DNA of 45,207 nucleotides, from positions 1 through 45,207 of the forward strand of contig JAJYUU010000013.1 of the NCBI GenBank assembly GCA_021792405.1, written 5' to 3'. Positions 1 to 45,207 of this stretch are shown here, piece by piece. Position numbers and translations under genes: made by a program. The notes beneath the pieces were generated by a model that saw only the letters and a list, made by a program, of their open reading frames with translations, was not told where the DNA came from and searched no databases. Source of the stretch: Actinomycetes bacterium. Its GTDB lineage: Bacteria; Actinomycetota; Actinomycetes; Streptosporangiales; Streptosporangiaceae. Every line of letters starts with the position of its first letter. The first letter of the stretch is position 1.

Positions 1-946
1 GCCCGGCCTGCGTGATGGCGGGCACGCTGGCACTGCCCGCGGCCGACGCAGGTGGCTGACTATTGCCGCAGCCGGCCGCCACGGCGCACAGCACCCCGAT
101 GGCGAGCAGGGCTGTGCCGCCGGCGACTGCCTTCGGCTTGCGCTGGCTGAGCCCGAACCAGATCAGCCCGGCTAGCGTCACGCAGACGGCCACGAAGAAG
201 TTCAGCCGCAGGCCGAGGAAGTACGCCGAGGAGTCGATCCGGATCGTCTCCTCGAAGATCCGGTAGCCGGAGTAGCCCGCCACGTAGAGCGCAAACAAGC
301 CGGGCGGCCGGATGTTCTTGTGGTGGCCGAGCCAGACCAGCACGGCCGCCCAGGCGAGGTCGAAGATCAGCTCATACAGGAACGAGGGCTGGAAAGTGGC
401 GTATTTCAGGTACTGCGCGGGCATGCCGGAGTTCAGCCGGGCTGCCTTGCTGATCTCCAGCGCCCACGGCAATGTGCTGGGCTTGCCGAACAACTGCTGG
501 TCGAAGTAGTTCCCGATCCGCCCGATCGCCTGGGCCACCAGCAATGCCGGGGCCACCGCGTCCATGAACACGGCCACGCTGCCGCCAGCCCGTCGCACCC
601 GCCAGGCACCGGCCAGCGCGCCGAACACGATGCCGCCCCAGATCCCGAGCCCGCCGTTCCAGATCGCGAGCGGGCCCCACCATGCGTGCCTGGGTGTGAT
701 GTCGAACGGCGTGGTGATATCGAAGTAGAGCCTCGCCCCGATCAGGCCGATCGGAATCCCCCAGATAGCGACATCGCCGACCAGCGACGGGTCGCCGCCG
801 GCCGCGGCCCACCGCCGCCGGGTGATGTAAATGGCCAGCGTGATGCCGACGACGTACATGAGACCGTAGAAGTGCACGAACAGCGGGCCGATGTGGAAGC
901 CGCTGATCGGCGGGCTAGGGATGAACGCGACAAGATGCACGGGCAT
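1..946 (-). CDS. lgt: Prolipoprotein diacylglyceryl transferase, 3' end outside window
   Basis: Transfers diacylglycerol from phosphatidylglycerol to the lipobox cysteine of prolipoproteins in the cytoplasmic membrane. Reading from ATG at 946, the protein shows YGLMYVVGI in an early membrane segment, the Lgt signature GRIGNYFDQQLFGKP, and RIFEETIRID before the last family membrane helix (NFFVAVCVTLAGLIWFGL). It continues past the usual end: a basic RKPK, another hydrophobic stretch and AAGC (Cys293), then a Ser/Ala/Pro-rich tail that reaches the window edge without a stop. That tail looks like a lipoprotein signal peptide. No Shine-Dalgarno is seen; TAGCCT lies 6 nt before the ATG, so the mRNA is probably leaderless. 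Family assignment is firm; the role of the tail is unknown. Confidence 0.96.
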   Translation of the reverse strand, partial: MPVHLVAFIPSPPISGFHIGPLFVHFYGLMYVVGITLAIYITRRRWAAAGGDPSLVGDVAIWGIPIGLIGARLYFDITTPFDITPRHAWWGPLAIWNGGLGIWGGIVFGALAGAWRVRRAGGSVAVFMDAVAPALLVAQAIGRIGNYFDQQLFGKPSTLPWALEISKAARLNSGMPAQYLKYATFQPSFLYELIFDLAWAAVLVWLGHHKNIRPPGLFALYVAGYSGYRIFEETIRIDSSAYFLGLRLNFFVAVCVTLAGLIWFGLSQRKPKAVAGGTALLAIGVLCAVAAGCGNSQPPASAAGSASVPAITQAG

Positions 947-958
947 GCGGACAGGCTA
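946..958 (-). promoter_or_regulatory. Putative leaderless -10 box of lgt
   Basis: TAGCCT on the minus strand (953-958) is followed by 6 nt and then the lgt ATG, so a transcript starting 7 nt after the box would begin at the A of ATG. No clear -35 was found and no ribosome binding site precedes the ATG. Confidence 0.45.
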
Positions 959-1126
959 GCCTGCCGTGCCGCTTACTCATGACATTCCTGCTGACGAGCC
1001 TGCCCCGGCCTGGCACAGTGGGGAGGCACCGGGCGATCCGCGGTGTCCATTCCGGGCGTCCCCGATCGTCGTGCTGGTAGCGGGCTACCTGCCCGCGTGC
1101 ACTTCGCATCCAGGAACGGAGCACAG

Positions 1127-2242
1127 ATGAGCGGCGTACGAGTACTGGTAGGCACGCGCAAGGGCGCGTTCGTGCTGACCGCGGACGGCAAGCGCGATCG
1201 GTGGGCGGTGAGCGGGCCGCACTTCAGCGGCTGGGAGATCTACCACATGAAAGGGTCGCCAGCCGACCCGGACCGTATCTACGCCTCGCAGTGCAGCGGC
1301 TGGTCAGGCCAGGTGATCCAGCGCTCCGACGACGGCGGATCGACCTTCGCCCCGGTCGGCAACCAGTTCAGCTACGACGGGACGCCTGGCACTCACCAGT
1401 GGTACGACGGCACCCCGCACCCGTGGGAGTTCGAGCGTGTCTGGCACCTGGAGCCTGCTCGCGATGACCCCGACACGGTCTACGCAGGCGTCGAGGATGC
1501 CGGGCTGTTCAAGTCTGCTGACGGCGGCAAGAGCTGGCAGGAACTGCCTGGCCTGCGCGGTCACGGGACGGGATCCGCGTGGCAGCCAGGCGCTGGCGGG
1601 ATGTGCCTGCACACCATCATCCTGGACCCGGCGACCCCGGCACGGATGTTCGCGGCTATCTCCGCCGCGGGCGCCTTCCGGTCGGATGACGCCGGCCAGA
1701 CCTGGCGGGCAGTGAACCGCGGCCTGCGATCCGAGGGCATCCCGGATCCCGACGCCGAGGTAGGCCATTGCGTGCACCGCATCGCGATGCACCCGTCCCG
1801 GCCCGACGTCCTCTACATGCAGAAGCACTGGGACGTCATGCGCACCGACAACGCCGGCGAGACCTGGCGCGAGATCAGCGGCAACCTGCCCACCGACTTC
1901 GGCTTCCCGATCGACGTGCACGCACATGAGCCGGAGACAATCTACGTGGTCCCGATCACCAGCGACTCCGAGCACTTCCCGCCGAACGGCCAGCTGCGCG
2001 TCTACCGCAGCCGCACCGGCGGTGACGAGTGGGAACCGCTGGCCAACGGACTGCCGCAGCAGAACTGCTATGTCAACGTGCTGCGGGATGCGATGGCCGT
2101 CGACTCGCTCGACGAGTGCGGGATCTATTTCGGCACCACCGGCGGTCAGGTGTACGCCTCCGCCGACGCAGGTGACAGCTGGGCGCCGATCGTCCGCGAC
2201 CTGCCCGCCGTGCTGTCCGTCGAGGTGCAGACGCTGTCATGA
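1127..2242 (+). CDS. Asp-box (BNR) beta-propeller protein
   Basis: 371-aa predicted propeller of the WD40/YVTN/BNR-like (sialidase-like, Ycf48-like) superfamily. At least five Asp-box motifs of the S-x-D-x-G-x-[TS]-[WF] type are spaced along it: [36 protein letters not shown] and ASADAGDSW, with a degenerate one ([10 protein letters not shown]). No signal peptide is visible, so it is probably cytoplasmic. I chose ATG 1127 ([15 protein letters not shown]) because AGGAACGGA sits just upstream; an in-frame extension to 1043 has no family-like sequence. It overlaps the next gene by 4 nt (ATGA), so the two are translationally coupled. Enzymatic activity cannot be inferred; sialidase labels for this family are only fold-based. 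Confidence 0.85.
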
Positions 2243-2535
2243 TCCGGGTCGTGCTGCCCGCTCACCTGCGCCGGCTGGCCGGGGTGGCCGGCGAGGTCCG
2301 GCTCGAGGTCACCGGCCCGGTCAGCCAGCGGTCCGTGCTGGACGCGCTAGAGGGCCGGTATCCCATGCTCCGTGGCACCATCCGCGACCAGGAGAGCCAC
2401 CGTCGACGGGCATTCATCCGGTTCTTCGCGTGCGAGGAGGACTTGTCGCACGAGTCGCCGGACGCGTCGCTGCCCGACGCGGTGGCGAGCGGTGCGGAGC
2501 CTTATCTCATCGTCGGGGCCATGGCCGGCGGCTAG
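2239..2535 (+). CDS. MoaD/ThiS family ubiquitin-like sulfur carrier
   Basis: 98-aa beta-grasp protein ending in VGAMAGG. The C-terminal Gly-Gly is the feature that lets MoaD/ThiS proteins be adenylated by an E1-like enzyme and carry sulfur as a thiocarboxylate. The N-terminus ([15 protein letters not shown]) fits the first beta strand, and [13 protein letters not shown] fits the helix of the fold. The start overlaps the propeller gene stop (ATGA at 2239-2242). No molybdopterin or thiamine genes lie nearby, so it may serve a dedicated partner, perhaps the propeller. Family call is good; the cofactor or target is unknown. Confidence 0.82.
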
Positions 2536-2562
2536 CGGGCTCCGCGGCTGGCCGGCTCCGGC

Positions 2563-2568
2563 TACGAT
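2563..2568 (+). promoter_or_regulatory. Putative -10 box upstream of the DUF84 gene
   Basis: TACGAT lies 8 nt before the ATG at 2577, in the 41-nt gap after the ThiS-like gene, and no Shine-Dalgarno is visible. This would give a leader of only a couple of bases. No convincing -35. Confidence 0.35.
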
Positions 2569-2576
2569 CGGGCACC

Positions 2577-3101
2577 ATGATCGTCGCTGTCGGGTCGCTG
2601 AACCCCGCCAAGATCGAGGCGGCCCGGCTGGCCTTCGCCGCCTTGTGGCCTAAACAGGTCTTTGGCGTGCGTGGTTGCGCGGCGTCCTCTGGCGTCGCTG
2701 ACCAGCCGATGACGGATACCGAGACGATCCGCGGTGCCCGGAACAGGGCCGCCGCAGCGATCGGCCTCGGGCAGGCGGACTACGGCATCGGGATCGAGGG
2801 CGGCCTGCAGCAATCGGATGGCCGCTGGTTCAACTCCGGCTGGGTCGTCGTTCTCGACCGGGCCGGACGCGAAGGCCTCGGCAGTACGCTGCGGATGCAG
2901 GTGCCGCTCGCCCTGATGGAGCTAGTGCTCGCGGGCCACGACCTTGGCCGGGCCTGCGATCTGGTCTTCGGGCGCTCCGGCGACCAGCGGGCCGAGGGCT
3001 TCGTCGGGGCGATGACCGGCAATGCCATTCATCGCGCCGGCGCGCTCCAGGACGCGGTGATCGCAGCGCTCACCCCGTTCCGGCCCGGCTCGCTCGGCTA
3101 G
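2577..3101 (+). CDS. DUF84/YjjX family inosine/xanthosine triphosphatase
   Basis: 174-aa house-cleaning NTPase that would hydrolyse non-canonical purine triphosphates (ITP, XTP). The N-terminus VGSLNPAKIEAARLAF matches the family GSxNPxKxxAxxxAF nucleotide site; GVADQPMTDTETIRGARNRA and GIGIEGGL are the next two diagnostic blocks, and VGAMTGNAIHRAGAL is the C-terminal one. Length is normal. ATG 2577 was chosen because the family begins there; a longer in-frame ORF from 1926 is out-of-frame reading of the upstream genes. It lies 41 nt after the ThiS-like gene and may be transcribed from its own promoter. Confidence 0.9.
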   Translation: MIVAVGSLNPAKIEAARLAFAALWPKQVFGVRGCAASSGVADQPMTDTETIRGARNRAAAAIGLGQADYGIGIEGGLQQSDGRWFNSGWVVVLDRAGREGLGSTLRMQVPLALMELVLAGHDLGRACDLVFGRSGDQRAEGFVGAMTGNAIHRAGALQDAVIAALTPFRPGSLG

Positions 3102-3155
3102 CGGAACCGGCCAGGCACGCACGGCCACGCCATGACGGCAACCCAGGGAGGATGC

Positions 3156-3425
3156 GTGAGCGAGCTGACAGTCGCCGAGATCTGCGCTGGCGGCGGCGGC
3201 CAGGCCCTCGGCCTCGAGCAGGCTGGCTTCAGCCATGCCGCGACTATCGGGTTCACCGATCGTCGAACCTGTGCCTGCCTTTTGACCTGGAGTTTCGCTT
3301 GGCCAACATGCGTGGGACGCGGCAGTTCCCATCCTCGGCATACGCCTCCGCTGCCGTCCCAGCTGCGAGGAACGACCAAGGAGTGTGAGCTCGTGCATCA
3401 TCAGGAAGCGCCATCCCGTGCCTGA
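3156..3425 (+). pseudogene. N-terminal remnant of a C5-cytosine DNA methyltransferase
   Basis: GTG 3156 is preceded by GGAGG. The first residues (ELTVAEICAGGGGQALGLEQ, then AGFSHAA) are methyltransferase motif I, the SAM-binding FxGxG-type loop, and closely match the next gene at the protein level with many silent differences in the DNA, so this is a paralogue and not a recent copy. Similarity stops abruptly near 3245-3250; the remaining frame to 3425 is unrelated. Motifs IV-X are absent, so it cannot be a working enzyme. The fragment at 6690-7022 may be another piece of the same ancestral gene. Confidence 0.7.
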
Positions 3426-4476
3426 GCTGACCTGCCTGGAAATCTGCGCTGGAGCCGGCGGGCAGTCCCTGGGACTAGAGCAAGCAGGCTTTTCTCATGC
3501 CGCGGCTGTAGAGATTGACCAGGATGCTTGTGAGACCCTCCGGCTGAACCGGCAGCACGCGTGGAAGGTCGTCGAGGCGGACGTCCATCTCTTCGACGGG
3601 CGCCCCTACCGCGGTATCGACCTGCTGGCCGGAGGGGTTCCGTGCCCGCCGTTCTCGGTAGCGGGCAGGCAACTCGGCGCCGATGACGAGCGTGACCTGT
3701 TCCCGCAGGCGCTGCGCCTGGTAAGGGAGTGCGAGCCGATGGCGGTGATGCTGGAGAACGTCCCCGGGCTTTCCCAGGCCAGGTTCGCGGGCTCCGGGAG
3801 CAGGTTCTCCGCCAGTTGCACGACCTGGGGTACGAGGCCGACTGGCAGGTGCTGAACGCCTGTGAGTTCGGGGTCCCTCAGCTGCGGCCCCGGTTCATCC
3901 TGGTCGCCATGAGGCCGGAGGTGTACAGGAACTTCGAGTGGCCAAGTGCGGTAGGTGCGCCTCCGACGGTCGGTGAGGCCTTGGGTGACCTGATGGCCGC
4001 TGGTGGGTGGAAGGGCGCGGAAGCGTGGGCCAGGCAGGCCAATGGCGTCGGCCCCACGCTGGTAGGAGGCTCGCGCAAGCACGGCGGGCCGGATCTCGGG
4101 CCCACGCGCGCCCGTGAGGCGTGGCGAAAACTCGGCGTCGACGGCCGGGGCCTGGCGGACGCACCGCCCGCCGCGGATGCTCCCGCCGCTCACCTGCCAC
4201 GGCTGACGTTGCCGATGGCGGCCGCCATTCAGGGCTTCCCGCTGGACTGGCGGTTCTACGGGCGCAAGACTGCCGCTTACCGGCAGATCGGCAATGCCTT
4301 CCCGCCTCCCGGTCGCAAAGGCGACGGGAACGAAGATTCGCCTGGCGATTCAGGCTGCTGGTAAGAGCGCTGGGACTGGCCGGCCGGGCCTGGTAGCGAC
4401 CTCGCACATCGAGCGGCTCAATTATCCGAGCACGCGTCGGCATGACCCCGCGAGCACCGACCTCTACGGAGGGTGA
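3418..4476 (+). pseudogene. C5-cytosine DNA methyltransferase, two frameshifts
   Basis: A nearly full set of Dcm-family motifs can be read only by changing frame twice. Frame 1: motif I EICAGAGGQSLGLEQAGF, motif IV GGVPCPPFSVAGRQ with the PC nucleophile, motif VI VMLENVPGL. Near 3797-3802 one base appears to be missing (ctccggg where ctcccggg would keep frame). Frame 2: LRQLHDLGYEADWQVLNA, motif VIII PQLRPRF, then LPMAAAIQGFPLDWRF and the motif X region AYRQIGNAFPPP. Near 4311 one base appears to be added, after which VAKATGTKIRLAIQAAG restores the family C-terminus. Start GTG 3418 has AGGAAG upstream. Function would be DNA methylation, but as written it is inactivated; sequencing error at G/C runs is an alternative. 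Confidence 0.85.
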
Positions 4477-4581
4477 CTGCCCGGCTTTGCTGGAGCGTGC
4501 GCCGAACCGCCGTTATTTGCTTAGCCGCTAGTCCAGCGGAGACCGGCCCGGGCCATGCCGAACAGGGGTTCTGGAGTGTCC
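4377..4581. other. Stretch without a confident gene
   Basis: Contains the decayed 3' end of the methyltransferase reading frame and then about 100 bases with no recognisable gene or structure before the convergent toxin gene stop (TAA at 4584-4582). Confidence 0.5.
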
Positions 4582-4962
4582 TTACAGGTCGATGATGCGG
4601 CTGTCGGATCCGGCCGCGCCGAGGAGCCTGGCGATGTCAGCGTGATCGCCGGTCACCACATCGGCGCGCAGGACGGCGGCGGTATGAGCCACGACCGCGT
4701 CGGCGATGTCCGCTGTGCCGGCCCGGCCCATGAGCTGCCCGGCGGCATGGGCGCCGGGCTCGGTTAGCAGGGCGATCTCGCATCCGCGCAGCAGCCGCCG
4801 CAACTGCGCCTGCGCTGGGGAGCGGCTCACCTGGGCGACGACCGGGGCAGGCACCACCGGGACGATCCCGGCCTCCAGCCGGACCCGGTGCCCGGCCCAT
4901 ATCTCGCGGGTGCTGCGATCCGCGGCGACCAGCACGCCGGCGTCGTAGACGACCGGCCTCAC
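4582..4962 (-). CDS. PIN-domain toxin (VapC-like ribonuclease)
   Basis: 126-aa PIN-domain protein, expected to be a Mg2+-dependent endoribonuclease neutralised by its neighbour. Visible features: the first strand with the acidic residue VVYDAGVLVAAD, the middle helix RRLLRGCEIALL, the second acidic cluster TADIADAVVAHTA, and the C-terminal VVTGDHADIARL that resembles the family TSDPDDL. The usual glutamate of the second helix is Gln here (APVVAQVSR). Start GTG 4962 overlaps the antitoxin stop by 4 nt (GTGA), so toxin synthesis is coupled to antitoxin translation. It sits in the low-GC island with methyltransferase remnants, consistent with mobile or accessory DNA. Cellular RNA target unknown. 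Confidence 0.85.
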   Translation of the reverse strand: MRPVVYDAGVLVAADRSTREIWAGHRVRLEAGIVPVVPAPVVAQVSRSPAQAQLRRLLRGCEIALLTEPGAHAAGQLMGRAGTADIADAVVAHTAAVLRADVVTGDHADIARLLGAAGSDSRIIDL

Positions 4963-5216
4963 GCGGTGAGCCGCTCGTCGTCCATCCCGGCGCGGCGGCG
5001 GGCGGCCTCCAGTTCGGCACGGGTGAGCGGGCCGTGCTCGGCCTCCCATTCGGCGACCGCCGCCAGGCCGTCGCGCACCCGCAGCGCCCGCCGCGCGGCA
5101 GAGGTCATCCAGGCCGATACGCTGACGCCCTCAGCGGCAGCCGCGGCGACGACCTGCGCGTGGGTGTCGGGATCGACGGTGATCGCCAGCTTGGGAGATG
5201 GGTTTCCGCGAGGCAC
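4959..5216 (-). CDS. Ribbon-helix-helix antitoxin (VapB/CopG-like)
   Basis: 85-aa protein with an N-terminal ribbon-helix-helix fold: KLAITVDPDTHAQVVAAAAA as strand and helix 1, GVSVSAWMTSAARRAL as helix 2. The acidic, charged C-terminus (AEWEAEHGPLTRAELEAARR) is the likely toxin-wrapping tail. Start GTG 5216. It is the first gene of the pair and overlaps the toxin start. A -10-like TATAGT ends 6 nt before the GTG with no ribosome binding site, so the mRNA is probably leaderless, and a small inverted repeat overlaps that promoter, which fits autorepression by an RHH dimer. Confidence 0.87.
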   Translation of the reverse strand: MPRGNPSPKLAITVDPDTHAQVVAAAAAEGVSVSAWMTSAARRALRVRDGLAAVAEWEAEHGPLTRAELEAARRRAGMDDERLTA

Positions 5217-5222
5217 GCCTGT

Positions 5223-5239
5223 ACTATACCACCACGGTA
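5223..5239 (-). promoter_or_regulatory. Toxin-antitoxin promoter with overlapping inverted repeat
   Basis: On the minus strand TATAGT (5228-5223) stands 6 nt before the antitoxin GTG (5216). The inverted repeat TACC-N5-GGTA (5227-5230 and 5236-5239) overlaps its upstream edge and is a candidate RHH operator. The -35 region is weak. Inference from position and symmetry only. Confidence 0.45.
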
Positions 5240-5651
5240 GGAGGGTTACTCTCTGCCGAGACGACCGGTCAGGCGGTACCGCACGGATAGCTCAGCGAAC
5301 TGCTCACGCCAGACCAGCCGCCCACCAGCTCTAGTCCCGCAGAAGCACCGCCGGCTCGTCACCGAACGCCACGAAGATCCAAGCTGACCAGCATAAATAT
5401 CCGCCGATCTGTCACAGCCGAGATCCGTCGGGATGGCGGCCTCCGGGCACGCAGATCGGACGTTACGGAGCGCTCGGTGGCCGTGGGAGCCGAGCGGGGG
5501 AGGTCTGTCGCGATCTGTCGCGCATAGCGCCCCGTGACCGTACAGATCACGGGGCGGGTCTTACGGGACGCTCCCCGCCAGGCACATGTCCTGAGCTGGG
5601 GTGTTCCCGTTGGGGGTTGGTGAAGTGAGCCAAGACAAGCCTTGCAAGTGG
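5240..5651. other. Gene-free region rich in GATCTGT/ACAGATC words
   Basis: About 410 bases with no supportable gene; the minus-strand ORF over 5359-5655 is Arg/Ser/Thr-rich and unlike any family I know. It holds repeated GATCTGT or ACAGATC words (near 5406, 5512 and 5541), a tandem TCTGTCGCG pair at 5504-5522 and a strong hairpin at 5528-5556. Base composition is lower in GC than in neighbouring genes. It may be a dispersed non-coding element. Confidence 0.4.
5528..5556 (-). terminator. Perfect 10-bp hairpin downstream of the SRPBCC gene
   Basis: CGCCCCGTGA (5528-5537) and TCACGGGGCG (5547-5556) pair perfectly around a 9-nt loop. It lies about 95 nt after the SRPBCC stop on the minus strand, a suitable place for a factor-independent terminator, although no T-run follows. 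Confidence 0.45.
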
Positions 5652-6095
5652 TCAAGGGTCCGCTCGCCGTTGTTCTACCCGCGACTTCAAGGCTTGGTTA
5701 GCCTCGTCGAACTCTCGGCGGTTCGCGGCGATCGTTCGAGGGATCAGCAAGGCGATCAGTCCTCGATACGTCTCGCCCTGAACCAGCCGGGTGCGTCGGC
5801 CGCTGTCGAGTGGCTCAAGCTCAAAGGTGTGCTCACCTCTGAACAATCCCGGAACCTCCCCGACAAGGTGTAGCCGTCGTCCCGGCTCAACGCGGACGAC
5901 CTTTGGGCGAATGGTGAAAGCTCGTCGCCCAGGTGGAGTCATCCGAAACATGACGCGCTCACCGACGACGATCTCTCCGGATGCGACACCTATGTGCGGG
6001 TGCCACTGCGGGTATGCATCCAAGCCAGTCAGAACCGACCACACGTCGAGGGGCGTTGCATCAACCTCGACCGCGCATTCGATGGTTCTGCTCAC
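5652..6095 (-). CDS. SRPBCC (START-like) family protein
   Basis: 147-aa helix-grip protein of the polyketide cyclase/START-like superfamily. The N-terminus IECAVEVDATPLDVWSVL is the classic first strand plus helix, DAYPQWHP is the W-P motif after helix 2, and the C-terminal long helix follows LIPRTIAANRREFDEANQAL. Such proteins bind hydrophobic ligands; the ligand here is unknown. Start GTG 6095 overlaps the HTH gene stop (GTGA, 6092-6095), so the two form one operon. Length is normal for the family. HTH/SRPBCC pairs are often regulator plus effector, but this is inference. Confidence 0.85.
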   Translation of the reverse strand: MSRTIECAVEVDATPLDVWSVLTGLDAYPQWHPHIGVASGEIVVGERVMFRMTPPGRRAFTIRPKVVRVEPGRRLHLVGEVPGLFRGEHTFELEPLDSGRRTRLVQGETYRGLIALLIPRTIAANRREFDEANQALKSRVEQRRADP

Positions 6096-6361
6096 GCCGG
6101 CTGATGTCCGCTGCGCCGCCGGCGAGCCCGGCGTCCCAGGCGAACTCCTCCGTGCTTGTGGTGGGCGGCCTGCCTGGAGACCCCCAAAGCTCGGCCGATC
6201 TCCTCCCAGGACCAGCCCCGTGGTCGTGCCCGCTCGACCTGGACAGCCTCGGCCTCCTCGAGGAGGCGGCGCAACATGGCAACCGCGACGAGACCCGCCT
6301 CGGGATCGCGCCCCCGTGCCAAGGCCACCAACTCATCCTCTCGGTGTGTCTCGTCACCCAC
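6092..6361 (-). CDS. Small helix-turn-helix protein
   Basis: About 89 aa from GTG 6361. After an acidic, Leu-rich helix (AVAMLRRLLEEAEAVQVERA) comes WSWEEIGRALGVSRQAAHHK, a clear helix-turn-helix of the sigma-70 region 4 / MerR-like type. The tail is Arg-rich. A longer reading from GTG 6370 is possible, but that codon overlaps the -10 box TATGTG, so the transcript should start downstream and GTG 6361 is preferred (leaderless or nearly so). It is the first gene of a two-gene operon with the SRPBCC gene and probably represses its own promoter through the inverted repeat at 6376-6399. Confidence 0.78.
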   Translation of the reverse strand: MGDETHREDELVALARGRDPEAGLVAVAMLRRLLEEAEAVQVERARPRGWSWEEIGRALGVSRQAAHHKHGGVRLGRRARRRRSGHQPA

Positions 6362-6369
6362 GACTGTCA

Positions 6370-6399
6370 CACATAGTTGACATCTTTCAGACTGTCAAC
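6370..6399 (-). promoter_or_regulatory. Strong sigma-70-type promoter with inverted-repeat operator
   Basis: On the minus strand TTGACA (6398-6393), a 17-nt spacer and TATGTG (6375-6370) form the best core promoter in the window. GTTGACA (6376-6382) and TGTCAAC (6393-6399) make an inverted repeat with a 10-nt gap that covers the -35 and spacer, a likely operator. It drives the HTH/SRPBCC genes. Confidence 0.65.
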
Positions 6400-6689
6400 A
6401 GCTTTTGACGAGGGCTCTACCGCCTGAACATGCGGCACCGTCCGAACAGCGGGTCCCCGTGTCGGTCAGCGGATCGGCTTGCGGGACTCGAAGTGCTGGA
6501 CTCGGTCACCGTCCTGGGTGCCCGCGAGGTAGTCCCGTGGCACTGAGCGAACCACCGAACTAGATGATCTGCGCCATCCGGCTCAGCTCGAACTGCTGCG
6601 AACGCCAAGCACAGACTCGGCGATCTGTTGTTAACCTGTCTCTTCCACGTGGAGCCCGCCATCACGCTCCGTGACGAACACATATCGGT
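6400..6689. other. Gene-free, lower-GC stretch
   Basis: About 290 bases upstream of the HTH promoter without a gene I can support. It is less GC-rich than the flanks, has another TTTTGACG near 6403 and the palindrome CCACGTGG near 6645. The long minus-strand ORF across it is antisense to the methyltransferase fragment and looks non-coding. Confidence 0.4.
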
Positions 6690-7022
6690 CGCGCCGACGA
6701 GCGCGATCTGTTCCCGGTGGCGCTCCGGCTGATCGCCGAGATTCGCCCGCGCGCCGTACTGCTGGAGAACGTTCGCGGCGTGTCCGCCAGCAGGTTCGAC
6801 GGCTACCGCGGCGAGGTCCTGCAGCGCCTGACGGCCCTCGGCTTCCGGCGCTGGTGGCAGCTTGTCAACGTGAGTGAGCATGGCGTTCCGCAGCTACGGC
6901 CGCGTTTCGTGCTGGTCGCGATCGCCGAGCCGTGGGCTGCCTGGTTCCGCTGGCCGACGGCGCGCGAGGCCCCGCCGCCGCCCGCCCGGCTGCTGCGCCC
7001 CCGGAATCACTGGCTTGGCTGA
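6690..7022 (+). pseudogene. Internal fragment of a C5-cytosine DNA methyltransferase
   Basis: In frame from about 6690 the sequence gives ADERDLFPVALRLIAEIRPR, then motif VI RAVLLENVRG, DGYRGEVLQRLTALGF, and motif VIII HGVPQLRPRFVLVAI, ending at a stop in PARLLRPRNHWLG. It aligns to the middle of the full-length copy at 3418. Motifs I-IV and IX-X are missing, so it is not functional. A TATCGG immediately before the homology start (6683-6688) also occurs where the N-terminal remnant ends (3245-3250), in the same reading phase. Confidence 0.8.
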
Positions 7023-7059
7023 CTGCTGGCCGGGGAGAGCCCGTTCCCGCCGGGATCGG

Positions 7060-7656
7060 TTAGCCGCCGCACCTGGCGAGCAGCCTGCGTCTGGTGGCAG
7101 GCTGCGGGCCTGGCTCCTGCTGGCTGAGCACGTCGAAGCAGGCCGGAAGCAAGCAGGCGGGCTCTGCGGGCCGCAGGCACCACTGCGCCGGCAGGTGCGG
7201 GCGGTCGCGGCGGGCCGCATCGGTGAGCGCCTCCCAGCCGAGCAGGCCGCCGTGGCGCACCGCGGTGGTGGCGCGCGCGAAGACCGTGACGTCCCAGTAA
7301 CCCGTGCAGAGCACCAGCGAGAAGCCAGCCGCGGTCGGCTGCCAGCTACCGAGATCGGCGTGGACGAGCGTGATCAGGCCATCGAGCCGCCGGCGCCGTG
7401 CTTCGAGGGCCAGCGAGCCGAGCGCGACGTCGGATGAGTCGACTGCGGTCACCGCCCGGCCGGCCGCCGCGGCGAGCAGCGCGCTGCCGGACCGCCCGCA
7501 GGCAAGCTCGAGCACCGGGCCGTCCGGCAGCGCCAGCGCCAGCGCCTGCTCAGCCAGCGGATGCGCGGCGAACGAGGGCGGCGGTCCGGCACTGTACCGC
7601 GCGTTCCACTTCAGGCGGTCCGGGAAGCCGGCCAGTTCTGGCCGGATCGGGTGCAT
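7060..7656 (-). CDS. Class I SAM-dependent methyltransferase
   Basis: 198-aa Rossmann-fold methyltransferase. Motif I is PVLELACGRSG (residues 47-57), followed by AVTAVDSSDVAL (acidic end of strand 2, binding the SAM ribose) and FSLVLCTGYWD (strand 4). The N-terminal KWNARYSAG resembles small TehB-like or thiopurine-type methyltransferases. Substrate unknown. ATG 7656 has no Shine-Dalgarno, but TATCCT lies exactly 6 nt upstream, which points to a leaderless mRNA and fixes the start; the longer ORF to 8103 is antisense to the next gene. Single-gene transcription unit. Confidence 0.85.
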   Translation of the reverse strand: MHPIRPELAGFPDRLKWNARYSAGPPPSFAAHPLAEQALALALPDGPVLELACGRSGSALLAAAAGRAVTAVDSSDVALGSLALEARRRRLDGLITLVHADLGSWQPTAAGFSLVLCTGYWDVTVFARATTAVRHGGLLGWEALTDAARRDRPHLPAQWCLRPAEPACLLPACFDVLSQQEPGPQPATRRRLLARCGG

Positions 7657-7668
7657 GCTCGGAGGATA
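7657..7668 (-). promoter_or_regulatory. Putative leaderless -10 box of the methyltransferase
   Basis: TATCCT (7668-7663 on the minus strand), then 6 nt, then ATG at 7656. No ribosome binding site. The apparent GGAGG here is on the plus strand and irrelevant to this gene. Confidence 0.45.
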
Positions 7669-7777
7669 GCTGGCCGGGCCGGCCGGATCCGGCATCCGGT
7701 TCATCACGGCCGGCTGTGGGTGATCCCGGCTGGCCCTACCATGTTCTGCAGATCTTGCCTGACCCGAACGGAGGCGC

Positions 7778-8551
7778 ATGACCCGGCCGAGCTTGAGCGA
7801 GGTGAAGTCGGAAGGCCAGCCGCGCTGGGTTGTCGACCGGGTGAACGACGAGCACCTGTTCGGCCGCTTGTACATGCGCAAGCTCTCGCCGCGGGCCACC
7901 TGGCTGCTGGCCAGGCTCGGCTGGTCGCCCAACGCGGTCACGCTCGCGTTCATCGCCTGCGGCGTGGCGGCCGGCGTCGTGATCGCGTTCGGCGGCCTGG
8001 CCACTGCCGTCGTCGCGGCAATCCTGGTGCAACTTGCCCTGCTGTTCGACTGCTCCGACGGCGAACTGGCGCGGCTCACCAGGCGAACCTCGGCGGGCGG
8101 CATCTACCTGGACCGGTTCGGTCATTACCTCTGCGAGAGCGCGATGCTGATCGGGCTCGGCGTGCGAGCGCAGGGCGAGCTGACCATCTCCGGCAAGTAC
8201 GTGACCGCGGGCCTGGCCGCTGCGGTGCTGGCCTGCCTGGTCAAAGCCGAGACCGACAACGTCATCATCGCCAGGGCAGTCCATGGCCTGCCCCCGGCGC
8301 ACGACACCGCCTCGCTCCAGCCGCGCGCGGCCGGCTTGGCCACCCTCCGGCGCGCCGCCAGCCTGCTGAAGATCCACCGGATCATCCAGCAGATCGAGTT
8401 GTCCGTGCTGGTACTGCTGGCCGCCATCGCCGATCAGATCCGCGGCGGGCTGCTCGCCACCAGGGTGCTGCTCATCGCCTGCGTGATCGTGGCCGCGCTC
8501 ATGGTGGTCGCGCACCTGGCCGCGATCATGGCTTCCCGGCGCCTGTCGTGA
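7778..8551 (+). CDS. CDP-alcohol phosphatidyltransferase family membrane protein
   Basis: 257-aa integral membrane enzyme expected to transfer a phosphoalcohol from a CDP-linked donor to an acceptor alcohol. The family motif D-x2-D-G-x2-A-R-x8-G-x3-D-x3-D is present as DCSDGELAR (Asp91, Asp94) and GIYLDRFGH (Asp112), but the fourth Asp, the proposed general base, is His116. Several hydrophobic segments flank the motif. ATG 7778 has GGAGG 6-7 nt upstream. Its stop overlaps the glycosyltransferase start (GTGA at 8548-8551), so the two probably act in one pathway for a phospho- or glycolipid. Product unknown. Confidence 0.85.
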   Translation: MTRPSLSEVKSEGQPRWVVDRVNDEHLFGRLYMRKLSPRATWLLARLGWSPNAVTLAFIACGVAAGVVIAFGGLATAVVAAILVQLALLFDCSDGELARLTRRTSAGGIYLDRFGHYLCESAMLIGLGVRAQGELTISGKYVTAGLAAAVLACLVKAETDNVIIARAVHGLPPAHDTASLQPRAAGLATLRRAASLLKIHRIIQQIELSVLVLLAAIADQIRGGLLATRVLLIACVIVAALMVVAHLAAIMASRRLS

Positions 8552-9450
8552 GCCTCGCACCGGGCGGGGACCGGAGTGCGGGCGCTGGCCCGGCCGTGTC
8601 GTGCGTGATCATCACGATGGGTACCCGGCCCGCCGAACTGGCGCGAGCCATCGCCAGTACCGAGCCGCTGCGCGCCGACGGCGTCGAACTCGTCCTGGTA
8701 GGGAACGGCACTGCGCTGCCGCCGGTCCCTGCGGACGTGACGACGGTTTTGCTACCGGAGAACCTGGGGGTGGCAGGCGGCCGAAATGCCGGAGTCGATG
8801 CCAGCTCGGGCGACATCATCATGTTCCTCGACGACGACGGCTGGTTTTCCGATCCGGGCATCGCCAAGCACGTGGCCGGGCGGTTCGCGGCCGATCCGCG
8901 GCTCGCCGTGCTGGCGTTCCGGGTGGTGGACCCGGCCGGCGGGCACGGGGTCCGCTGGCACGTGCCGCGGTTGCGAGCCGGCGACCCGGGCCGGTCGTCG
9001 GCGGTGACCACGTTCGTCGGCGCGGGCTTCGCGGCCCGGCGCTCCGCCTACCTCGAAGCTGGCGGGCTGCCGGCCCTCTTCTTCTTCGCGCACGAGGAAA
9101 CCGACCTCGCCTGGCAGCTCATCGAACGCGGCTACACCCTCGAGTACGACGCAGAGGCCCGGATGTGTCACCCGCCGGTGTCGAACAAGCGGCACGACAT
9201 CTGGTACCGCTACGACGGCCGGAACCGGGTACTGCTCGCCCGGCGCAATCTGCCGTGGCCGCTGGCGTTCGCCTACTTGCTGGATTGGACGGCGCTGACG
9301 ATCATCAGGGAACGGCGGAACCCCGGCGCGCTGAAGACCTGGCTCGCCGGCTTCGCCGAGGGCTGGCGCACCGACCCCGGCCAGCGGCGGCCGATCTCGA
9401 TGCGGGCCGTGTGGCGGATGACCACGGCAGGCCGCCCGCCGGTCATCTGA
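8548..9450 (+). CDS. Family 2 glycosyltransferase
   Basis: 300-aa GT-A fold enzyme. VSCVIITMGTRPAELARAI is the first strand and helix, NLGVAGGRNAGV the nucleotide-binding loop, FLDDDGWF (Asp95-97) the DXD-type metal site, and FFAHEETDLAWQL the acceptor/catalytic ED region. The C-terminus (RYDGRNRVLLARRNLPW, then a hydrophobic stretch) suggests membrane association. Sugar and acceptor cannot be read from sequence. GTG 8548 is favoured because it overlaps the upstream stop; the 629-aa ORF extending back to 7561 reads the preceding gene in the wrong frame. Confidence 0.9.
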   Translation: MSLAPGGDRSAGAGPAVSCVIITMGTRPAELARAIASTEPLRADGVELVLVGNGTALPPVPADVTTVLLPENLGVAGGRNAGVDASSGDIIMFLDDDGWFSDPGIAKHVAGRFAADPRLAVLAFRVVDPAGGHGVRWHVPRLRAGDPGRSSAVTTFVGAGFAARRSAYLEAGGLPALFFFAHEETDLAWQLIERGYTLEYDAEARMCHPPVSNKRHDIWYRYDGRNRVLLARRNLPWPLAFAYLLDWTALTIIRERRNPGALKTWLAGFAEGWRTDPGQRRPISMRAVWRMTTAGRPPVI

Positions 9451-9483
9451 CCGGGCGCGCCAGTGCCTGGCGTCAGCCGTCCG

Positions 9484-9530
9484 TGGGTGCCGATTTACTG
9501 GTGCCCCAGGCCCACCAAGTCGGCACCCAT
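9484..9530. repeat. 47-bp dispersed hairpin, copy 1
   Basis: TGGGTGCCGA (9484-9493) pairs perfectly with TCGGCACCCA (9520-9529); inside, GGTG (9500-9503) pairs with CACC (9513-9516). It lies midway between the convergent stops of the glycosyltransferase and hutH and could end transcription in both directions. A second copy of the same length, 37 of 47 positions identical, is at 41398-41444. Confidence 0.75.
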
Positions 9531-9564
9531 TTGTGCAGACTGGGCCGAGCGGCAGCGAGCACGC

Positions 9565-11187
9565 CTACTGCAGTGGGCCGGTAACTGTCTCGGCCGCGCG
9601 CAGGGCACGGCCGTCCGCGACGTAACCGATTGCGGCCTCGATCTCGGGGGCCAGGTAGCGGTCTGGTCCGGGGCCGGGCGCGACCTCGCGCAGCCCGGCC
9701 AGGACGGCCGCGGTGGCAGGCGCGGGCGCCAGCGGCGCCCGCAGTTCGATACCGCGCGCGGCGGTCAGCAACTCGATCGCCAGCACGCGCCGCAGGCCAT
9801 CCAGCGACCGGCGCAGCTTCCTGGCCGCCGACCAGCCCATCGAGACGTGATCTTCCTGCATGGCCGAGCTCGGGATCGAGTCCACGCTGGCCGGCGCGGC
9901 GAGCCGCTTCAGTTCGGACACGATGGCGGCCTGGGTGTACTGCGCGATCATGTAGCCAGAGTCCACGCCGGGATCCGCCGCCAGGAACGGGCTGAGGCCC
10001 TGGCTGCGGGAAACGTCGAGGAACCGGTCGGTCCGGCGCTCCGCCATGCTCGCCACGTCGGCGGCCGCGATCGCGAGGAAATCCAGCACGTAGGCCAGCG
10101 GCGCGCCGTGGAAGTTGCCGTTGGACTCCACCCGGCCATCCAGGGTGATGACCGGGTTGTCGATAGCCGAGGCGAGCTCGCGGCCGGCCACCAGCGCGGC
10201 GTGGTCGGCGGTGTCCCTGGCAGCCCCGGCGACTTGCGGAGCACACCGCAGCGAGTACGCGTCCTGCACCCTGGTGCACTCCGGGCCCCGGTGGCTGGCC
10301 ATGATCGCGCTGCCGGCGAGCAGCGCGCGCATGTTCGCCGCCGCCGCCGCCTGGCCCGGATGGGGGCGCAGCGCCTGCAGGTCCTCGGCGAACACGGCGT
10401 CCGTTCCGAGCAGGCCCTCGACGCTCATCGCGGCGGTGATGTCGGCGATCCGCAGCAGGTCGCGCAGGTCGGCGATGGCCAGCACCAGCATGCCCAGCAT
10501 GCCGTCGGTGCCGTTGATCAGCGCGAGGCCTTCCTTCTCCCGCAGTTCGACCGGCACGATCCCGGCCGTGGCGAGCGCCTCAGCCGCCGGGTGCTCGCGA
10601 CCGGCGGCGTCGGTGACCACGCCCTGCCCGGTGATCGCCAGCGCGCAATGGGCCAGCGGCGCCAGGTCGCCCGAGCAGCCGAGACTGCCGTACTCAGGCA
10701 CTACCGGGGTGAAGCCCGAGTTCAGCAACGCAGCGTAGGCCTGCACAGTGACCTCGCGCACCCCGGTCCGGCCGGTGGCCAGGGTGGCCAGCCGGAGCAG
10801 CATGAGCGCCCGGACTACCTCGGTCTCGACCGGCGGCCCCGAGCCCGCGGCGTGGCTCCGGATGAGGCCGGCCTGCAACTGCGCGCGCAGGTCGGGCGGG
10901 ATGTGCCGGGTGGCCAGCGCGCCGAAACCAGTCGAGACGCCATAGTGCGGCTCGACGTCATGAGCGAGCGCGTCAATGATCTCGCGGCCCCGCCGGACTG
11001 CTGCCAGCGCCTCCGCGGCAATCCGGACCCCGGCTCCGCCGCGGGCGACCGCGACCACCTCGGCCGCCGTCAGCGGACCGGCTCCGACGGTAACGAGCAG
11101 ATCGCCGACTGCCGAGTCCCCATGCTGGCCGGCACCATGCTGGCCGGCACCATGCTGACCGGCACCGGCCGTCCGGAACGAGGTCAT
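9565..11187 (-). CDS. hutH: Histidine ammonia-lyase
   Basis: 540-aa MIO-dependent lyase that deaminates L-histidine to trans-urocanate, the first step of histidine breakdown. YGVSTGFG holds the catalytic Tyr82; the MIO-forming tripeptide is Cys171-Ser172-Gly173 in YGSLGCSGDLAPLAH, where many family members have Ala-Ser-Gly. NGTDGMLGML, ASHRGPECTRVQDAYSLRC and SSAMQEDHVSMGW are further HAL signatures. The N-terminus has three 5-residue GAGQH-type repeats from a 15-bp DNA repeat and is about 25 residues longer than I would expect. ATG 11187 has AGGGAGAAG upstream. No other hut genes are in view, so urocanate handling is encoded elsewhere. Divergent from the nickel permease. Confidence 0.95.
   Translation of the reverse strand: MTSFRTAGAGQHGAGQHGAGQHGDSAVGDLLVTVGAGPLTAAEVVAVARGGAGVRIAAEALAAVRRGREIIDALAHDVEPHYGVSTGFGALATRHIPPDLRAQLQAGLIRSHAAGSGPPVETEVVRALMLLRLATLATGRTGVREVTVQAYAALLNSGFTPVVPEYGSLGCSGDLAPLAHCALAITGQGVVTDAAGREHPAAEALATAGIVPVELREKEGLALINGTDGMLGMLVLAIADLRDLLRIADITAAMSVEGLLGTDAVFAEDLQALRPHPGQAAAAANMRALLAGSAIMASHRGPECTRVQDAYSLRCAPQVAGAARDTADHAALVAGRELASAIDNPVITLDGRVESNGNFHGAPLAYVLDFLAIAAADVASMAERRTDRFLDVSRSQGLSPFLAADPGVDSGYMIAQYTQAAIVSELKRLAAPASVDSIPSSAMQEDHVSMGWSAARKLRRSLDGLRRVLAIELLTAARGIELRAPLAPAPATAAVLAGLREVAPGPGPDRYLAPEIEAAIGYVADGRALRAAETVTGPLQ
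11121..11165 (-). repeat. 3 x 15-bp tandem repeat at the start of hutH
   Basis: CATGCTGGCCGGCAC occurs three times in a row (third copy one mismatch). In frame, it encodes repeated GAGQH near the HutH N-terminus. Confidence 0.9.
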
Positions 11188-11223
11188 TTTCTTCTCCCTG
11201 CGCTGGGCACCGTGGCTGTGTCT

Positions 11224-11229
11224 ACCCTA
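11224..11229 (-). promoter_or_regulatory. Putative -10 box of hutH
   Basis: TAGGGT on the minus strand would give a leader of about 30 nt containing the AGGGAGAAG ribosome binding site. No clear -35. Confidence 0.3.
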
Positions 11230-11290
11230 GGAGCCTGCCTAGCCGCCGGGCAGGCAACGGCCCGCGGCCCGCTATGCACCTGAGACGTAC

Positions 11291-11314
11291 TTGCAAGTAA
11301 TTCGCAATTAGACT
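11291..11314 (+). promoter_or_regulatory. Nur-like operator overlapping the nickel permease promoter
   Basis: TTGCAA-N5-TCGCAA at 11291-11307 matches the TTGCAA-N5-TTGCAA box described for Streptomyces Nur, the Fur-family nickel uptake regulator, with one mismatch. TAGACT (11309-11314), a plausible -10, directly follows, so bound Nur would block transcription when nickel is plentiful. It lies immediately upstream of a NiCoT permease, which supports the assignment. Confidence 0.65.
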
Positions 11315-11317
11315 AGC

Positions 11318-12493
11318 GTGCGGGACGTGACGACTCTGACCAAGGCGCCACGCCCCGGCATGGGCCAGATGATCCGCCGCTCGTTCGCTGCGATGACACC
11401 GGTCGAGCGCCGCCGGGTGATCGCGATGTACGCCTCGATCGCGGCGTTGCACGCGATGGGATTCTTCGTCTTCCTCGCATTCGTGGTGCCCGCCCACTAC
11501 AAGGGCTTCGGCGCCGGACTGAGCGTGCTCGCCTACACCCTCGGGCTGCGGCACGCTTTCGACGCCGACCACATTTCCGCTATCGACAACACCACCCGCA
11601 AGGTCATGACTGAGCGGCAGGGAACCGGCAAGCCACGGCCGTTCTGCTTCGGCTACTTCTTCTCCCTCGGTCACTCCACGATCGTGGTTGCGATGGGCGT
11701 GGGTATTATCGTCGCCGAGAAGACGGTTTTCGCCGCGGTATCGCACAACGGATCAGGACTGGAAAGATTTGGCGGCCTTTTCGGGACGCTGGTGTCGGCC
11801 TGCTTCCTGTTCCTCATAGGCACGCTTAATCTGGTCATACTGGCCGGCATCGTGCGGGTGTTCCGGTCCATGCGACGCGGAAGCTACGACGAGGCCGAGC
11901 TTGAGCGGCAACTGGCCAACCGCGGATTCTTCTATCGCTTCTTCGGCCGCTGGATGAAGGCCATCGACAAAGAATGGAAGATGTACCCGGTCGGAGTAGT
12001 CTTCGGGATGGGCTTCGACACCGCAACCGAGGTGCTGCTACTCGGCACCACCGCTTTCCTGGCAGCGGAGCATCTGCCCTGGTACGCGATTATATGCCTC
12101 CCGATACTATTCACCGCAGGCATGAGCCTGATGGACACCAGCGACGGAATGTTCATGAACCTGGCTTACGGCTGGGCGTTTTTCAACCCGGTCCGTAAGG
12201 TCTACTACAACCTCGCCATCACCGGCCTTTCGGTAGCGATCTGCTTCCTCATCGGCGGCATCGAGACGCTCAGCCTGATCCCGTACGAGATCAAGGGAAT
12301 CAGCCGGACCGGCGGCTTCTGGGGCTTTATGTACAGCTTCAATATCAACACAGCCGGTTTCGCGATCGTCGGGCTGTTCATCATTACCTGGGTGACTGCC
12401 GTCCTGGTCTGGCGCTTTGGCCACATCGAGGAGAAGTGGACCGCGCGGCTGCAGTCGGCGCCGGCCAGCGAGGGAGCTGGCGAGCTGGGCTGA
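11318..12493 (+). CDS. NiCoT family nickel/cobalt permease (HoxN/NixA type)
   Basis: 391-aa membrane transporter for Ni2+ and/or Co2+. All NiCoT signatures are present: the helix II metal motif RHAFDADHISAIDNTTRK, FFSLGHSTIVV, MGFDTATEVLLL and AGMSLMDTSDG. About eight membrane helices are visible with a charged cytoplasmic loop in the middle (RRGSYDEAELERQL). Start is uncertain: GTG 11318 gives the longest frame, GTG 11327 lies 6 nt after the expected transcription start; neither has a ribosome binding site. The Nur-like box upstream suggests nickel repression and favours nickel over cobalt. No urease or hydrogenase genes are nearby. Confidence 0.95.
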   Translation: MRDVTTLTKAPRPGMGQMIRRSFAAMTPVERRRVIAMYASIAALHAMGFFVFLAFVVPAHYKGFGAGLSVLAYTLGLRHAFDADHISAIDNTTRKVMTERQGTGKPRPFCFGYFFSLGHSTIVVAMGVGIIVAEKTVFAAVSHNGSGLERFGGLFGTLVSACFLFLIGTLNLVILAGIVRVFRSMRRGSYDEAELERQLANRGFFYRFFGRWMKAIDKEWKMYPVGVVFGMGFDTATEVLLLGTTAFLAAEHLPWYAIICLPILFTAGMSLMDTSDGMFMNLAYGWAFFNPVRKVYYNLAITGLSVAICFLIGGIETLSLIPYEIKGISRTGGFWGFMYSFNINTAGFAIVGLFIITWVTAVLVWRFGHIEEKWTARLQSAPASEGAGELG

Positions 12494-12566
12494 ACCGCCG
12501 CGACCCGGCCAGCACGACGGGGTACGCTGATCAGCCGGACGGGACTGAGTAGCGGGAGGCCGGGCA

Positions 12567-13364
12567 GTGACCGTGCCAGCTCGGAGTCGGCCAGCCCCGA
12601 GTCGGCTAGCTCGGACCGGGCTAGCTCGGACCGGGCTAGCTCGGACCGGGCCGGGCCGGCGCGTCCGGCAGCGGCTCATACCGCCTCGGTACCGGCCGGC
12701 CGCAGTGGCCCTCGTGACGGCGTGCGGGATCACCGTCGCCGTGCTCGGCGCACTGTTCTACCACGGCGGGTCCCCCGATGCCCTGGACAAGGCGGTCTTC
12801 AGCGCGGTCTGGCCGCACCGGCGCGGGCTCGCGCCGCTGGCACCGGCGGCCGGTCCGGTTCCGGTCGGGGTGGCCACGGCGGTGCTGTGCTACTGCTGCC
12901 TGGCCTTGCGCCGGTACACCGGAGCGATCATGCTCGCGCTCGCCGTCCCGGCGGCCTCCGGCAGCACCGAACTGCTCAAGCACGTCATCCACCGCATTTA
13001 CCTCGGCTTCCTGAGCTTCCCGAGCGGGCACACAACGGCCACCTTCGCGCTGATCACGTGCGTCGTGATGCTGCTGGTCGAGCCGCCGGCCAGGACGACC
13101 CCGAGGTCGATGCGCGTCGTCCTGGCCGTGCTCTCGGTCGGCTTCGGCGGGCTCGTGGCCCTCGGCCTGGTAGCGGCCAGGTGGCACTACTTCACCGACA
13201 CTATCGGCGGCGCCGCGATGGGCATCGGCGTCACGCTGGTCGTCGCACTCGCTCTCGACCTGGCGGCCGCGCGCCGGGACCGCTCCAACGTCGCGGCCGC
13301 AGCCCCGCGCAAGCGGCCCCGCGCACCCCGGTCGGGCCCGGCGGCCCCGGCCGAGCACGGCTAA
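12567..13364 (+). CDS. PAP2-family membrane phosphatase
   Basis: 265-aa membrane protein of the phosphatidic acid phosphatase type 2 / undecaprenyl pyrophosphate phosphatase superfamily. The three catalytic motifs can be seen: KHVIHR (a short form of KxxxxxxRP), FPSGHTT, and ARWHYFTDTIGG with the His and Asp of SRxxxxxHxxxD. About six membrane helices surround them. The N-terminus has LARTG repeated three times (15-bp DNA repeat). GTG 12567 has GCGGGAGG upstream. The next methyltransferase starts 15 nt downstream, so the two may be one operon. Substrate (lipid phosphate or polyprenyl pyrophosphate) not determinable. Confidence 0.88.
   Translation: MTVPARSRPAPSRLARTGLARTGLARTGPGRRVRQRLIPPRYRPAAVALVTACGITVAVLGALFYHGGSPDALDKAVFSAVWPHRRGLAPLAPAAGPVPVGVATAVLCYCCLALRRYTGAIMLALAVPAASGSTELLKHVIHRIYLGFLSFPSGHTTATFALITCVVMLLVEPPARTTPRSMRVVLAVLSVGFGGLVALGLVAARWHYFTDTIGGAAMGIGVTLVVALALDLAAARRDRSNVAAAAPRKRPRAPRSGPAAPAEHG
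12605..12649 (+). repeat. 3 x 15-bp tandem repeat at the start of the PAP2 gene
   Basis: GCTAGCTCGGACCGG three times without mismatch, in frame, encoding LARTG repeats just after the start codon. Confidence 0.9.
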
Positions 13365-13379
13365 CCAGGTAGCACCGCT

Positions 13380-14222
13380 GTGGCTGAGCGCAGGCAGGAA
13401 GACCGGGACCGGCTTAAGGTCACCTTCGACACCGTCGCCGATCGGTATCACAGCGCCCGGCCGGACTACCCCGACGGCCTCTATGCCGCCCTGATCTCCG
13501 CGGCCGGGCTCCAGCCCGGCGACCGCCTGCTCGAGGTCGGCAGCGGGACCGGCAAGGCATCGATCCCGCTCGCCGACCGCGGTTTCGCCATTACCTGCCT
13601 GGAGCCCGGGCCCAGTCTTGCCGCCACGGCACGGCGCAACCTTGCCAGGTACCCGTTCGTGCAGGTGGTCGGACAGGCCTTCGAGGACTGGCAGCCGTCC
13701 GGACCCGAGCGCTTCGACCTAGTGTTCGCGGCGACCGCCTGGCACTGGATCGATCCAGCCGTCGGGTACCGGCTCGCCTGGCGCTGGCTGCGGCCGGGCG
13801 GCCACCTGGCTGTCTGGGAAGCCAGTCATGTCTTTCCCGCGGACGGCGATCCGTTCTTCCGTGAACTTCAGGAGGTCTACGACGAGATCGGCGAGGGAAT
13901 GCCGGCCGGCACCTGGTACTTCGCGCCCGGCGAACTGCCCGGCCACCGCGCGGCGATCGACGGCAGCGGCCTGTTCACCGTCACTTTTGAACGGCATTTC
14001 GACTGGGAGATCCGCTACACCGCGCCGGAGTACATAGCGCTGCTCGAGACTTTCTCCGGCCACATAGCCATGGCCGACTGGCAGCGTGACCGGCTCTACG
14101 GGGAAATCCGCCGCCGCCTTGCGGCCAGGCCCGACGGCAAGGTCCGGCGCCACTGGGGCGCCGTGCTGCAAGTAGCGGCCCGGCGCGACGAGGCTGGCCA
14201 GGCAGCCCGGCCGGCGCGATAA
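13380..14222 (+). CDS. Class I SAM-dependent methyltransferase
   Basis: 280-aa methyltransferase of the Methyltransf_11/UbiE-like group. DRLLEVGSGTGKASIPLA is motif I, ITCLEPGPSLAATA the ribose-binding strand 2, FDLVFAATAWHWIDP the strand 4 region with the common AWHW, and WLRPGGHLAVWE strand 5. The N-terminus FDTVADRYHSARPDYPDGLY is typical of the group. Substrate unknown. GTG 13380 follows the PAP2 stop by 15 nt and has no strong ribosome binding site, so translation may depend on the upstream gene. Confidence 0.88.
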   Translation: MAERRQEDRDRLKVTFDTVADRYHSARPDYPDGLYAALISAAGLQPGDRLLEVGSGTGKASIPLADRGFAITCLEPGPSLAATARRNLARYPFVQVVGQAFEDWQPSGPERFDLVFAATAWHWIDPAVGYRLAWRWLRPGGHLAVWEASHVFPADGDPFFRELQEVYDEIGEGMPAGTWYFAPGELPGHRAAIDGSGLFTVTFERHFDWEIRYTAPEYIALLETFSGHIAMADWQRDRLYGEIRRRLAARPDGKVRRHWGAVLQVAARRDEAGQAARPAR

Positions 14223-14363
14223 ATTGCGGCACTGGCACCACCTGCGGCGAGACCGCGAGGTTTATTGTGAGGCGACGGGATATGCACCGTCAGCGAGCAT
14301 TGGCCGGCCATTCGGATGGCTGTCGGCCAACGGCAGCGCTGACCGAGAGAAAGGGCCGGCGCA
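14223..14363 (+). promoter_or_regulatory. Upstream region of the S53 peptidase gene with inverted repeat
   Basis: TTGGCCG (14300-14306) and CGGCCAA (14324-14330) form a 7-bp inverted repeat 34 nt before the peptidase ATG. It could be an operator or an mRNA hairpin. No convincing promoter hexamers; AAAGGG precedes the ATG. Confidence 0.3.
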
Positions 14364-16016
14364 ATGGCCGCAAGCTCGTTTGTTTCGCTGTCCGGAAGCC
14401 ACCGTGAGCAACTTCCCGATGCTACTCCGGTAGGGCTGGTGGACCCGCAGGAGCGAATCGAACTGACAGTGGTGACGCGGCGGGCGGCCAGCCTGCCGGG
14501 CGATGACGACGGCGCGCCTGCCCGCCTGTCACGCAGCGAACTGCGCGAGCGCTATGGCTCGGATCCTGCCGACCATGAACTGGTCGCCAGTGTCCTGACG
14601 AGCCACGAGCCGGCGATACAGGTGGTGTCGCGGGACCCCGGGTCGCGCCGGCTTACCATCGCCGGGCCAGCAGGGGCGCTAGCCCGCGCCTTCGGCACCG
14701 AGCTCAGCGTGGTCTCCAGCCCCGGACCGCACGGCGAACTCGTCACCCACCGCTACCGCAGCGGCAGCCTGCAGATCCCGGCGGAACTGGACGGCGTCAT
14801 CGTGGCGGTACTCGGCTTCGATACCCGGCCGCAGGCCCGCCCGCACTTCCGGCTGGTGAAGCCGGAAGTCGCCCAGGCGTCCTACACCCCGCCGCAAGTG
14901 GCCGATATCTACCAGTTCCCGGCAGGCACCGACGGCACCGGCCAGACGATCGCGATCATCGAGCTCGGCGGCGGCTTCGCCGCCGCCGACCTGGATAGCT
15001 ACTTCGGCAGTCTGGGTATCACCGTCCCCTCGGTCACGGCGGTCGGCGTGGATGGCGCCAGTAACGTGCCGGACCAGGCACCGCAGGGCGCCGACGGCGA
15101 GGTCCTGCTCGACATCGAGGTCGCCGGCTCGGTGGCCCCCGGCGCGAAGCAACTTGTCTACTTCGCCCCGAACACCGATCAGGGCTTCCTGAACGCCGTC
15201 ACCACTGCCGTTCAGGCCCAGCCGACTCCCGCGGCGGTCAGCATCAGCTGGGGCGGGCCGGAAAGCTCATGGACCGCGCAGTCGATGACGGCCCTGGACG
15301 CAGCCATCGCGGACGGGGTGGCGCTCGGCGTAACGATCACCGTGGCGGCCGGCGACAACGGCAGCAGCGACGGGGTCAGCGACGGCCAGCCGCACACCGA
15401 CTTCCCCGCCTCCAGCCCGCATGCGCTCGCCTGCGGCGGCACCAGCCTGCAAGCGGACCCGGCGACCGGAACCGTGACCTCGGAAACCGTCTGGAACGAC
15501 GGCAGCCAGGGCGGCGCGACCGGGGGCGGGGTCAGCCAGGCATTCGGCCTGCCAGCCTGGCAGGCGAACGCGGGCATTCCGGCCAGTCCGGCTGGCAAAC
15601 CCGGCCGGGGTGTGCCCGATGTGGCCGGCAACGCCGACCCGGCGACCGGCTATCAGGTGCTGGTCGACGGGCAGCAGACGGTGATCGGCGGTACCAGCGC
15701 GGTCGCGCCGCTGTGTGCCGCCCTCGCCGCACGGCTGGTGCAGGCACGCGGGAATCGGCTCGGTCTGCTGCAGCCAGCCCTGTACGCAGGCGTCGAGCCA
15801 GGTCAGCCGGTCGCCGGGCTGCGCGACATCACCAACGGCAGCAACGGCGCCTATCAGGCCGGGCCGGGCTGGGATGCCTGCTCCGGCCTCGGCGTGCCGG
15901 TTGGCACTGCGCTGCTGGCCCGGCTGACCGGGTCGGCGACCGTGACCGCTGGCGGTTCCGGTGGCACGGGCGGGGCCGGTTCCGGTGCCACGGGCGGGGC
16001 CGCCGGAGGGGCGTGA
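14364..16016 (+). CDS. S53 family (sedolisin/kumamolisin) peptidase
   Basis: 550-aa serine-carboxyl peptidase active at acid pH. Residues 1 to about 165 are the pro-kumamolisin activation domain (LSRSELRERYGSDPADHELV, TIAGPAGALARAFGTEL). The catalytic domain shows Glu246 and Asp250 in DGEVLLDIEV, the oxyanion Asp331 in AAGDNGSSDG, the nucleophile Ser445 in GGTSAVAPLCAAL, and the calcium site around Asp488 (RDITNGSNG, GPGWDACSGLG). There is no signal peptide, which is common in bacterial members. The C-terminus is a Gly-rich tail made by a 24-bp repeat. Start ATG 14364 has AAAGGG upstream. It is convergent with serS, 7 bp apart. Confidence 0.95.
   Translation: MAASSFVSLSGSHREQLPDATPVGLVDPQERIELTVVTRRAASLPGDDDGAPARLSRSELRERYGSDPADHELVASVLTSHEPAIQVVSRDPGSRRLTIAGPAGALARAFGTELSVVSSPGPHGELVTHRYRSGSLQIPAELDGVIVAVLGFDTRPQARPHFRLVKPEVAQASYTPPQVADIYQFPAGTDGTGQTIAIIELGGGFAAADLDSYFGSLGITVPSVTAVGVDGASNVPDQAPQGADGEVLLDIEVAGSVAPGAKQLVYFAPNTDQGFLNAVTTAVQAQPTPAAVSISWGGPESSWTAQSMTALDAAIADGVALGVTITVAAGDNGSSDGVSDGQPHTDFPASSPHALACGGTSLQADPATGTVTSETVWNDGSQGGATGGGVSQAFGLPAWQANAGIPASPAGKPGRGVPDVAGNADPATGYQVLVDGQQTVIGGTSAVAPLCAALAARLVQARGNRLGLLQPALYAGVEPGQPVAGLRDITNGSNGAYQAGPGWDACSGLGVPVGTALLARLTGSATVTAGGSGGTGGAGSGATGGAAGGA
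15954..16001 (+). repeat. 2 x 24-bp tandem repeat at the 3' end of the S53 gene
   Basis: Two adjacent 24-bp units (15954-15977 and 15978-16001, one mismatch) encode the GSGGTGGA/GSGATGGA tail of the peptidase. Confidence 0.88.
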
Positions 16017-16023
16017 ACCCGGC

Positions 16024-17271
16024 TCAGCCGGCTGGCGGCGTGCCGATAGTCGCCGGCGCGCCAAACCGCCGGAGCACCTCGGGCACGGTCACGGTGCCGT
16101 CCTCGTCCTGGAAGTTTTCCATGATCGACAACAGCGCCCGTGCGGTGGCCCCAGTGCCGTTCAGCGTGTGCACGTACGCCAGCTTGCCGTCCCGGCGGAA
16201 CCGGATGTTCAGCCGCCGCGCCTGGTAATCAGTGGTGTTCGAGCACGAGGTGATCTCGCGGTACCGCTGCTGCACCGGGAACCATGCCTCGATGTCGTAC
16301 TTCTTGGCGGCGGGCGCGCCGAGGTCACCGACGGCAATGTTCATCACCCGGTACGGCAGGCCCAGTTCCTGCGCGATTTCTTCTTCCAGGGCCAGCAGCT
16401 CGTCATGGACCTCCCGCGAGTTCTCGGGCAGGCTGTAGACGAACATCTCGACCTTGTCGAACTGGTGCACGCGGAACATGCCCCTGGTGTCCTTGCCGGC
16501 CGCGCCGGCCTCCCGGCGGAAATTCGTGGTGAACGCGGTGTACCTGGCCGGCAGATCCGCTTCCTCCAGCCGCTCGTCGGCGTGGATCCCGGCCAGCGCG
16601 ACCTCAGAGGTCCCGGTCAGATACAGGTCGTCGTGCTCCAGGTGGTAGAGGTTCGACTCCTCGGTGGGCAGGAAGCCGGTGCCGTACATGGCCCGCTCGT
16701 TCACCAGGATCGGCGGCAGCACGAGCAGGAAGCCGCGACCGGCCAGCTTGTCGATGACGGACCGGTACAGGGCCATCTCGGTGAGCGCGACATCACCGAT
16801 CCGGTAGGCGAACCGCGACCCGCTCAGCCGTGCCCCGCGCGCCATGTCGATCCAGCCGCGAGCTGAGGCGATCTCGGTGGAGTCCTTCGGCTCGAACTTG
16901 AAATCCGGCCGCTCCCCACAGGTCCTGACGAGCTGGGCATCCTCCTCGTCCATGCCGTCGGCCGCGGTGGGATCGGGCAGGTTGGGGATCCGGGCCAGCA
17001 GCTCATCACGCCGCCGAGCGGCCGCACCGAGTTCCTCCTGGGCCTGGTCGAGTTCCTCCTTGAGCGCCCGCAGCTGCTCGATCTGCTCGGGCGTCGGCTT
17101 GCCCTTCGACGAGCTTCGCTGTGCCGCGCGCAACGCCTCCGCGCGCTCGGTAAGGGACCGCCAGCTCGCGTCGGCGGCAAGCAGGGCGTCAAAGTCATCG
17201 GCCGCGCCGCGCCTGGCCAGGGCGGCACGGTAAGTCTGCGGATCTTGCCTGGCGGCCTTGAGGTCGATCAC
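16024..17271 (-). CDS. serS: Seryl-tRNA synthetase
   Basis: 415-aa class II synthetase charging tRNA-Ser (and tRNA-Sec where present). Residues 1 to about 105 form the long antiparallel coiled-coil arm (PTPEQIEQLRALKEELDQAQ). Motif 2 is FRREAGAAGKDTRGMFRVHQ, and motif 3 runs through TLNGTGATARALLSIMENFQ; LTGTSEVALAG is the serine-binding TXE-type loop, here TSE. Length is standard. GTG 17271 has no Shine-Dalgarno; TAGACT 7 nt upstream overlaps the stop of the EamA gene and may be an internal leaderless promoter. The housekeeping role makes coregulation with the transporter doubtful. Confidence 0.96.
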   Translation of the reverse strand: MIDLKAARQDPQTYRAALARRGAADDFDALLAADASWRSLTERAEALRAAQRSSSKGKPTPEQIEQLRALKEELDQAQEELGAAARRRDELLARIPNLPDPTAADGMDEEDAQLVRTCGERPDFKFEPKDSTEIASARGWIDMARGARLSGSRFAYRIGDVALTEMALYRSVIDKLAGRGFLLVLPPILVNERAMYGTGFLPTEESNLYHLEHDDLYLTGTSEVALAGIHADERLEEADLPARYTAFTTNFRREAGAAGKDTRGMFRVHQFDKVEMFVYSLPENSREVHDELLALEEEIAQELGLPYRVMNIAVGDLGAPAAKKYDIEAWFPVQQRYREITSCSNTTDYQARRLNIRFRRDGKLAYVHTLNGTGATARALLSIMENFQDEDGTVTVPEVLRRFGAPATIGTPPAG

Positions 17272-17284
17272 CCGCGCGAGTCTA
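17272..17284 (-). promoter_or_regulatory. Putative serS promoter overlapping the EamA stop codon
   Basis: On the minus strand TAGACT (17284-17279), whose TAG is the EamA stop, is followed by 7 nt and the serS GTG. There is no ribosome binding site, so a leaderless serS transcript is likely. Confidence 0.4.
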
Positions 17285-18178
17285 GCCGGGTGACTCGCGG
17301 CGCGCGCTCCGATAACCCGCCGCCGGGCGGCCGGTCCTGGTCGCCAGCACCGATCCGCCGAGAATGGCCGCGAAGGCCACGCCCATGGCCACCGTCAGTC
17401 GCTCGCCGAGTACCAGCACGCCGAGCACTACCGCAACTGCCGGGTTGACATAGGTGATGACCGAGGCGCGGGCTGGGCCAGCCTCGGCGATCAGCGCAAA
17501 GAAGCCGAGGAACGCCAACGCTGTGCAGATCACGGCGAGGCCGGCCAGTGCGGCGAGCACCTTCGGCGCCGGCGTGGCCGACGGCCAGGTGAGCGCGGCG
17601 ATGGGTGCGTAGACCACCGCGGCGAGGGTGAGGGAAGCCGCCGTCACCCCGAGCGAGGGCAGGTCGCTGAGCTTGCGCGCAACCACCAGCGGCCCGGTCG
17701 CATAGCAGACAGCCACCAGTAGCACTTCCGCGACCTGTCCCGCGTCGCCATGCGCACCACCACCCACGACCAGCAGCGCGACGCCGGCGAGGCCGACCAG
17801 GAGGCCCGCCCATCTGACCGCGTTAAGCCGGTCCTGTCCGCCGGTAAGCCGTCCGAAGACCGCGACCAGGATCGGCACGGATGCGATCAGCAGGCCACTC
17901 AGCGAGCTCGAGAGCCGGGTCTCCGCCTCCGACAGCAGCAGCCACGGCGTAATGATCTCCACCAGCGCGAACAGCGCGACCCACCGCCACCGGGACAGCA
18001 CCGGCGCGAGCTCGCGCCTGCGGATCGCGACCGGCAGCAGCAGCGCGGCCCCGATGCTGACCCTGGCGAGTACCAGCACCGGCGGTGACACTCCGCCGTC
18101 GGCCACCTTGATCAGCAGGTACGGGATACCCCAGATCACGCCCATCGCTGCGAACAACCACCAGCCGCGGCGGCTCAC
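17282..18178 (-). CDS. EamA/DMT superfamily transporter
   Basis: 298-aa integral membrane protein with about ten hydrophobic helices arranged as two EamA repeats. The first opens with FAAMGVIWGIPYLLIKVADG, the family WG-x(n)-K pattern; the second includes TYVNPAVAVVLGVLVLGERL, the hallmark end of the second EamA domain (NPxxAxxxGxxxLGE). Substrate (amino acid, metabolite or drug export) cannot be deduced. Start GTG 18178 is fixed by AAGGAGGAAC directly upstream; the ORF extension to 18394 is leader sequence. The gene lies 10 nt upstream of serS on the same strand. Confidence 0.92.
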   Translation of the reverse strand: MSRRGWWLFAAMGVIWGIPYLLIKVADGGVSPPVLVLARVSIGAALLLPVAIRRRELAPVLSRWRWVALFALVEIITPWLLLSEAETRLSSSLSGLLIASVPILVAVFGRLTGGQDRLNAVRWAGLLVGLAGVALLVVGGGAHGDAGQVAEVLLVAVCYATGPLVVARKLSDLPSLGVTAASLTLAAVVYAPIAALTWPSATPAPKVLAALAGLAVICTALAFLGFFALIAEAGPARASVITYVNPAVAVVLGVLVLGERLTVAMGVAFAAILGGSVLATRTGRPAAGYRSARRESPG

Positions 18179-18430
18179 CGTTCCTCCTTCATCCCGGACC
18201 AGGCAGGCCTGGCATCCATATCCGGGAACCATCCACCGGACCAGGCTCGCCGGGTTCGGCGTCGTCCCCAAGGCTGCCGCCTGCTCCGCCCGGACGTCTT
18301 GAACGCAATTGCGGGGCGAGCCTAGCCGCCGCCACGACCGGCGGGTTGCAGTGGTACCTGGCCCGGATACGCTCGCATGCACAGGGCAATTCACTCGGAC
18401 CGGAACGAGGCGTTCGTCCGCGGAGGAACC
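18179..18430. promoter_or_regulatory. Divergent leader between EamA and lnt genes
   Basis: About 250 bases. On the EamA side, CCCGGA and TCCGGG enclose CCAGG-CCTG-CCTGG (within 18191-18225), a bulged hairpin just before the ribosome binding site; the same CTGGTCCGG word recurs about 45 nt upstream. No known riboswitch consensus was recognised. On the lnt side GGAGG (18422-18426) precedes GTG 18431. Confidence 0.3.
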
Positions 18431-20062
18431 GTGCGGCTGCTGAACTCGGCGCCGACCGCGCCGACGGTTGCCGTAACCGCTCGGCCGCAGCCGGGAGTGC
18501 GGCTGCGCGCGTCGCTGGCGCTGCTGACCGCGCTTGCTGGCGGGCTCGCGCTCGCCGCCGCGTTCCCTCCGGCCGGGATCTGGCCGCTGGCGGTCGTCGG
18601 GCCGGCCCTGCTCACCGTGGCGCTGTGGCAGCAGCGAGCCAGGGTAGCGGTCACCGCAAGCCTCGTGTTCGGCCTGGCCTTCTTCTTCCCGCTGCTGTCC
18701 TGGGTGGTTAACGTCGCCTGGTACGCCTGGACCGGGCTAGCCGTCGCAGAGTCGCTGATCTTCGCAGTGCTGGCCGTCGGGCTATGGCTGCTGCTGCGGC
18801 TGCGAGCCTGGCCGGTGGCAGTGGCCGGGTGGTGGGTGATGGCCGAGGCCGTGCGCGACCGGTGGCCATGGGGCGGCTTCCCGTGGGGACGGCTGGTGAT
18901 GAGCCAGGCAACGGCGCCCACGGTCCGATGGGTCGCGATCGCCGGACCGCCATTCCTGTCCTTCCTGATCGCCCTCGCCGGCGGCTGCCTGGCCTTCGTG
19001 CTGATCGGCCGGCCGGCCGTCAGGCAGCGCGGCCAGTCCTGGGCCAGGGCAAGGCTCTGGCCGGCCGCGGCATTCGCCGCCAGCGCGGCGCTGGCCTGCG
19101 CGGGCGCCCTGCTGCCCGCCGACCAGGCGACGGCGGGAGAGCCGACCGCAACCGTTGCCGCCATCCAGGGCAATGTCCCGCACGCCAGGAACCTGCCGGA
19201 CCTGCTGCGGGCCACTACTGTCACGCAGAACCATGCGGCGGCGACCCTGAAGCTCGCGGCGCGGGTGAAAAGCGGCGCGGCCCCGGCACCCGACGTGGTG
19301 ATCTGGCCGGAGAACTCGACGGACCTGGATCCTGCCTACGACCCGTTCGTCTACGACACGATTGCCGCTGCCGTGGCGGCTATCGATCGTCCCGTCCTGG
19401 TTGGCGCTGTGCTGCAGAATCCGGTCCGGAATGCTGGTCAGCTCTGGCTTCCCGGCAAGGGCCCGGTGGCGGTCTACATCAAGCGCCGGCTGGTGCCGTT
19501 CGGGGAGGTCATCCCGTTCCGGAGCCTGATCAGCGAGATCACGACGCTGCCGTCAACGCTGCAGCCGGTCAACTTCACCCCCGGCCACCGTGCTGTCGTG
19601 TTCCACCTCGGCAAAGTCAGGCTGGGCGACGTCATCTGCTATGAGGTGGGATTCGACGGCCTGGTCTCCTCCGAGATCGCCGCGGGCGCGAATCTGCTGG
19701 CGGTGCAGACGAACGACGCGACCTTCGAGATCGACGGGCAGACCGGGGAGACGCTGCAGCAACTGGCCATGGCCCGGATCCGGGCCATCGAGTACAACCG
19801 CGCCGTCGTGGTCGCCTCGACCACGGGCATCAGCGCGATCATCGCGCCGGACGGCCGGCTGCTGGTGAGCACCCGCACCTGGACTCAGGCGGAGATCGAG
19901 GCCAGGGTGCCGCTGCGCACCTCGACGACGCTGGCAGGCCGGCTCGGCGGGTGGCCCGAGGCACTGATCGCGTGGGGCACGGTTGCCGTGCTCGGCTGGG
20001 TCATCGCCAGCGAAATCCGGCGCCGCCGCGGTCGCCGATCACGGGCCCGGCCAGCAGAATAG
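18431..20062 (+). CDS. lnt: Apolipoprotein N-acyltransferase, first paralogue
   Basis: 543-aa membrane enzyme that N-acylates the lipidated cysteine of apolipoproteins. The N-terminal third holds six or so membrane helices; the C-terminal part is the nitrilase-like domain. The catalytic triad can be seen: Glu in VVIWPENSTDLDP, Lys in YIKRRLVPFGEVIPFR, Cys in VRLGDVICYEVGFDGL. GTG 18431 was chosen over ATG 18377 because of the adjacent GGAGG. The second paralogue starts 6 nt after its stop, so both are in one operon with DedA possibly following. Strong family match; which paralogue is the main Lnt is not determinable. Confidence 0.94.
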   Translation: MRLLNSAPTAPTVAVTARPQPGVRLRASLALLTALAGGLALAAAFPPAGIWPLAVVGPALLTVALWQQRARVAVTASLVFGLAFFFPLLSWVVNVAWYAWTGLAVAESLIFAVLAVGLWLLLRLRAWPVAVAGWWVMAEAVRDRWPWGGFPWGRLVMSQATAPTVRWVAIAGPPFLSFLIALAGGCLAFVLIGRPAVRQRGQSWARARLWPAAAFAASAALACAGALLPADQATAGEPTATVAAIQGNVPHARNLPDLLRATTVTQNHAAATLKLAARVKSGAAPAPDVVIWPENSTDLDPAYDPFVYDTIAAAVAAIDRPVLVGAVLQNPVRNAGQLWLPGKGPVAVYIKRRLVPFGEVIPFRSLISEITTLPSTLQPVNFTPGHRAVVFHLGKVRLGDVICYEVGFDGLVSSEIAAGANLLAVQTNDATFEIDGQTGETLQQLAMARIRAIEYNRAVVVASTTGISAIIAPDGRLLVSTRTWTQAEIEARVPLRTSTTLAGRLGGWPEALIAWGTVAVLGWVIASEIRRRRGRRSRARPAE

Positions 20063-20068
20063 GGAAAC

Positions 20069-21634
20069 GTGCGAATCCCGCGCAGCCTGCGACAGCCTAG
20101 CCGGTATGCCATATTGCTGACCGGGGGCATTCCGGTGCTGGCGTTCCCCGCAGCGAACCTCGAATACCTGGCCTGGGTCGGGCTGGTGCCGGGCCTCGCG
20201 CTGATGCGCGCGGCGCCGACCAGGCGGGAGGCGGCGGTCCGCGGCTGGTGGTTCGGGGCCGGCTACCTGCTCGCCGCGATGTACTGGCTGGCGCCCAATA
20301 TCGGCCCGGCACTGCTGCTGGTAGCGGTCGTCATGGGCTGCCTGTGGACCGCGGTCGGAGTCGCTACCTGGTCATTCCTGCGTCCCCCGGTCACCGCCGC
20401 CCGCGCCGCGGCGGCGTTCGCGGTGGTGCCAAGCTGCTGGCTCACCACCGAGTGGATCAGGTCCTGGCAGGGTCTCGGCGGCCCGTGGGCGGTTTTCGGC
20501 GCCAGCCAGTGGCAGCACCCGGCGGTTCTCGCCCTCGCCGCGGTCGGGGGCGTATGGCTGATCAGCTTCGCCCTGGTGGCGTCGAACACCGCTGTGCTGA
20601 TAGCGCTGGCGGCAAAGCGGTCAGCCGTCCGGCTGGGCGGTCTCGCGGCCGCGCTGGCCGCCGTCGCGGCCGGCCCGGTAGCCCTCGCGCTGGCCGCTCC
20701 GGTGCCCGCTGGGCAGCCGCTGACGATCGCGCTGGTCCAGCCAGGCCTGACCAGCAATGCCGTGCTACGACTGCGGCGGAACGAGCAGCTTACGGCCAGC
20801 CGGGCCGGCCGGGCCGGCCTGTTCGTCTGGGGCGAGAGCAGCGTCGGCTACGACCTGCCCACCCATCCGGTCCTGCTGAGGTCCATCGAGCACCTGTCGG
20901 CTAAAGCCGGAGCCGAGGTCCTGGTCGACCAGGACGCGCTGAACCCGGCCGGCGCCCAGTCCAAGCAGGCCACCCTGATCAGCGCAACCGGAATCAAGGG
21001 CAGCTACGTCAAGACGCGGCTGGTCCCGTTTGGCGAGTACATCCCGTTCCGGTCGGTACTCGGCTGGCTCACCAAGATCAGCCGTGCTGCGCCCAGGAAC
21101 GTGGTGCCAGGCACTGGCGCGCACGTCCTGCACCTGACCCTGCCTGACGGCCGCCCGCTGACGGTCGGCGTACTGATCTGCTTTGAATCCGCGTTCCCGG
21201 ACATGTCGAGGGTGGATGCCGATCGCGGCGCACGGGTGATCATCTACCAGACGTCCGATTCCACCTTCCAGAACAGCTGGGAGCCGGCCCAGCACGCCGC
21301 GCTCAGCGCGGTGCGCGCCGCCGAGACCGGCAGGCCAGTCGTCCAGGCGGCGCTGACCGGCGACTCGGCGGCGTTCGACGCCCGCGGCCGGACTCTGGCC
21401 TGGGCCGGGACGGGCTACCGTGGCGTGCTCCTGGTCCACCTCGACCTGCCGCCCGCGTGGTACCGGACGCCGTTCGACCAGATCGGCGACGTCGTCCCGT
21501 GGACGGCGGTCGCGATCGCTGCGCTGGCGGCGCTGGCCGGGCTCCGCCGGGAGGCATCTTCCCGCCGCGGGCCTCGGGGGCAGGCCACAGCACCGGACAC
21601 CGAAGCCCTGACCGGTACCCGGCTGCCCGGCTGA
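20069..21634 (+). CDS. lnt: Apolipoprotein N-acyltransferase, second paralogue
   Basis: 521-aa Lnt homologue, clearly diverged from its upstream neighbour. The membrane N-terminus (LAFPAANLEYLAWVGLVPGL) is followed by the nitrilase domain with all three catalytic residues: Glu in LFVWGESSVGYDL (WGES in place of the usual WPEN), Lys in YVKTRLVPFGEYIPFR, Cys in VGVLICFESAFPD. The final helix lies near residues 475-495. GTG 20069 has AGGGAAAC upstream. The two tandem genes may differ in acyl donor or lipoprotein substrate, as in actinomycetes that carry two Lnt proteins; alternatively one could act on a non-lipoprotein amine. Confidence 0.92.
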   Translation: MRIPRSLRQPSRYAILLTGGIPVLAFPAANLEYLAWVGLVPGLALMRAAPTRREAAVRGWWFGAGYLLAAMYWLAPNIGPALLLVAVVMGCLWTAVGVATWSFLRPPVTAARAAAAFAVVPSCWLTTEWIRSWQGLGGPWAVFGASQWQHPAVLALAAVGGVWLISFALVASNTAVLIALAAKRSAVRLGGLAAALAAVAAGPVALALAAPVPAGQPLTIALVQPGLTSNAVLRLRRNEQLTASRAGRAGLFVWGESSVGYDLPTHPVLLRSIEHLSAKAGAEVLVDQDALNPAGAQSKQATLISATGIKGSYVKTRLVPFGEYIPFRSVLGWLTKISRAAPRNVVPGTGAHVLHLTLPDGRPLTVGVLICFESAFPDMSRVDADRGARVIIYQTSDSTFQNSWEPAQHAALSAVRAAETGRPVVQAALTGDSAAFDARGRTLAWAGTGYRGVLLVHLDLPPAWYRTPFDQIGDVVPWTAVAIAALAALAGLRREASSRRGPRGQATAPDTEALTGTRLPG

Positions 21635-21706
21635 CCGCACCCGATCGCCTGCGGACCTGGCGGCAACGTCCCGCTCACCACCGTTGATGCTGTAGAAACT
21701 GTGTCC

Positions 21707-22444
21707 ATGACGACCTTCCTGGCCGATGCCGGTTACTGGGCACTGATTGTCTTTGCCGTCCTGCAGGCATGCTGCATCCCGATCTCATCCGAGCTCACGT
21801 TCGGGTTCGCGGGCGTGCTGGCCTATCAGGGACACCTCAGCCTGGCGCTGGTAATCATCATCGGCACGATCGGCGAGCTGGCAGGCTCCTCGGCCGGCTA
21901 CGGCCTAGGGCGGCTCGGCGGGCGTGGCGCAGTCGAGCGCTTCCGCAAGTACCTGCTGATGACCAGGAAAGACGTCGAGCGGGCCGAGCGGTTCTTCGCC
22001 GGGCGAGGTTCCTGGGCCGTCGCCCTCGGCAGGATCCTCCCGCTGGTGCGCGCCTTCACCGGCCTGGCAGCCGGCTTCATGGAGGTGCCTGTCCTCCCGT
22101 TCGAGGCCTTCAACGTGCTCGGCACGCTTGCCTATGTCGTTGCCCTGTCCGCGCTGGGCTACGAGTTCGGCAGTGACTGGGACAAGGTGTCGAAGAACTT
22201 CTCGCACGCTAGCGACGCGCTCGTGGTGCTGATACTGCTGGTGCTAGCCGGCCTCATCGCGCACAAGGCGCGTGAACTCCGCAAGGAGCGGCGAGCCGAC
22301 GAAGCCGACGGCGCTGCTGCCGCCGCCGTGCCGGGTGCGGCAACCGCCGCGGGGCAGGCCGGCCGCCGCGATGACACGCACAGCCCGGCCGGGACGTCCG
22401 TGCCCGGCAGGCCGCACAGTCACCGCCGGACCCGCGGCTCCTGA
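21707..22444 (+). CDS. DedA family membrane protein
   Basis: About 245 aa, four to five membrane helices and a long hydrophilic C-terminus. DedA signatures: ELAGSSAGYGLGRLGG (E-x3-G-x3-GY-x3-G) and GRILPLVRAFTGLAAG (R-x2-P-x2-R-x8-G). DedA proteins are undecaprenyl-phosphate or phospholipid flippase-like transporters. Two starts are possible, GTG 21701 and ATG 21707; neither has a ribosome binding site and TAGAAA lies 8 nt before the ATG, so ATG with a very short leader is preferred. It is 7 bp from the convergent serine hydrolase. Physiological substrate inferred from family only. Confidence 0.88.
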   Translation: MTTFLADAGYWALIVFAVLQACCIPISSELTFGFAGVLAYQGHLSLALVIIIGTIGELAGSSAGYGLGRLGGRGAVERFRKYLLMTRKDVERAERFFAGRGSWAVALGRILPLVRAFTGLAAGFMEVPVLPFEAFNVLGTLAYVVALSALGYEFGSDWDKVSKNFSHASDALVVLILLVLAGLIAHKARELRKERRADEADGAAAAAVPGAATAAGQAGRRDDTHSPAGTSVPGRPHSHRRTRGS

Positions 22445-22451
22445 GTTACGG

Positions 22452-23702
22452 TCAGCCGACCAGCGCCTGGTAGACCAGTTGCCGGAGCTGCGGCCGGATG
22501 GAGTAGGCGCTCGATGGCATCAGCTGGGTGAAGAAGGTGGCCGTCAGCTGCTCGGCGGGGTCCACCCAGAACGTGGTCGACGCCGCGCCGCCCCAGTTGA
22601 ACTCGCCAGCCGAGCCGAGCGACTTGGTCGCCAGCGGGTCGACCACGACAGCGAAGCCCAGGCCGAAGCCGACCCCGGCGAACGCCGTCTCGGCGTACAG
22701 CGGCCGCCCGAAGGTCTCCAGGTCCGCGCCGCCGGGCAGGTGATTGCTGGCCATGTAAGCGACCGTGCGCGGGCTGAGCAGCCGGACGCCGTCCAGTTCG
22801 CCCGCCGGGCTGTCCGGCCGGTGCAGCAGCATCTGAGTGAACCGGTGGTAGTCCCCGGCCGACGACACTAGCCCGCCGCCGCCGCTGTGGTAAGCCGGCT
22901 GCTTCAGCGCCGCGTTCCCCATCGCGTCCATCCGGGTTGCCGTTCCGTCTTCCGGGCTCCGGGTGTACAGCGCGGCCAGCCGGGACTTGTCGTCAGGGCC
23001 GGCATAGAAAGCCGAGTCGGTCATGCCGAGCGGGCCGAAGATCCGGCTGGCGAAGAACTCATCCAGCCGCTGCCCGGAGACGACCTCGACTACCCTGCCG
23101 AGAACGTCGGTAGCGACCGAATAGCTCCATTCGGTGCCCGGCTGGAAGAGCAGCGGCATCGACGCGAACTGGTCGCAGATGGCGGCGAGGTCGGCGCCCC
23201 GCGGCGATCCCCACTCGAAACCACGCGCCCGGTAGATCGCGTCCACGGGATGATTGCGCATGAAGCCGTAGGTCAGGCCGGAGGTGTGGCTCAGCAGGTG
23301 CCAGATGCGGATCGGCTCGGTCGCCGGCACCGTCTTGTAACTGATGTCGCTGCCCCCGGCGAACACCCGCACGTCACGGAACGACGGGATGTACCGGTAC
23401 ACCGGGTCGGTCAGCTCGAAGCCGCCTTCCTCGTACAGCATCATGGCCGCGACCGAGGTGATCGGCTTGGTCATCGAGTAGATCCGCCATAGGCTGTCAG
23501 GCTCGACCGGCAGGCCGGCCTCGATGTCCCGCTGCCCGCGGCAGGAAACGTGCGCGAGCTTGCCGTGCCGGGCGACCGTGATCAGCCAGCCCGCCAGCTT
23601 GCGCTCGTCGACGTATCTCGCGAAGTGCTTGTCGATCCGCTCCAGCCGCTTCTGATCGAATCCGGCCTCAGCCGCCTCTACTTCGACCTGCAGTCCGCCC
23701 AT
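22452..23702 (-). CDS. Serine hydrolase of the class C beta-lactamase/EstB family
   Basis: 416-aa penicillin-binding-protein-fold hydrolase. The nucleophile motif SxxK is Ser76-Met-Thr-Lys79 in WRIYSMTKPITS; the Tyr motif lies in TEWSYSVATDVLGRVVE; the third element reads FNWGGAASTTFWVDP, the WGG form common in EstB-like esterases. HLLSHTSGLTYG is another family hallmark. There is no signal peptide, so an intracellular esterase is more likely than a secreted beta-lactamase. ATG 23702 has GGAG 6-7 nt upstream. Divergent from the dioxygenase fusion gene. Confidence 0.9.
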   Translation of the reverse strand: MGGLQVEVEAAEAGFDQKRLERIDKHFARYVDERKLAGWLITVARHGKLAHVSCRGQRDIEAGLPVEPDSLWRIYSMTKPITSVAAMMLYEEGGFELTDPVYRYIPSFRDVRVFAGGSDISYKTVPATEPIRIWHLLSHTSGLTYGFMRNHPVDAIYRARGFEWGSPRGADLAAICDQFASMPLLFQPGTEWSYSVATDVLGRVVEVVSGQRLDEFFASRIFGPLGMTDSAFYAGPDDKSRLAALYTRSPEDGTATRMDAMGNAALKQPAYHSGGGGLVSSAGDYHRFTQMLLHRPDSPAGELDGVRLLSPRTVAYMASNHLPGGADLETFGRPLYAETAFAGVGFGLGFAVVVDPLATKSLGSAGEFNWGGAASTTFWVDPAEQLTATFFTQLMPSSAYSIRPQLRQLVYQALVG

Positions 23703-23884
23703 GTATCGCTCCGCTCTGGTTACTTCGCGCTCAGCAAGCTATCCGATCCTGCCAATCAGAACCCGGTCCGGTCTAGAGCCCGGCCGGCCACGAAGGCGCC
23801 GAGGCGAGTTCTCCTTGGCCGGCGGCGCCGTTATCGTCGGGATCGAGGAGACTGCATCCTGCGCTATCCGGAAAGGTCACAACC

Positions 23885-26005
23885 ATGGTCATGACGCCGG
23901 CACCAGCGGGTTTCACCGCGAACTGGCTCGGCCAGCGGGTCGTCTTCGCCGACGGCGCGCTCGGCCGGCTCGCGGACGAGGCCGCGGTACTCGGCGCTCA
24001 GCGCGTGCTGCTCATCGGCCGGCCGGGCGTGGCATCCGACCGCGCCGCCGGGCTGCTGGCCGACCGTCTCGCTGGCCGCTTCGGTGACGTCCGGCAGCAT
24101 GTGCCGGGCGAACTGGCCGCGGCGGTGGCCGGCGAAGCGCGGCGAGTGCGGGCGGACGCGATCGTCAGCATCGGCGGCGGCAGCGCTACCGGGCTGGCCA
24201 AGGTCTGCGCGCTGGCGACGATGCGGCCGGTGCTGGCCGTTCCCACGACCTATGCCGGATCCGAGATGACGCCGGTCTGGGGTCGCACTGACGGCGGGGT
24301 CAAGCGAACCGGCCGGGATATCCGGGTACTGCCCCGCACCGTCATTTACGACCCGCTGCTGCTGGCCGGCCTGCCGGCCGCGGTTGCCGGGCCGAGCGGC
24401 ATGAACGCGCTCGCGCACTGCGTCGAAGCACTGTACGCGCCGGGTGCGGACCCGCTGACCAGCTTGTCCGCTCTGGACGGCGCGCGGCTGATCGCGGCCT
24501 GGCTGCCGGCGGCGTCCTCGGCACCCGATCAGGACGCGGTGCGCGCGCTGCTGTGGGCGTCCTGCCTGGCCGGCCGCGCGTTCGGCACCGTCGGCGGCGC
24601 TTTGCACCATACCCTGTGCCACCTGCTCGGCGGCTTTGCCTCGCTGCCGCACGCGCCGACGCATGCGGTCGTGCTGCCGCAGGTTGTGGCGTTTCTCGCG
24701 CCCGCGCTGGGGTCCGAGCTAGCCCTGCTCGCGCAAGCGCTCGGCACATCGCCAGCCGACGTGCCGGGCGCAATCTGGGATCTCGCCGCGAGCGCCGGGA
24801 CGCCGGCCGGCCTGCGCGCTCTCGGGCTGCCGTCCGGCAGCCTGCCGGCCATCGCGGACGCGCTCGCCGAGCGCGATCTAGCCAGCCCGCGCCCCGTCTC
24901 CCGGGCGGACGCGCTTGCCCTGGTGACCGCCGCCTGGCACGGCCTCCGCCCGTCACCGTCACCGTCACCGTCTCCCTCACCGTCACCGCCACCGCCACCG
25001 CCACCGCCACCGCCACCGCAGGGCATCCCGGGCGGTGCTGCTGGTGCCGGTCATGGCGGTAACGGCGAACGCGCCGCCGGTCCGGCAGCCGAGCCGGTGA
25101 CTGCCGCCGAACTGACCCAGAGCGTGCTGACGCGGCTTGCGGCAACGCCCGATCCACGGCTGCGCCGCATCATCACGGCGCTGGTGCGCTACCTGCACGG
25201 TTTCGTGGCCGAGGTGGGGCTGACCCGGGACGAGTGGCTCGCCGCGATCCGGTTCCTCACCGCGACCGGCCAGATTTCCGGTGACCAGCGGCAGGAGTTC
25301 ATCCTGCTGTCCGACACCCTTGGCGTCTCGATGCTGGTCGACCTGCTGGCCGGCCCGTCCGGGCAGGGCGCGGCAGGCCCGGCCACCGAGTCCACCGTGC
25401 TCGGCCCGTTCTACGTGCCGGGCAGCCCGGAGCGCGACTACGGCGCGTCCATCGCGGAGCGTCCGTCCGGCGAGCCAGCCTGGATTACCGGACGGGTGAG
25501 CGACGTCGACGGCAACCCGATCGCCGCCGCGACCCTGGACGTGTGGCAGAACGCCGATGACATGCTGTACGCGGTGCAGAACCCGGACTCGCCGCCAGGC
25601 AACCTGCGCGGGCTGTTCCGCACCAGGCACGACGGCAGCTTCGCGTTCCTCGGCGTCCGGCCCACCGACTACCCGATCCCGGCGGACGGCCCGGTCGGGC
25701 GGCTGCTCGCAGCGACCGGCCGGCACCCGTGGCGGCCCGCGCACATCCACGTCATCGTCAGCGCGCCCGGCTACCAGAGCGTCGCCACGCACATCTTCGA
25801 CTCCGGCAGCGCCTACCTGGACAGCGACGCGGTGTTCGCGGTCAAGGCGAGCCTGGTGCGCGACTTCGAGCGGCACGAGCCGAGCGCCGACGGCCTGACC
25901 GCCCCCGATGGCACTGCCGTGCCGGACGGCGTGTCACCCGGCCAGGCCTGGTACTCCCTCCGGCACGACTTCCGGCTCAGCCCGGCAGGCCGCCGCATCG
26001 GTTAA
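23885..26005 (+). CDS. Maleylacetate reductase - hydroxyquinol 1,2-dioxygenase fusion
   Basis: 706-aa bifunctional protein. Residues 1 to about 355 are a maleylacetate reductase of the iron-ADH superfamily: SIGGGSATGLAKV, PTTYAGSEMTPVWG, GMNALAHCVEALYAP, HHTLCHLLGGFASLPHAPTH. Residues about 356-400 are a Pro/Ser then poly-Pro linker from a hexanucleotide repeat, then a Gly-rich segment. The C-terminal part is an intradiol dioxygenase with helical N-domain (ELTQSVLTRL, GQISGDQRQEFILLSDTLG) and Fe(III) ligands Tyr in VLGPFYVPG, Tyr in TDYPIPADG and two His in RPAHIHVIV. Together they would convert hydroxyquinol to maleylacetate and on to 3-oxoadipate. GGAAAGG precedes ATG 23885. No hydroxyquinol-forming monooxygenase is nearby. 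The fusion order is opposite to the pathway order. Confidence 0.93.
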   Translation: MVMTPAPAGFTANWLGQRVVFADGALGRLADEAAVLGAQRVLLIGRPGVASDRAAGLLADRLAGRFGDVRQHVPGELAAAVAGEARRVRADAIVSIGGGSATGLAKVCALATMRPVLAVPTTYAGSEMTPVWGRTDGGVKRTGRDIRVLPRTVIYDPLLLAGLPAAVAGPSGMNALAHCVEALYAPGADPLTSLSALDGARLIAAWLPAASSAPDQDAVRALLWASCLAGRAFGTVGGALHHTLCHLLGGFASLPHAPTHAVVLPQVVAFLAPALGSELALLAQALGTSPADVPGAIWDLAASAGTPAGLRALGLPSGSLPAIADALAERDLASPRPVSRADALALVTAAWHGLRPSPSPSPSPSPSPPPPPPPPPPPQGIPGGAAGAGHGGNGERAAGPAAEPVTAAELTQSVLTRLAATPDPRLRRIITALVRYLHGFVAEVGLTRDEWLAAIRFLTATGQISGDQRQEFILLSDTLGVSMLVDLLAGPSGQGAAGPATESTVLGPFYVPGSPERDYGASIAERPSGEPAWITGRVSDVDGNPIAAATLDVWQNADDMLYAVQNPDSPPGNLRGLFRTRHDGSFAFLGVRPTDYPIPADGPVGRLLAATGRHPWRPAHIHVIVSAPGYQSVATHIFDSGSAYLDSDAVFAVKASLVRDFERHEPSADGLTAPDGTAVPDGVSPGQAWYSLRHDFRLSPAGRRIG
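24950..25021 (+). repeat. Hexanucleotide microsatellite encoding the fusion linker
   Basis: Twelve 6-bp units in register with the reading frame: mostly CCGTCA (Pro-Ser) in the first six, CCGCCA (Pro-Pro) in the next five, ending CCGCAG. Gain or loss of units changes linker length without shifting frame. Confidence 0.95.
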
Positions 26006-26811
26006 CCCGGCACGCCCGTGCGCCGCCGTACCTCGTACAGCAGGATTCCGGCGGCAACCGAGAGATTGAGTGACTCGGCGGTACCGGTCATCGGGATGGC
26101 CACCAGAAGGTCGGCGGCGTCTAGCAAGCCGGCCGGAAGGCCAGTCCCCTCGCTGCCGAGCAGTACCGCCAGCGGTGGCCGCAGGTCAGCCTCCCAGCAG
26201 GTCACGCTGCCGCGTGCCGACGTGGCCGCGACCCTGATGCCGCTGCCGCGCGCCCAGGCCAGGAACTCCGCCTCAGTCGCGGCCGCTGCGACCGGCACGG
26301 TGAACAGCGCGCCCATGCTCGCTTTGACCGCGACCGGGTCATAGGGGTCTGCCGACGGGCCGATCAGGATCACGCCGTCCGCCCCGGCCGCGCTCGCGGT
26401 GCGGATGATCGTGCCGACGTTGCCGGGATTGCCGGCGCAGTGCAGTGCCGCGAACAGCGAACCCGGCCCGGCCGCCAGGCTGGGCAGCGACACCGGCGCG
26501 GCGCGCACGATCGCCGCCAGCCCGGACGGGCCGTCCCGGCCGGAGATCCGGCGGAACAGTTCGCCCGACAGCCGCGCCACATGGACCCCGGCTGCCTCCT
26601 GAGCGGCCACCATGGCGGCCGCGCCGGGATGGCGCAGCAAGTCCGGTGCCACGATGAGCGCTTCGACATCGGAGCCGGCTTCGACCGCCTGCCAGACCGG
26701 CTGGATGCCTTCCACGACGAACGCCGACTCGCGCCGCCTGTGCTTCCGGTCAGCAAGCAACCGGACCCGCTTGACCAGCGGGTTCGCTGCGCTGGTGATC
26801 ACGTCGGCCAT
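26002..26811 (-). CDS. TrmH/SpoU family RNA 2'-O-methyltransferase
   Basis: 269-aa SPOUT enzyme, probably methylating a ribose in rRNA or tRNA. The N-terminal substrate-binding domain has NPLVKRVRLLADRKHRRRE and FVVEGIQPV. The knotted domain carries motif 1 AGNPGNVGTIIRTASAAGAD, motif 2 VLLGSEGTGLP, and motif 3 IPMTGTAESLNLSVAAGILL. Length is typical. ATG 26811 has AAGG close by and TAGGCT 9 nt upstream. Its TAA stop and the TAA of the convergent fusion gene share the palindrome TTAA (26002-26005). Target nucleotide unknown. Confidence 0.93.
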   Translation of the reverse strand: MADVITSAANPLVKRVRLLADRKHRRRESAFVVEGIQPVWQAVEAGSDVEALIVAPDLLRHPGAAAMVAAQEAAGVHVARLSGELFRRISGRDGPSGLAAIVRAAPVSLPSLAAGPGSLFAALHCAGNPGNVGTIIRTASAAGADGVILIGPSADPYDPVAVKASMGALFTVPVAAAATEAEFLAWARGSGIRVAATSARGSVTCWEADLRPPLAVLLGSEGTGLPAGLLDAADLLVAIPMTGTAESLNLSVAAGILLYEVRRRTGVPG

Positions 26812-26852
26812 CGCCTTGCGAGCCTACTCCGGTCCGGGCGAGCGCCCGCCCC

Positions 26853-26858
26853 TATAGT
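26853..26858 (+). promoter_or_regulatory. Putative -10 box of the GH63 gene
   Basis: TATAGT, a good -10, lies 36 nt before ATG 26895 in the divergent trmH/GH63 gap; the leader would hold GCGAGAGGCGG. No clear -35. Confidence 0.4.
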
Positions 26859-26894
26859 GGCCAGCGCAACCGGCGAGAGGCGGCACAGCGGCAG

Positions 26895-29615
26895 ATGGGC
26901 GCGGAAAGCGATCGGGTAGCCGGATTCGGCCGGCTGGAAGACGGCCTACGGCAGGCCGGCGACTGGTACCGGTGGGGGCCTTACGTCAGCGAGCGCCAGT
27001 GGGGCACGGTCCGCGAGGATTACTCGCCGGACGGCGAGGCCTGGGATTACCTGCCGCACGAGGCGGCCAGGTCGCGCGCCTACCGGTGGGGCGAGGACGG
27101 GCTGGCCGGGTTCTGCGACGTCGAGCAGCGGCTGTGCCTCGGCCTCGCGCTGTGGAACGGCAAGGACCCGATGCTCAAGGAGCGGCTGTTCGGGCTGACC
27201 GGCGCGCAAGGCAACCACGGCGAGGACGTGAAGGAGTACTGGTGGTACCTCGACGCGGTGCCGAGCCACGCCTGGAACCGGTGGCGCTATCACTACCCGC
27301 AGCGCGAGTTCCCCTATGACGACCTTATTGCCGGGAACGCGGCACGCAACCGGCAGCAGCCGGAATACGAGCTGATTGACACCGGGGCGTTCGACGCTGG
27401 CCGGTACTGGATTACCGAGGTCAGCTATGCCAAGGCCGGGCCGGACGACATCCTGATGACCATCGAGGTCACCAACGCGGGCCCGGACGAAGCCGAGCTG
27501 CACGTGCTGCCGACCGCGTGGTTCCGCAACACCTGGTCCTGGGCCGAGGGCTCGGCGAAACCGGAGCTCGCGGTGGCTCCCGCCCTGCCGGGCGCGGCGC
27601 GGGTGACGCTCGCCCACCCGTTTGCCGGCCCGATGGAACTCCTGGCGGCTGCCGGACCAGACGGAGTCGTCCCGCCAGTGCTCTGCTGCGAGAACGAGAC
27701 CAACGTTGCCCGGCTATTCGGCCAGGCGCCTGTTAGCCCGTTCCCGAAGGATGGCATCAACGACCACGTGATCTCCGGCGCGGCCACGGTCAACCCGGCA
27801 GGGCGCGGCACCAAGTGCGCGTTCTGGTACCGGCTGAGCCTGGCCAGCGGCGCTACCGCGCAGCTGCGGATCCGGCTGCGGCCCGCTTCGAACGACCGTC
27901 CGGTTGCCGACGCCAGCCCGCTGCGCGCTGACTTCGCCGCCGTCGTCGCGCAACGCCGGGCCGAAGCCGACGAGTTCTACGCCGAGCTTGCCCCGGCAAC
28001 GGCTACCGCCGACGAGACGCACGTGATGCGCCAGGCATTCGCCGGGATGCTGTGGAGCAAGCAGTTCTACTACTACGACGTCACCCGCTGGCTTGACGGC
28101 GACCCGGCCCAGCCGCCACCACCCGCCTCGCGGCTGACCGGCCGGAACTGCCGCTGGCGAAGCTTCGACGCGTTCGACATCATGTCGATGCCGGACAAGT
28201 GGGAGTACCCGTGGTTCGCCGCCTGGGACCTGTCATTCCACTGCGTCGCGCTCGCGCACGTCGATCCCGCCTTCGCCAAGTACCAGCTGATCCTGCTGTG
28301 CCGGGAATGGTTCCAGCATCCCGGCGGCGCCCTGCCCGCCTACGAGTGGGACTTCGGCGACGTCAACCCGCCCGTCCAGGCGTGGGCCGCGCTGGAAGTG
28401 TTCACCGTGGACGGCGGACGCGACCTGCATTTCCTCAGCCGGATCTTCGACAAGCTGCTGGTGAACTTCACCTGGTGGGTGAACCGCGAGGACGCCGAGG
28501 GCAACAACCTGTTCGAGGGCGGCTTCCTCGGCCTGGACAACATCGGCCCGATCGACAGGTCTCATCTCCCGGTCGGCGGAATACTCGAGCAGGCGGACGC
28601 CACCGGCTGGATGGCCTTCTATGCGCTGGCGATGGCGACGATCGCGGAGATCCTGCACCGCACCGGGCAGCGGCCGGGAACCGATGTGGTGCTGAAGTTC
28701 CTCGAGCACTTCGCCGCCATCAAGCAGGCACTCGACGACCGCGGCCTGTGGGACGAGGCGGACGGGCTGTACTACGACCGCCTGATCACCTCCGCAGGGG
28801 AGCAGATACCGCTGAAGGTGCGGTCCATCGTCGCGATCCTGCCGACGCTGGCCATGAGCGTCGTCGACGACAAGACCCTCGATCTCGCACTGGTCGTCGG
28901 CAAGCGCTTCGCGGCTCTGCTGACAGAGCAGAAGATGCCGGACTTCGCGACGATGGCGGGCAGCGGCCTGCTCCGCGGCTCACCTGGTAACCAGCGGTTG
29001 CTGCTCGGCCTGGCCGGGCCCGACCGGCTTGTGCGACTGCTGAGCGTCGTGCTCGACGAGGCAGAGTTCCTCTCCCCGCACGGGCTGCGCGCGCTCTCGG
29101 CCGCTCACCGCGAGCGGCCTTACACGATCGATGTCGAGGGCTACCGGGCGAGCATCGATTACGAGCCGGCCGAGTCCACCACGCCGCTGTTCGGCGGCAA
29201 CTCGAACTGGCGCGGCCCGGTCTGGTTCCCGGTCAATTACCTGCTGATCAGCGTGCTCGACCGGTACCAGCTCTTCTTCGGCGACGAGTTCACCGTCGAA
29301 TACCCGACCGGTTCGGGATGCCAGCGGACGCTCGGCCAGGTAGCCGCGGACATCCAGGACCGGCTGATCGCCATCTTCATCCCCGATGCGCAGGGCCACC
29401 GGCCATGCTTCGGGGAAGTGGCGCTGCTGCGCGACGATCCCGCCTGGAAGGACAACGTGATCTTCAGCGAGTACTTTCACGGGGACACCGGCGCGGGCCT
29501 CGGCGCCTCGCACCAGACTGGCTGGACCGGTTTGGTCGCCGACATGATCCGCCGCCGTCACGGCGTGGTGCCGTCGCTCGGTGCCACCATGATGGCGCTG
29601 TTCGAACGGGCATAA
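26895..29615 (+). CDS. Glycoside hydrolase family 63-like glucosidase
   Basis: 906-aa cytoplasmic protein with an (alpha/alpha)6-barrel of the GH63 type, without signal peptide. The N-terminal beta domain covers roughly residues 1-350 ([20 protein letters not shown] is strongly conserved in bacterial glucosidase proteins of this length). In the barrel, [19 protein letters not shown] carries the Asp expected as catalytic acid, [19 protein letters not shown] and [19 protein letters not shown] are the late-barrel blocks that hold the second catalytic region. Natural substrates in this family include glucosylglycerate, mannosylglycerate and alpha-glucosides; the one here is unknown. The F420 gene starts 9 nt downstream. 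Confidence 0.85.
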
Positions 29616-29624
29616 AGTTCGGTT
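29613..29624 (+). promoter_or_regulatory. Putative leaderless -10 of the F420 oxidoreductase gene
   Basis: TAAAGT (29613-29618), which contains the GH63 stop TAA, is followed by 6 nt and then ATG 29625; there is no ribosome binding site. Confidence 0.4.
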
Positions 29625-30071
29625 ATGAGTCTTGACGGCGAATACGAGCCAAGCCCGGCCCAGTGGGTGCGCGATCAGGTCGCGGAGTACGAGGCGTCCG
29701 GCGGCCAGCGAGCGAATACCCTGCGCGATACCGGCCTGCCGGTAGTGATCGTGACCACCAGGGGGAACAAGACCGGGAAGATCCGCAAGATGGCGCTGAT
29801 GCGCGTGGAGCACGACGGCGAATACGCACTCGTCGCGTCCAAGGGCGGGGCGCCCGACCATCCGGTCTGGTACTACAACCTGAAGGCGGATCCGACGGCG
29901 GTCATGCTGCAGGACGGTCCCGAGCCGTTCGCGGCCGAAGTCCGCGAGCTCGACGGCGACGAGCGGGCGCTGTGGTGGGACCGCGCCGTGGCCGCGTATC
30001 CGCCGTACGCGGAATACCAGGCAAAAACGGCGCGCACGATCCCGGTCTTGCTGGCTACCCGGCGCGGCTAG
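29625..30071 (+). CDS. F420-dependent (Ddn-like) nitroreductase/quinone reductase
   Basis: 148-aa split-barrel protein of the deazaflavin-dependent nitroreductase family, which uses reduced coenzyme F420 to reduce quinones or nitro compounds. Family blocks visible: [20 protein letters not shown] (the TTxGRKTGxxRxxPLM-like F420 phosphate loop), [20 protein letters not shown] (SxGGxxxxPxWYxNL) and [19 protein letters not shown] near the C-terminus. Length is standard. Physiological substrate unknown. The start has no Shine-Dalgarno and a -10-like box 6 nt upstream, so a leaderless mRNA is likely even though GH63 ends just before it. Confidence 0.93.
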
Positions 30072-30129
30072 CGCCCGTGCTGGCTGGCGCCCGTGCTGGC
30101 TATCGGTCGGGCTGGCTATCGGTCGGGCG
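30071..30129. repeat. Two 16-bp tandem duplications in the intergenic gap
   Basis: GCGCCCGTGCTGGCT at 30071-30085 and 30087-30101 (period 16), then GGCTATCGGTCGGGC at 30098-30112 and 30114-30128 (period 16), the last overlapping the 3' end of the ABM gene. Unlike the repeats inside genes, the period is not a multiple of three. Confidence 0.85.
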
Positions 30130-30517
30130 AGCCGCCGGCTATCTCGAACGACCAGAGCTCGCTGCTGACTGCCACCGGCCGGGCTGGGCCGCCGCCGGCC
30201 TGAGCGGGATGGCCGTGCCCGTGGCTCCCGTCCTGCCCGTGGCTCCCGTCCTGCCCGTGACCTTCGGCAGGCGGGCCGCCAGCGTGCGCGTGGCCGTGCG
30301 CGAACGCGGGTGATGTCACCCATGCATCGAACGCCTGGTCGTCCCGCCACCGGGTGACGACAAGCCAGGTGGTGCGCCCGTCGGTCGGCTGCAGCAGTTC
30401 GAACCCTTCGAAACCGTCCTGGTTGTCGACGGCTCCCGCCCGGGCGGCGAACCGGCGTGCCAGCTCGTCGCCGCTGCCAGCCGGGACCGTTATTGCGTTG
30501 ATCTTCACAACGGTCAT
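30116..30517 (-). CDS. Antibiotic biosynthesis monooxygenase-type protein with His-rich insert
   Basis: 133-aa dimeric alpha-beta barrel protein close to the small heme-degrading/ABM enzymes of actinobacteria: VVKINAITVPAGSGDELARR, RAGAVDNQDGFEGFELLQP, TWLVVTRWRDDQAFDAW and SSELWSFEIAG are the fold landmarks. Between residues 74 and 103 there is an insert with eight His (74, 76, 78, 87, 93, 99, 101, 103) in a Gly-rich context, part of it from an 18-bp tandem repeat. In MhuD-like enzymes the heme-ligating His lies in this part of the chain, so the insert could bind heme or another metal. Function beyond the fold is uncertain. ATG 30517 lies in an unstructured gap. Confidence 0.85.
   Translation of the reverse strand: MTVVKINAITVPAGSGDELARRFAARAGAVDNQDGFEGFELLQPTDGRTTWLVVTRWRDDQAFDAWVTSPAFAHGHAHAGGPPAEGHGQDGSHGQDGSHGHGHPAQAGGGPARPVAVSSELWSFEIAGGSPDR
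30218..30253 (-). repeat. 2 x 18-bp tandem repeat in the ABM gene
   Basis: CCCGTGGCTCCCGTCCTG twice in a row (30218-30235, 30236-30253), then a partial third; in frame it gives two HGQDGS units of the His-rich insert. Confidence 0.88.
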
Positions 30518-30707
30518 GCCCCGATCATGCCACTGCCGGCCGCGCGTGCTCGCGCCCGGCCCGCGGTGACGGCTTCCGGCGCGGATGGTTGCCGCGCGCC
30601 AGCGTGGTCAGCAACGTCAAACCAGGCGAGACCGGATGATTTACGACGACACCGACGGAGAACCGGAGGGGAGCCTCCGATATTGCGGGCAACGGAGTTA
30701 CGGTGGA

Positions 30708-31334
30708 ATGGTGCGGGTTCCGTGGTGGGGAGTGGTTTCCTCGGTACTGGCGCCGGTGCTCCTGGTCGGTGGCTGGACGGTGGCGGCCGATTTGCAGCCG
30801 GTGCCTTTCGACGCCGTTTCCCGCTCTATCAGCTCGCTCGCGGCGCAGGGAATGCCCTACCGCTGGCTGATCACCTCCGCGCTGCTCGGGGTCGGCCTCT
30901 GCAACTTCGTCACCGGGCTCGCGCTCCGTCCGGCCGCCGAGACAGGCCGGATCCTGCTGATCCTCGGCGGCGTGTGCAGCATGCTCATCGCCGCATATCC
31001 GCAGCACCGGCATAGCGGATCGCCGGCGCACGAGGCCTTCTCGTCCCTCTGCGTCATCCTGATGGCGCTGTGGCCGATCGCGGCGGCCCGCCGGGATCCC
31101 GATGCGCCGTACTGCCTCCGGCCCCGGATCGCCTACCCGGCCGTGTTTGTCAATCTGGGACTCCTGGCATGGTTCACGGCCGAGCTGTTCAACGGCCCGT
31201 TACTCGGCCTGGCCGAGCGGCTCGTCGCGGTCGACCAGGCCCTATGGCCGCTCGCCGTGGTCCTGAGCGTCCTTGCGGCCAAGGCGGGCGCACCGCGCCC
31301 GGCGGAGCTGGAAGCGCCGGTCAGGAGCCGGTAA
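30708..31334 (+). CDS. DUF998 family membrane protein
   Basis: 208-aa membrane protein with about six hydrophobic segments. Family-like features: SRSISSLAAQGMPYRWLIT after the first helix, GGVCSMLIAAYPQHRHSGSPAHEAFSS with conserved His residues in a loop, and a helix-rich C-terminus. Function of DUF998 is unknown. ATG 30708 is chosen because GGAG lies 10 nt upstream and the hydrophobic N-terminus follows at once; in-frame starts at 30585 and 30636 would add a charged, unconserved leader. It overlaps the convergent aldolase gene by 14 bp. Confidence 0.75.
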   Translation: MVRVPWWGVVSSVLAPVLLVGGWTVAADLQPVPFDAVSRSISSLAAQGMPYRWLITSALLGVGLCNFVTGLALRPAAETGRILLILGGVCSMLIAAYPQHRHSGSPAHEAFSSLCVILMALWPIAAARRDPDAPYCLRPRIAYPAVFVNLGLLAWFTAELFNGPLLGLAERLVAVDQALWPLAVVLSVLAAKAGAPRPAELEAPVRSR

Positions 31335-32394
31335 GGCCGGCGAAGATGCCGGCGATCTCGTCCGGCGTGAACGCGAGCGTGGCATCGCCCACCGACAGCT
31401 CGAGTCGCTGCACATTCGGATCGGCGGTAGCCATCGGCTCTGGCGAGGTCCAGATGCCGCTGCTGGTGGCCAGCTGCCTGGCTGCCCTGGCATAAGCGCC
31501 GCGGTCCGCCGTCAGCAGCAGGTGCATCATCGGGGCCTGGGGCGGATCCGGGATCACCGTGACCGACGGCACCGATGCGAGCGCGGCGGCAATTGCCCTG
31601 GCGTGCTCAAGGTAGCCGGGGAAGCTCGGCAGCCGCTTGGCAAGGCAACTCAGCGCCGATGCCGCGGCCGGCCACAGGCCGTACAGCGTGCCGCCCATTC
31701 TCCGGCGCCATTCCCGGACCTCGGCGATCACGTCCTCCGGCCCGGCGACGCAGCAGCCCGCAAGCGCTCCGATGCCCTTGTAGAACGACACGTACACGGT
31801 GTCGAACAAGGCGCTGACCTCGGCCGGGGATCTGCCGTATCCCGCGGCCGACTCCCACAGCCGCGCGCCGTCGAGGTGCGCGGCGGCACCGCGCTCGCGG
31901 GCCCAGCTGACCTGGCCGGCCAGGTCATCCCAGGCAGGCTGCTGGCCGCCGAGGTCGCGCTGCGGCAATTCCAGCAGCAGCACGGCCGGCGGCTCGGCGA
32001 TAGCGGTGAGGTCGGCCAGCGTGATCAGCCGGTCCCGGCCGCCGGCCGGCCGGCCGATCAGCCCGTGCAGCCGCTGATAGGCCTGCTCCTCGTGCTGCTC
32101 CAGATGGCACATTGGATGGAAGACAACGGTCCGGCGCTGGCGGGCGTCGGCATGCACGCGGAGCACGGCTTGCTGGGCCATCACCCCGGATGGCAGGAAC
32201 ACCGCCGCCGGCTTGGCCAGTATCCGGCTGATCTCGGCCTCCAGGTCGGCGACCACGCCACCTTCACCGTAGGTGTCGAGTACGGTGCCCGGCGGGATGG
32301 TCGCCAGCATCGACGCAGCCGTCGGCCGGCCATGCCCGCTGACGAACCGGGTGCACTTATCCCGCAGCGCGGCAAGCTCTGCCTGCTCAGTCAT
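31321..32394 (-). CDS. Threonine aldolase-like PLP enzyme (beta-eliminating lyase family)
   Basis: 357-aa fold-type I PLP enzyme. TYGEGGVVADLEAEISRI and AAVFLPSGVMAQQAVLRVH are the N-terminal family blocks; AHLDGARLWESA supplies the Asp that contacts the PLP ring nitrogen; the Schiff-base Lys is in FDTVYVSFYKGIGALAGC. Would cleave L-threonine or L-allo-threonine to glycine and acetaldehyde, or act on another beta-hydroxy amino acid. ATG 32394 lies 20 nt after the DUF3097 stop on the same strand, so the two may be co-transcribed. Family call firm, exact substrate not. Confidence 0.9.
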   Translation of the reverse strand: MTEQAELAALRDKCTRFVSGHGRPTAASMLATIPPGTVLDTYGEGGVVADLEAEISRILAKPAAVFLPSGVMAQQAVLRVHADARQRRTVVFHPMCHLEQHEEQAYQRLHGLIGRPAGGRDRLITLADLTAIAEPPAVLLLELPQRDLGGQQPAWDDLAGQVSWARERGAAAHLDGARLWESAAGYGRSPAEVSALFDTVYVSFYKGIGALAGCCVAGPEDVIAEVREWRRRMGGTLYGLWPAAASALSCLAKRLPSFPGYLEHARAIAAALASVPSVTVIPDPPQAPMMHLLLTADRGAYARAARQLATSSGIWTSPEPMATADPNVQRLELSVGDATLAFTPDEIAGIFAGLTGS

Positions 32395-32414
32395 CAGCCG
32401 TCCCAGGGGTCGCG

Positions 32415-33242
32415 CTACCGGCTGCCGGGCGCGGTAACGAAGTCGATCAGTTCCTCGACCCGGCCGAGAAAGGCCGGCTCGAGGTCAGCGTAGGACCTGA
32501 CGCCGGCCAGGATGCGCCGCCAGCCGGCCGCGGTGTCGGGCGGCCAGCCAATCGCGGCGAGCACGCCCTCCTTCCACGGAGTACCGCGCGGTACGTCCGG
32601 CCAGCGGCCGATGCCCACGACTGAGGGCTTCACCGCGGCCCAGACGTCGATGTAGGGATGGCCGACGACGAGCACGTGCGGTGAACCCGCCTGCGCGGCG
32701 ATGCGGCTCTCCTTCGAGCCATCGACCATGTGGTCGACAAGCACGCCGAGGCGTCGGCTGTCATCGGGAGCAAACTCGGCTACGATCGCCGGCAGGTCGT
32801 CGATGCCATTCAGGAATTCGACCACGATGCCGACGTCCCGCAGGTCATCCCCCCAGATCTTCTCCACCAGTTCGGCGTCGTGCTTTCCCTCCACGTAGAT
32901 CCGGCTCGCCCTGGCAACCTTCGCCCGGCTGGCTGGCGCGGCAACGGATCCGGACGCGGTGCGGGCTGGCCGGCCCGGCCCGGCGCCCTGGCCGGCCGGC
33001 GGCCGGACCAGCGTCACCCGTCTGCCTTCGAGCAGGAACGTGCCGGTCAGCGGGAACACGCGGCGCTTGCCGCGCCGGTCCTCAAGGGTGACCGCGTCCT
33101 TCTCGCATGCGACCACGGCGCCGCAGAAGTCACCGGCGCTGTCCTCGACGACCAGCCCGTTCTCGGCGGCGACCGGCGGCGGGGTGACCGGCCGGCGGAC
33201 CGGAGCCGTGAGCACGTCCTCGTTGTACTGCCTGCTGCGCAT
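32415..33242 (-). CDS. DUF3097 family protein
   Basis: 275-aa protein of an actinobacterial family of unknown function. The first 90 residues look like a small beta barrel (ENGLVVEDSAGDFCGAVVAC, RRVFPLTGTFLLEGRRVTLVRP). Residues from about 110 on resemble a Toprim-like fold: IYVEGKHDAELVEKIWGDDL with the strand-loop Glu, then GVLVDHMVDGSKESRI with an acidic pair, suggesting nucleic-acid or nucleotide chemistry; this is inference. GHPYIDVWAAVKP is a further conserved block. ATG 33242 follows an AT-rich TTTAAACA. Upstream of the aldolase gene. Confidence 0.88.
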   Translation of the reverse strand: MRSRQYNEDVLTAPVRRPVTPPPVAAENGLVVEDSAGDFCGAVVACEKDAVTLEDRRGKRRVFPLTGTFLLEGRRVTLVRPPAGQGAGPGRPARTASGSVAAPASRAKVARASRIYVEGKHDAELVEKIWGDDLRDVGIVVEFLNGIDDLPAIVAEFAPDDSRRLGVLVDHMVDGSKESRIAAQAGSPHVLVVGHPYIDVWAAVKPSVVGIGRWPDVPRGTPWKEGVLAAIGWPPDTAAGWRRILAGVRSYADLEPAFLGRVEELIDFVTAPGSR

Positions 33243-33350
33243 TGTTTAAATGATCCGTCCTGACTGGTTCGTCCCCGGCCAGTATCGGCCACGATGATCC
33301 GCTGGCCGGGACGGCGCGCCAGGATTTCGGCTAGATGAAGATCTAAGTAA

Positions 33351-33366
33351 CCGCCCGCTTGGGCGG
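33351..33366 (-). terminator. Intrinsic terminator after the MFS gene
   Basis: CCGCCC-GCTT-GGGCGG makes a 6-bp stem with a 4-nt loop, about 85 nt beyond the MFS stop on the minus strand and followed there by TTACTTAG. The rest of the gap 33243-33449 shows no gene. Confidence 0.5.
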
Positions 33367-33449
33367 AATCCGGACGCTATGGTCGCCCCAAGCAACCGAT
33401 TGCTGACACGCGAATGCGGGTACGCGGCGGCGCCTCTGCCATGGCACTG

Positions 33450-34943
33450 TCACCGGCCCGGCTGCCGGCCCGGATCCGGCCGGTGGGCTGGCCCGCGCGT
33501 AATGGCTGAGCTCGCGCGGACGGCGGACAGGATGGCGGCCAGCACCATGAACGCCATCGAGGTGTAGAACGCGGCGTGCAAGCCGGTGGTGAACGCCACC
33601 GCGAGCGCGCCGTGCAGGCTGGTCGACCCGACAAAGATGGCGAACGCCAGGCCGCGCGAGATCGACCGCGACGCGATCAGTATCGCGGTGGAAAACGAGA
33701 AGACCATGCCGATGTTCGCGAACGTGCGCAACATGCCGGACGAGATGCCGAGCACCGTGGGCGGCGAGGCCTTCATCACCGCCGCGCTGTTGGCCGGGAA
33801 GAACGCGCTCGCCCCGATGCCGTTGATCACGCTGCCGACCACGACCAGCCACAACCCGCTGGTGAGCGACAGCTGCGCATAGATCAGCAGCGCGACGACC
33901 TGGATGCCGAGGCCGACGGTTGCCGGGATGACCGGGCCGATCTTGTCGGCGACGCGGCCGGCCAGCGGCCCCACGCCAGACCCGACGATGTAGCCGGGGA
34001 TCAGCAGCAGCGAGGCATGGATCGGGGTCAGGCCGCGTGGCCCTTGCAGGTACATGATCACCAGGAAGAGCACCGCGAAGTTGGCAAGGCCCTGGAAGAG
34101 CGATGCCAGCAGCGACGGCGCCATCATCGGGATCTTGAACAGGGTCAAGTCGAGCATCGGCTCGGCCTGCCGCATTTCGACCACGACGAACACGGCGAGC
34201 AGCACGATGCCGCCAGCCAGATATGCGGCCACCTCACCGCTCAGGCTCGTCGTGGCCAGCTTCGTCATCGCCCACAAGATCCCGAAGAGCCCTAGCCCGA
34301 GAGTGATCATGCCAGGCACGTCCAGGTGCCTGCTCGCGCGCTCGCCCCGCTCGCGCAGCACCCTGATGGCGAGTATGAGCGCGGCAGTGCCGATCGGGAC
34401 GTTGATCCAGAAGATCCAGCGCCAGGACACATAGGTGACGATCAGTCCGCCGAGGATGATCCCGAGCACGGCGCCGAGGCTCCAGCCAATCGAGTTGTAG
34501 CCATAGGCCTTCCCGCGCTGCTCCCGCGGATAGAGGTCGGCTATCACCGCACCGCTGTTGGCGGTCACGAAGGCACCGCCGATGCCCTGCAGGATCCGGA
34601 ATCCGATAATCGAGGCTTCGTTCCAGGACAGCGCGCACAGCAGCGAGCCGATGACGAACAGCGCGAAACCCGCCTCATACATCCGCACTCGGCCGAACAT
34701 GTCGCCAAGTCGCCCGACCTGGGTGGCCAGCAGCGTGATGACCAGCAGGTAGCCGATCACGATCCAGATCACCGAAGCCAGCGACACGTGCAGGTCGCGC
34801 TCGATGGTCGGCAGCGCCAGCACGACGATGGTGGTGTCGACGGCAGTGATCAGCACGCCGGTCATCACGACCACCATGGCCAAGCCCCGGTGCATAGCCG
34901 GCCCGGCCTGCTGAGCACCTGCCTTGACCGTCGCGCTGCTCAC
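33450..34943 (-). CDS. MFS transporter, DHA2 (14-helix drug efflux) type
   Basis: 497-aa transporter with about 14 hydrophobic helices. Family marks: ITAVDTTIVVLALPTIERDL (motif D1 of the DHA2 family), QVGRLGDMFGRVRMYEAG (motif A, GxLaDrxGrkr type), RILQGIGGAFVTANSGAVIA, YGYNSIGWSLGAVLGIILGG (motif C-like), WRWIFWINVPIG. It probably exports a drug or secondary metabolite in exchange for protons. GTG 34943 has GAGG 8 nt upstream; the ORF extension to 35225 crosses the promoter of the divergent lipoprotein gene and is rejected. No regulator lies beside it. Confidence 0.93.
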   Translation of the reverse strand: MSSATVKAGAQQAGPAMHRGLAMVVVMTGVLITAVDTTIVVLALPTIERDLHVSLASVIWIVIGYLLVITLLATQVGRLGDMFGRVRMYEAGFALFVIGSLLCALSWNEASIIGFRILQGIGGAFVTANSGAVIADLYPREQRGKAYGYNSIGWSLGAVLGIILGGLIVTYVSWRWIFWINVPIGTAALILAIRVLRERGERASRHLDVPGMITLGLGLFGILWAMTKLATTSLSGEVAAYLAGGIVLLAVFVVVEMRQAEPMLDLTLFKIPMMAPSLLASLFQGLANFAVLFLVIMYLQGPRGLTPIHASLLLIPGYIVGSGVGPLAGRVADKIGPVIPATVGLGIQVVALLIYAQLSLTSGLWLVVVGSVINGIGASAFFPANSAAVMKASPPTVLGISSGMLRTFANIGMVFSFSTAILIASRSISRGLAFAIFVGSTSLHGALAVAFTTGLHAAFYTSMAFMVLAAILSAVRASSAITRGPAHRPDPGRQPGR

Positions 34944-35041
34944 TGCCGGCACCTCGCATAGTTGCTTTTGCCAACTGACGAAGCCTAACGCGGGCCGACT
35001 CGGCCGGCATATCCCGGCGCAGCGGAGTGCGCCGGGCGCTT

Positions 35042-35076
35042 TGTTCTGGTTGTTGCCAGCCCGGCAGAATGTGCTG
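35042..35076 (+). promoter_or_regulatory. Putative leaderless promoter of the lipoprotein gene
   Basis: CAGAAT (35065-35070) lies 6 nt before ATG 35077; TTGTTC (35041-35046) is 18 nt further upstream as a weak -35. The transcript would begin at the ATG. Confidence 0.45.
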
Positions 35077-35556
35077 ATGCGTCTGCTACTGGCGACCGCC
35101 GTCGCTGTGGGCTTGCTCGCAGCGGGGTGCACCACAAGCGTCCCGCAGCGGGCCGCGTCCCAGGTCCCGCTGCCACCCGATCCGCACACAGCATCAGCCC
35201 TTCTCAAGATCGCCACGACGTTCAACCACGACTACGACACCGGTGACTATGGGCCTGTTTATGCCCGCTGGGATGCACGCAGCCAGCAGATCATCTCCCG
35301 CGCCGACTACATCCAGCGGCACAAGGACTGCCCGATCGGCGGGCAGGCACTGTCCCGGACCGAGGATGTCAGCCCAGGCGGCCCGCATGGGGCCTGGCTG
35401 GTGCATTACGAGATCGGCGGGCAGCAGTTCACCGACTACTGGTTTTATGTCCGCCACCGGTGGGTGTTCGATCTGGTGCTGAGCAATCCGGCCGCGGTCA
35501 GGCTGTACCGGATGTCCCCGGCCAAGTACGCCGCCGCTATCGGCTGCGGGCACTGA
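35077..35556 (+). CDS. Putative lipoprotein of unknown function
   Basis: 159 aa. The N-terminus MRLLLATAVAVGLLAAGC is a short lipoprotein signal peptide with Cys18 as the lipidation site, an Lgt/Lsp/Lnt substrate. The mature part (HTASALLKIATTFNHDYDTG, ARWDARSQQIISRADYIQRH, then YWFYVRHRWVFDLVLSN) looks like a small alpha+beta secreted domain, similar in outline to NTF2-like extracytoplasmic proteins, but I do not recognise a named family. Starts at GTG 34924 or earlier are unlikely because they precede the signal peptide. Cj0069-like gene follows 56 nt later. Confidence 0.78.
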   Translation: MRLLLATAVAVGLLAAGCTTSVPQRAASQVPLPPDPHTASALLKIATTFNHDYDTGDYGPVYARWDARSQQIISRADYIQRHKDCPIGGQALSRTEDVSPGGPHGAWLVHYEIGGQQFTDYWFYVRHRWVFDLVLSNPAAVRLYRMSPAKYAAAIGCGH

Positions 35557-35612
35557 CCCGTGCGCGCGAGAAGGTACGGTTCGGTTAACTGATCACGAAT
35601 CGGGAGCGAGAA

Positions 35613-36665
35613 GTGCTGCGTATCGGGGTGCTGTGGCGAGGCGACCGGCAAGCCGGGGCGCCGCTGCCGCCCGCGGACCGGGGTCTTGGCCCGCTGTATG
35701 CCGCGTTCGCCGCCTTGCCGGTCGTCATCGAGCCGGTTCCCTACCGCGATGATGCCGTCCACGAGGTCCGCGAGCAGCTGCTGAAGCTCGACGGCGTACT
35801 GGTGTGGGTCAATCCCATCCAGGACGGCGCCAACCGTGCGCTGCTCGATCCGCTGCTGCGCGAGGTGTCCGCCCACGGTGTCTGGGTGTCGGCTCATCCC
35901 GACGTGATCCTGCAGATGGGCACCAAGGAAATCCTGTACCGCACCCGTGACCTGGGCTGGGGCAGCGACACCAGCCTGTACCGGTCCGCAGCCGAGTTCG
36001 CCCGCGATTTCCCCGGCCGCCTCGGGCAACTGGGACGGCTGGTTGTCAAGCAGGGCCGCGGCAACGGCGGCAACGGGGTCTGGAAAGTCGAGCTGCCCGG
36101 CGGCAACCCCGGCCAGACCGGCCCGGACGTCCTGGTCCGGGTACAGGACGCGCGGTCGAAAGACGGCGCGGCCGAATTCCTCGCACTCGGCTCCTTCCTG
36201 CGGCGGTGCGAGGAGTACTTCGCCTGGTCCGGCTGCCTGGTCGACCAGCCGTTCCAGGACCGGCTGGGGGACGGCATGCTCCGCTGCTACTTCTCCGGCA
36301 GCCAGGTCGTCGGATTCTGTCGGCAATGGCCCAAGGGGCTGCTCGACGACGACCCGCACCGGGGCGCGTCACCCGTCTCGGTCATGGAAGGCCCCGACGT
36401 CCCTGCCTACCAGCAACTGCGGATGAAAGCCGAGACGCAGTGGGTGCCGCAGATGACCGACATCCTCGGCATTGACCCCCGCGACCTGCCGGCCATCTGG
36501 GACGCCGACTTCCTCTACGGGCCGAGAACCGCGGCGGGCGGCGACACCTACATCCTGTGCGAGATCAACGTCAGCGCAGTATGGCCCTTCCCGCCGATGG
36601 CAGCAGCCACAGTGGCAGCCACGGCCCTGGACCGCACCCGGGCCGCCAGGTTCCCGGGCGGCTGA
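35613..36665 (+). CDS. Cj0069-family / ATP-grasp-like protein
   Basis: 350-aa protein that I place in the Cj0069 family (DUF6815). It has ATP-grasp traits: a Rossmann-like N-terminus with VLVWVNPIQDGANRALLDPL, the nucleotide-binding Lys and Gly-rich loop in LVVKQGRGNGGNGVWKVE, and the Mg-binding Glu/Asn in YILCEINVSAVWPFPP. It would couple ATP hydrolysis to ligation of a carboxylate and an amine, but partner substrates are unknown. GTG 35613 is preceded by GGGAGCGAGAA. Followed by a hairpin and then the convergent TetR gene. Confidence 0.8.
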   Translation: MLRIGVLWRGDRQAGAPLPPADRGLGPLYAAFAALPVVIEPVPYRDDAVHEVREQLLKLDGVLVWVNPIQDGANRALLDPLLREVSAHGVWVSAHPDVILQMGTKEILYRTRDLGWGSDTSLYRSAAEFARDFPGRLGQLGRLVVKQGRGNGGNGVWKVELPGGNPGQTGPDVLVRVQDARSKDGAAEFLALGSFLRRCEEYFAWSGCLVDQPFQDRLGDGMLRCYFSGSQVVGFCRQWPKGLLDDDPHRGASPVSVMEGPDVPAYQQLRMKAETQWVPQMTDILGIDPRDLPAIWDADFLYGPRTAAGGDTYILCEINVSAVWPFPPMAAATVAATALDRTRAARFPGG

Positions 36666-36683
36666 ACGATCACGCAGGGCCAT

Positions 36684-36699
36684 CCCGCGGGGCCGCGGG
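36684..36699. terminator. Bidirectional terminator hairpin between convergent genes
   Basis: CCCGCGG-GG-CCGCGGG lies in the 45-bp gap between the Cj0069-like stop and the TetR stop. It is symmetrical and could end transcription from both sides; no T-run. Confidence 0.45.
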
Positions 36700-36710
36700 C
36701 GTCCGCACGC

Positions 36711-37361
36711 CTAGCGCCTGACGACCGCGTCCAGCATCGTCGCCCACTGGGCCACGATGCGCTCCCTGCGCCTGGAATCGTCGGCCAGCGTGTCCGCCAG
36801 CCCGAGCCCGCGGGCGAGGTCCAGCGTCGCCTGCACCGCCTCGTGAACGCCGGGCACGGACTCATCCGCCCGGAGCAGTTCGATAGCCGCCTTGTGCGCC
36901 GCCCGGCCAAGCTGAGCCTCAAGCGGCAGGACGAGGCCGCGCAACGGCTCACTGGCAGCAGCGGCCGCCCAGATCTGCATCGCCGCGCGGAACAGCGGAC
37001 CGGTGTAGAGCCGGACCAGCAGCTTCACGACGTCCCTGGTGCGCTGCTCGCCCGCCGGCAGCAACGCGGCCTCGCGCCGGATCTCCGCAAGCCGGACATC
37101 GGCCATGTGCGCCAGCGCCGCCGTCAGCAGATCCTCCCTGGTGCGGAAATAGTGCTGGGCCGCGCCCCTGGAGACGCCGGCTCTCGCAGCGATCACGGCA
37201 ACGGTGGTCCCGCTCCAGCCAAGCTCGGCGACGCAACTGACTGCCGCCTCAAGCAGCCCGGCACGAGTCGCCCAGCCCCGGTCCTGCCGCGGCTGCCTGG
37301 CTCCGGCGCTGCCCGTTCCCGCCGTGGTCGGGCTCGGGCTCTCCGGGATCTTGCGTGCCAT
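36711..37361 (-). CDS. TetR family transcriptional regulator
   Basis: 216-aa repressor. The N-terminal HTH is AAVSCVAELGWSGTTVAVIA followed by ARAGVSRGAAQHYFRTREDL, canonical for TetR. The C-terminal helical ligand domain starts around residue 90. It is the last gene of the minus-strand acyl-CoA operon (8 nt after the crotonase stop), matching AtuR or LiuR-type regulators that control such clusters, with an acyl-CoA as the likely inducer. That placement, and not the ligand pocket, is the evidence. ATG 37361. Confidence 0.9.
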   Translation of the reverse strand: MARKIPESPSPTTAGTGSAGARQPRQDRGWATRAGLLEAAVSCVAELGWSGTTVAVIAARAGVSRGAAQHYFRTREDLLTAALAHMADVRLAEIRREAALLPAGEQRTRDVVKLLVRLYTGPLFRAAMQIWAAAAASEPLRGLVLPLEAQLGRAAHKAAIELLRADESVPGVHEAVQATLDLARGLGLADTLADDSRRRERIVAQWATMLDAVVRR

Positions 37362-37369
37362 CGTCGAAG

Positions 37370-38188
37370 CTACTCAGCCGCGAAGGATGGGCGTCTTTTC
37401 TCGAGGAACGCCCGCATTCCTTCGACGGCTTCCGCCGACCCGAACAGTCGTGCCGACAACTCCGCGAGCGCTGCTGCCCTGGTGTCGAATCCGTCCAGTA
37501 CGGCAGTTGTCAGCAGGGACTTCGTTTCCCGCAGGCCCTGTGGCGAGGCAGCCCGCAGCAAATCGAGCACGGCCGGAGTGGCCGCGCCAATGTCGGTTAC
37601 CGCCTCGGTGATCAGCCCGATCCGCGCCGCGGTCGTCGCATCGAACGTCTCGCCGGTGAGGTAGTAGCGGCTCGCTGCGCGCGGCTCCATCTTCGGCAGC
37701 GTGGTGAGCGAGATCATCGCGGCAGCCAGGCCGAGCTTCACCTCGGTGAACGCGAAGGTCGACTTCGGGCCGGCCAGCACGATGTCGCAGGCCCCGACCA
37801 GGCCGAGGCCGCCGGCCCTGGCGTGCCCGTCGATGCTGCCGACGACAGGTTTAGGCAGCATGACGATCAGCTTCAGCAGCGCCATTACTCGTGCGGCGCC
37901 GGCCCGCATGCCGCCCTGGCTGGCCTCGCTCAGGTCCGCACCCGCGCAGAACGTCGACCCGGTGTGAGTCAGCTCGACCGCGCGCACGGCGGCGTCAGCG
38001 CCGGCCGCGGTCAGCGCCCCGGTCAGCTCCGCGACCAGAGTCGCGGACAACGCGTTCCGGTTGCGCGGCGAGTTCAGCGCGATCCGCGCGATACCCCGGT
38101 CGACCGAGTACTGCACGAGCTGGTCAGCCCCGGTGCCGGGCACTGTCTCATCGGGCCCTGTCTCATCGGTCACTGTCTCATCGGTCAC
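37370..38188 (-). CDS. Enoyl-CoA hydratase/isomerase family protein (AtuE-like)
   Basis: 272-aa crotonase-fold enzyme. Oxyanion-hole segments are STFCAGADLSEAS and DGHARAGGLGLVGACDI. At the two classical catalytic Glu positions, the first (rat hydratase Glu144, in GGGCE) is Gly here, while the second (Glu164) is kept in FAFTEVKLGLA. Loss of one Glu occurs in several crotonase subgroups and makes the exact reaction uncertain; by context it would hydrate a branched glutaconyl-CoA. GTG 38188 has AGGAGG upstream overlapping the acyl-CoA dehydrogenase stop. The N-terminus has three TDET-type repeats from a 15-bp repeat. Confidence 0.85.
   Translation of the reverse strand: MTDETVTDETGPDETVPGTGADQLVQYSVDRGIARIALNSPRNRNALSATLVAELTGALTAAGADAAVRAVELTHTGSTFCAGADLSEASQGGMRAGAARVMALLKLIVMLPKPVVGSIDGHARAGGLGLVGACDIVLAGPKSTFAFTEVKLGLAAAMISLTTLPKMEPRAASRYYLTGETFDATTAARIGLITEAVTDIGAATPAVLDLLRAASPQGLRETKSLLTTAVLDGFDTRAAALAELSARLFGSAEAVEGMRAFLEKRRPSFAAE
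38141..38185 (-). repeat. 3 x 15-bp tandem repeat at the start of the crotonase gene
   Basis: CACTGTCTCATCGGT three times (38141-38155, 38156-38170, 38171-38185; each of the first two units has one mismatch), in frame, encoding TDET-like units. Confidence 0.9.
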
Positions 38189-38198
38189 TGGGCGCCTC

Positions 38199-39356
38199 CT
38201 AATAGGACTTCGGCAGGCCGAGGGAGTGCTGCGCCACGAAGTTGAGTATCATCTCCCGGCTGACCGGGGCGATCCTGGTTGTGCGCACGTTCGCTAGCAT
38301 CGCGGCAAGGCCGACTTCGCTGGTCATCGAGCTGCCGCCGAGCGACTGGATGGCCTGGTCCACAACCCGGATGCTGGCCTCGGCTGCGGCGTACTTGGCC
38401 ATGTTCGCAGCCTCCCCGGCGGCCATATCGTCACCAGCGTCATAGAGCACGGCTGCCTTTTGCATCATCAGCCTGGCCAGTTCCAGCTCGATCTTGACCT
38501 GAGCGAGCGGATGCGCCAGACCCTGGTGCGCGCCGATCGGCACGCTCCACACCGTGCGCTCCTTTGCATAGCCGACCGCCTTGGCCAGCGCGTACCTGGC
38601 GGAACCGACGGCCATCGCCGAGGCCATGATCCGTTCCGGATTAAGCCCGGCGAACAGCTGCAGCAAGGCCGCGCCTTCCTCGCCGACAAGCGCATCAGCG
38701 GGCAGCCTGACCTCGTCCAGGAACAGCAGGTGCTGCTTCTCAGGCATGAGGACGTCCATCTCGAGCGGCTGGAAGCTGAAGCCCGGCGCATCGGTCGGCA
38801 CCGCGAACAAGGCCGGCCGCAGCGTTCCGGTCTTGCTGTCCGCCGTCCGGCCGACGATCAGCACCGCCTCGGCTTCGTCGACGCCGGAGATGTAGATCTT
38901 GCGTCCGGTCAGCACCCAGCTATCGCCGTCGCGGGTCGCGACCGTAGTCAGCTTGTGCGCGTTCGAGCCAGCGTCCGGCTCGGTGATGCCGAAGGCCATG
39001 ATGGCGGATCCGCTGGCGATCTTCGGCAGCCAGCGCTGCTTTTGCTCCGGCGTGCCGAACCGGGCGAGGATCGTTCCGCAGATCGCCGGCGAGACGACCA
39101 TCATGAGCAATCCGCAGCCGGCCGCGGCTAGCTCTTCGAGCACGATCGACAGCTCGTACAGGCCGGCGCCGCCACCGCCGTACTCAGCCGGCAGGTTAAC
39201 GCCGATGAAACCCAGCGCGCCGGCCTCCTGCCAGAGCTCGGTCAGCCGACCGCCGGTGCGGGCCTGCCGGGTGAAGTAGGCGTAGCCGTACTTGCGCCCG
39301 AGGTCCGCCACCGCGGCCCGGAGCGCGACTTGCTCGTCGGTCTCGGTGAAGTTCAC
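38199..39356 (-). CDS. Acyl-CoA dehydrogenase (AtuD/isovaleryl-CoA type)
   Basis: 385-aa FAD flavoenzyme. LPAEYGGGGAGLYELSIVLE is the N-terminal helical block; AFGITEPDAGSNAHKLTT contains the FAD/substrate-binding TEPxAGS; WVLTGRKIYISGVDEAEAVL is the middle beta domain. The C-terminal MCAD-type Glu is absent (RIAPVSREMILNFVAQH), but Glu241 in GLNPERIMAS sits where isovaleryl-CoA dehydrogenase has its base, pointing to branched substrates. Start ATG 39356 overlaps the carboxylase stop by 4 nt (ATGA). It is the fourth gene of the operon. Confidence 0.93.
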   Translation of the reverse strand: MNFTETDEQVALRAAVADLGRKYGYAYFTRQARTGGRLTELWQEAGALGFIGVNLPAEYGGGGAGLYELSIVLEELAAAGCGLLMMVVSPAICGTILARFGTPEQKQRWLPKIASGSAIMAFGITEPDAGSNAHKLTTVATRDGDSWVLTGRKIYISGVDEAEAVLIVGRTADSKTGTLRPALFAVPTDAPGFSFQPLEMDVLMPEKQHLLFLDEVRLPADALVGEEGAALLQLFAGLNPERIMASAMAVGSARYALAKAVGYAKERTVWSVPIGAHQGLAHPLAQVKIELELARLMMQKAAVLYDAGDDMAAGEAANMAKYAAAEASIRVVDQAIQSLGGSSMTSEVGLAAMLANVRTTRIAPVSREMILNFVAQHSLGLPKSY

Positions 39357-41371
39357 TGTGCGTTCTCAACCTTCACTCCGGCGTCCTCCTGCGGCTTGAC
39401 CACGGCGAGCACGGCGCCCACCACGACTTGCTGGCCCGCCGATACCGGCAGTTCAGCGACTATTCCTGCGGCCGGGGCCGAGATCACGTGCTCCATCTTC
39501 ATCGCCTCCAGCCAGAGCAGCGGCTGGCCGGCCAGGACCTGATCGCCCGCCGCCACGCCGATCCTGGCCACGACGCCCGGCATCGGCGCCAGCAGCGACC
39601 CGGTGACCGCCTGGCCGGCCGCCACGGCGAACCGGCCGACCGGCCGGAGCGCTACTGGCCCGAGCGCTGAGTCGACGCATGTCAGTCCCGGGTAAGCCGC
39701 GATCTGGAACCGGTACAGCAGGCCGGCGATGTCGAGTTCAACCAGGTCGGGCGACATCGAGACCAGCCGTATATCGTCACGTCCCTCGACGAGCAGCGCC
39801 CCGCGTTCGATCCGGTAGCTGGCCCGGTACCGGCTGGTCGTCCAGCCCTGACCGCCGGCCTGCGCGTACTCCTTGCGCTGGAACTCTGACGGCAGGTTGC
39901 GCCAGCCGGACGGCAGCCCGCCGAGCACCCTGGCCCGGACCTGCCGGCCGGCCGCATCGGCGAGCGCCGCCGCCAGCGCGGACAACTCGCCGGCCTGCCC
40001 GGCCGCCAGCGGGGCGGCAAGGTGATCGAGCCCGTGCCGGTCCAGGAACCCGGTGTCGGTCTGCCCGGCCAGGAATGCCGGATGCCGCAAGACCCGCACC
40101 AGCAGGTCCCGGTTCGTGATCAGGCCGTGAATGCGGGAGCGGGCCAGGGCACCGGCAAGCGCTGCAGCCGCCTGGACCCGGTCCGGCGCCCAGCAGATCA
40201 CCTTGGCCAGCATCGGGTCGTAGCGGGTGCCGACGTCGCTGCCATCGGCAACACCGGAGTCCAGGCGCAGCCCGTACCGCGGCAATCCGTGCACCGCGAA
40301 CTCGGCGAGCACTCCGGGCACCTCGAACCTGTGCAGGGTTCCGCTCTGCGGCTGCCAGCCCGCCGCCGGATCCTCGGCGTACAGACGGGCCTCGATCGCG
40401 TGGCCGGTGACCTCAGGCGGCGTGGCGGCCAGCGGCAGGCCGGCTGCGACCTGTAGCTGCAGTGCGACGAGGTCCAGCCCGGTCGTACATTCGGTAACCG
40501 GGTGCTCGACCTGCAACCGGGTGTTCATCTCCAGAAAGAAGAACTGACCGGTGTCATCGGCCAGGAATTCCGCCGTTCCCGCATTGCGGTAACCGACGGC
40601 GAACGCGGCCGCCCGTGCTGCTTCCGTTAGCCGCGCCCGCAGACCGGGAATGCGCTGCGCCAGCGGCGACGGTGCCTCTTCGATGATCTTCTGGTGCCGG
40701 CGCTGGATCGAGCACTCGCGCTCGCCGACTGTCCATACGGTGCCGTAGGCGTCGGCCATGATCTGGACCTCGACGTGCCGGCCAGCCTCCAGGTATGGCT
40801 CGCAGAACACCGCCGGATCGCCGAACGCCGCTGCGGCCTCGGATCGCGCGGCCGCAAGCCCGGCCGGCAACTCGGCCATGGTACGCACGACGCGCATGCC
40901 CCGGCCGCCGCCGCCCGCCGATGCCTTGATCAGCACCGGGAGGTCGGCCTCGGTCAGCGCGTCCGGCGAAAGCTCCGGCAGGACCGGCACGCCCGCCGCG
41001 GCCATGAGCCGCTTCGACTCGATCTTGCTGGCCATCGCCTCGATCGCGGCAGGCGGCGGCCCGATCCAGGTCAGGCCGGCCTGCTGCACCGCGCGGGCGA
41101 AAGCCGCGTTCTCCGACAGGAACCCGTAACCGGGATGGACCGCGTCCGCGCCGGACCGGCGCGCCGCATCGATCAGCACGTCGGCCCGCAGGTAGGTGTC
41201 GGCGGCTGCGGCGCCGGGCAGCCGGACGGCCACGTCGGCCTCGGCTACGTGCGGCGAGCCGCGGTCGGCGTCGGAGTAGACCGCGACCGTCGACAGCCCC
41301 AGCTGACGGCAGGTTCGGAACACCCGGCGGGCGATCTCGCCCCGGTTCGCCACCAGTACCCGGCTCAGCAT
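39353..41371 (-). CDS. Acyl-CoA carboxylase alpha subunit (biotin carboxylase-BCCP fusion)
   Basis: 672-aa biotin-dependent carboxylase subunit. Biotin carboxylase begins SRVLVANRGEIARRVFRTC; the ATP-grasp Gly loop is KASAGGGGRGMRVV; EMNTRLQVEHPVTE is the catalytic region. The C-terminal biotinyl domain carries Lys625 in LEAMKMEHV. By context it carboxylates a branched acyl-CoA (geranyl- or methylcrotonyl-CoA-like), with the carboxyltransferase encoded immediately upstream. ATG 41371 begins the conserved region; the longer ORF to 41521 runs through a hairpin repeat and is rejected. No strong ribosome binding site. Confidence 0.95.
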   Translation of the reverse strand: MLSRVLVANRGEIARRVFRTCRQLGLSTVAVYSDADRGSPHVAEADVAVRLPGAAAADTYLRADVLIDAARRSGADAVHPGYGFLSENAAFARAVQQAGLTWIGPPPAAIEAMASKIESKRLMAAAGVPVLPELSPDALTEADLPVLIKASAGGGGRGMRVVRTMAELPAGLAAARSEAAAAFGDPAVFCEPYLEAGRHVEVQIMADAYGTVWTVGERECSIQRRHQKIIEEAPSPLAQRIPGLRARLTEAARAAAFAVGYRNAGTAEFLADDTGQFFFLEMNTRLQVEHPVTECTTGLDLVALQLQVAAGLPLAATPPEVTGHAIEARLYAEDPAAGWQPQSGTLHRFEVPGVLAEFAVHGLPRYGLRLDSGVADGSDVGTRYDPMLAKVICWAPDRVQAAAALAGALARSRIHGLITNRDLLVRVLRHPAFLAGQTDTGFLDRHGLDHLAAPLAAGQAGELSALAAALADAAGRQVRARVLGGLPSGWRNLPSEFQRKEYAQAGGQGWTTSRYRASYRIERGALLVEGRDDIRLVSMSPDLVELDIAGLLYRFQIAAYPGLTCVDSALGPVALRPVGRFAVAAGQAVTGSLLAPMPGVVARIGVAAGDQVLAGQPLLWLEAMKMEHVISAPAAGIVAELPVSAGQQVVVGAVLAVVKPQEDAGVKVENAQ

Positions 41372-41397
41372 GGCCGCCGGCCCGGCGAGGTGAGCAA

Positions 41398-41444
41398 TGG
41401 GTGCCGATCTAGTGGGCTTCCAGCGCCACCATTTCGGCACCCAT
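41398..41444. repeat. 47-bp dispersed hairpin, copy 2
   Basis: TGGGTGCCGA (41398-41407) and TCGGCACCCA (41434-41443) pair perfectly, extended to 11 bp by flanking A/T (41397, 41444); inside, GTGG (41412-41415) pairs with CCAC (41426-41429). It stands 27 nt after the carboxyltransferase stop and 25 nt before the next ATG, inside the operon. Same length as copy 1 at 9484-9530. Confidence 0.75.
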
Positions 41445-41471
41445 GGGAGACAAGCCAGCCCGTCATTGCAG

Positions 41472-43070
41472 TCACATCCGGAATACGCCGTAGCCGGCCG
41501 TGCCGCGGACCGGGGCGCCATGGACGACCGACAGGCACAGGCCGAGCACGGTGCGGGTGTCGCGCGGATCGATGATGCCGTCGTCGTAGATCCGGCCGGA
41601 CAGGAACATCGGCAGCGACTCGGCCTCGATCTGTGCCGCTACCGCCTCCTTCATGGCCGCGTCGGCATCTTCGTCGAACGGCCGCCCGGCGGCTTGCGCC
41701 GCGGCCCTTGACACGATCGACAGCACGCCGGCCAGCTGGGCGGGGCCCATCACGGCCGACTTGGCGCTCGGCCAGGCGAACAGGAAGCGCGGGTCATAGG
41801 CGCGACCGCACATCCCGTAGTGCCCGGCCCCGTAAGACGCGCCCATCAGGATCGAGATGTGCGGAACCGCGGAGTTCGACACCGCGTTGATCATCATCGC
41901 GCCGTGCTTGATGATGCCGGCCTGCTCGTACTGGCTGCCGACCATGTAGCCGGTGGTGTTGTGCAGGAAGATCAGCGGCGTATCCGCCTGGTTGGCGAGC
42001 TGGATGAACTGCGCCGCCTTCTGCGATTCGGCACTGAACAAAATCCCTCGGGCATTGGCCAGGATGCCGACCGGGTAGCCATGCACGTTCGCCCAGCCTG
42101 TCACCAGGCTGGTCCCGTACGCAGGCTTGAACTCGTCGAAATCCGAGTCGTCCACGACTCGCGCGATCACCTCGCGCGGATCGAACGGGATCCGCAGATC
42201 CGGTGGCACGATGCCGAGAAGCTGGCCGGGATCGTAACGCGGCGGTGCAGGCGGGGCGACCGGCCTGGGACCATGCTTGCGCCAGTTCAGCCGGGCCACG
42301 ATCCGGCGGCCGATGCGGATCGCGTCCTGCTCGTCGGCGGCCAGGTAGTCGGCGAGGCCGGAGGTCCGGGCGTGCATCTGAGCGCCGCCGAGCGACTCCT
42401 CGTCGGATTCCTCGCCAGTGGCCATCTTGACCAACGGCGGCCCGCCGAGAAAGACCTTCGAGCGCTTCTCGATCATCACCACGTGGTCGGACATGCCAGG
42501 CAGGTAGGCGCCGCCGGCGGTAGAGTTGCCGAACACGATGGCGATCGTCGGGATGCCCGCCGCTGACAGCCGGGTAAGGTCACGGAACGTCCGGCCACCC
42601 GGGATGAAGATCTCCTTCTGCGTCGGCAGGTCGGCGCCGCCAGACTCGACCAGGGAGATCACCGGCAGCCGGTTGGCCAGTGCGATGTCATGCGCGCGGA
42701 AGCTCTTGCGCACCGTCCACGGGTTGCTGGTGCCGCCGCGAACCGTCGGGTCGCTCCCGGAGATCAGGCACTCGGTGCCCTCGACCACCCCGATTCCGGT
42801 CACGATGCTCGCGCCGACAGCGAACTCGGTTCCCCACGCCGCGAGCGGCGACAGTTCCAGGAACGGGCTATCTGGGTCGAGCAGCAGTTCAATCCGCTCG
42901 CGGACACCGAGCTTGCCCCTGGCCCGGTGCCGCTCGACGTATCGGGGCCCACCGCCCGCGAGCGCCTTGGCCTGCTCGGCCTCGATCTCGGCCAGCTTGA
43001 CGATCATGGCTTCGGCGTTCGCGGCGTAGGCGGCGGAGGTCTCGTCGAGCGCCGAGGCCAGGACGGTCAC
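41472..43070 (-). CDS. Acyl-CoA carboxylase carboxyltransferase subunit (AtuC/LiuB/AccD type)
   Basis: 532-aa carboxyltransferase with two crotonase-like halves. N-half: GKLGVRERIELLLDPDSPFL, GSDPTVRGGTSNPWTVRKS, LPVISLVESGGADLPTQKEI, IVFGNSTAGGAYLPGM. C-half: YGTSLVTGWANVHGYPVGIL, PLIFLHNTTGYMVGSQYEQ, ISILMGASYGAGHYGMCGRA, FAWPSAKSAVMGP. These blocks are characteristic of methylcrotonyl-/geranyl-CoA carboxylase beta subunits. GTG 43070 overlaps the atuA-like stop (GTGA). The 779-aa ORF reaching 43811 reads the upstream gene in the wrong frame. Works with the alpha subunit downstream. Confidence 0.95.
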   Translation of the reverse strand: MTVLASALDETSAAYAANAEAMIVKLAEIEAEQAKALAGGGPRYVERHRARGKLGVRERIELLLDPDSPFLELSPLAAWGTEFAVGASIVTGIGVVEGTECLISGSDPTVRGGTSNPWTVRKSFRAHDIALANRLPVISLVESGGADLPTQKEIFIPGGRTFRDLTRLSAAGIPTIAIVFGNSTAGGAYLPGMSDHVVMIEKRSKVFLGGPPLVKMATGEESDEESLGGAQMHARTSGLADYLAADEQDAIRIGRRIVARLNWRKHGPRPVAPPAPPRYDPGQLLGIVPPDLRIPFDPREVIARVVDDSDFDEFKPAYGTSLVTGWANVHGYPVGILANARGILFSAESQKAAQFIQLANQADTPLIFLHNTTGYMVGSQYEQAGIIKHGAMMINAVSNSAVPHISILMGASYGAGHYGMCGRAYDPRFLFAWPSAKSAVMGPAQLAGVLSIVSRAAAQAAGRPFDEDADAAMKEAVAAQIEAESLPMFLSGRIYDDGIIDPRDTRTVLGLCLSVVHGAPVRGTAGYGVFRM

Positions 43071-44896
43071 GGTGTTATCCCCGGGGACGACCCCTGGACC
43101 CCGGCGAGTAGGGCCTCGGGCACATCGAGGTAACGAGAGCGGAGCCACTCGCCGACTGCCTTGGCCTGCGGGTCGAAGCGCGCCGCTGCGGCAACGCCCT
43201 GGCCGAGCAGTCCCTCGATCACGAAGTTGACCGCGCCCAGGTTGGGCAGCAGGTGCCTGGTCACCGGCAGCCCGGCCGCCTCGGGCAGCAACTCGCGAAG
43301 TTTGCCGACGGTCAGCGTGCTGGCCAGCCACGGCCAAGCTGCCGCGTTCCTGGCCCAGACCCCGACGTTGGCGTCCCCGCCCTTGTCGCCGCTGCGCGCA
43401 CCCGCCACCGCGCCGAGCGGAACGCGGCGCACCGGACCGCTGCCTGCCCACTCCCCCGGCCCGGCGAACTCGGCCGGTATCGCCGGCCCAGTTGCCGCCG
43501 GCCCAGCCGATGCCAGCACAGTCGTGGCTACGTCGGGCACCTCGACGGACTCCCCGGCCGGCAGCACTGCGATTTGCCGCACCTGCGCCCGGTCGAGGTA
43601 ACCGGCCGTGAAGACCCCGTAGGGCTGGGCCTCTCCCGGCGGCGCCGTCATGTGAAAGCCTGGGTAGCTGGCCAGCGCGAGCTCGACCGCGGCTCCTGAG
43701 AACGCCCGGCCGATCGCCGTGGCGTCGCTGCCGCGAGCCACGCAGCGCAACGTCGCGCTGGCCGCCTCCTCGGTCGGCGCATCGGCGTGATCGGTGCGGG
43801 CGAGCTCCCACTCCACCCCGGCCGGCAGGGCCGCGGCAAGCTGCTCCCGCACAAGCCGTGCCTTCGCCTCGATATCCAGTCCGGTCAGCACAAACTCGAC
43901 CTGGTTACGATAACCACCGAGGGAATTCAGCGACACTTTGAGCGTGGGCGGCGCCGGCTCGCCGCGCACCCCGCTGATCGCGACCCGGTCCGGGCCGTCC
44001 TGGCGGAGCTGCACGCTGTCCAGCCGGAGCGTCGCGTCCGGTCCCGGATACCGCGGACCGGCGACCTCGTACAACAGCTGTGCGGTGACCGTGCCCACTG
44101 TCACGGCACCGCCGGTACCCGGATGCTTGGTGATCACGCTGGAACCGTCGGCGAAGATCTCGGCGATCGGGAAGCCCGGATGACGCAGATCGGCGATCTC
44201 GGTGAAGAACGCGTAGTTGCCGCCGGTCGCCTGCGCGCCGCACTCGATCACGTGCCCGGCCGCCATCGCCCCGGCGATCGCGTCGAAATCCGTCAGTTCC
44301 CAGCCGAAGTGCGCGGCGGCCGGCCCGACTACCAGCGACGCGTCGGTCACCCGGCCGGTGACGACTACGTTCGCGCCGGCCTGCAGGCAGGCTGCAATCC
44401 CCCAGCCGCCGAGGTAGGCGTTGGCCGCGACTACGTCGCCGTAGCCCAGTTCGGGTGCGCGTGGCAGCAGATCGTCACCGTGCACGTAGCCGATCTTCGG
44501 GTCCAGGCCGAGCCGCGCCGCCAGGTCCCCGATCGCGGCGGCCAGGCCTGCCGGGTTCAGCCCGCCCGCGTTCGCGACGATCGCCACGCCCTTCTCGAGC
44601 GCGAGCCCCAGACAGTCCTCAAGCTGTCGGAGGAACGTTCGCGCGTAGCCGAGGCGCGGATCCCGCAGCCGGTCCCGGCCGAGGATGAGCATCGTTAGCT
44701 CGGCCAGGTAATCGCCGGTCAGCACGTCCAGCTCGCCGCCCTCGAGCATCTCCCGCATCGCCGCGAACCGGTCGCCGTAGAAACCGGAGGCGTTGCCGAT
44801 CCTGATCCGGGCCGGATCCGCGTCCGGCCGTGCCTCACTGCCTGACGCGGACGCACTGCCTGACGCGGACGCACTGGCCGATCCGGTCACTGGCAC
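43067..44896 (-). CDS. AtuA-like (DUF1446) protein
   Basis: 609-aa protein of the acyclic terpene utilization AtuA family. Conserved blocks: IRIGNASGFYGDRFAAMREM, VLTGDYLAELTMLILGRD, VANAGGLNPAGLAAAIGDLA, YGDVVAANAYLGGWGIAACL, VVTGRVTDASLVVGPAAAHF, and in the C-terminal region GARSGDKGGDANVGVWARN. AtuA is essential for citronellol/geraniol breakdown in Pseudomonas but its biochemical role is not settled. GTG 44896 has AAAGGTGAT 7 nt upstream. The N-terminus has Ser-Ala-Ser repeats from an 18-bp tandem repeat. First gene of the six-gene operon. Confidence 0.9.
   Translation of the reverse strand: MPVTGSASASASGSASASGSEARPDADPARIRIGNASGFYGDRFAAMREMLEGGELDVLTGDYLAELTMLILGRDRLRDPRLGYARTFLRQLEDCLGLALEKGVAIVANAGGLNPAGLAAAIGDLAARLGLDPKIGYVHGDDLLPRAPELGYGDVVAANAYLGGWGIAACLQAGANVVVTGRVTDASLVVGPAAAHFGWELTDFDAIAGAMAAGHVIECGAQATGGNYAFFTEIADLRHPGFPIAEIFADGSSVITKHPGTGGAVTVGTVTAQLLYEVAGPRYPGPDATLRLDSVQLRQDGPDRVAISGVRGEPAPPTLKVSLNSLGGYRNQVEFVLTGLDIEAKARLVREQLAAALPAGVEWELARTDHADAPTEEAASATLRCVARGSDATAIGRAFSGAAVELALASYPGFHMTAPPGEAQPYGVFTAGYLDRAQVRQIAVLPAGESVEVPDVATTVLASAGPAATGPAIPAEFAGPGEWAGSGPVRRVPLGAVAGARSGDKGGDANVGVWARNAAAWPWLASTLTVGKLRELLPEAAGLPVTRHLLPNLGAVNFVIEGLLGQGVAAAARFDPQAKAVGEWLRSRYLDVPEALLAGVQGSSPGITP
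44836..44880 (-). repeat. 2.5 x 18-bp tandem repeat at the start of the AtuA-like gene
   Basis: CACTGCCTGACGCGGACG at 44836-44853 and 44854-44871 followed by a partial third copy; encodes Ser/Ala/Gly-rich repeats. Confidence 0.88.
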
Positions 44897-44929
44897 GAGG
44901 CGATCACCTTTCAAGCTTGGCCAGAACCA

Positions 44930-44935
44930 AGCATA
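44930..44935 (-). promoter_or_regulatory. Putative -10 box of the atu-like operon
   Basis: TATGCT on the minus strand would start transcription near 44923, giving a leader of about 27 nt with the AAAGGTGAT ribosome binding site. No good -35 was found. Confidence 0.35.
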
Positions 44936-45207
44936 AGTGATTGTTTTGTGGCCTGCCGCTGCCACCGCATCGCTAGACGTCAGGCATCCGCCCAGTTTCG
45001 GCTGCGGCTAACTGCCCCGCCCGACGGCACCGCCCGTGTGAGGTGAATGACCTCGCCAAGGCGACGGCCGGGCAGGGTCCCGGCTAGCTCAGGCGGCTGG
45101 GTGGTGCGGTGGCCGGGCGGGTGGCGGGTGCCCGGCTGTCTCGGGGACTGGTTTGCCGGATCGGTAGACCGTTCCGGGCCGCCAGCCTGGCGGCGGGGGG
45201 ATCGAGG
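44936..45207. other. Right-edge region without a gene
   Basis: About 270 bases with no supportable ORF. A perfect 7-bp palindrome, CCGCCAG-C-CTGGCGG (45179-45193), could be the terminator of a gene beyond the edge. The rest shows no recognisable structure. Confidence 0.4.

What the first reader, a model, noticed from the sequence alone, without database searches (positions are those of the whole stretch)
36711..44896. Compact atu/liu-like operon in an actinomycete with its regulator last
Order of transcription: AtuA, carboxyltransferase, biotin carboxylase-BCCP, acyl-CoA dehydrogenase, crotonase, TetR, all tightly spaced. This matches the core of the Pseudomonas acyclic terpene (atu) cluster but lacks AtuB, AtuG and AtuH, and no HMG-CoA lyase is seen. 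It may break down a terpenoid or another beta-methyl-branched acid.
Basis: partly seen in the sequence, partly recalled or inferred. Interest (0 to 1): 0.5.

Follow-up and report, generated by a model that had tools for sequence, protein, structure and literature searches.

The report
Actinobacterial branched-acid breakdown operon
A six-gene bacterial operon, found in many actinobacteria and probably switched by its own last gene, looks built to remove a methyl branch from terpene-like acids; its relatives include a mycobacterial operon of unknown role.

Summary
The six genes are real and in the order given. Closest kin is not the Pseudomonas atu cluster but a widespread actinobacterial operon matching the mycobacterial accD2-accA2 locus, whose role two papers leave open. 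The carboxyltransferase has the geranyl-CoA carboxylase (GCC) pocket signature: no 3-residue insertion, Gly instead of Phe; so do all 80 relatives fetched. AtuA looks like the lyase: its two domains, modelled separately, match chains A and B of one solved citramalate lyase. So no HMG-CoA lyase is needed in the operon. I also found a probable TetR operator, a 24-bp palindrome at 44924-44947 upstream of AtuA. It lies upstream of the first gene in 57 of 59 relatives with this TetR and 0 of 13 without, and at one place per genome in 8 of 8 genomes scanned. Likely function: an autoregulated pathway that desaturates, carboxylates, hydrates and cleaves a beta-methyl acyl-CoA bulkier than methylcrotonyl-CoA, releasing acetate. 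The substrate is unknown and no activity is shown. The window ends 242 bp before the AtuA frame, but a same-genus genome shows no AtuB, AtuG or AtuH there.

The parts
43067..44896 (-). atuA: fused lyase-like protein, AtuA domain (citramalate lyase chain A-like) plus C-terminal ferredoxin-like domain (chain B-like)
   Evidence: Pfam AtuA 505 bits and AtuA_ferredoxin 61 bits; fold matches 9evf_A Z 28.6, rmsd 3.5, 386 aligned and 9evf_B Z 10.7, rmsd 3.2, 101 aligned
41472..43070 (-). acyl-CoA carboxylase carboxyltransferase (AccD2-type, GCC-like pocket signature); GTG start overlaps the atuA stop
   Evidence: Carboxyl_trans; Gly at the GCC Gly162 column, no MCC insertion
41398..41443 (.). 46-bp palindromic repeat inserted between the CT and BC genes; strong hairpin
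   Evidence: 10 copies with up to 2 mismatches in this genome; not between CT and BC in G004 or L040; RNA fold -34 kcal/mol, z -5.5
39353..41371 (-). biotin carboxylase-BCCP subunit (AccA2-type)
   Evidence: Biotin_carb_N/C, CPSase_L_D2, Biotin_lipoyl; best solved relative MCC alpha 3u9s, 488 bits
38199..39356 (-). acyl-CoA dehydrogenase (FadE12-type)
   Evidence: Pfam; Glu at the position shared with the Acinetobacter atu-cluster dehydrogenase, Pro at the medium-chain-type position
37370..38188 (-). enoyl-CoA hydratase (EchA7-type, PRK07827)
   Evidence: NCBIfam over cut-off; one catalytic Glu, Gly at the other position
36711..37361 (-). TetR-family regulator
   Evidence: TetR_N; TetR homologue (tblastn over 100 bits) in 59 of 72 relatives with enough flank
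44924..44947 (-). probable TetR operator, palindrome AAAACAATCACTTATGCTTGGTTC
   Evidence: 16 of 18 consensus bases, next best site in the window 12; none in 100 shuffles; only place in the genome with up to 2 mismatches

Best explanation
An inducible catabolic operon that removes a beta-methyl branch from an acyl-CoA bulkier than methylcrotonyl-CoA. Inferred steps: (1) the dehydrogenase makes R-C(CH3)=CH-CO-CoA; (2) the carboxylase adds CO2 to the methyl (gamma) carbon; (3) the crotonase hydrates the double bond to a 3-hydroxy-3-(carboxymethyl)acyl-CoA; (4) AtuA, a fused CmlAB-type lyase, splits off the carboxymethyl group as free acetate, leaving a 3-oxoacyl-CoA for a thiolase encoded elsewhere. 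The last gene, TetR, represses the operon from the palindrome at 44924-44947 until a ligand (probably a pathway acyl-CoA) releases it. Shown here by computation: gene content, conserved operon, pocket signature, active-site residues, lyase fold, operator conservation. Not shown: any activity, the substrate, DNA binding.
For: CT: 80 of 80 relatives fetched plus the window lack the 3-residue MCC insertion and carry Gly at the GCC Gly162 column, while PaMCC, Mtb AccD1 and a Pseudonocardiaceae MCC-type CT keep DREHFGR. These are two of the sequence rules given by Jurado 2015 for telling GCC from MCC (PMC4673880, passages). Among solved chains the nine best matches (437-566 bits) are MCC- or GCC-type or carry an unspecific or propionyl label; all others are at 264 bits or less. 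CT tree: window family 100/98, next to GCC rather than MCC, but weakly (88/72). ACAD: Glu at the position shared with the Acinetobacter atu-cluster ACAD in 73 of 73, Pro at the other in 73 of 73. Crotonase: one Glu, Gly at the other position in 53 of 53, same pattern in the Acinetobacter atu-cluster crotonase. AtuA: model pLDDT 85.8; 9evf_A is the only Foldseek match with E<=0.001 (2.2e-19, next 0.024); Z 28.6, rmsd 3.5, 386 aligned, next Z 9.3. The C-terminal domain modelled alone finds 9evf_B first: Foldseek E 7.8e-3, probability 1.00; Z 10.7, rmsd 3.2, 101 of 105 residues, next Z 7.8. The depositors call chain A 'AtuA family protein, citramalate lyase subunit A'. Operator: site in 57 of 59 TetR+ loci, 0 of 13 TetR- loci, 0 of 72 reversed controls; one place per genome in 8 of 8. 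Operon: of 70 loci with enough flank, AtuA in 67, BC 70, ACAD 67.
Against: No substrate of this family was found in the papers seen. M. smegmatis lacking accD2-accA2 showed no lipid change and no extra CoA-ester peak under the conditions tried (PMC4347857, passages). Overall CT identity is higher to MCC (53%) than to GCC (45%). The third Jurado rule, an N-terminal extension absent from PCC, gave no clear answer: the window aligns with PaMCC from residue 1 and PaGCC from 4, but Mtb AccD1 only from 26, and several PCC chains from 3-11. The Pfam BT_MCC_alpha domain was found in the C136 BC but not in the window BC. The operon has no acyl-CoA synthetase or alcohol/aldehyde dehydrogenase. The match to citramalate lyase is of fold at 14-17% identity; its contact residues were not compared. 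The solved AtuE (4zu2) is only the 14th match of the crotonase. ECH was detected in 53 of 70 loci and a downstream TetR in 54 of 70. The operator consensus was drawn by eye from 8 of 10 sequences printed, two of which (L044, L063) are among the 72 counted; 11 of the 13 TetR-negative loci are one family.
Confidence: 0.6

Rival explanations
1. The operon is this genus's methylcrotonyl-CoA carboxylase, that is, the leucine/isovalerate (liu) pathway.
For: No AccD1-type MCC (77% identity or more) was found in this genome or its 8 same-genus relatives at E<=1e-100 (0 of 9, completeness 72-98%). HMG-CoA lyase is present in the genome.
Against: The MCC Phe and insertion are absent in the window and 80 of 80 relatives. 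M. smegmatis lacking accD2-accA2 grew on isovalerate like wild type (PMC4347857, passages). 9 of 15 genomes with an AccD1-type MCC also hold a second CT 50-55% identical to AccD1. HMG-CoA lyase sits beside another CT on C120.
Confidence: 0.12
2. It is a true acyclic monoterpene (citronellol/geraniol) pathway like Pseudomonas atu.
For: Same enzyme set as the atu core and same CT pocket signature. The Acinetobacter plasmid cluster (L125) shows the order AtuA-SDR-CT-ACAD-ECH-BC, which is atuABCDEF.
Against: Only 45% CT identity to GCC; no AtuB-like SDR in the operon; different gene order; wide spread among actinobacteria suggests (inference) a commoner substrate.
Confidence: 0.17
3. It is a propionyl/acetyl-CoA carboxylase, as the mycobacterial accA2/accD2 genes are often annotated.
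For: Annotation; a 2023 eLife paper discusses AccA2/D2 as probable propionyl-CoA carboxylase genes (PMC10501769, passages). The N-terminal extension test did not separate the groups.
Against: The CT groups with GCC and MCC (97/98), away from the two C120 CTs; apart from one chain labelled propionyl-CoA carboxylase (9tps, 515 bits, printed with the MCC-type loop), solved PCCs score 264 bits or less against 437-566 for the MCC/GCC-like chains; the genes are linked to an AtuA lyase and a hydratase.
Confidence: 0.05

Closest known systems
Mycobacterial accD2-accA2 operon (Rv0971c-Rv0976c in M. tuberculosis)
   Same: AtuA-FadE13-CT-BC-ACAD-ECH in all 11 Mycobacteriaceae loci fetched; CT 77-78% identical to the window; GCC-type loop. 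A paper lists echA7, fadE12, fadE13, accA2 and accD2 in the Rv0971c-Rv0976c operon (PMC9283954, passages).
   Different: Mycobacteria have an extra FadE13-like dehydrogenase and lack the linked TetR and the palindrome. The M. tuberculosis genes were not fetched; that Rv0976c is the AtuA is inferred from position and recall.
Pseudomonas/Acinetobacter atu cluster (GCC = AtuC/AtuF)
   Same: AtuA, CT, BC, ACAD, ECH; pocket Gly; no insertion; two-domain AtuA.
   Different: 45-46% CT identity; an SDR between AtuA and CT in Acinetobacter; different order; TetR divergent in L125.
liu / MCC operon
   Same: Same reaction type; 49-53% CT identity to three MCC-type CTs.
   Different: MCC Phe and DREHFGR loop absent; no HMG-CoA lyase in the operon.
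Citramalate lyase CmlAB (PDB 9erq, 9evf)
   Same: AtuA domain matches chain A and the AtuA C-terminus matches chain B in fold.
   Different: Fused in one protein; 14-17% identity; the substrate must be a CoA ester if the pathway is right.
Second atu-like cluster of the same genome (C136)
   Same: CT, BC, ECH, AtuA, TetR, ACAD; CT 68.5% identical.
   Different: Also has an MDMPI-type gene and an AMP-binding synthetase; different order; Ala instead of Gly at the pocket position.

Membership tests
Geranyl-CoA-type carboxylase (GCC beta) | Gly at the MCC Phe191 position and no 3-residue insertion | tested here: met
   Window and 80 of 80 relatives; rule from PMC4673880
Geranyl-CoA-type carboxylase (GCC beta) | Groups with characterised GCC in a tree | tested here: inconclusive
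   Sister position supported only 88/72, long branches
Geranyl-CoA-type carboxylase (GCC beta) | Carboxylates geranyl-CoA | not testable with these tools
   needs enzyme assay
Methylcrotonyl-CoA carboxylase (liu) | Phe191 with the 3-residue insertion | tested here: not met
Methylcrotonyl-CoA carboxylase (liu) | HMG-CoA lyase in the same operon | tested here: not met
   The only match over the cut-off in the genome is on C120
Propionyl-CoA carboxylase | PCC beta lacks the N-terminal extended helix | tested here: inconclusive
   Alignment starts overlap between MCC-type (1-42) and PCC-type (3-62) chains
Propionyl-CoA carboxylase | Groups apart from MCC and GCC | tested here: not met
   Window lies with MCC and GCC (97/98)
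Pseudomonas-type atu cluster | AtuA, C, D, E, F homologues together | tested here: met
Pseudomonas-type atu cluster | AtuB/AtuG dehydrogenases and AtuH synthetase in the cluster | tested here: not met
   None among the genes of the window's operon; in the same-genus G004 a DUF222/HNH gene is upstream
accD2-accA2-type operon (working definition of mine) | AtuA-CT-BC-ACAD-ECH order and high CT identity to the mycobacterial loci | tested here: met
   CT 77-78%; order; FadE13 is missing, as in 37 of 70 loci
CmlAB-type citramalate lyase | Fold of both chains | tested here: met
CmlAB-type citramalate lyase | ADP and substrate contact residues | not tested
CmlAB-type citramalate lyase | Acetate-releasing cleavage | not testable with these tools
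   needs enzyme assay

The most novel reading that the evidence does not exclude
The accD2-accA2-type operon of actinobacteria is a complete de-branching module for long isoprenoid-type acyl-CoAs (for example from phytol, menaquinone or polyprenyl chains). It uses a GCC-pocket carboxylase and ends in a fused CmlAB lyase that may use ADP/ATP. A dedicated TetR and palindrome control it in most relatives seen, and mycobacteria rewired it without them. This would give the orphan mycobacterial AccA2-AccD2 complex its reaction.
Probability: 0.3. Interest if true: 0.72.

Novelty: new variant of a known kind. Interest (0 to 1): 0.55.

Why it matters
The role of the mycobacterial AccA2-AccD2 complex was left open in 2015 (PMC4347857, passages; [quoted passage not shown]). 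The evidence here turns that into a specific prediction: gamma-carboxylation of a bulky 3-methyl-2-enoyl-CoA, then acetate release by AtuA. It also gives the AtuA of this operon a lyase fold and supplies a probable operator, so the inducer and substrate can be sought with a simple reporter.

Tried and rejected
Leucine (liu) reading: rejected as main reading on the pocket signature, kept as a rival because no AccD1-type MCC was found in this genus. 'Absence of AtuB/G/H': the contig end blocks a direct test; in G004 and in L040 (upstream gene without Pfam match) no such gene precedes AtuA. An MDMPI-type gene precedes AtuA in 43 of 70 relatives, and I wondered about a thiol-dependent isomerase step, but in this genome TIGR03084 is over its cut-off only in C136, so it is not part of this operon. 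HMG-CoA lyase co-occurrence: of 24 AtuA-positive genomes (of 41), 4 have no match at E<=1e-40 (G002, G009, G016, G028), two of them 99% complete; the enzyme is in 36 of 41, so this is weak. Sequence search of the PDB with the ortholog profile A1 found nothing at E<=0.1; a more diverse profile, A3, found 9erq_A at 5.8e-11. The Mycetohabitans ferredoxin-like protein alone had no PDB match at E<=0.1. One row of the dehydrogenase alignment (L136_x) proved to be a histidine kinase and is ignored. Searches of the paper library for 9EVF/9ERQ and 'AtuA family protein', DUF1446, and citramalate lyase/DUF4387/acetate lyase from 2016 on listed no paper on the AtuA lyase structure. One search failed for a term that was too long and was not repeated.
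Full report
What is there. The window is the whole contig C270 of a 5.39 Mb genome in 314 contigs, 98.4% complete. Two junctions overlap by GTGA, two are 8-10 bp, and the CT-BC gap is 100 bp. That gap holds a 46-bp palindromic repeat absent from this place in the two relatives checked, G004 and L040.

Whose operon it is. In the 70 of 80 loci with enough flank, AtuA is present in 67, BC in 70, ACAD in 67, ECH in 53, a downstream TetR in 54, an MDMPI-type gene in 43, a second (FadE13-like) dehydrogenase in 33 and an acyl-CoA synthetase in 26. The 11 Mycobacteriaceae loci have AtuA-FadE13-CT-BC-ACAD-ECH, which fits the gene content a paper gives for the M. tuberculosis accD2-accA2 operon (PMC9283954, passages). 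I did not fetch the M. tuberculosis locus itself. The same-genus genome G004 has the full operon, with CT 97%, ACAD 99% and AtuA 92% identical, and a DUF222/HNH gene upstream of AtuA. AtuB, AtuG and AtuH are therefore probably absent from this operon too.

What the carboxylase does. Jurado and colleagues give sequence rules: MCC has a Phe with a 3-residue insertion before it, GCC has Gly and no insertion (PMC4673880, passages). Window: EIFIPG---GRTF. PaGCC: EIFVEG---ARGF. PaMCC: EVFPDREHFGRIF. All 80 relatives follow the GCC rule. Their further rule, an N-terminal extension missing in PCC, gave no clear result. Ehebauer and colleagues had noted that this segment diverges in AccD2 and left its role open (PMC4347857, passages). 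The tree joins the window family, the C136 paralogue and a Rhodococcus plasmid CT (100/98), beside the GCC group at weak support (88/72) and apart from MCC (17 of the 80 loci plus 12 other rows; long branches are flagged by the tool and the tree was not rebuilt without them). Overall identity is higher to MCC (53%) than to GCC (45%), so substrate cannot be read from similarity.

Dehydrogenase and hydratase. The ACAD has Glu in a LNPERI motif at the position where the ACAD of the Acinetobacter atu-type cluster has it, and Pro where medium-chain enzymes carry their base, in 73 of 73 relatives with a complete gene. That isovaleryl-CoA dehydrogenase also uses the first position, and the medium-chain type the second, is recalled. 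The ECH keeps one of the two crotonase Glu residues in 53 of 53, as does the crotonase of the Acinetobacter cluster; which two residues these are is recalled. Its nearest solved relatives are two hydratases without stated substrate (4knp, 3oc7); solved AtuE ranks 14th.

AtuA looks like a lyase. A model of the window AtuA from 55 sequences (pLDDT 85.8, pTM 0.87) matches one solved protein far above all others: 9evf chain A, a citramalate lyase with ADP and pyruvate (Foldseek E 2.2e-19; Z 28.6, rmsd 3.5, 386 residues, next Z 9.3). The C-terminal domain modelled on its own (pLDDT 87.9) finds chain B of the same entry first (Foldseek E 7.8e-3; Z 10.7, rmsd 3.2, 101 of 105 residues, next 7.8). The depositors name chain A an AtuA family protein, subunit A of citramalate lyase. 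In a Mycetohabitans plasmid the two domains are separate genes beside a citrate transporter. Citramalate lyase removes a carboxymethyl group from a tertiary alcohol as acetate (established chemistry, recalled); the atu pathway needs just this on 3-hydroxy-3-isohexenylglutaryl-CoA, and the Thauera paper lists AtuA with that role among enzymes 'characterized or tentatively identified' (PMC4847356, passages). The fold is shown; the reaction in this operon is inferred.

Control. Upstream of AtuA I noticed a palindrome, AAAACAANCA-NNNN-TGNTTGTTTT, by eye in eight of ten sequences printed. In the window it scores 16 of 18 at 44924-44947, against 12 for the next site, with none in 100 shuffles. Over whole loci, 65 of 85 have a best site of at least 13, against 2 of 85 read backwards. 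Among 72 loci with flank, 57 of 59 with the TetR and 0 of 13 without it have a site of at least 13 within 450 bp upstream of the first gene (or just inside it); reversed controls 0 of 72. Two of the 72 (L044, L063) helped define the consensus, and 11 of the 13 TetR-negative loci are mycobacterial, so the association counts fewer independent events than rows. In eight whole genomes it occurs, with up to 2 mismatches, at one place each, this promoter; reversed control none. In two Actinomadura loci and G009 the TetR gene lies on the other side of the palindrome, divergent from AtuA. This points to a dedicated, autoregulating local regulator. Binding was not tested.

Rivals and limits. This genus has no AccD1-type MCC in the genomes searched (0 of 9), so a leucine role cannot be excluded from absence alone, but the signature, the mycobacterial genetics and coexistence with a second CT in 9 of 15 relatives that have such an MCC argue against it. 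The substrate stays open. Only fold, signature and synteny have been shown; no activity has.

Verdict. It is a new variant of a known kind of pathway, with a concrete, testable proposal for an orphan carboxylase family.

Noticed in passing
window 41398-41443 and 9484-9529: A 46-bp palindromic repeat (TGGGTGCCGA..TCGGCACCCA): 10 copies with up to 2 mismatches in this genome, 4 of them with perfect arms, and one or none in each of 12 relatives; one copy sits between the CT and BC genes.
   Followed up: partly
window 23885-26005: A 706-aa reading frame joins an iron-containing alcohol dehydrogenase (perhaps maleylacetate reductase-like) to an intradiol dioxygenase, apparently a fused aromatic-ring pathway enzyme.
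   Followed up: partly
window 18377-21634: Two apolipoprotein N-acyltransferase-type genes in tandem.
   Followed up: no
L009 (C136) 1-10334: A second atu-like cluster in the same genome with an MDMPI-type (TIGR03084) gene and an AMP-binding synthetase; its CT has Ala at the pocket position.
   Followed up: partly
L141 5974-7651: AtuA and its ferredoxin-like domain as two separate genes next to a citrate:proton symporter, suggesting a citrate- or citramalate-cleaving role.
   Followed up: partly
L136 13676-16495: An HMG-CoA lyase beside a carboxyltransferase with an unusual active-site loop (SAGARITDQVQMFPGRRGAGKIF), near biotin ligase and another CT.
   Followed up: no
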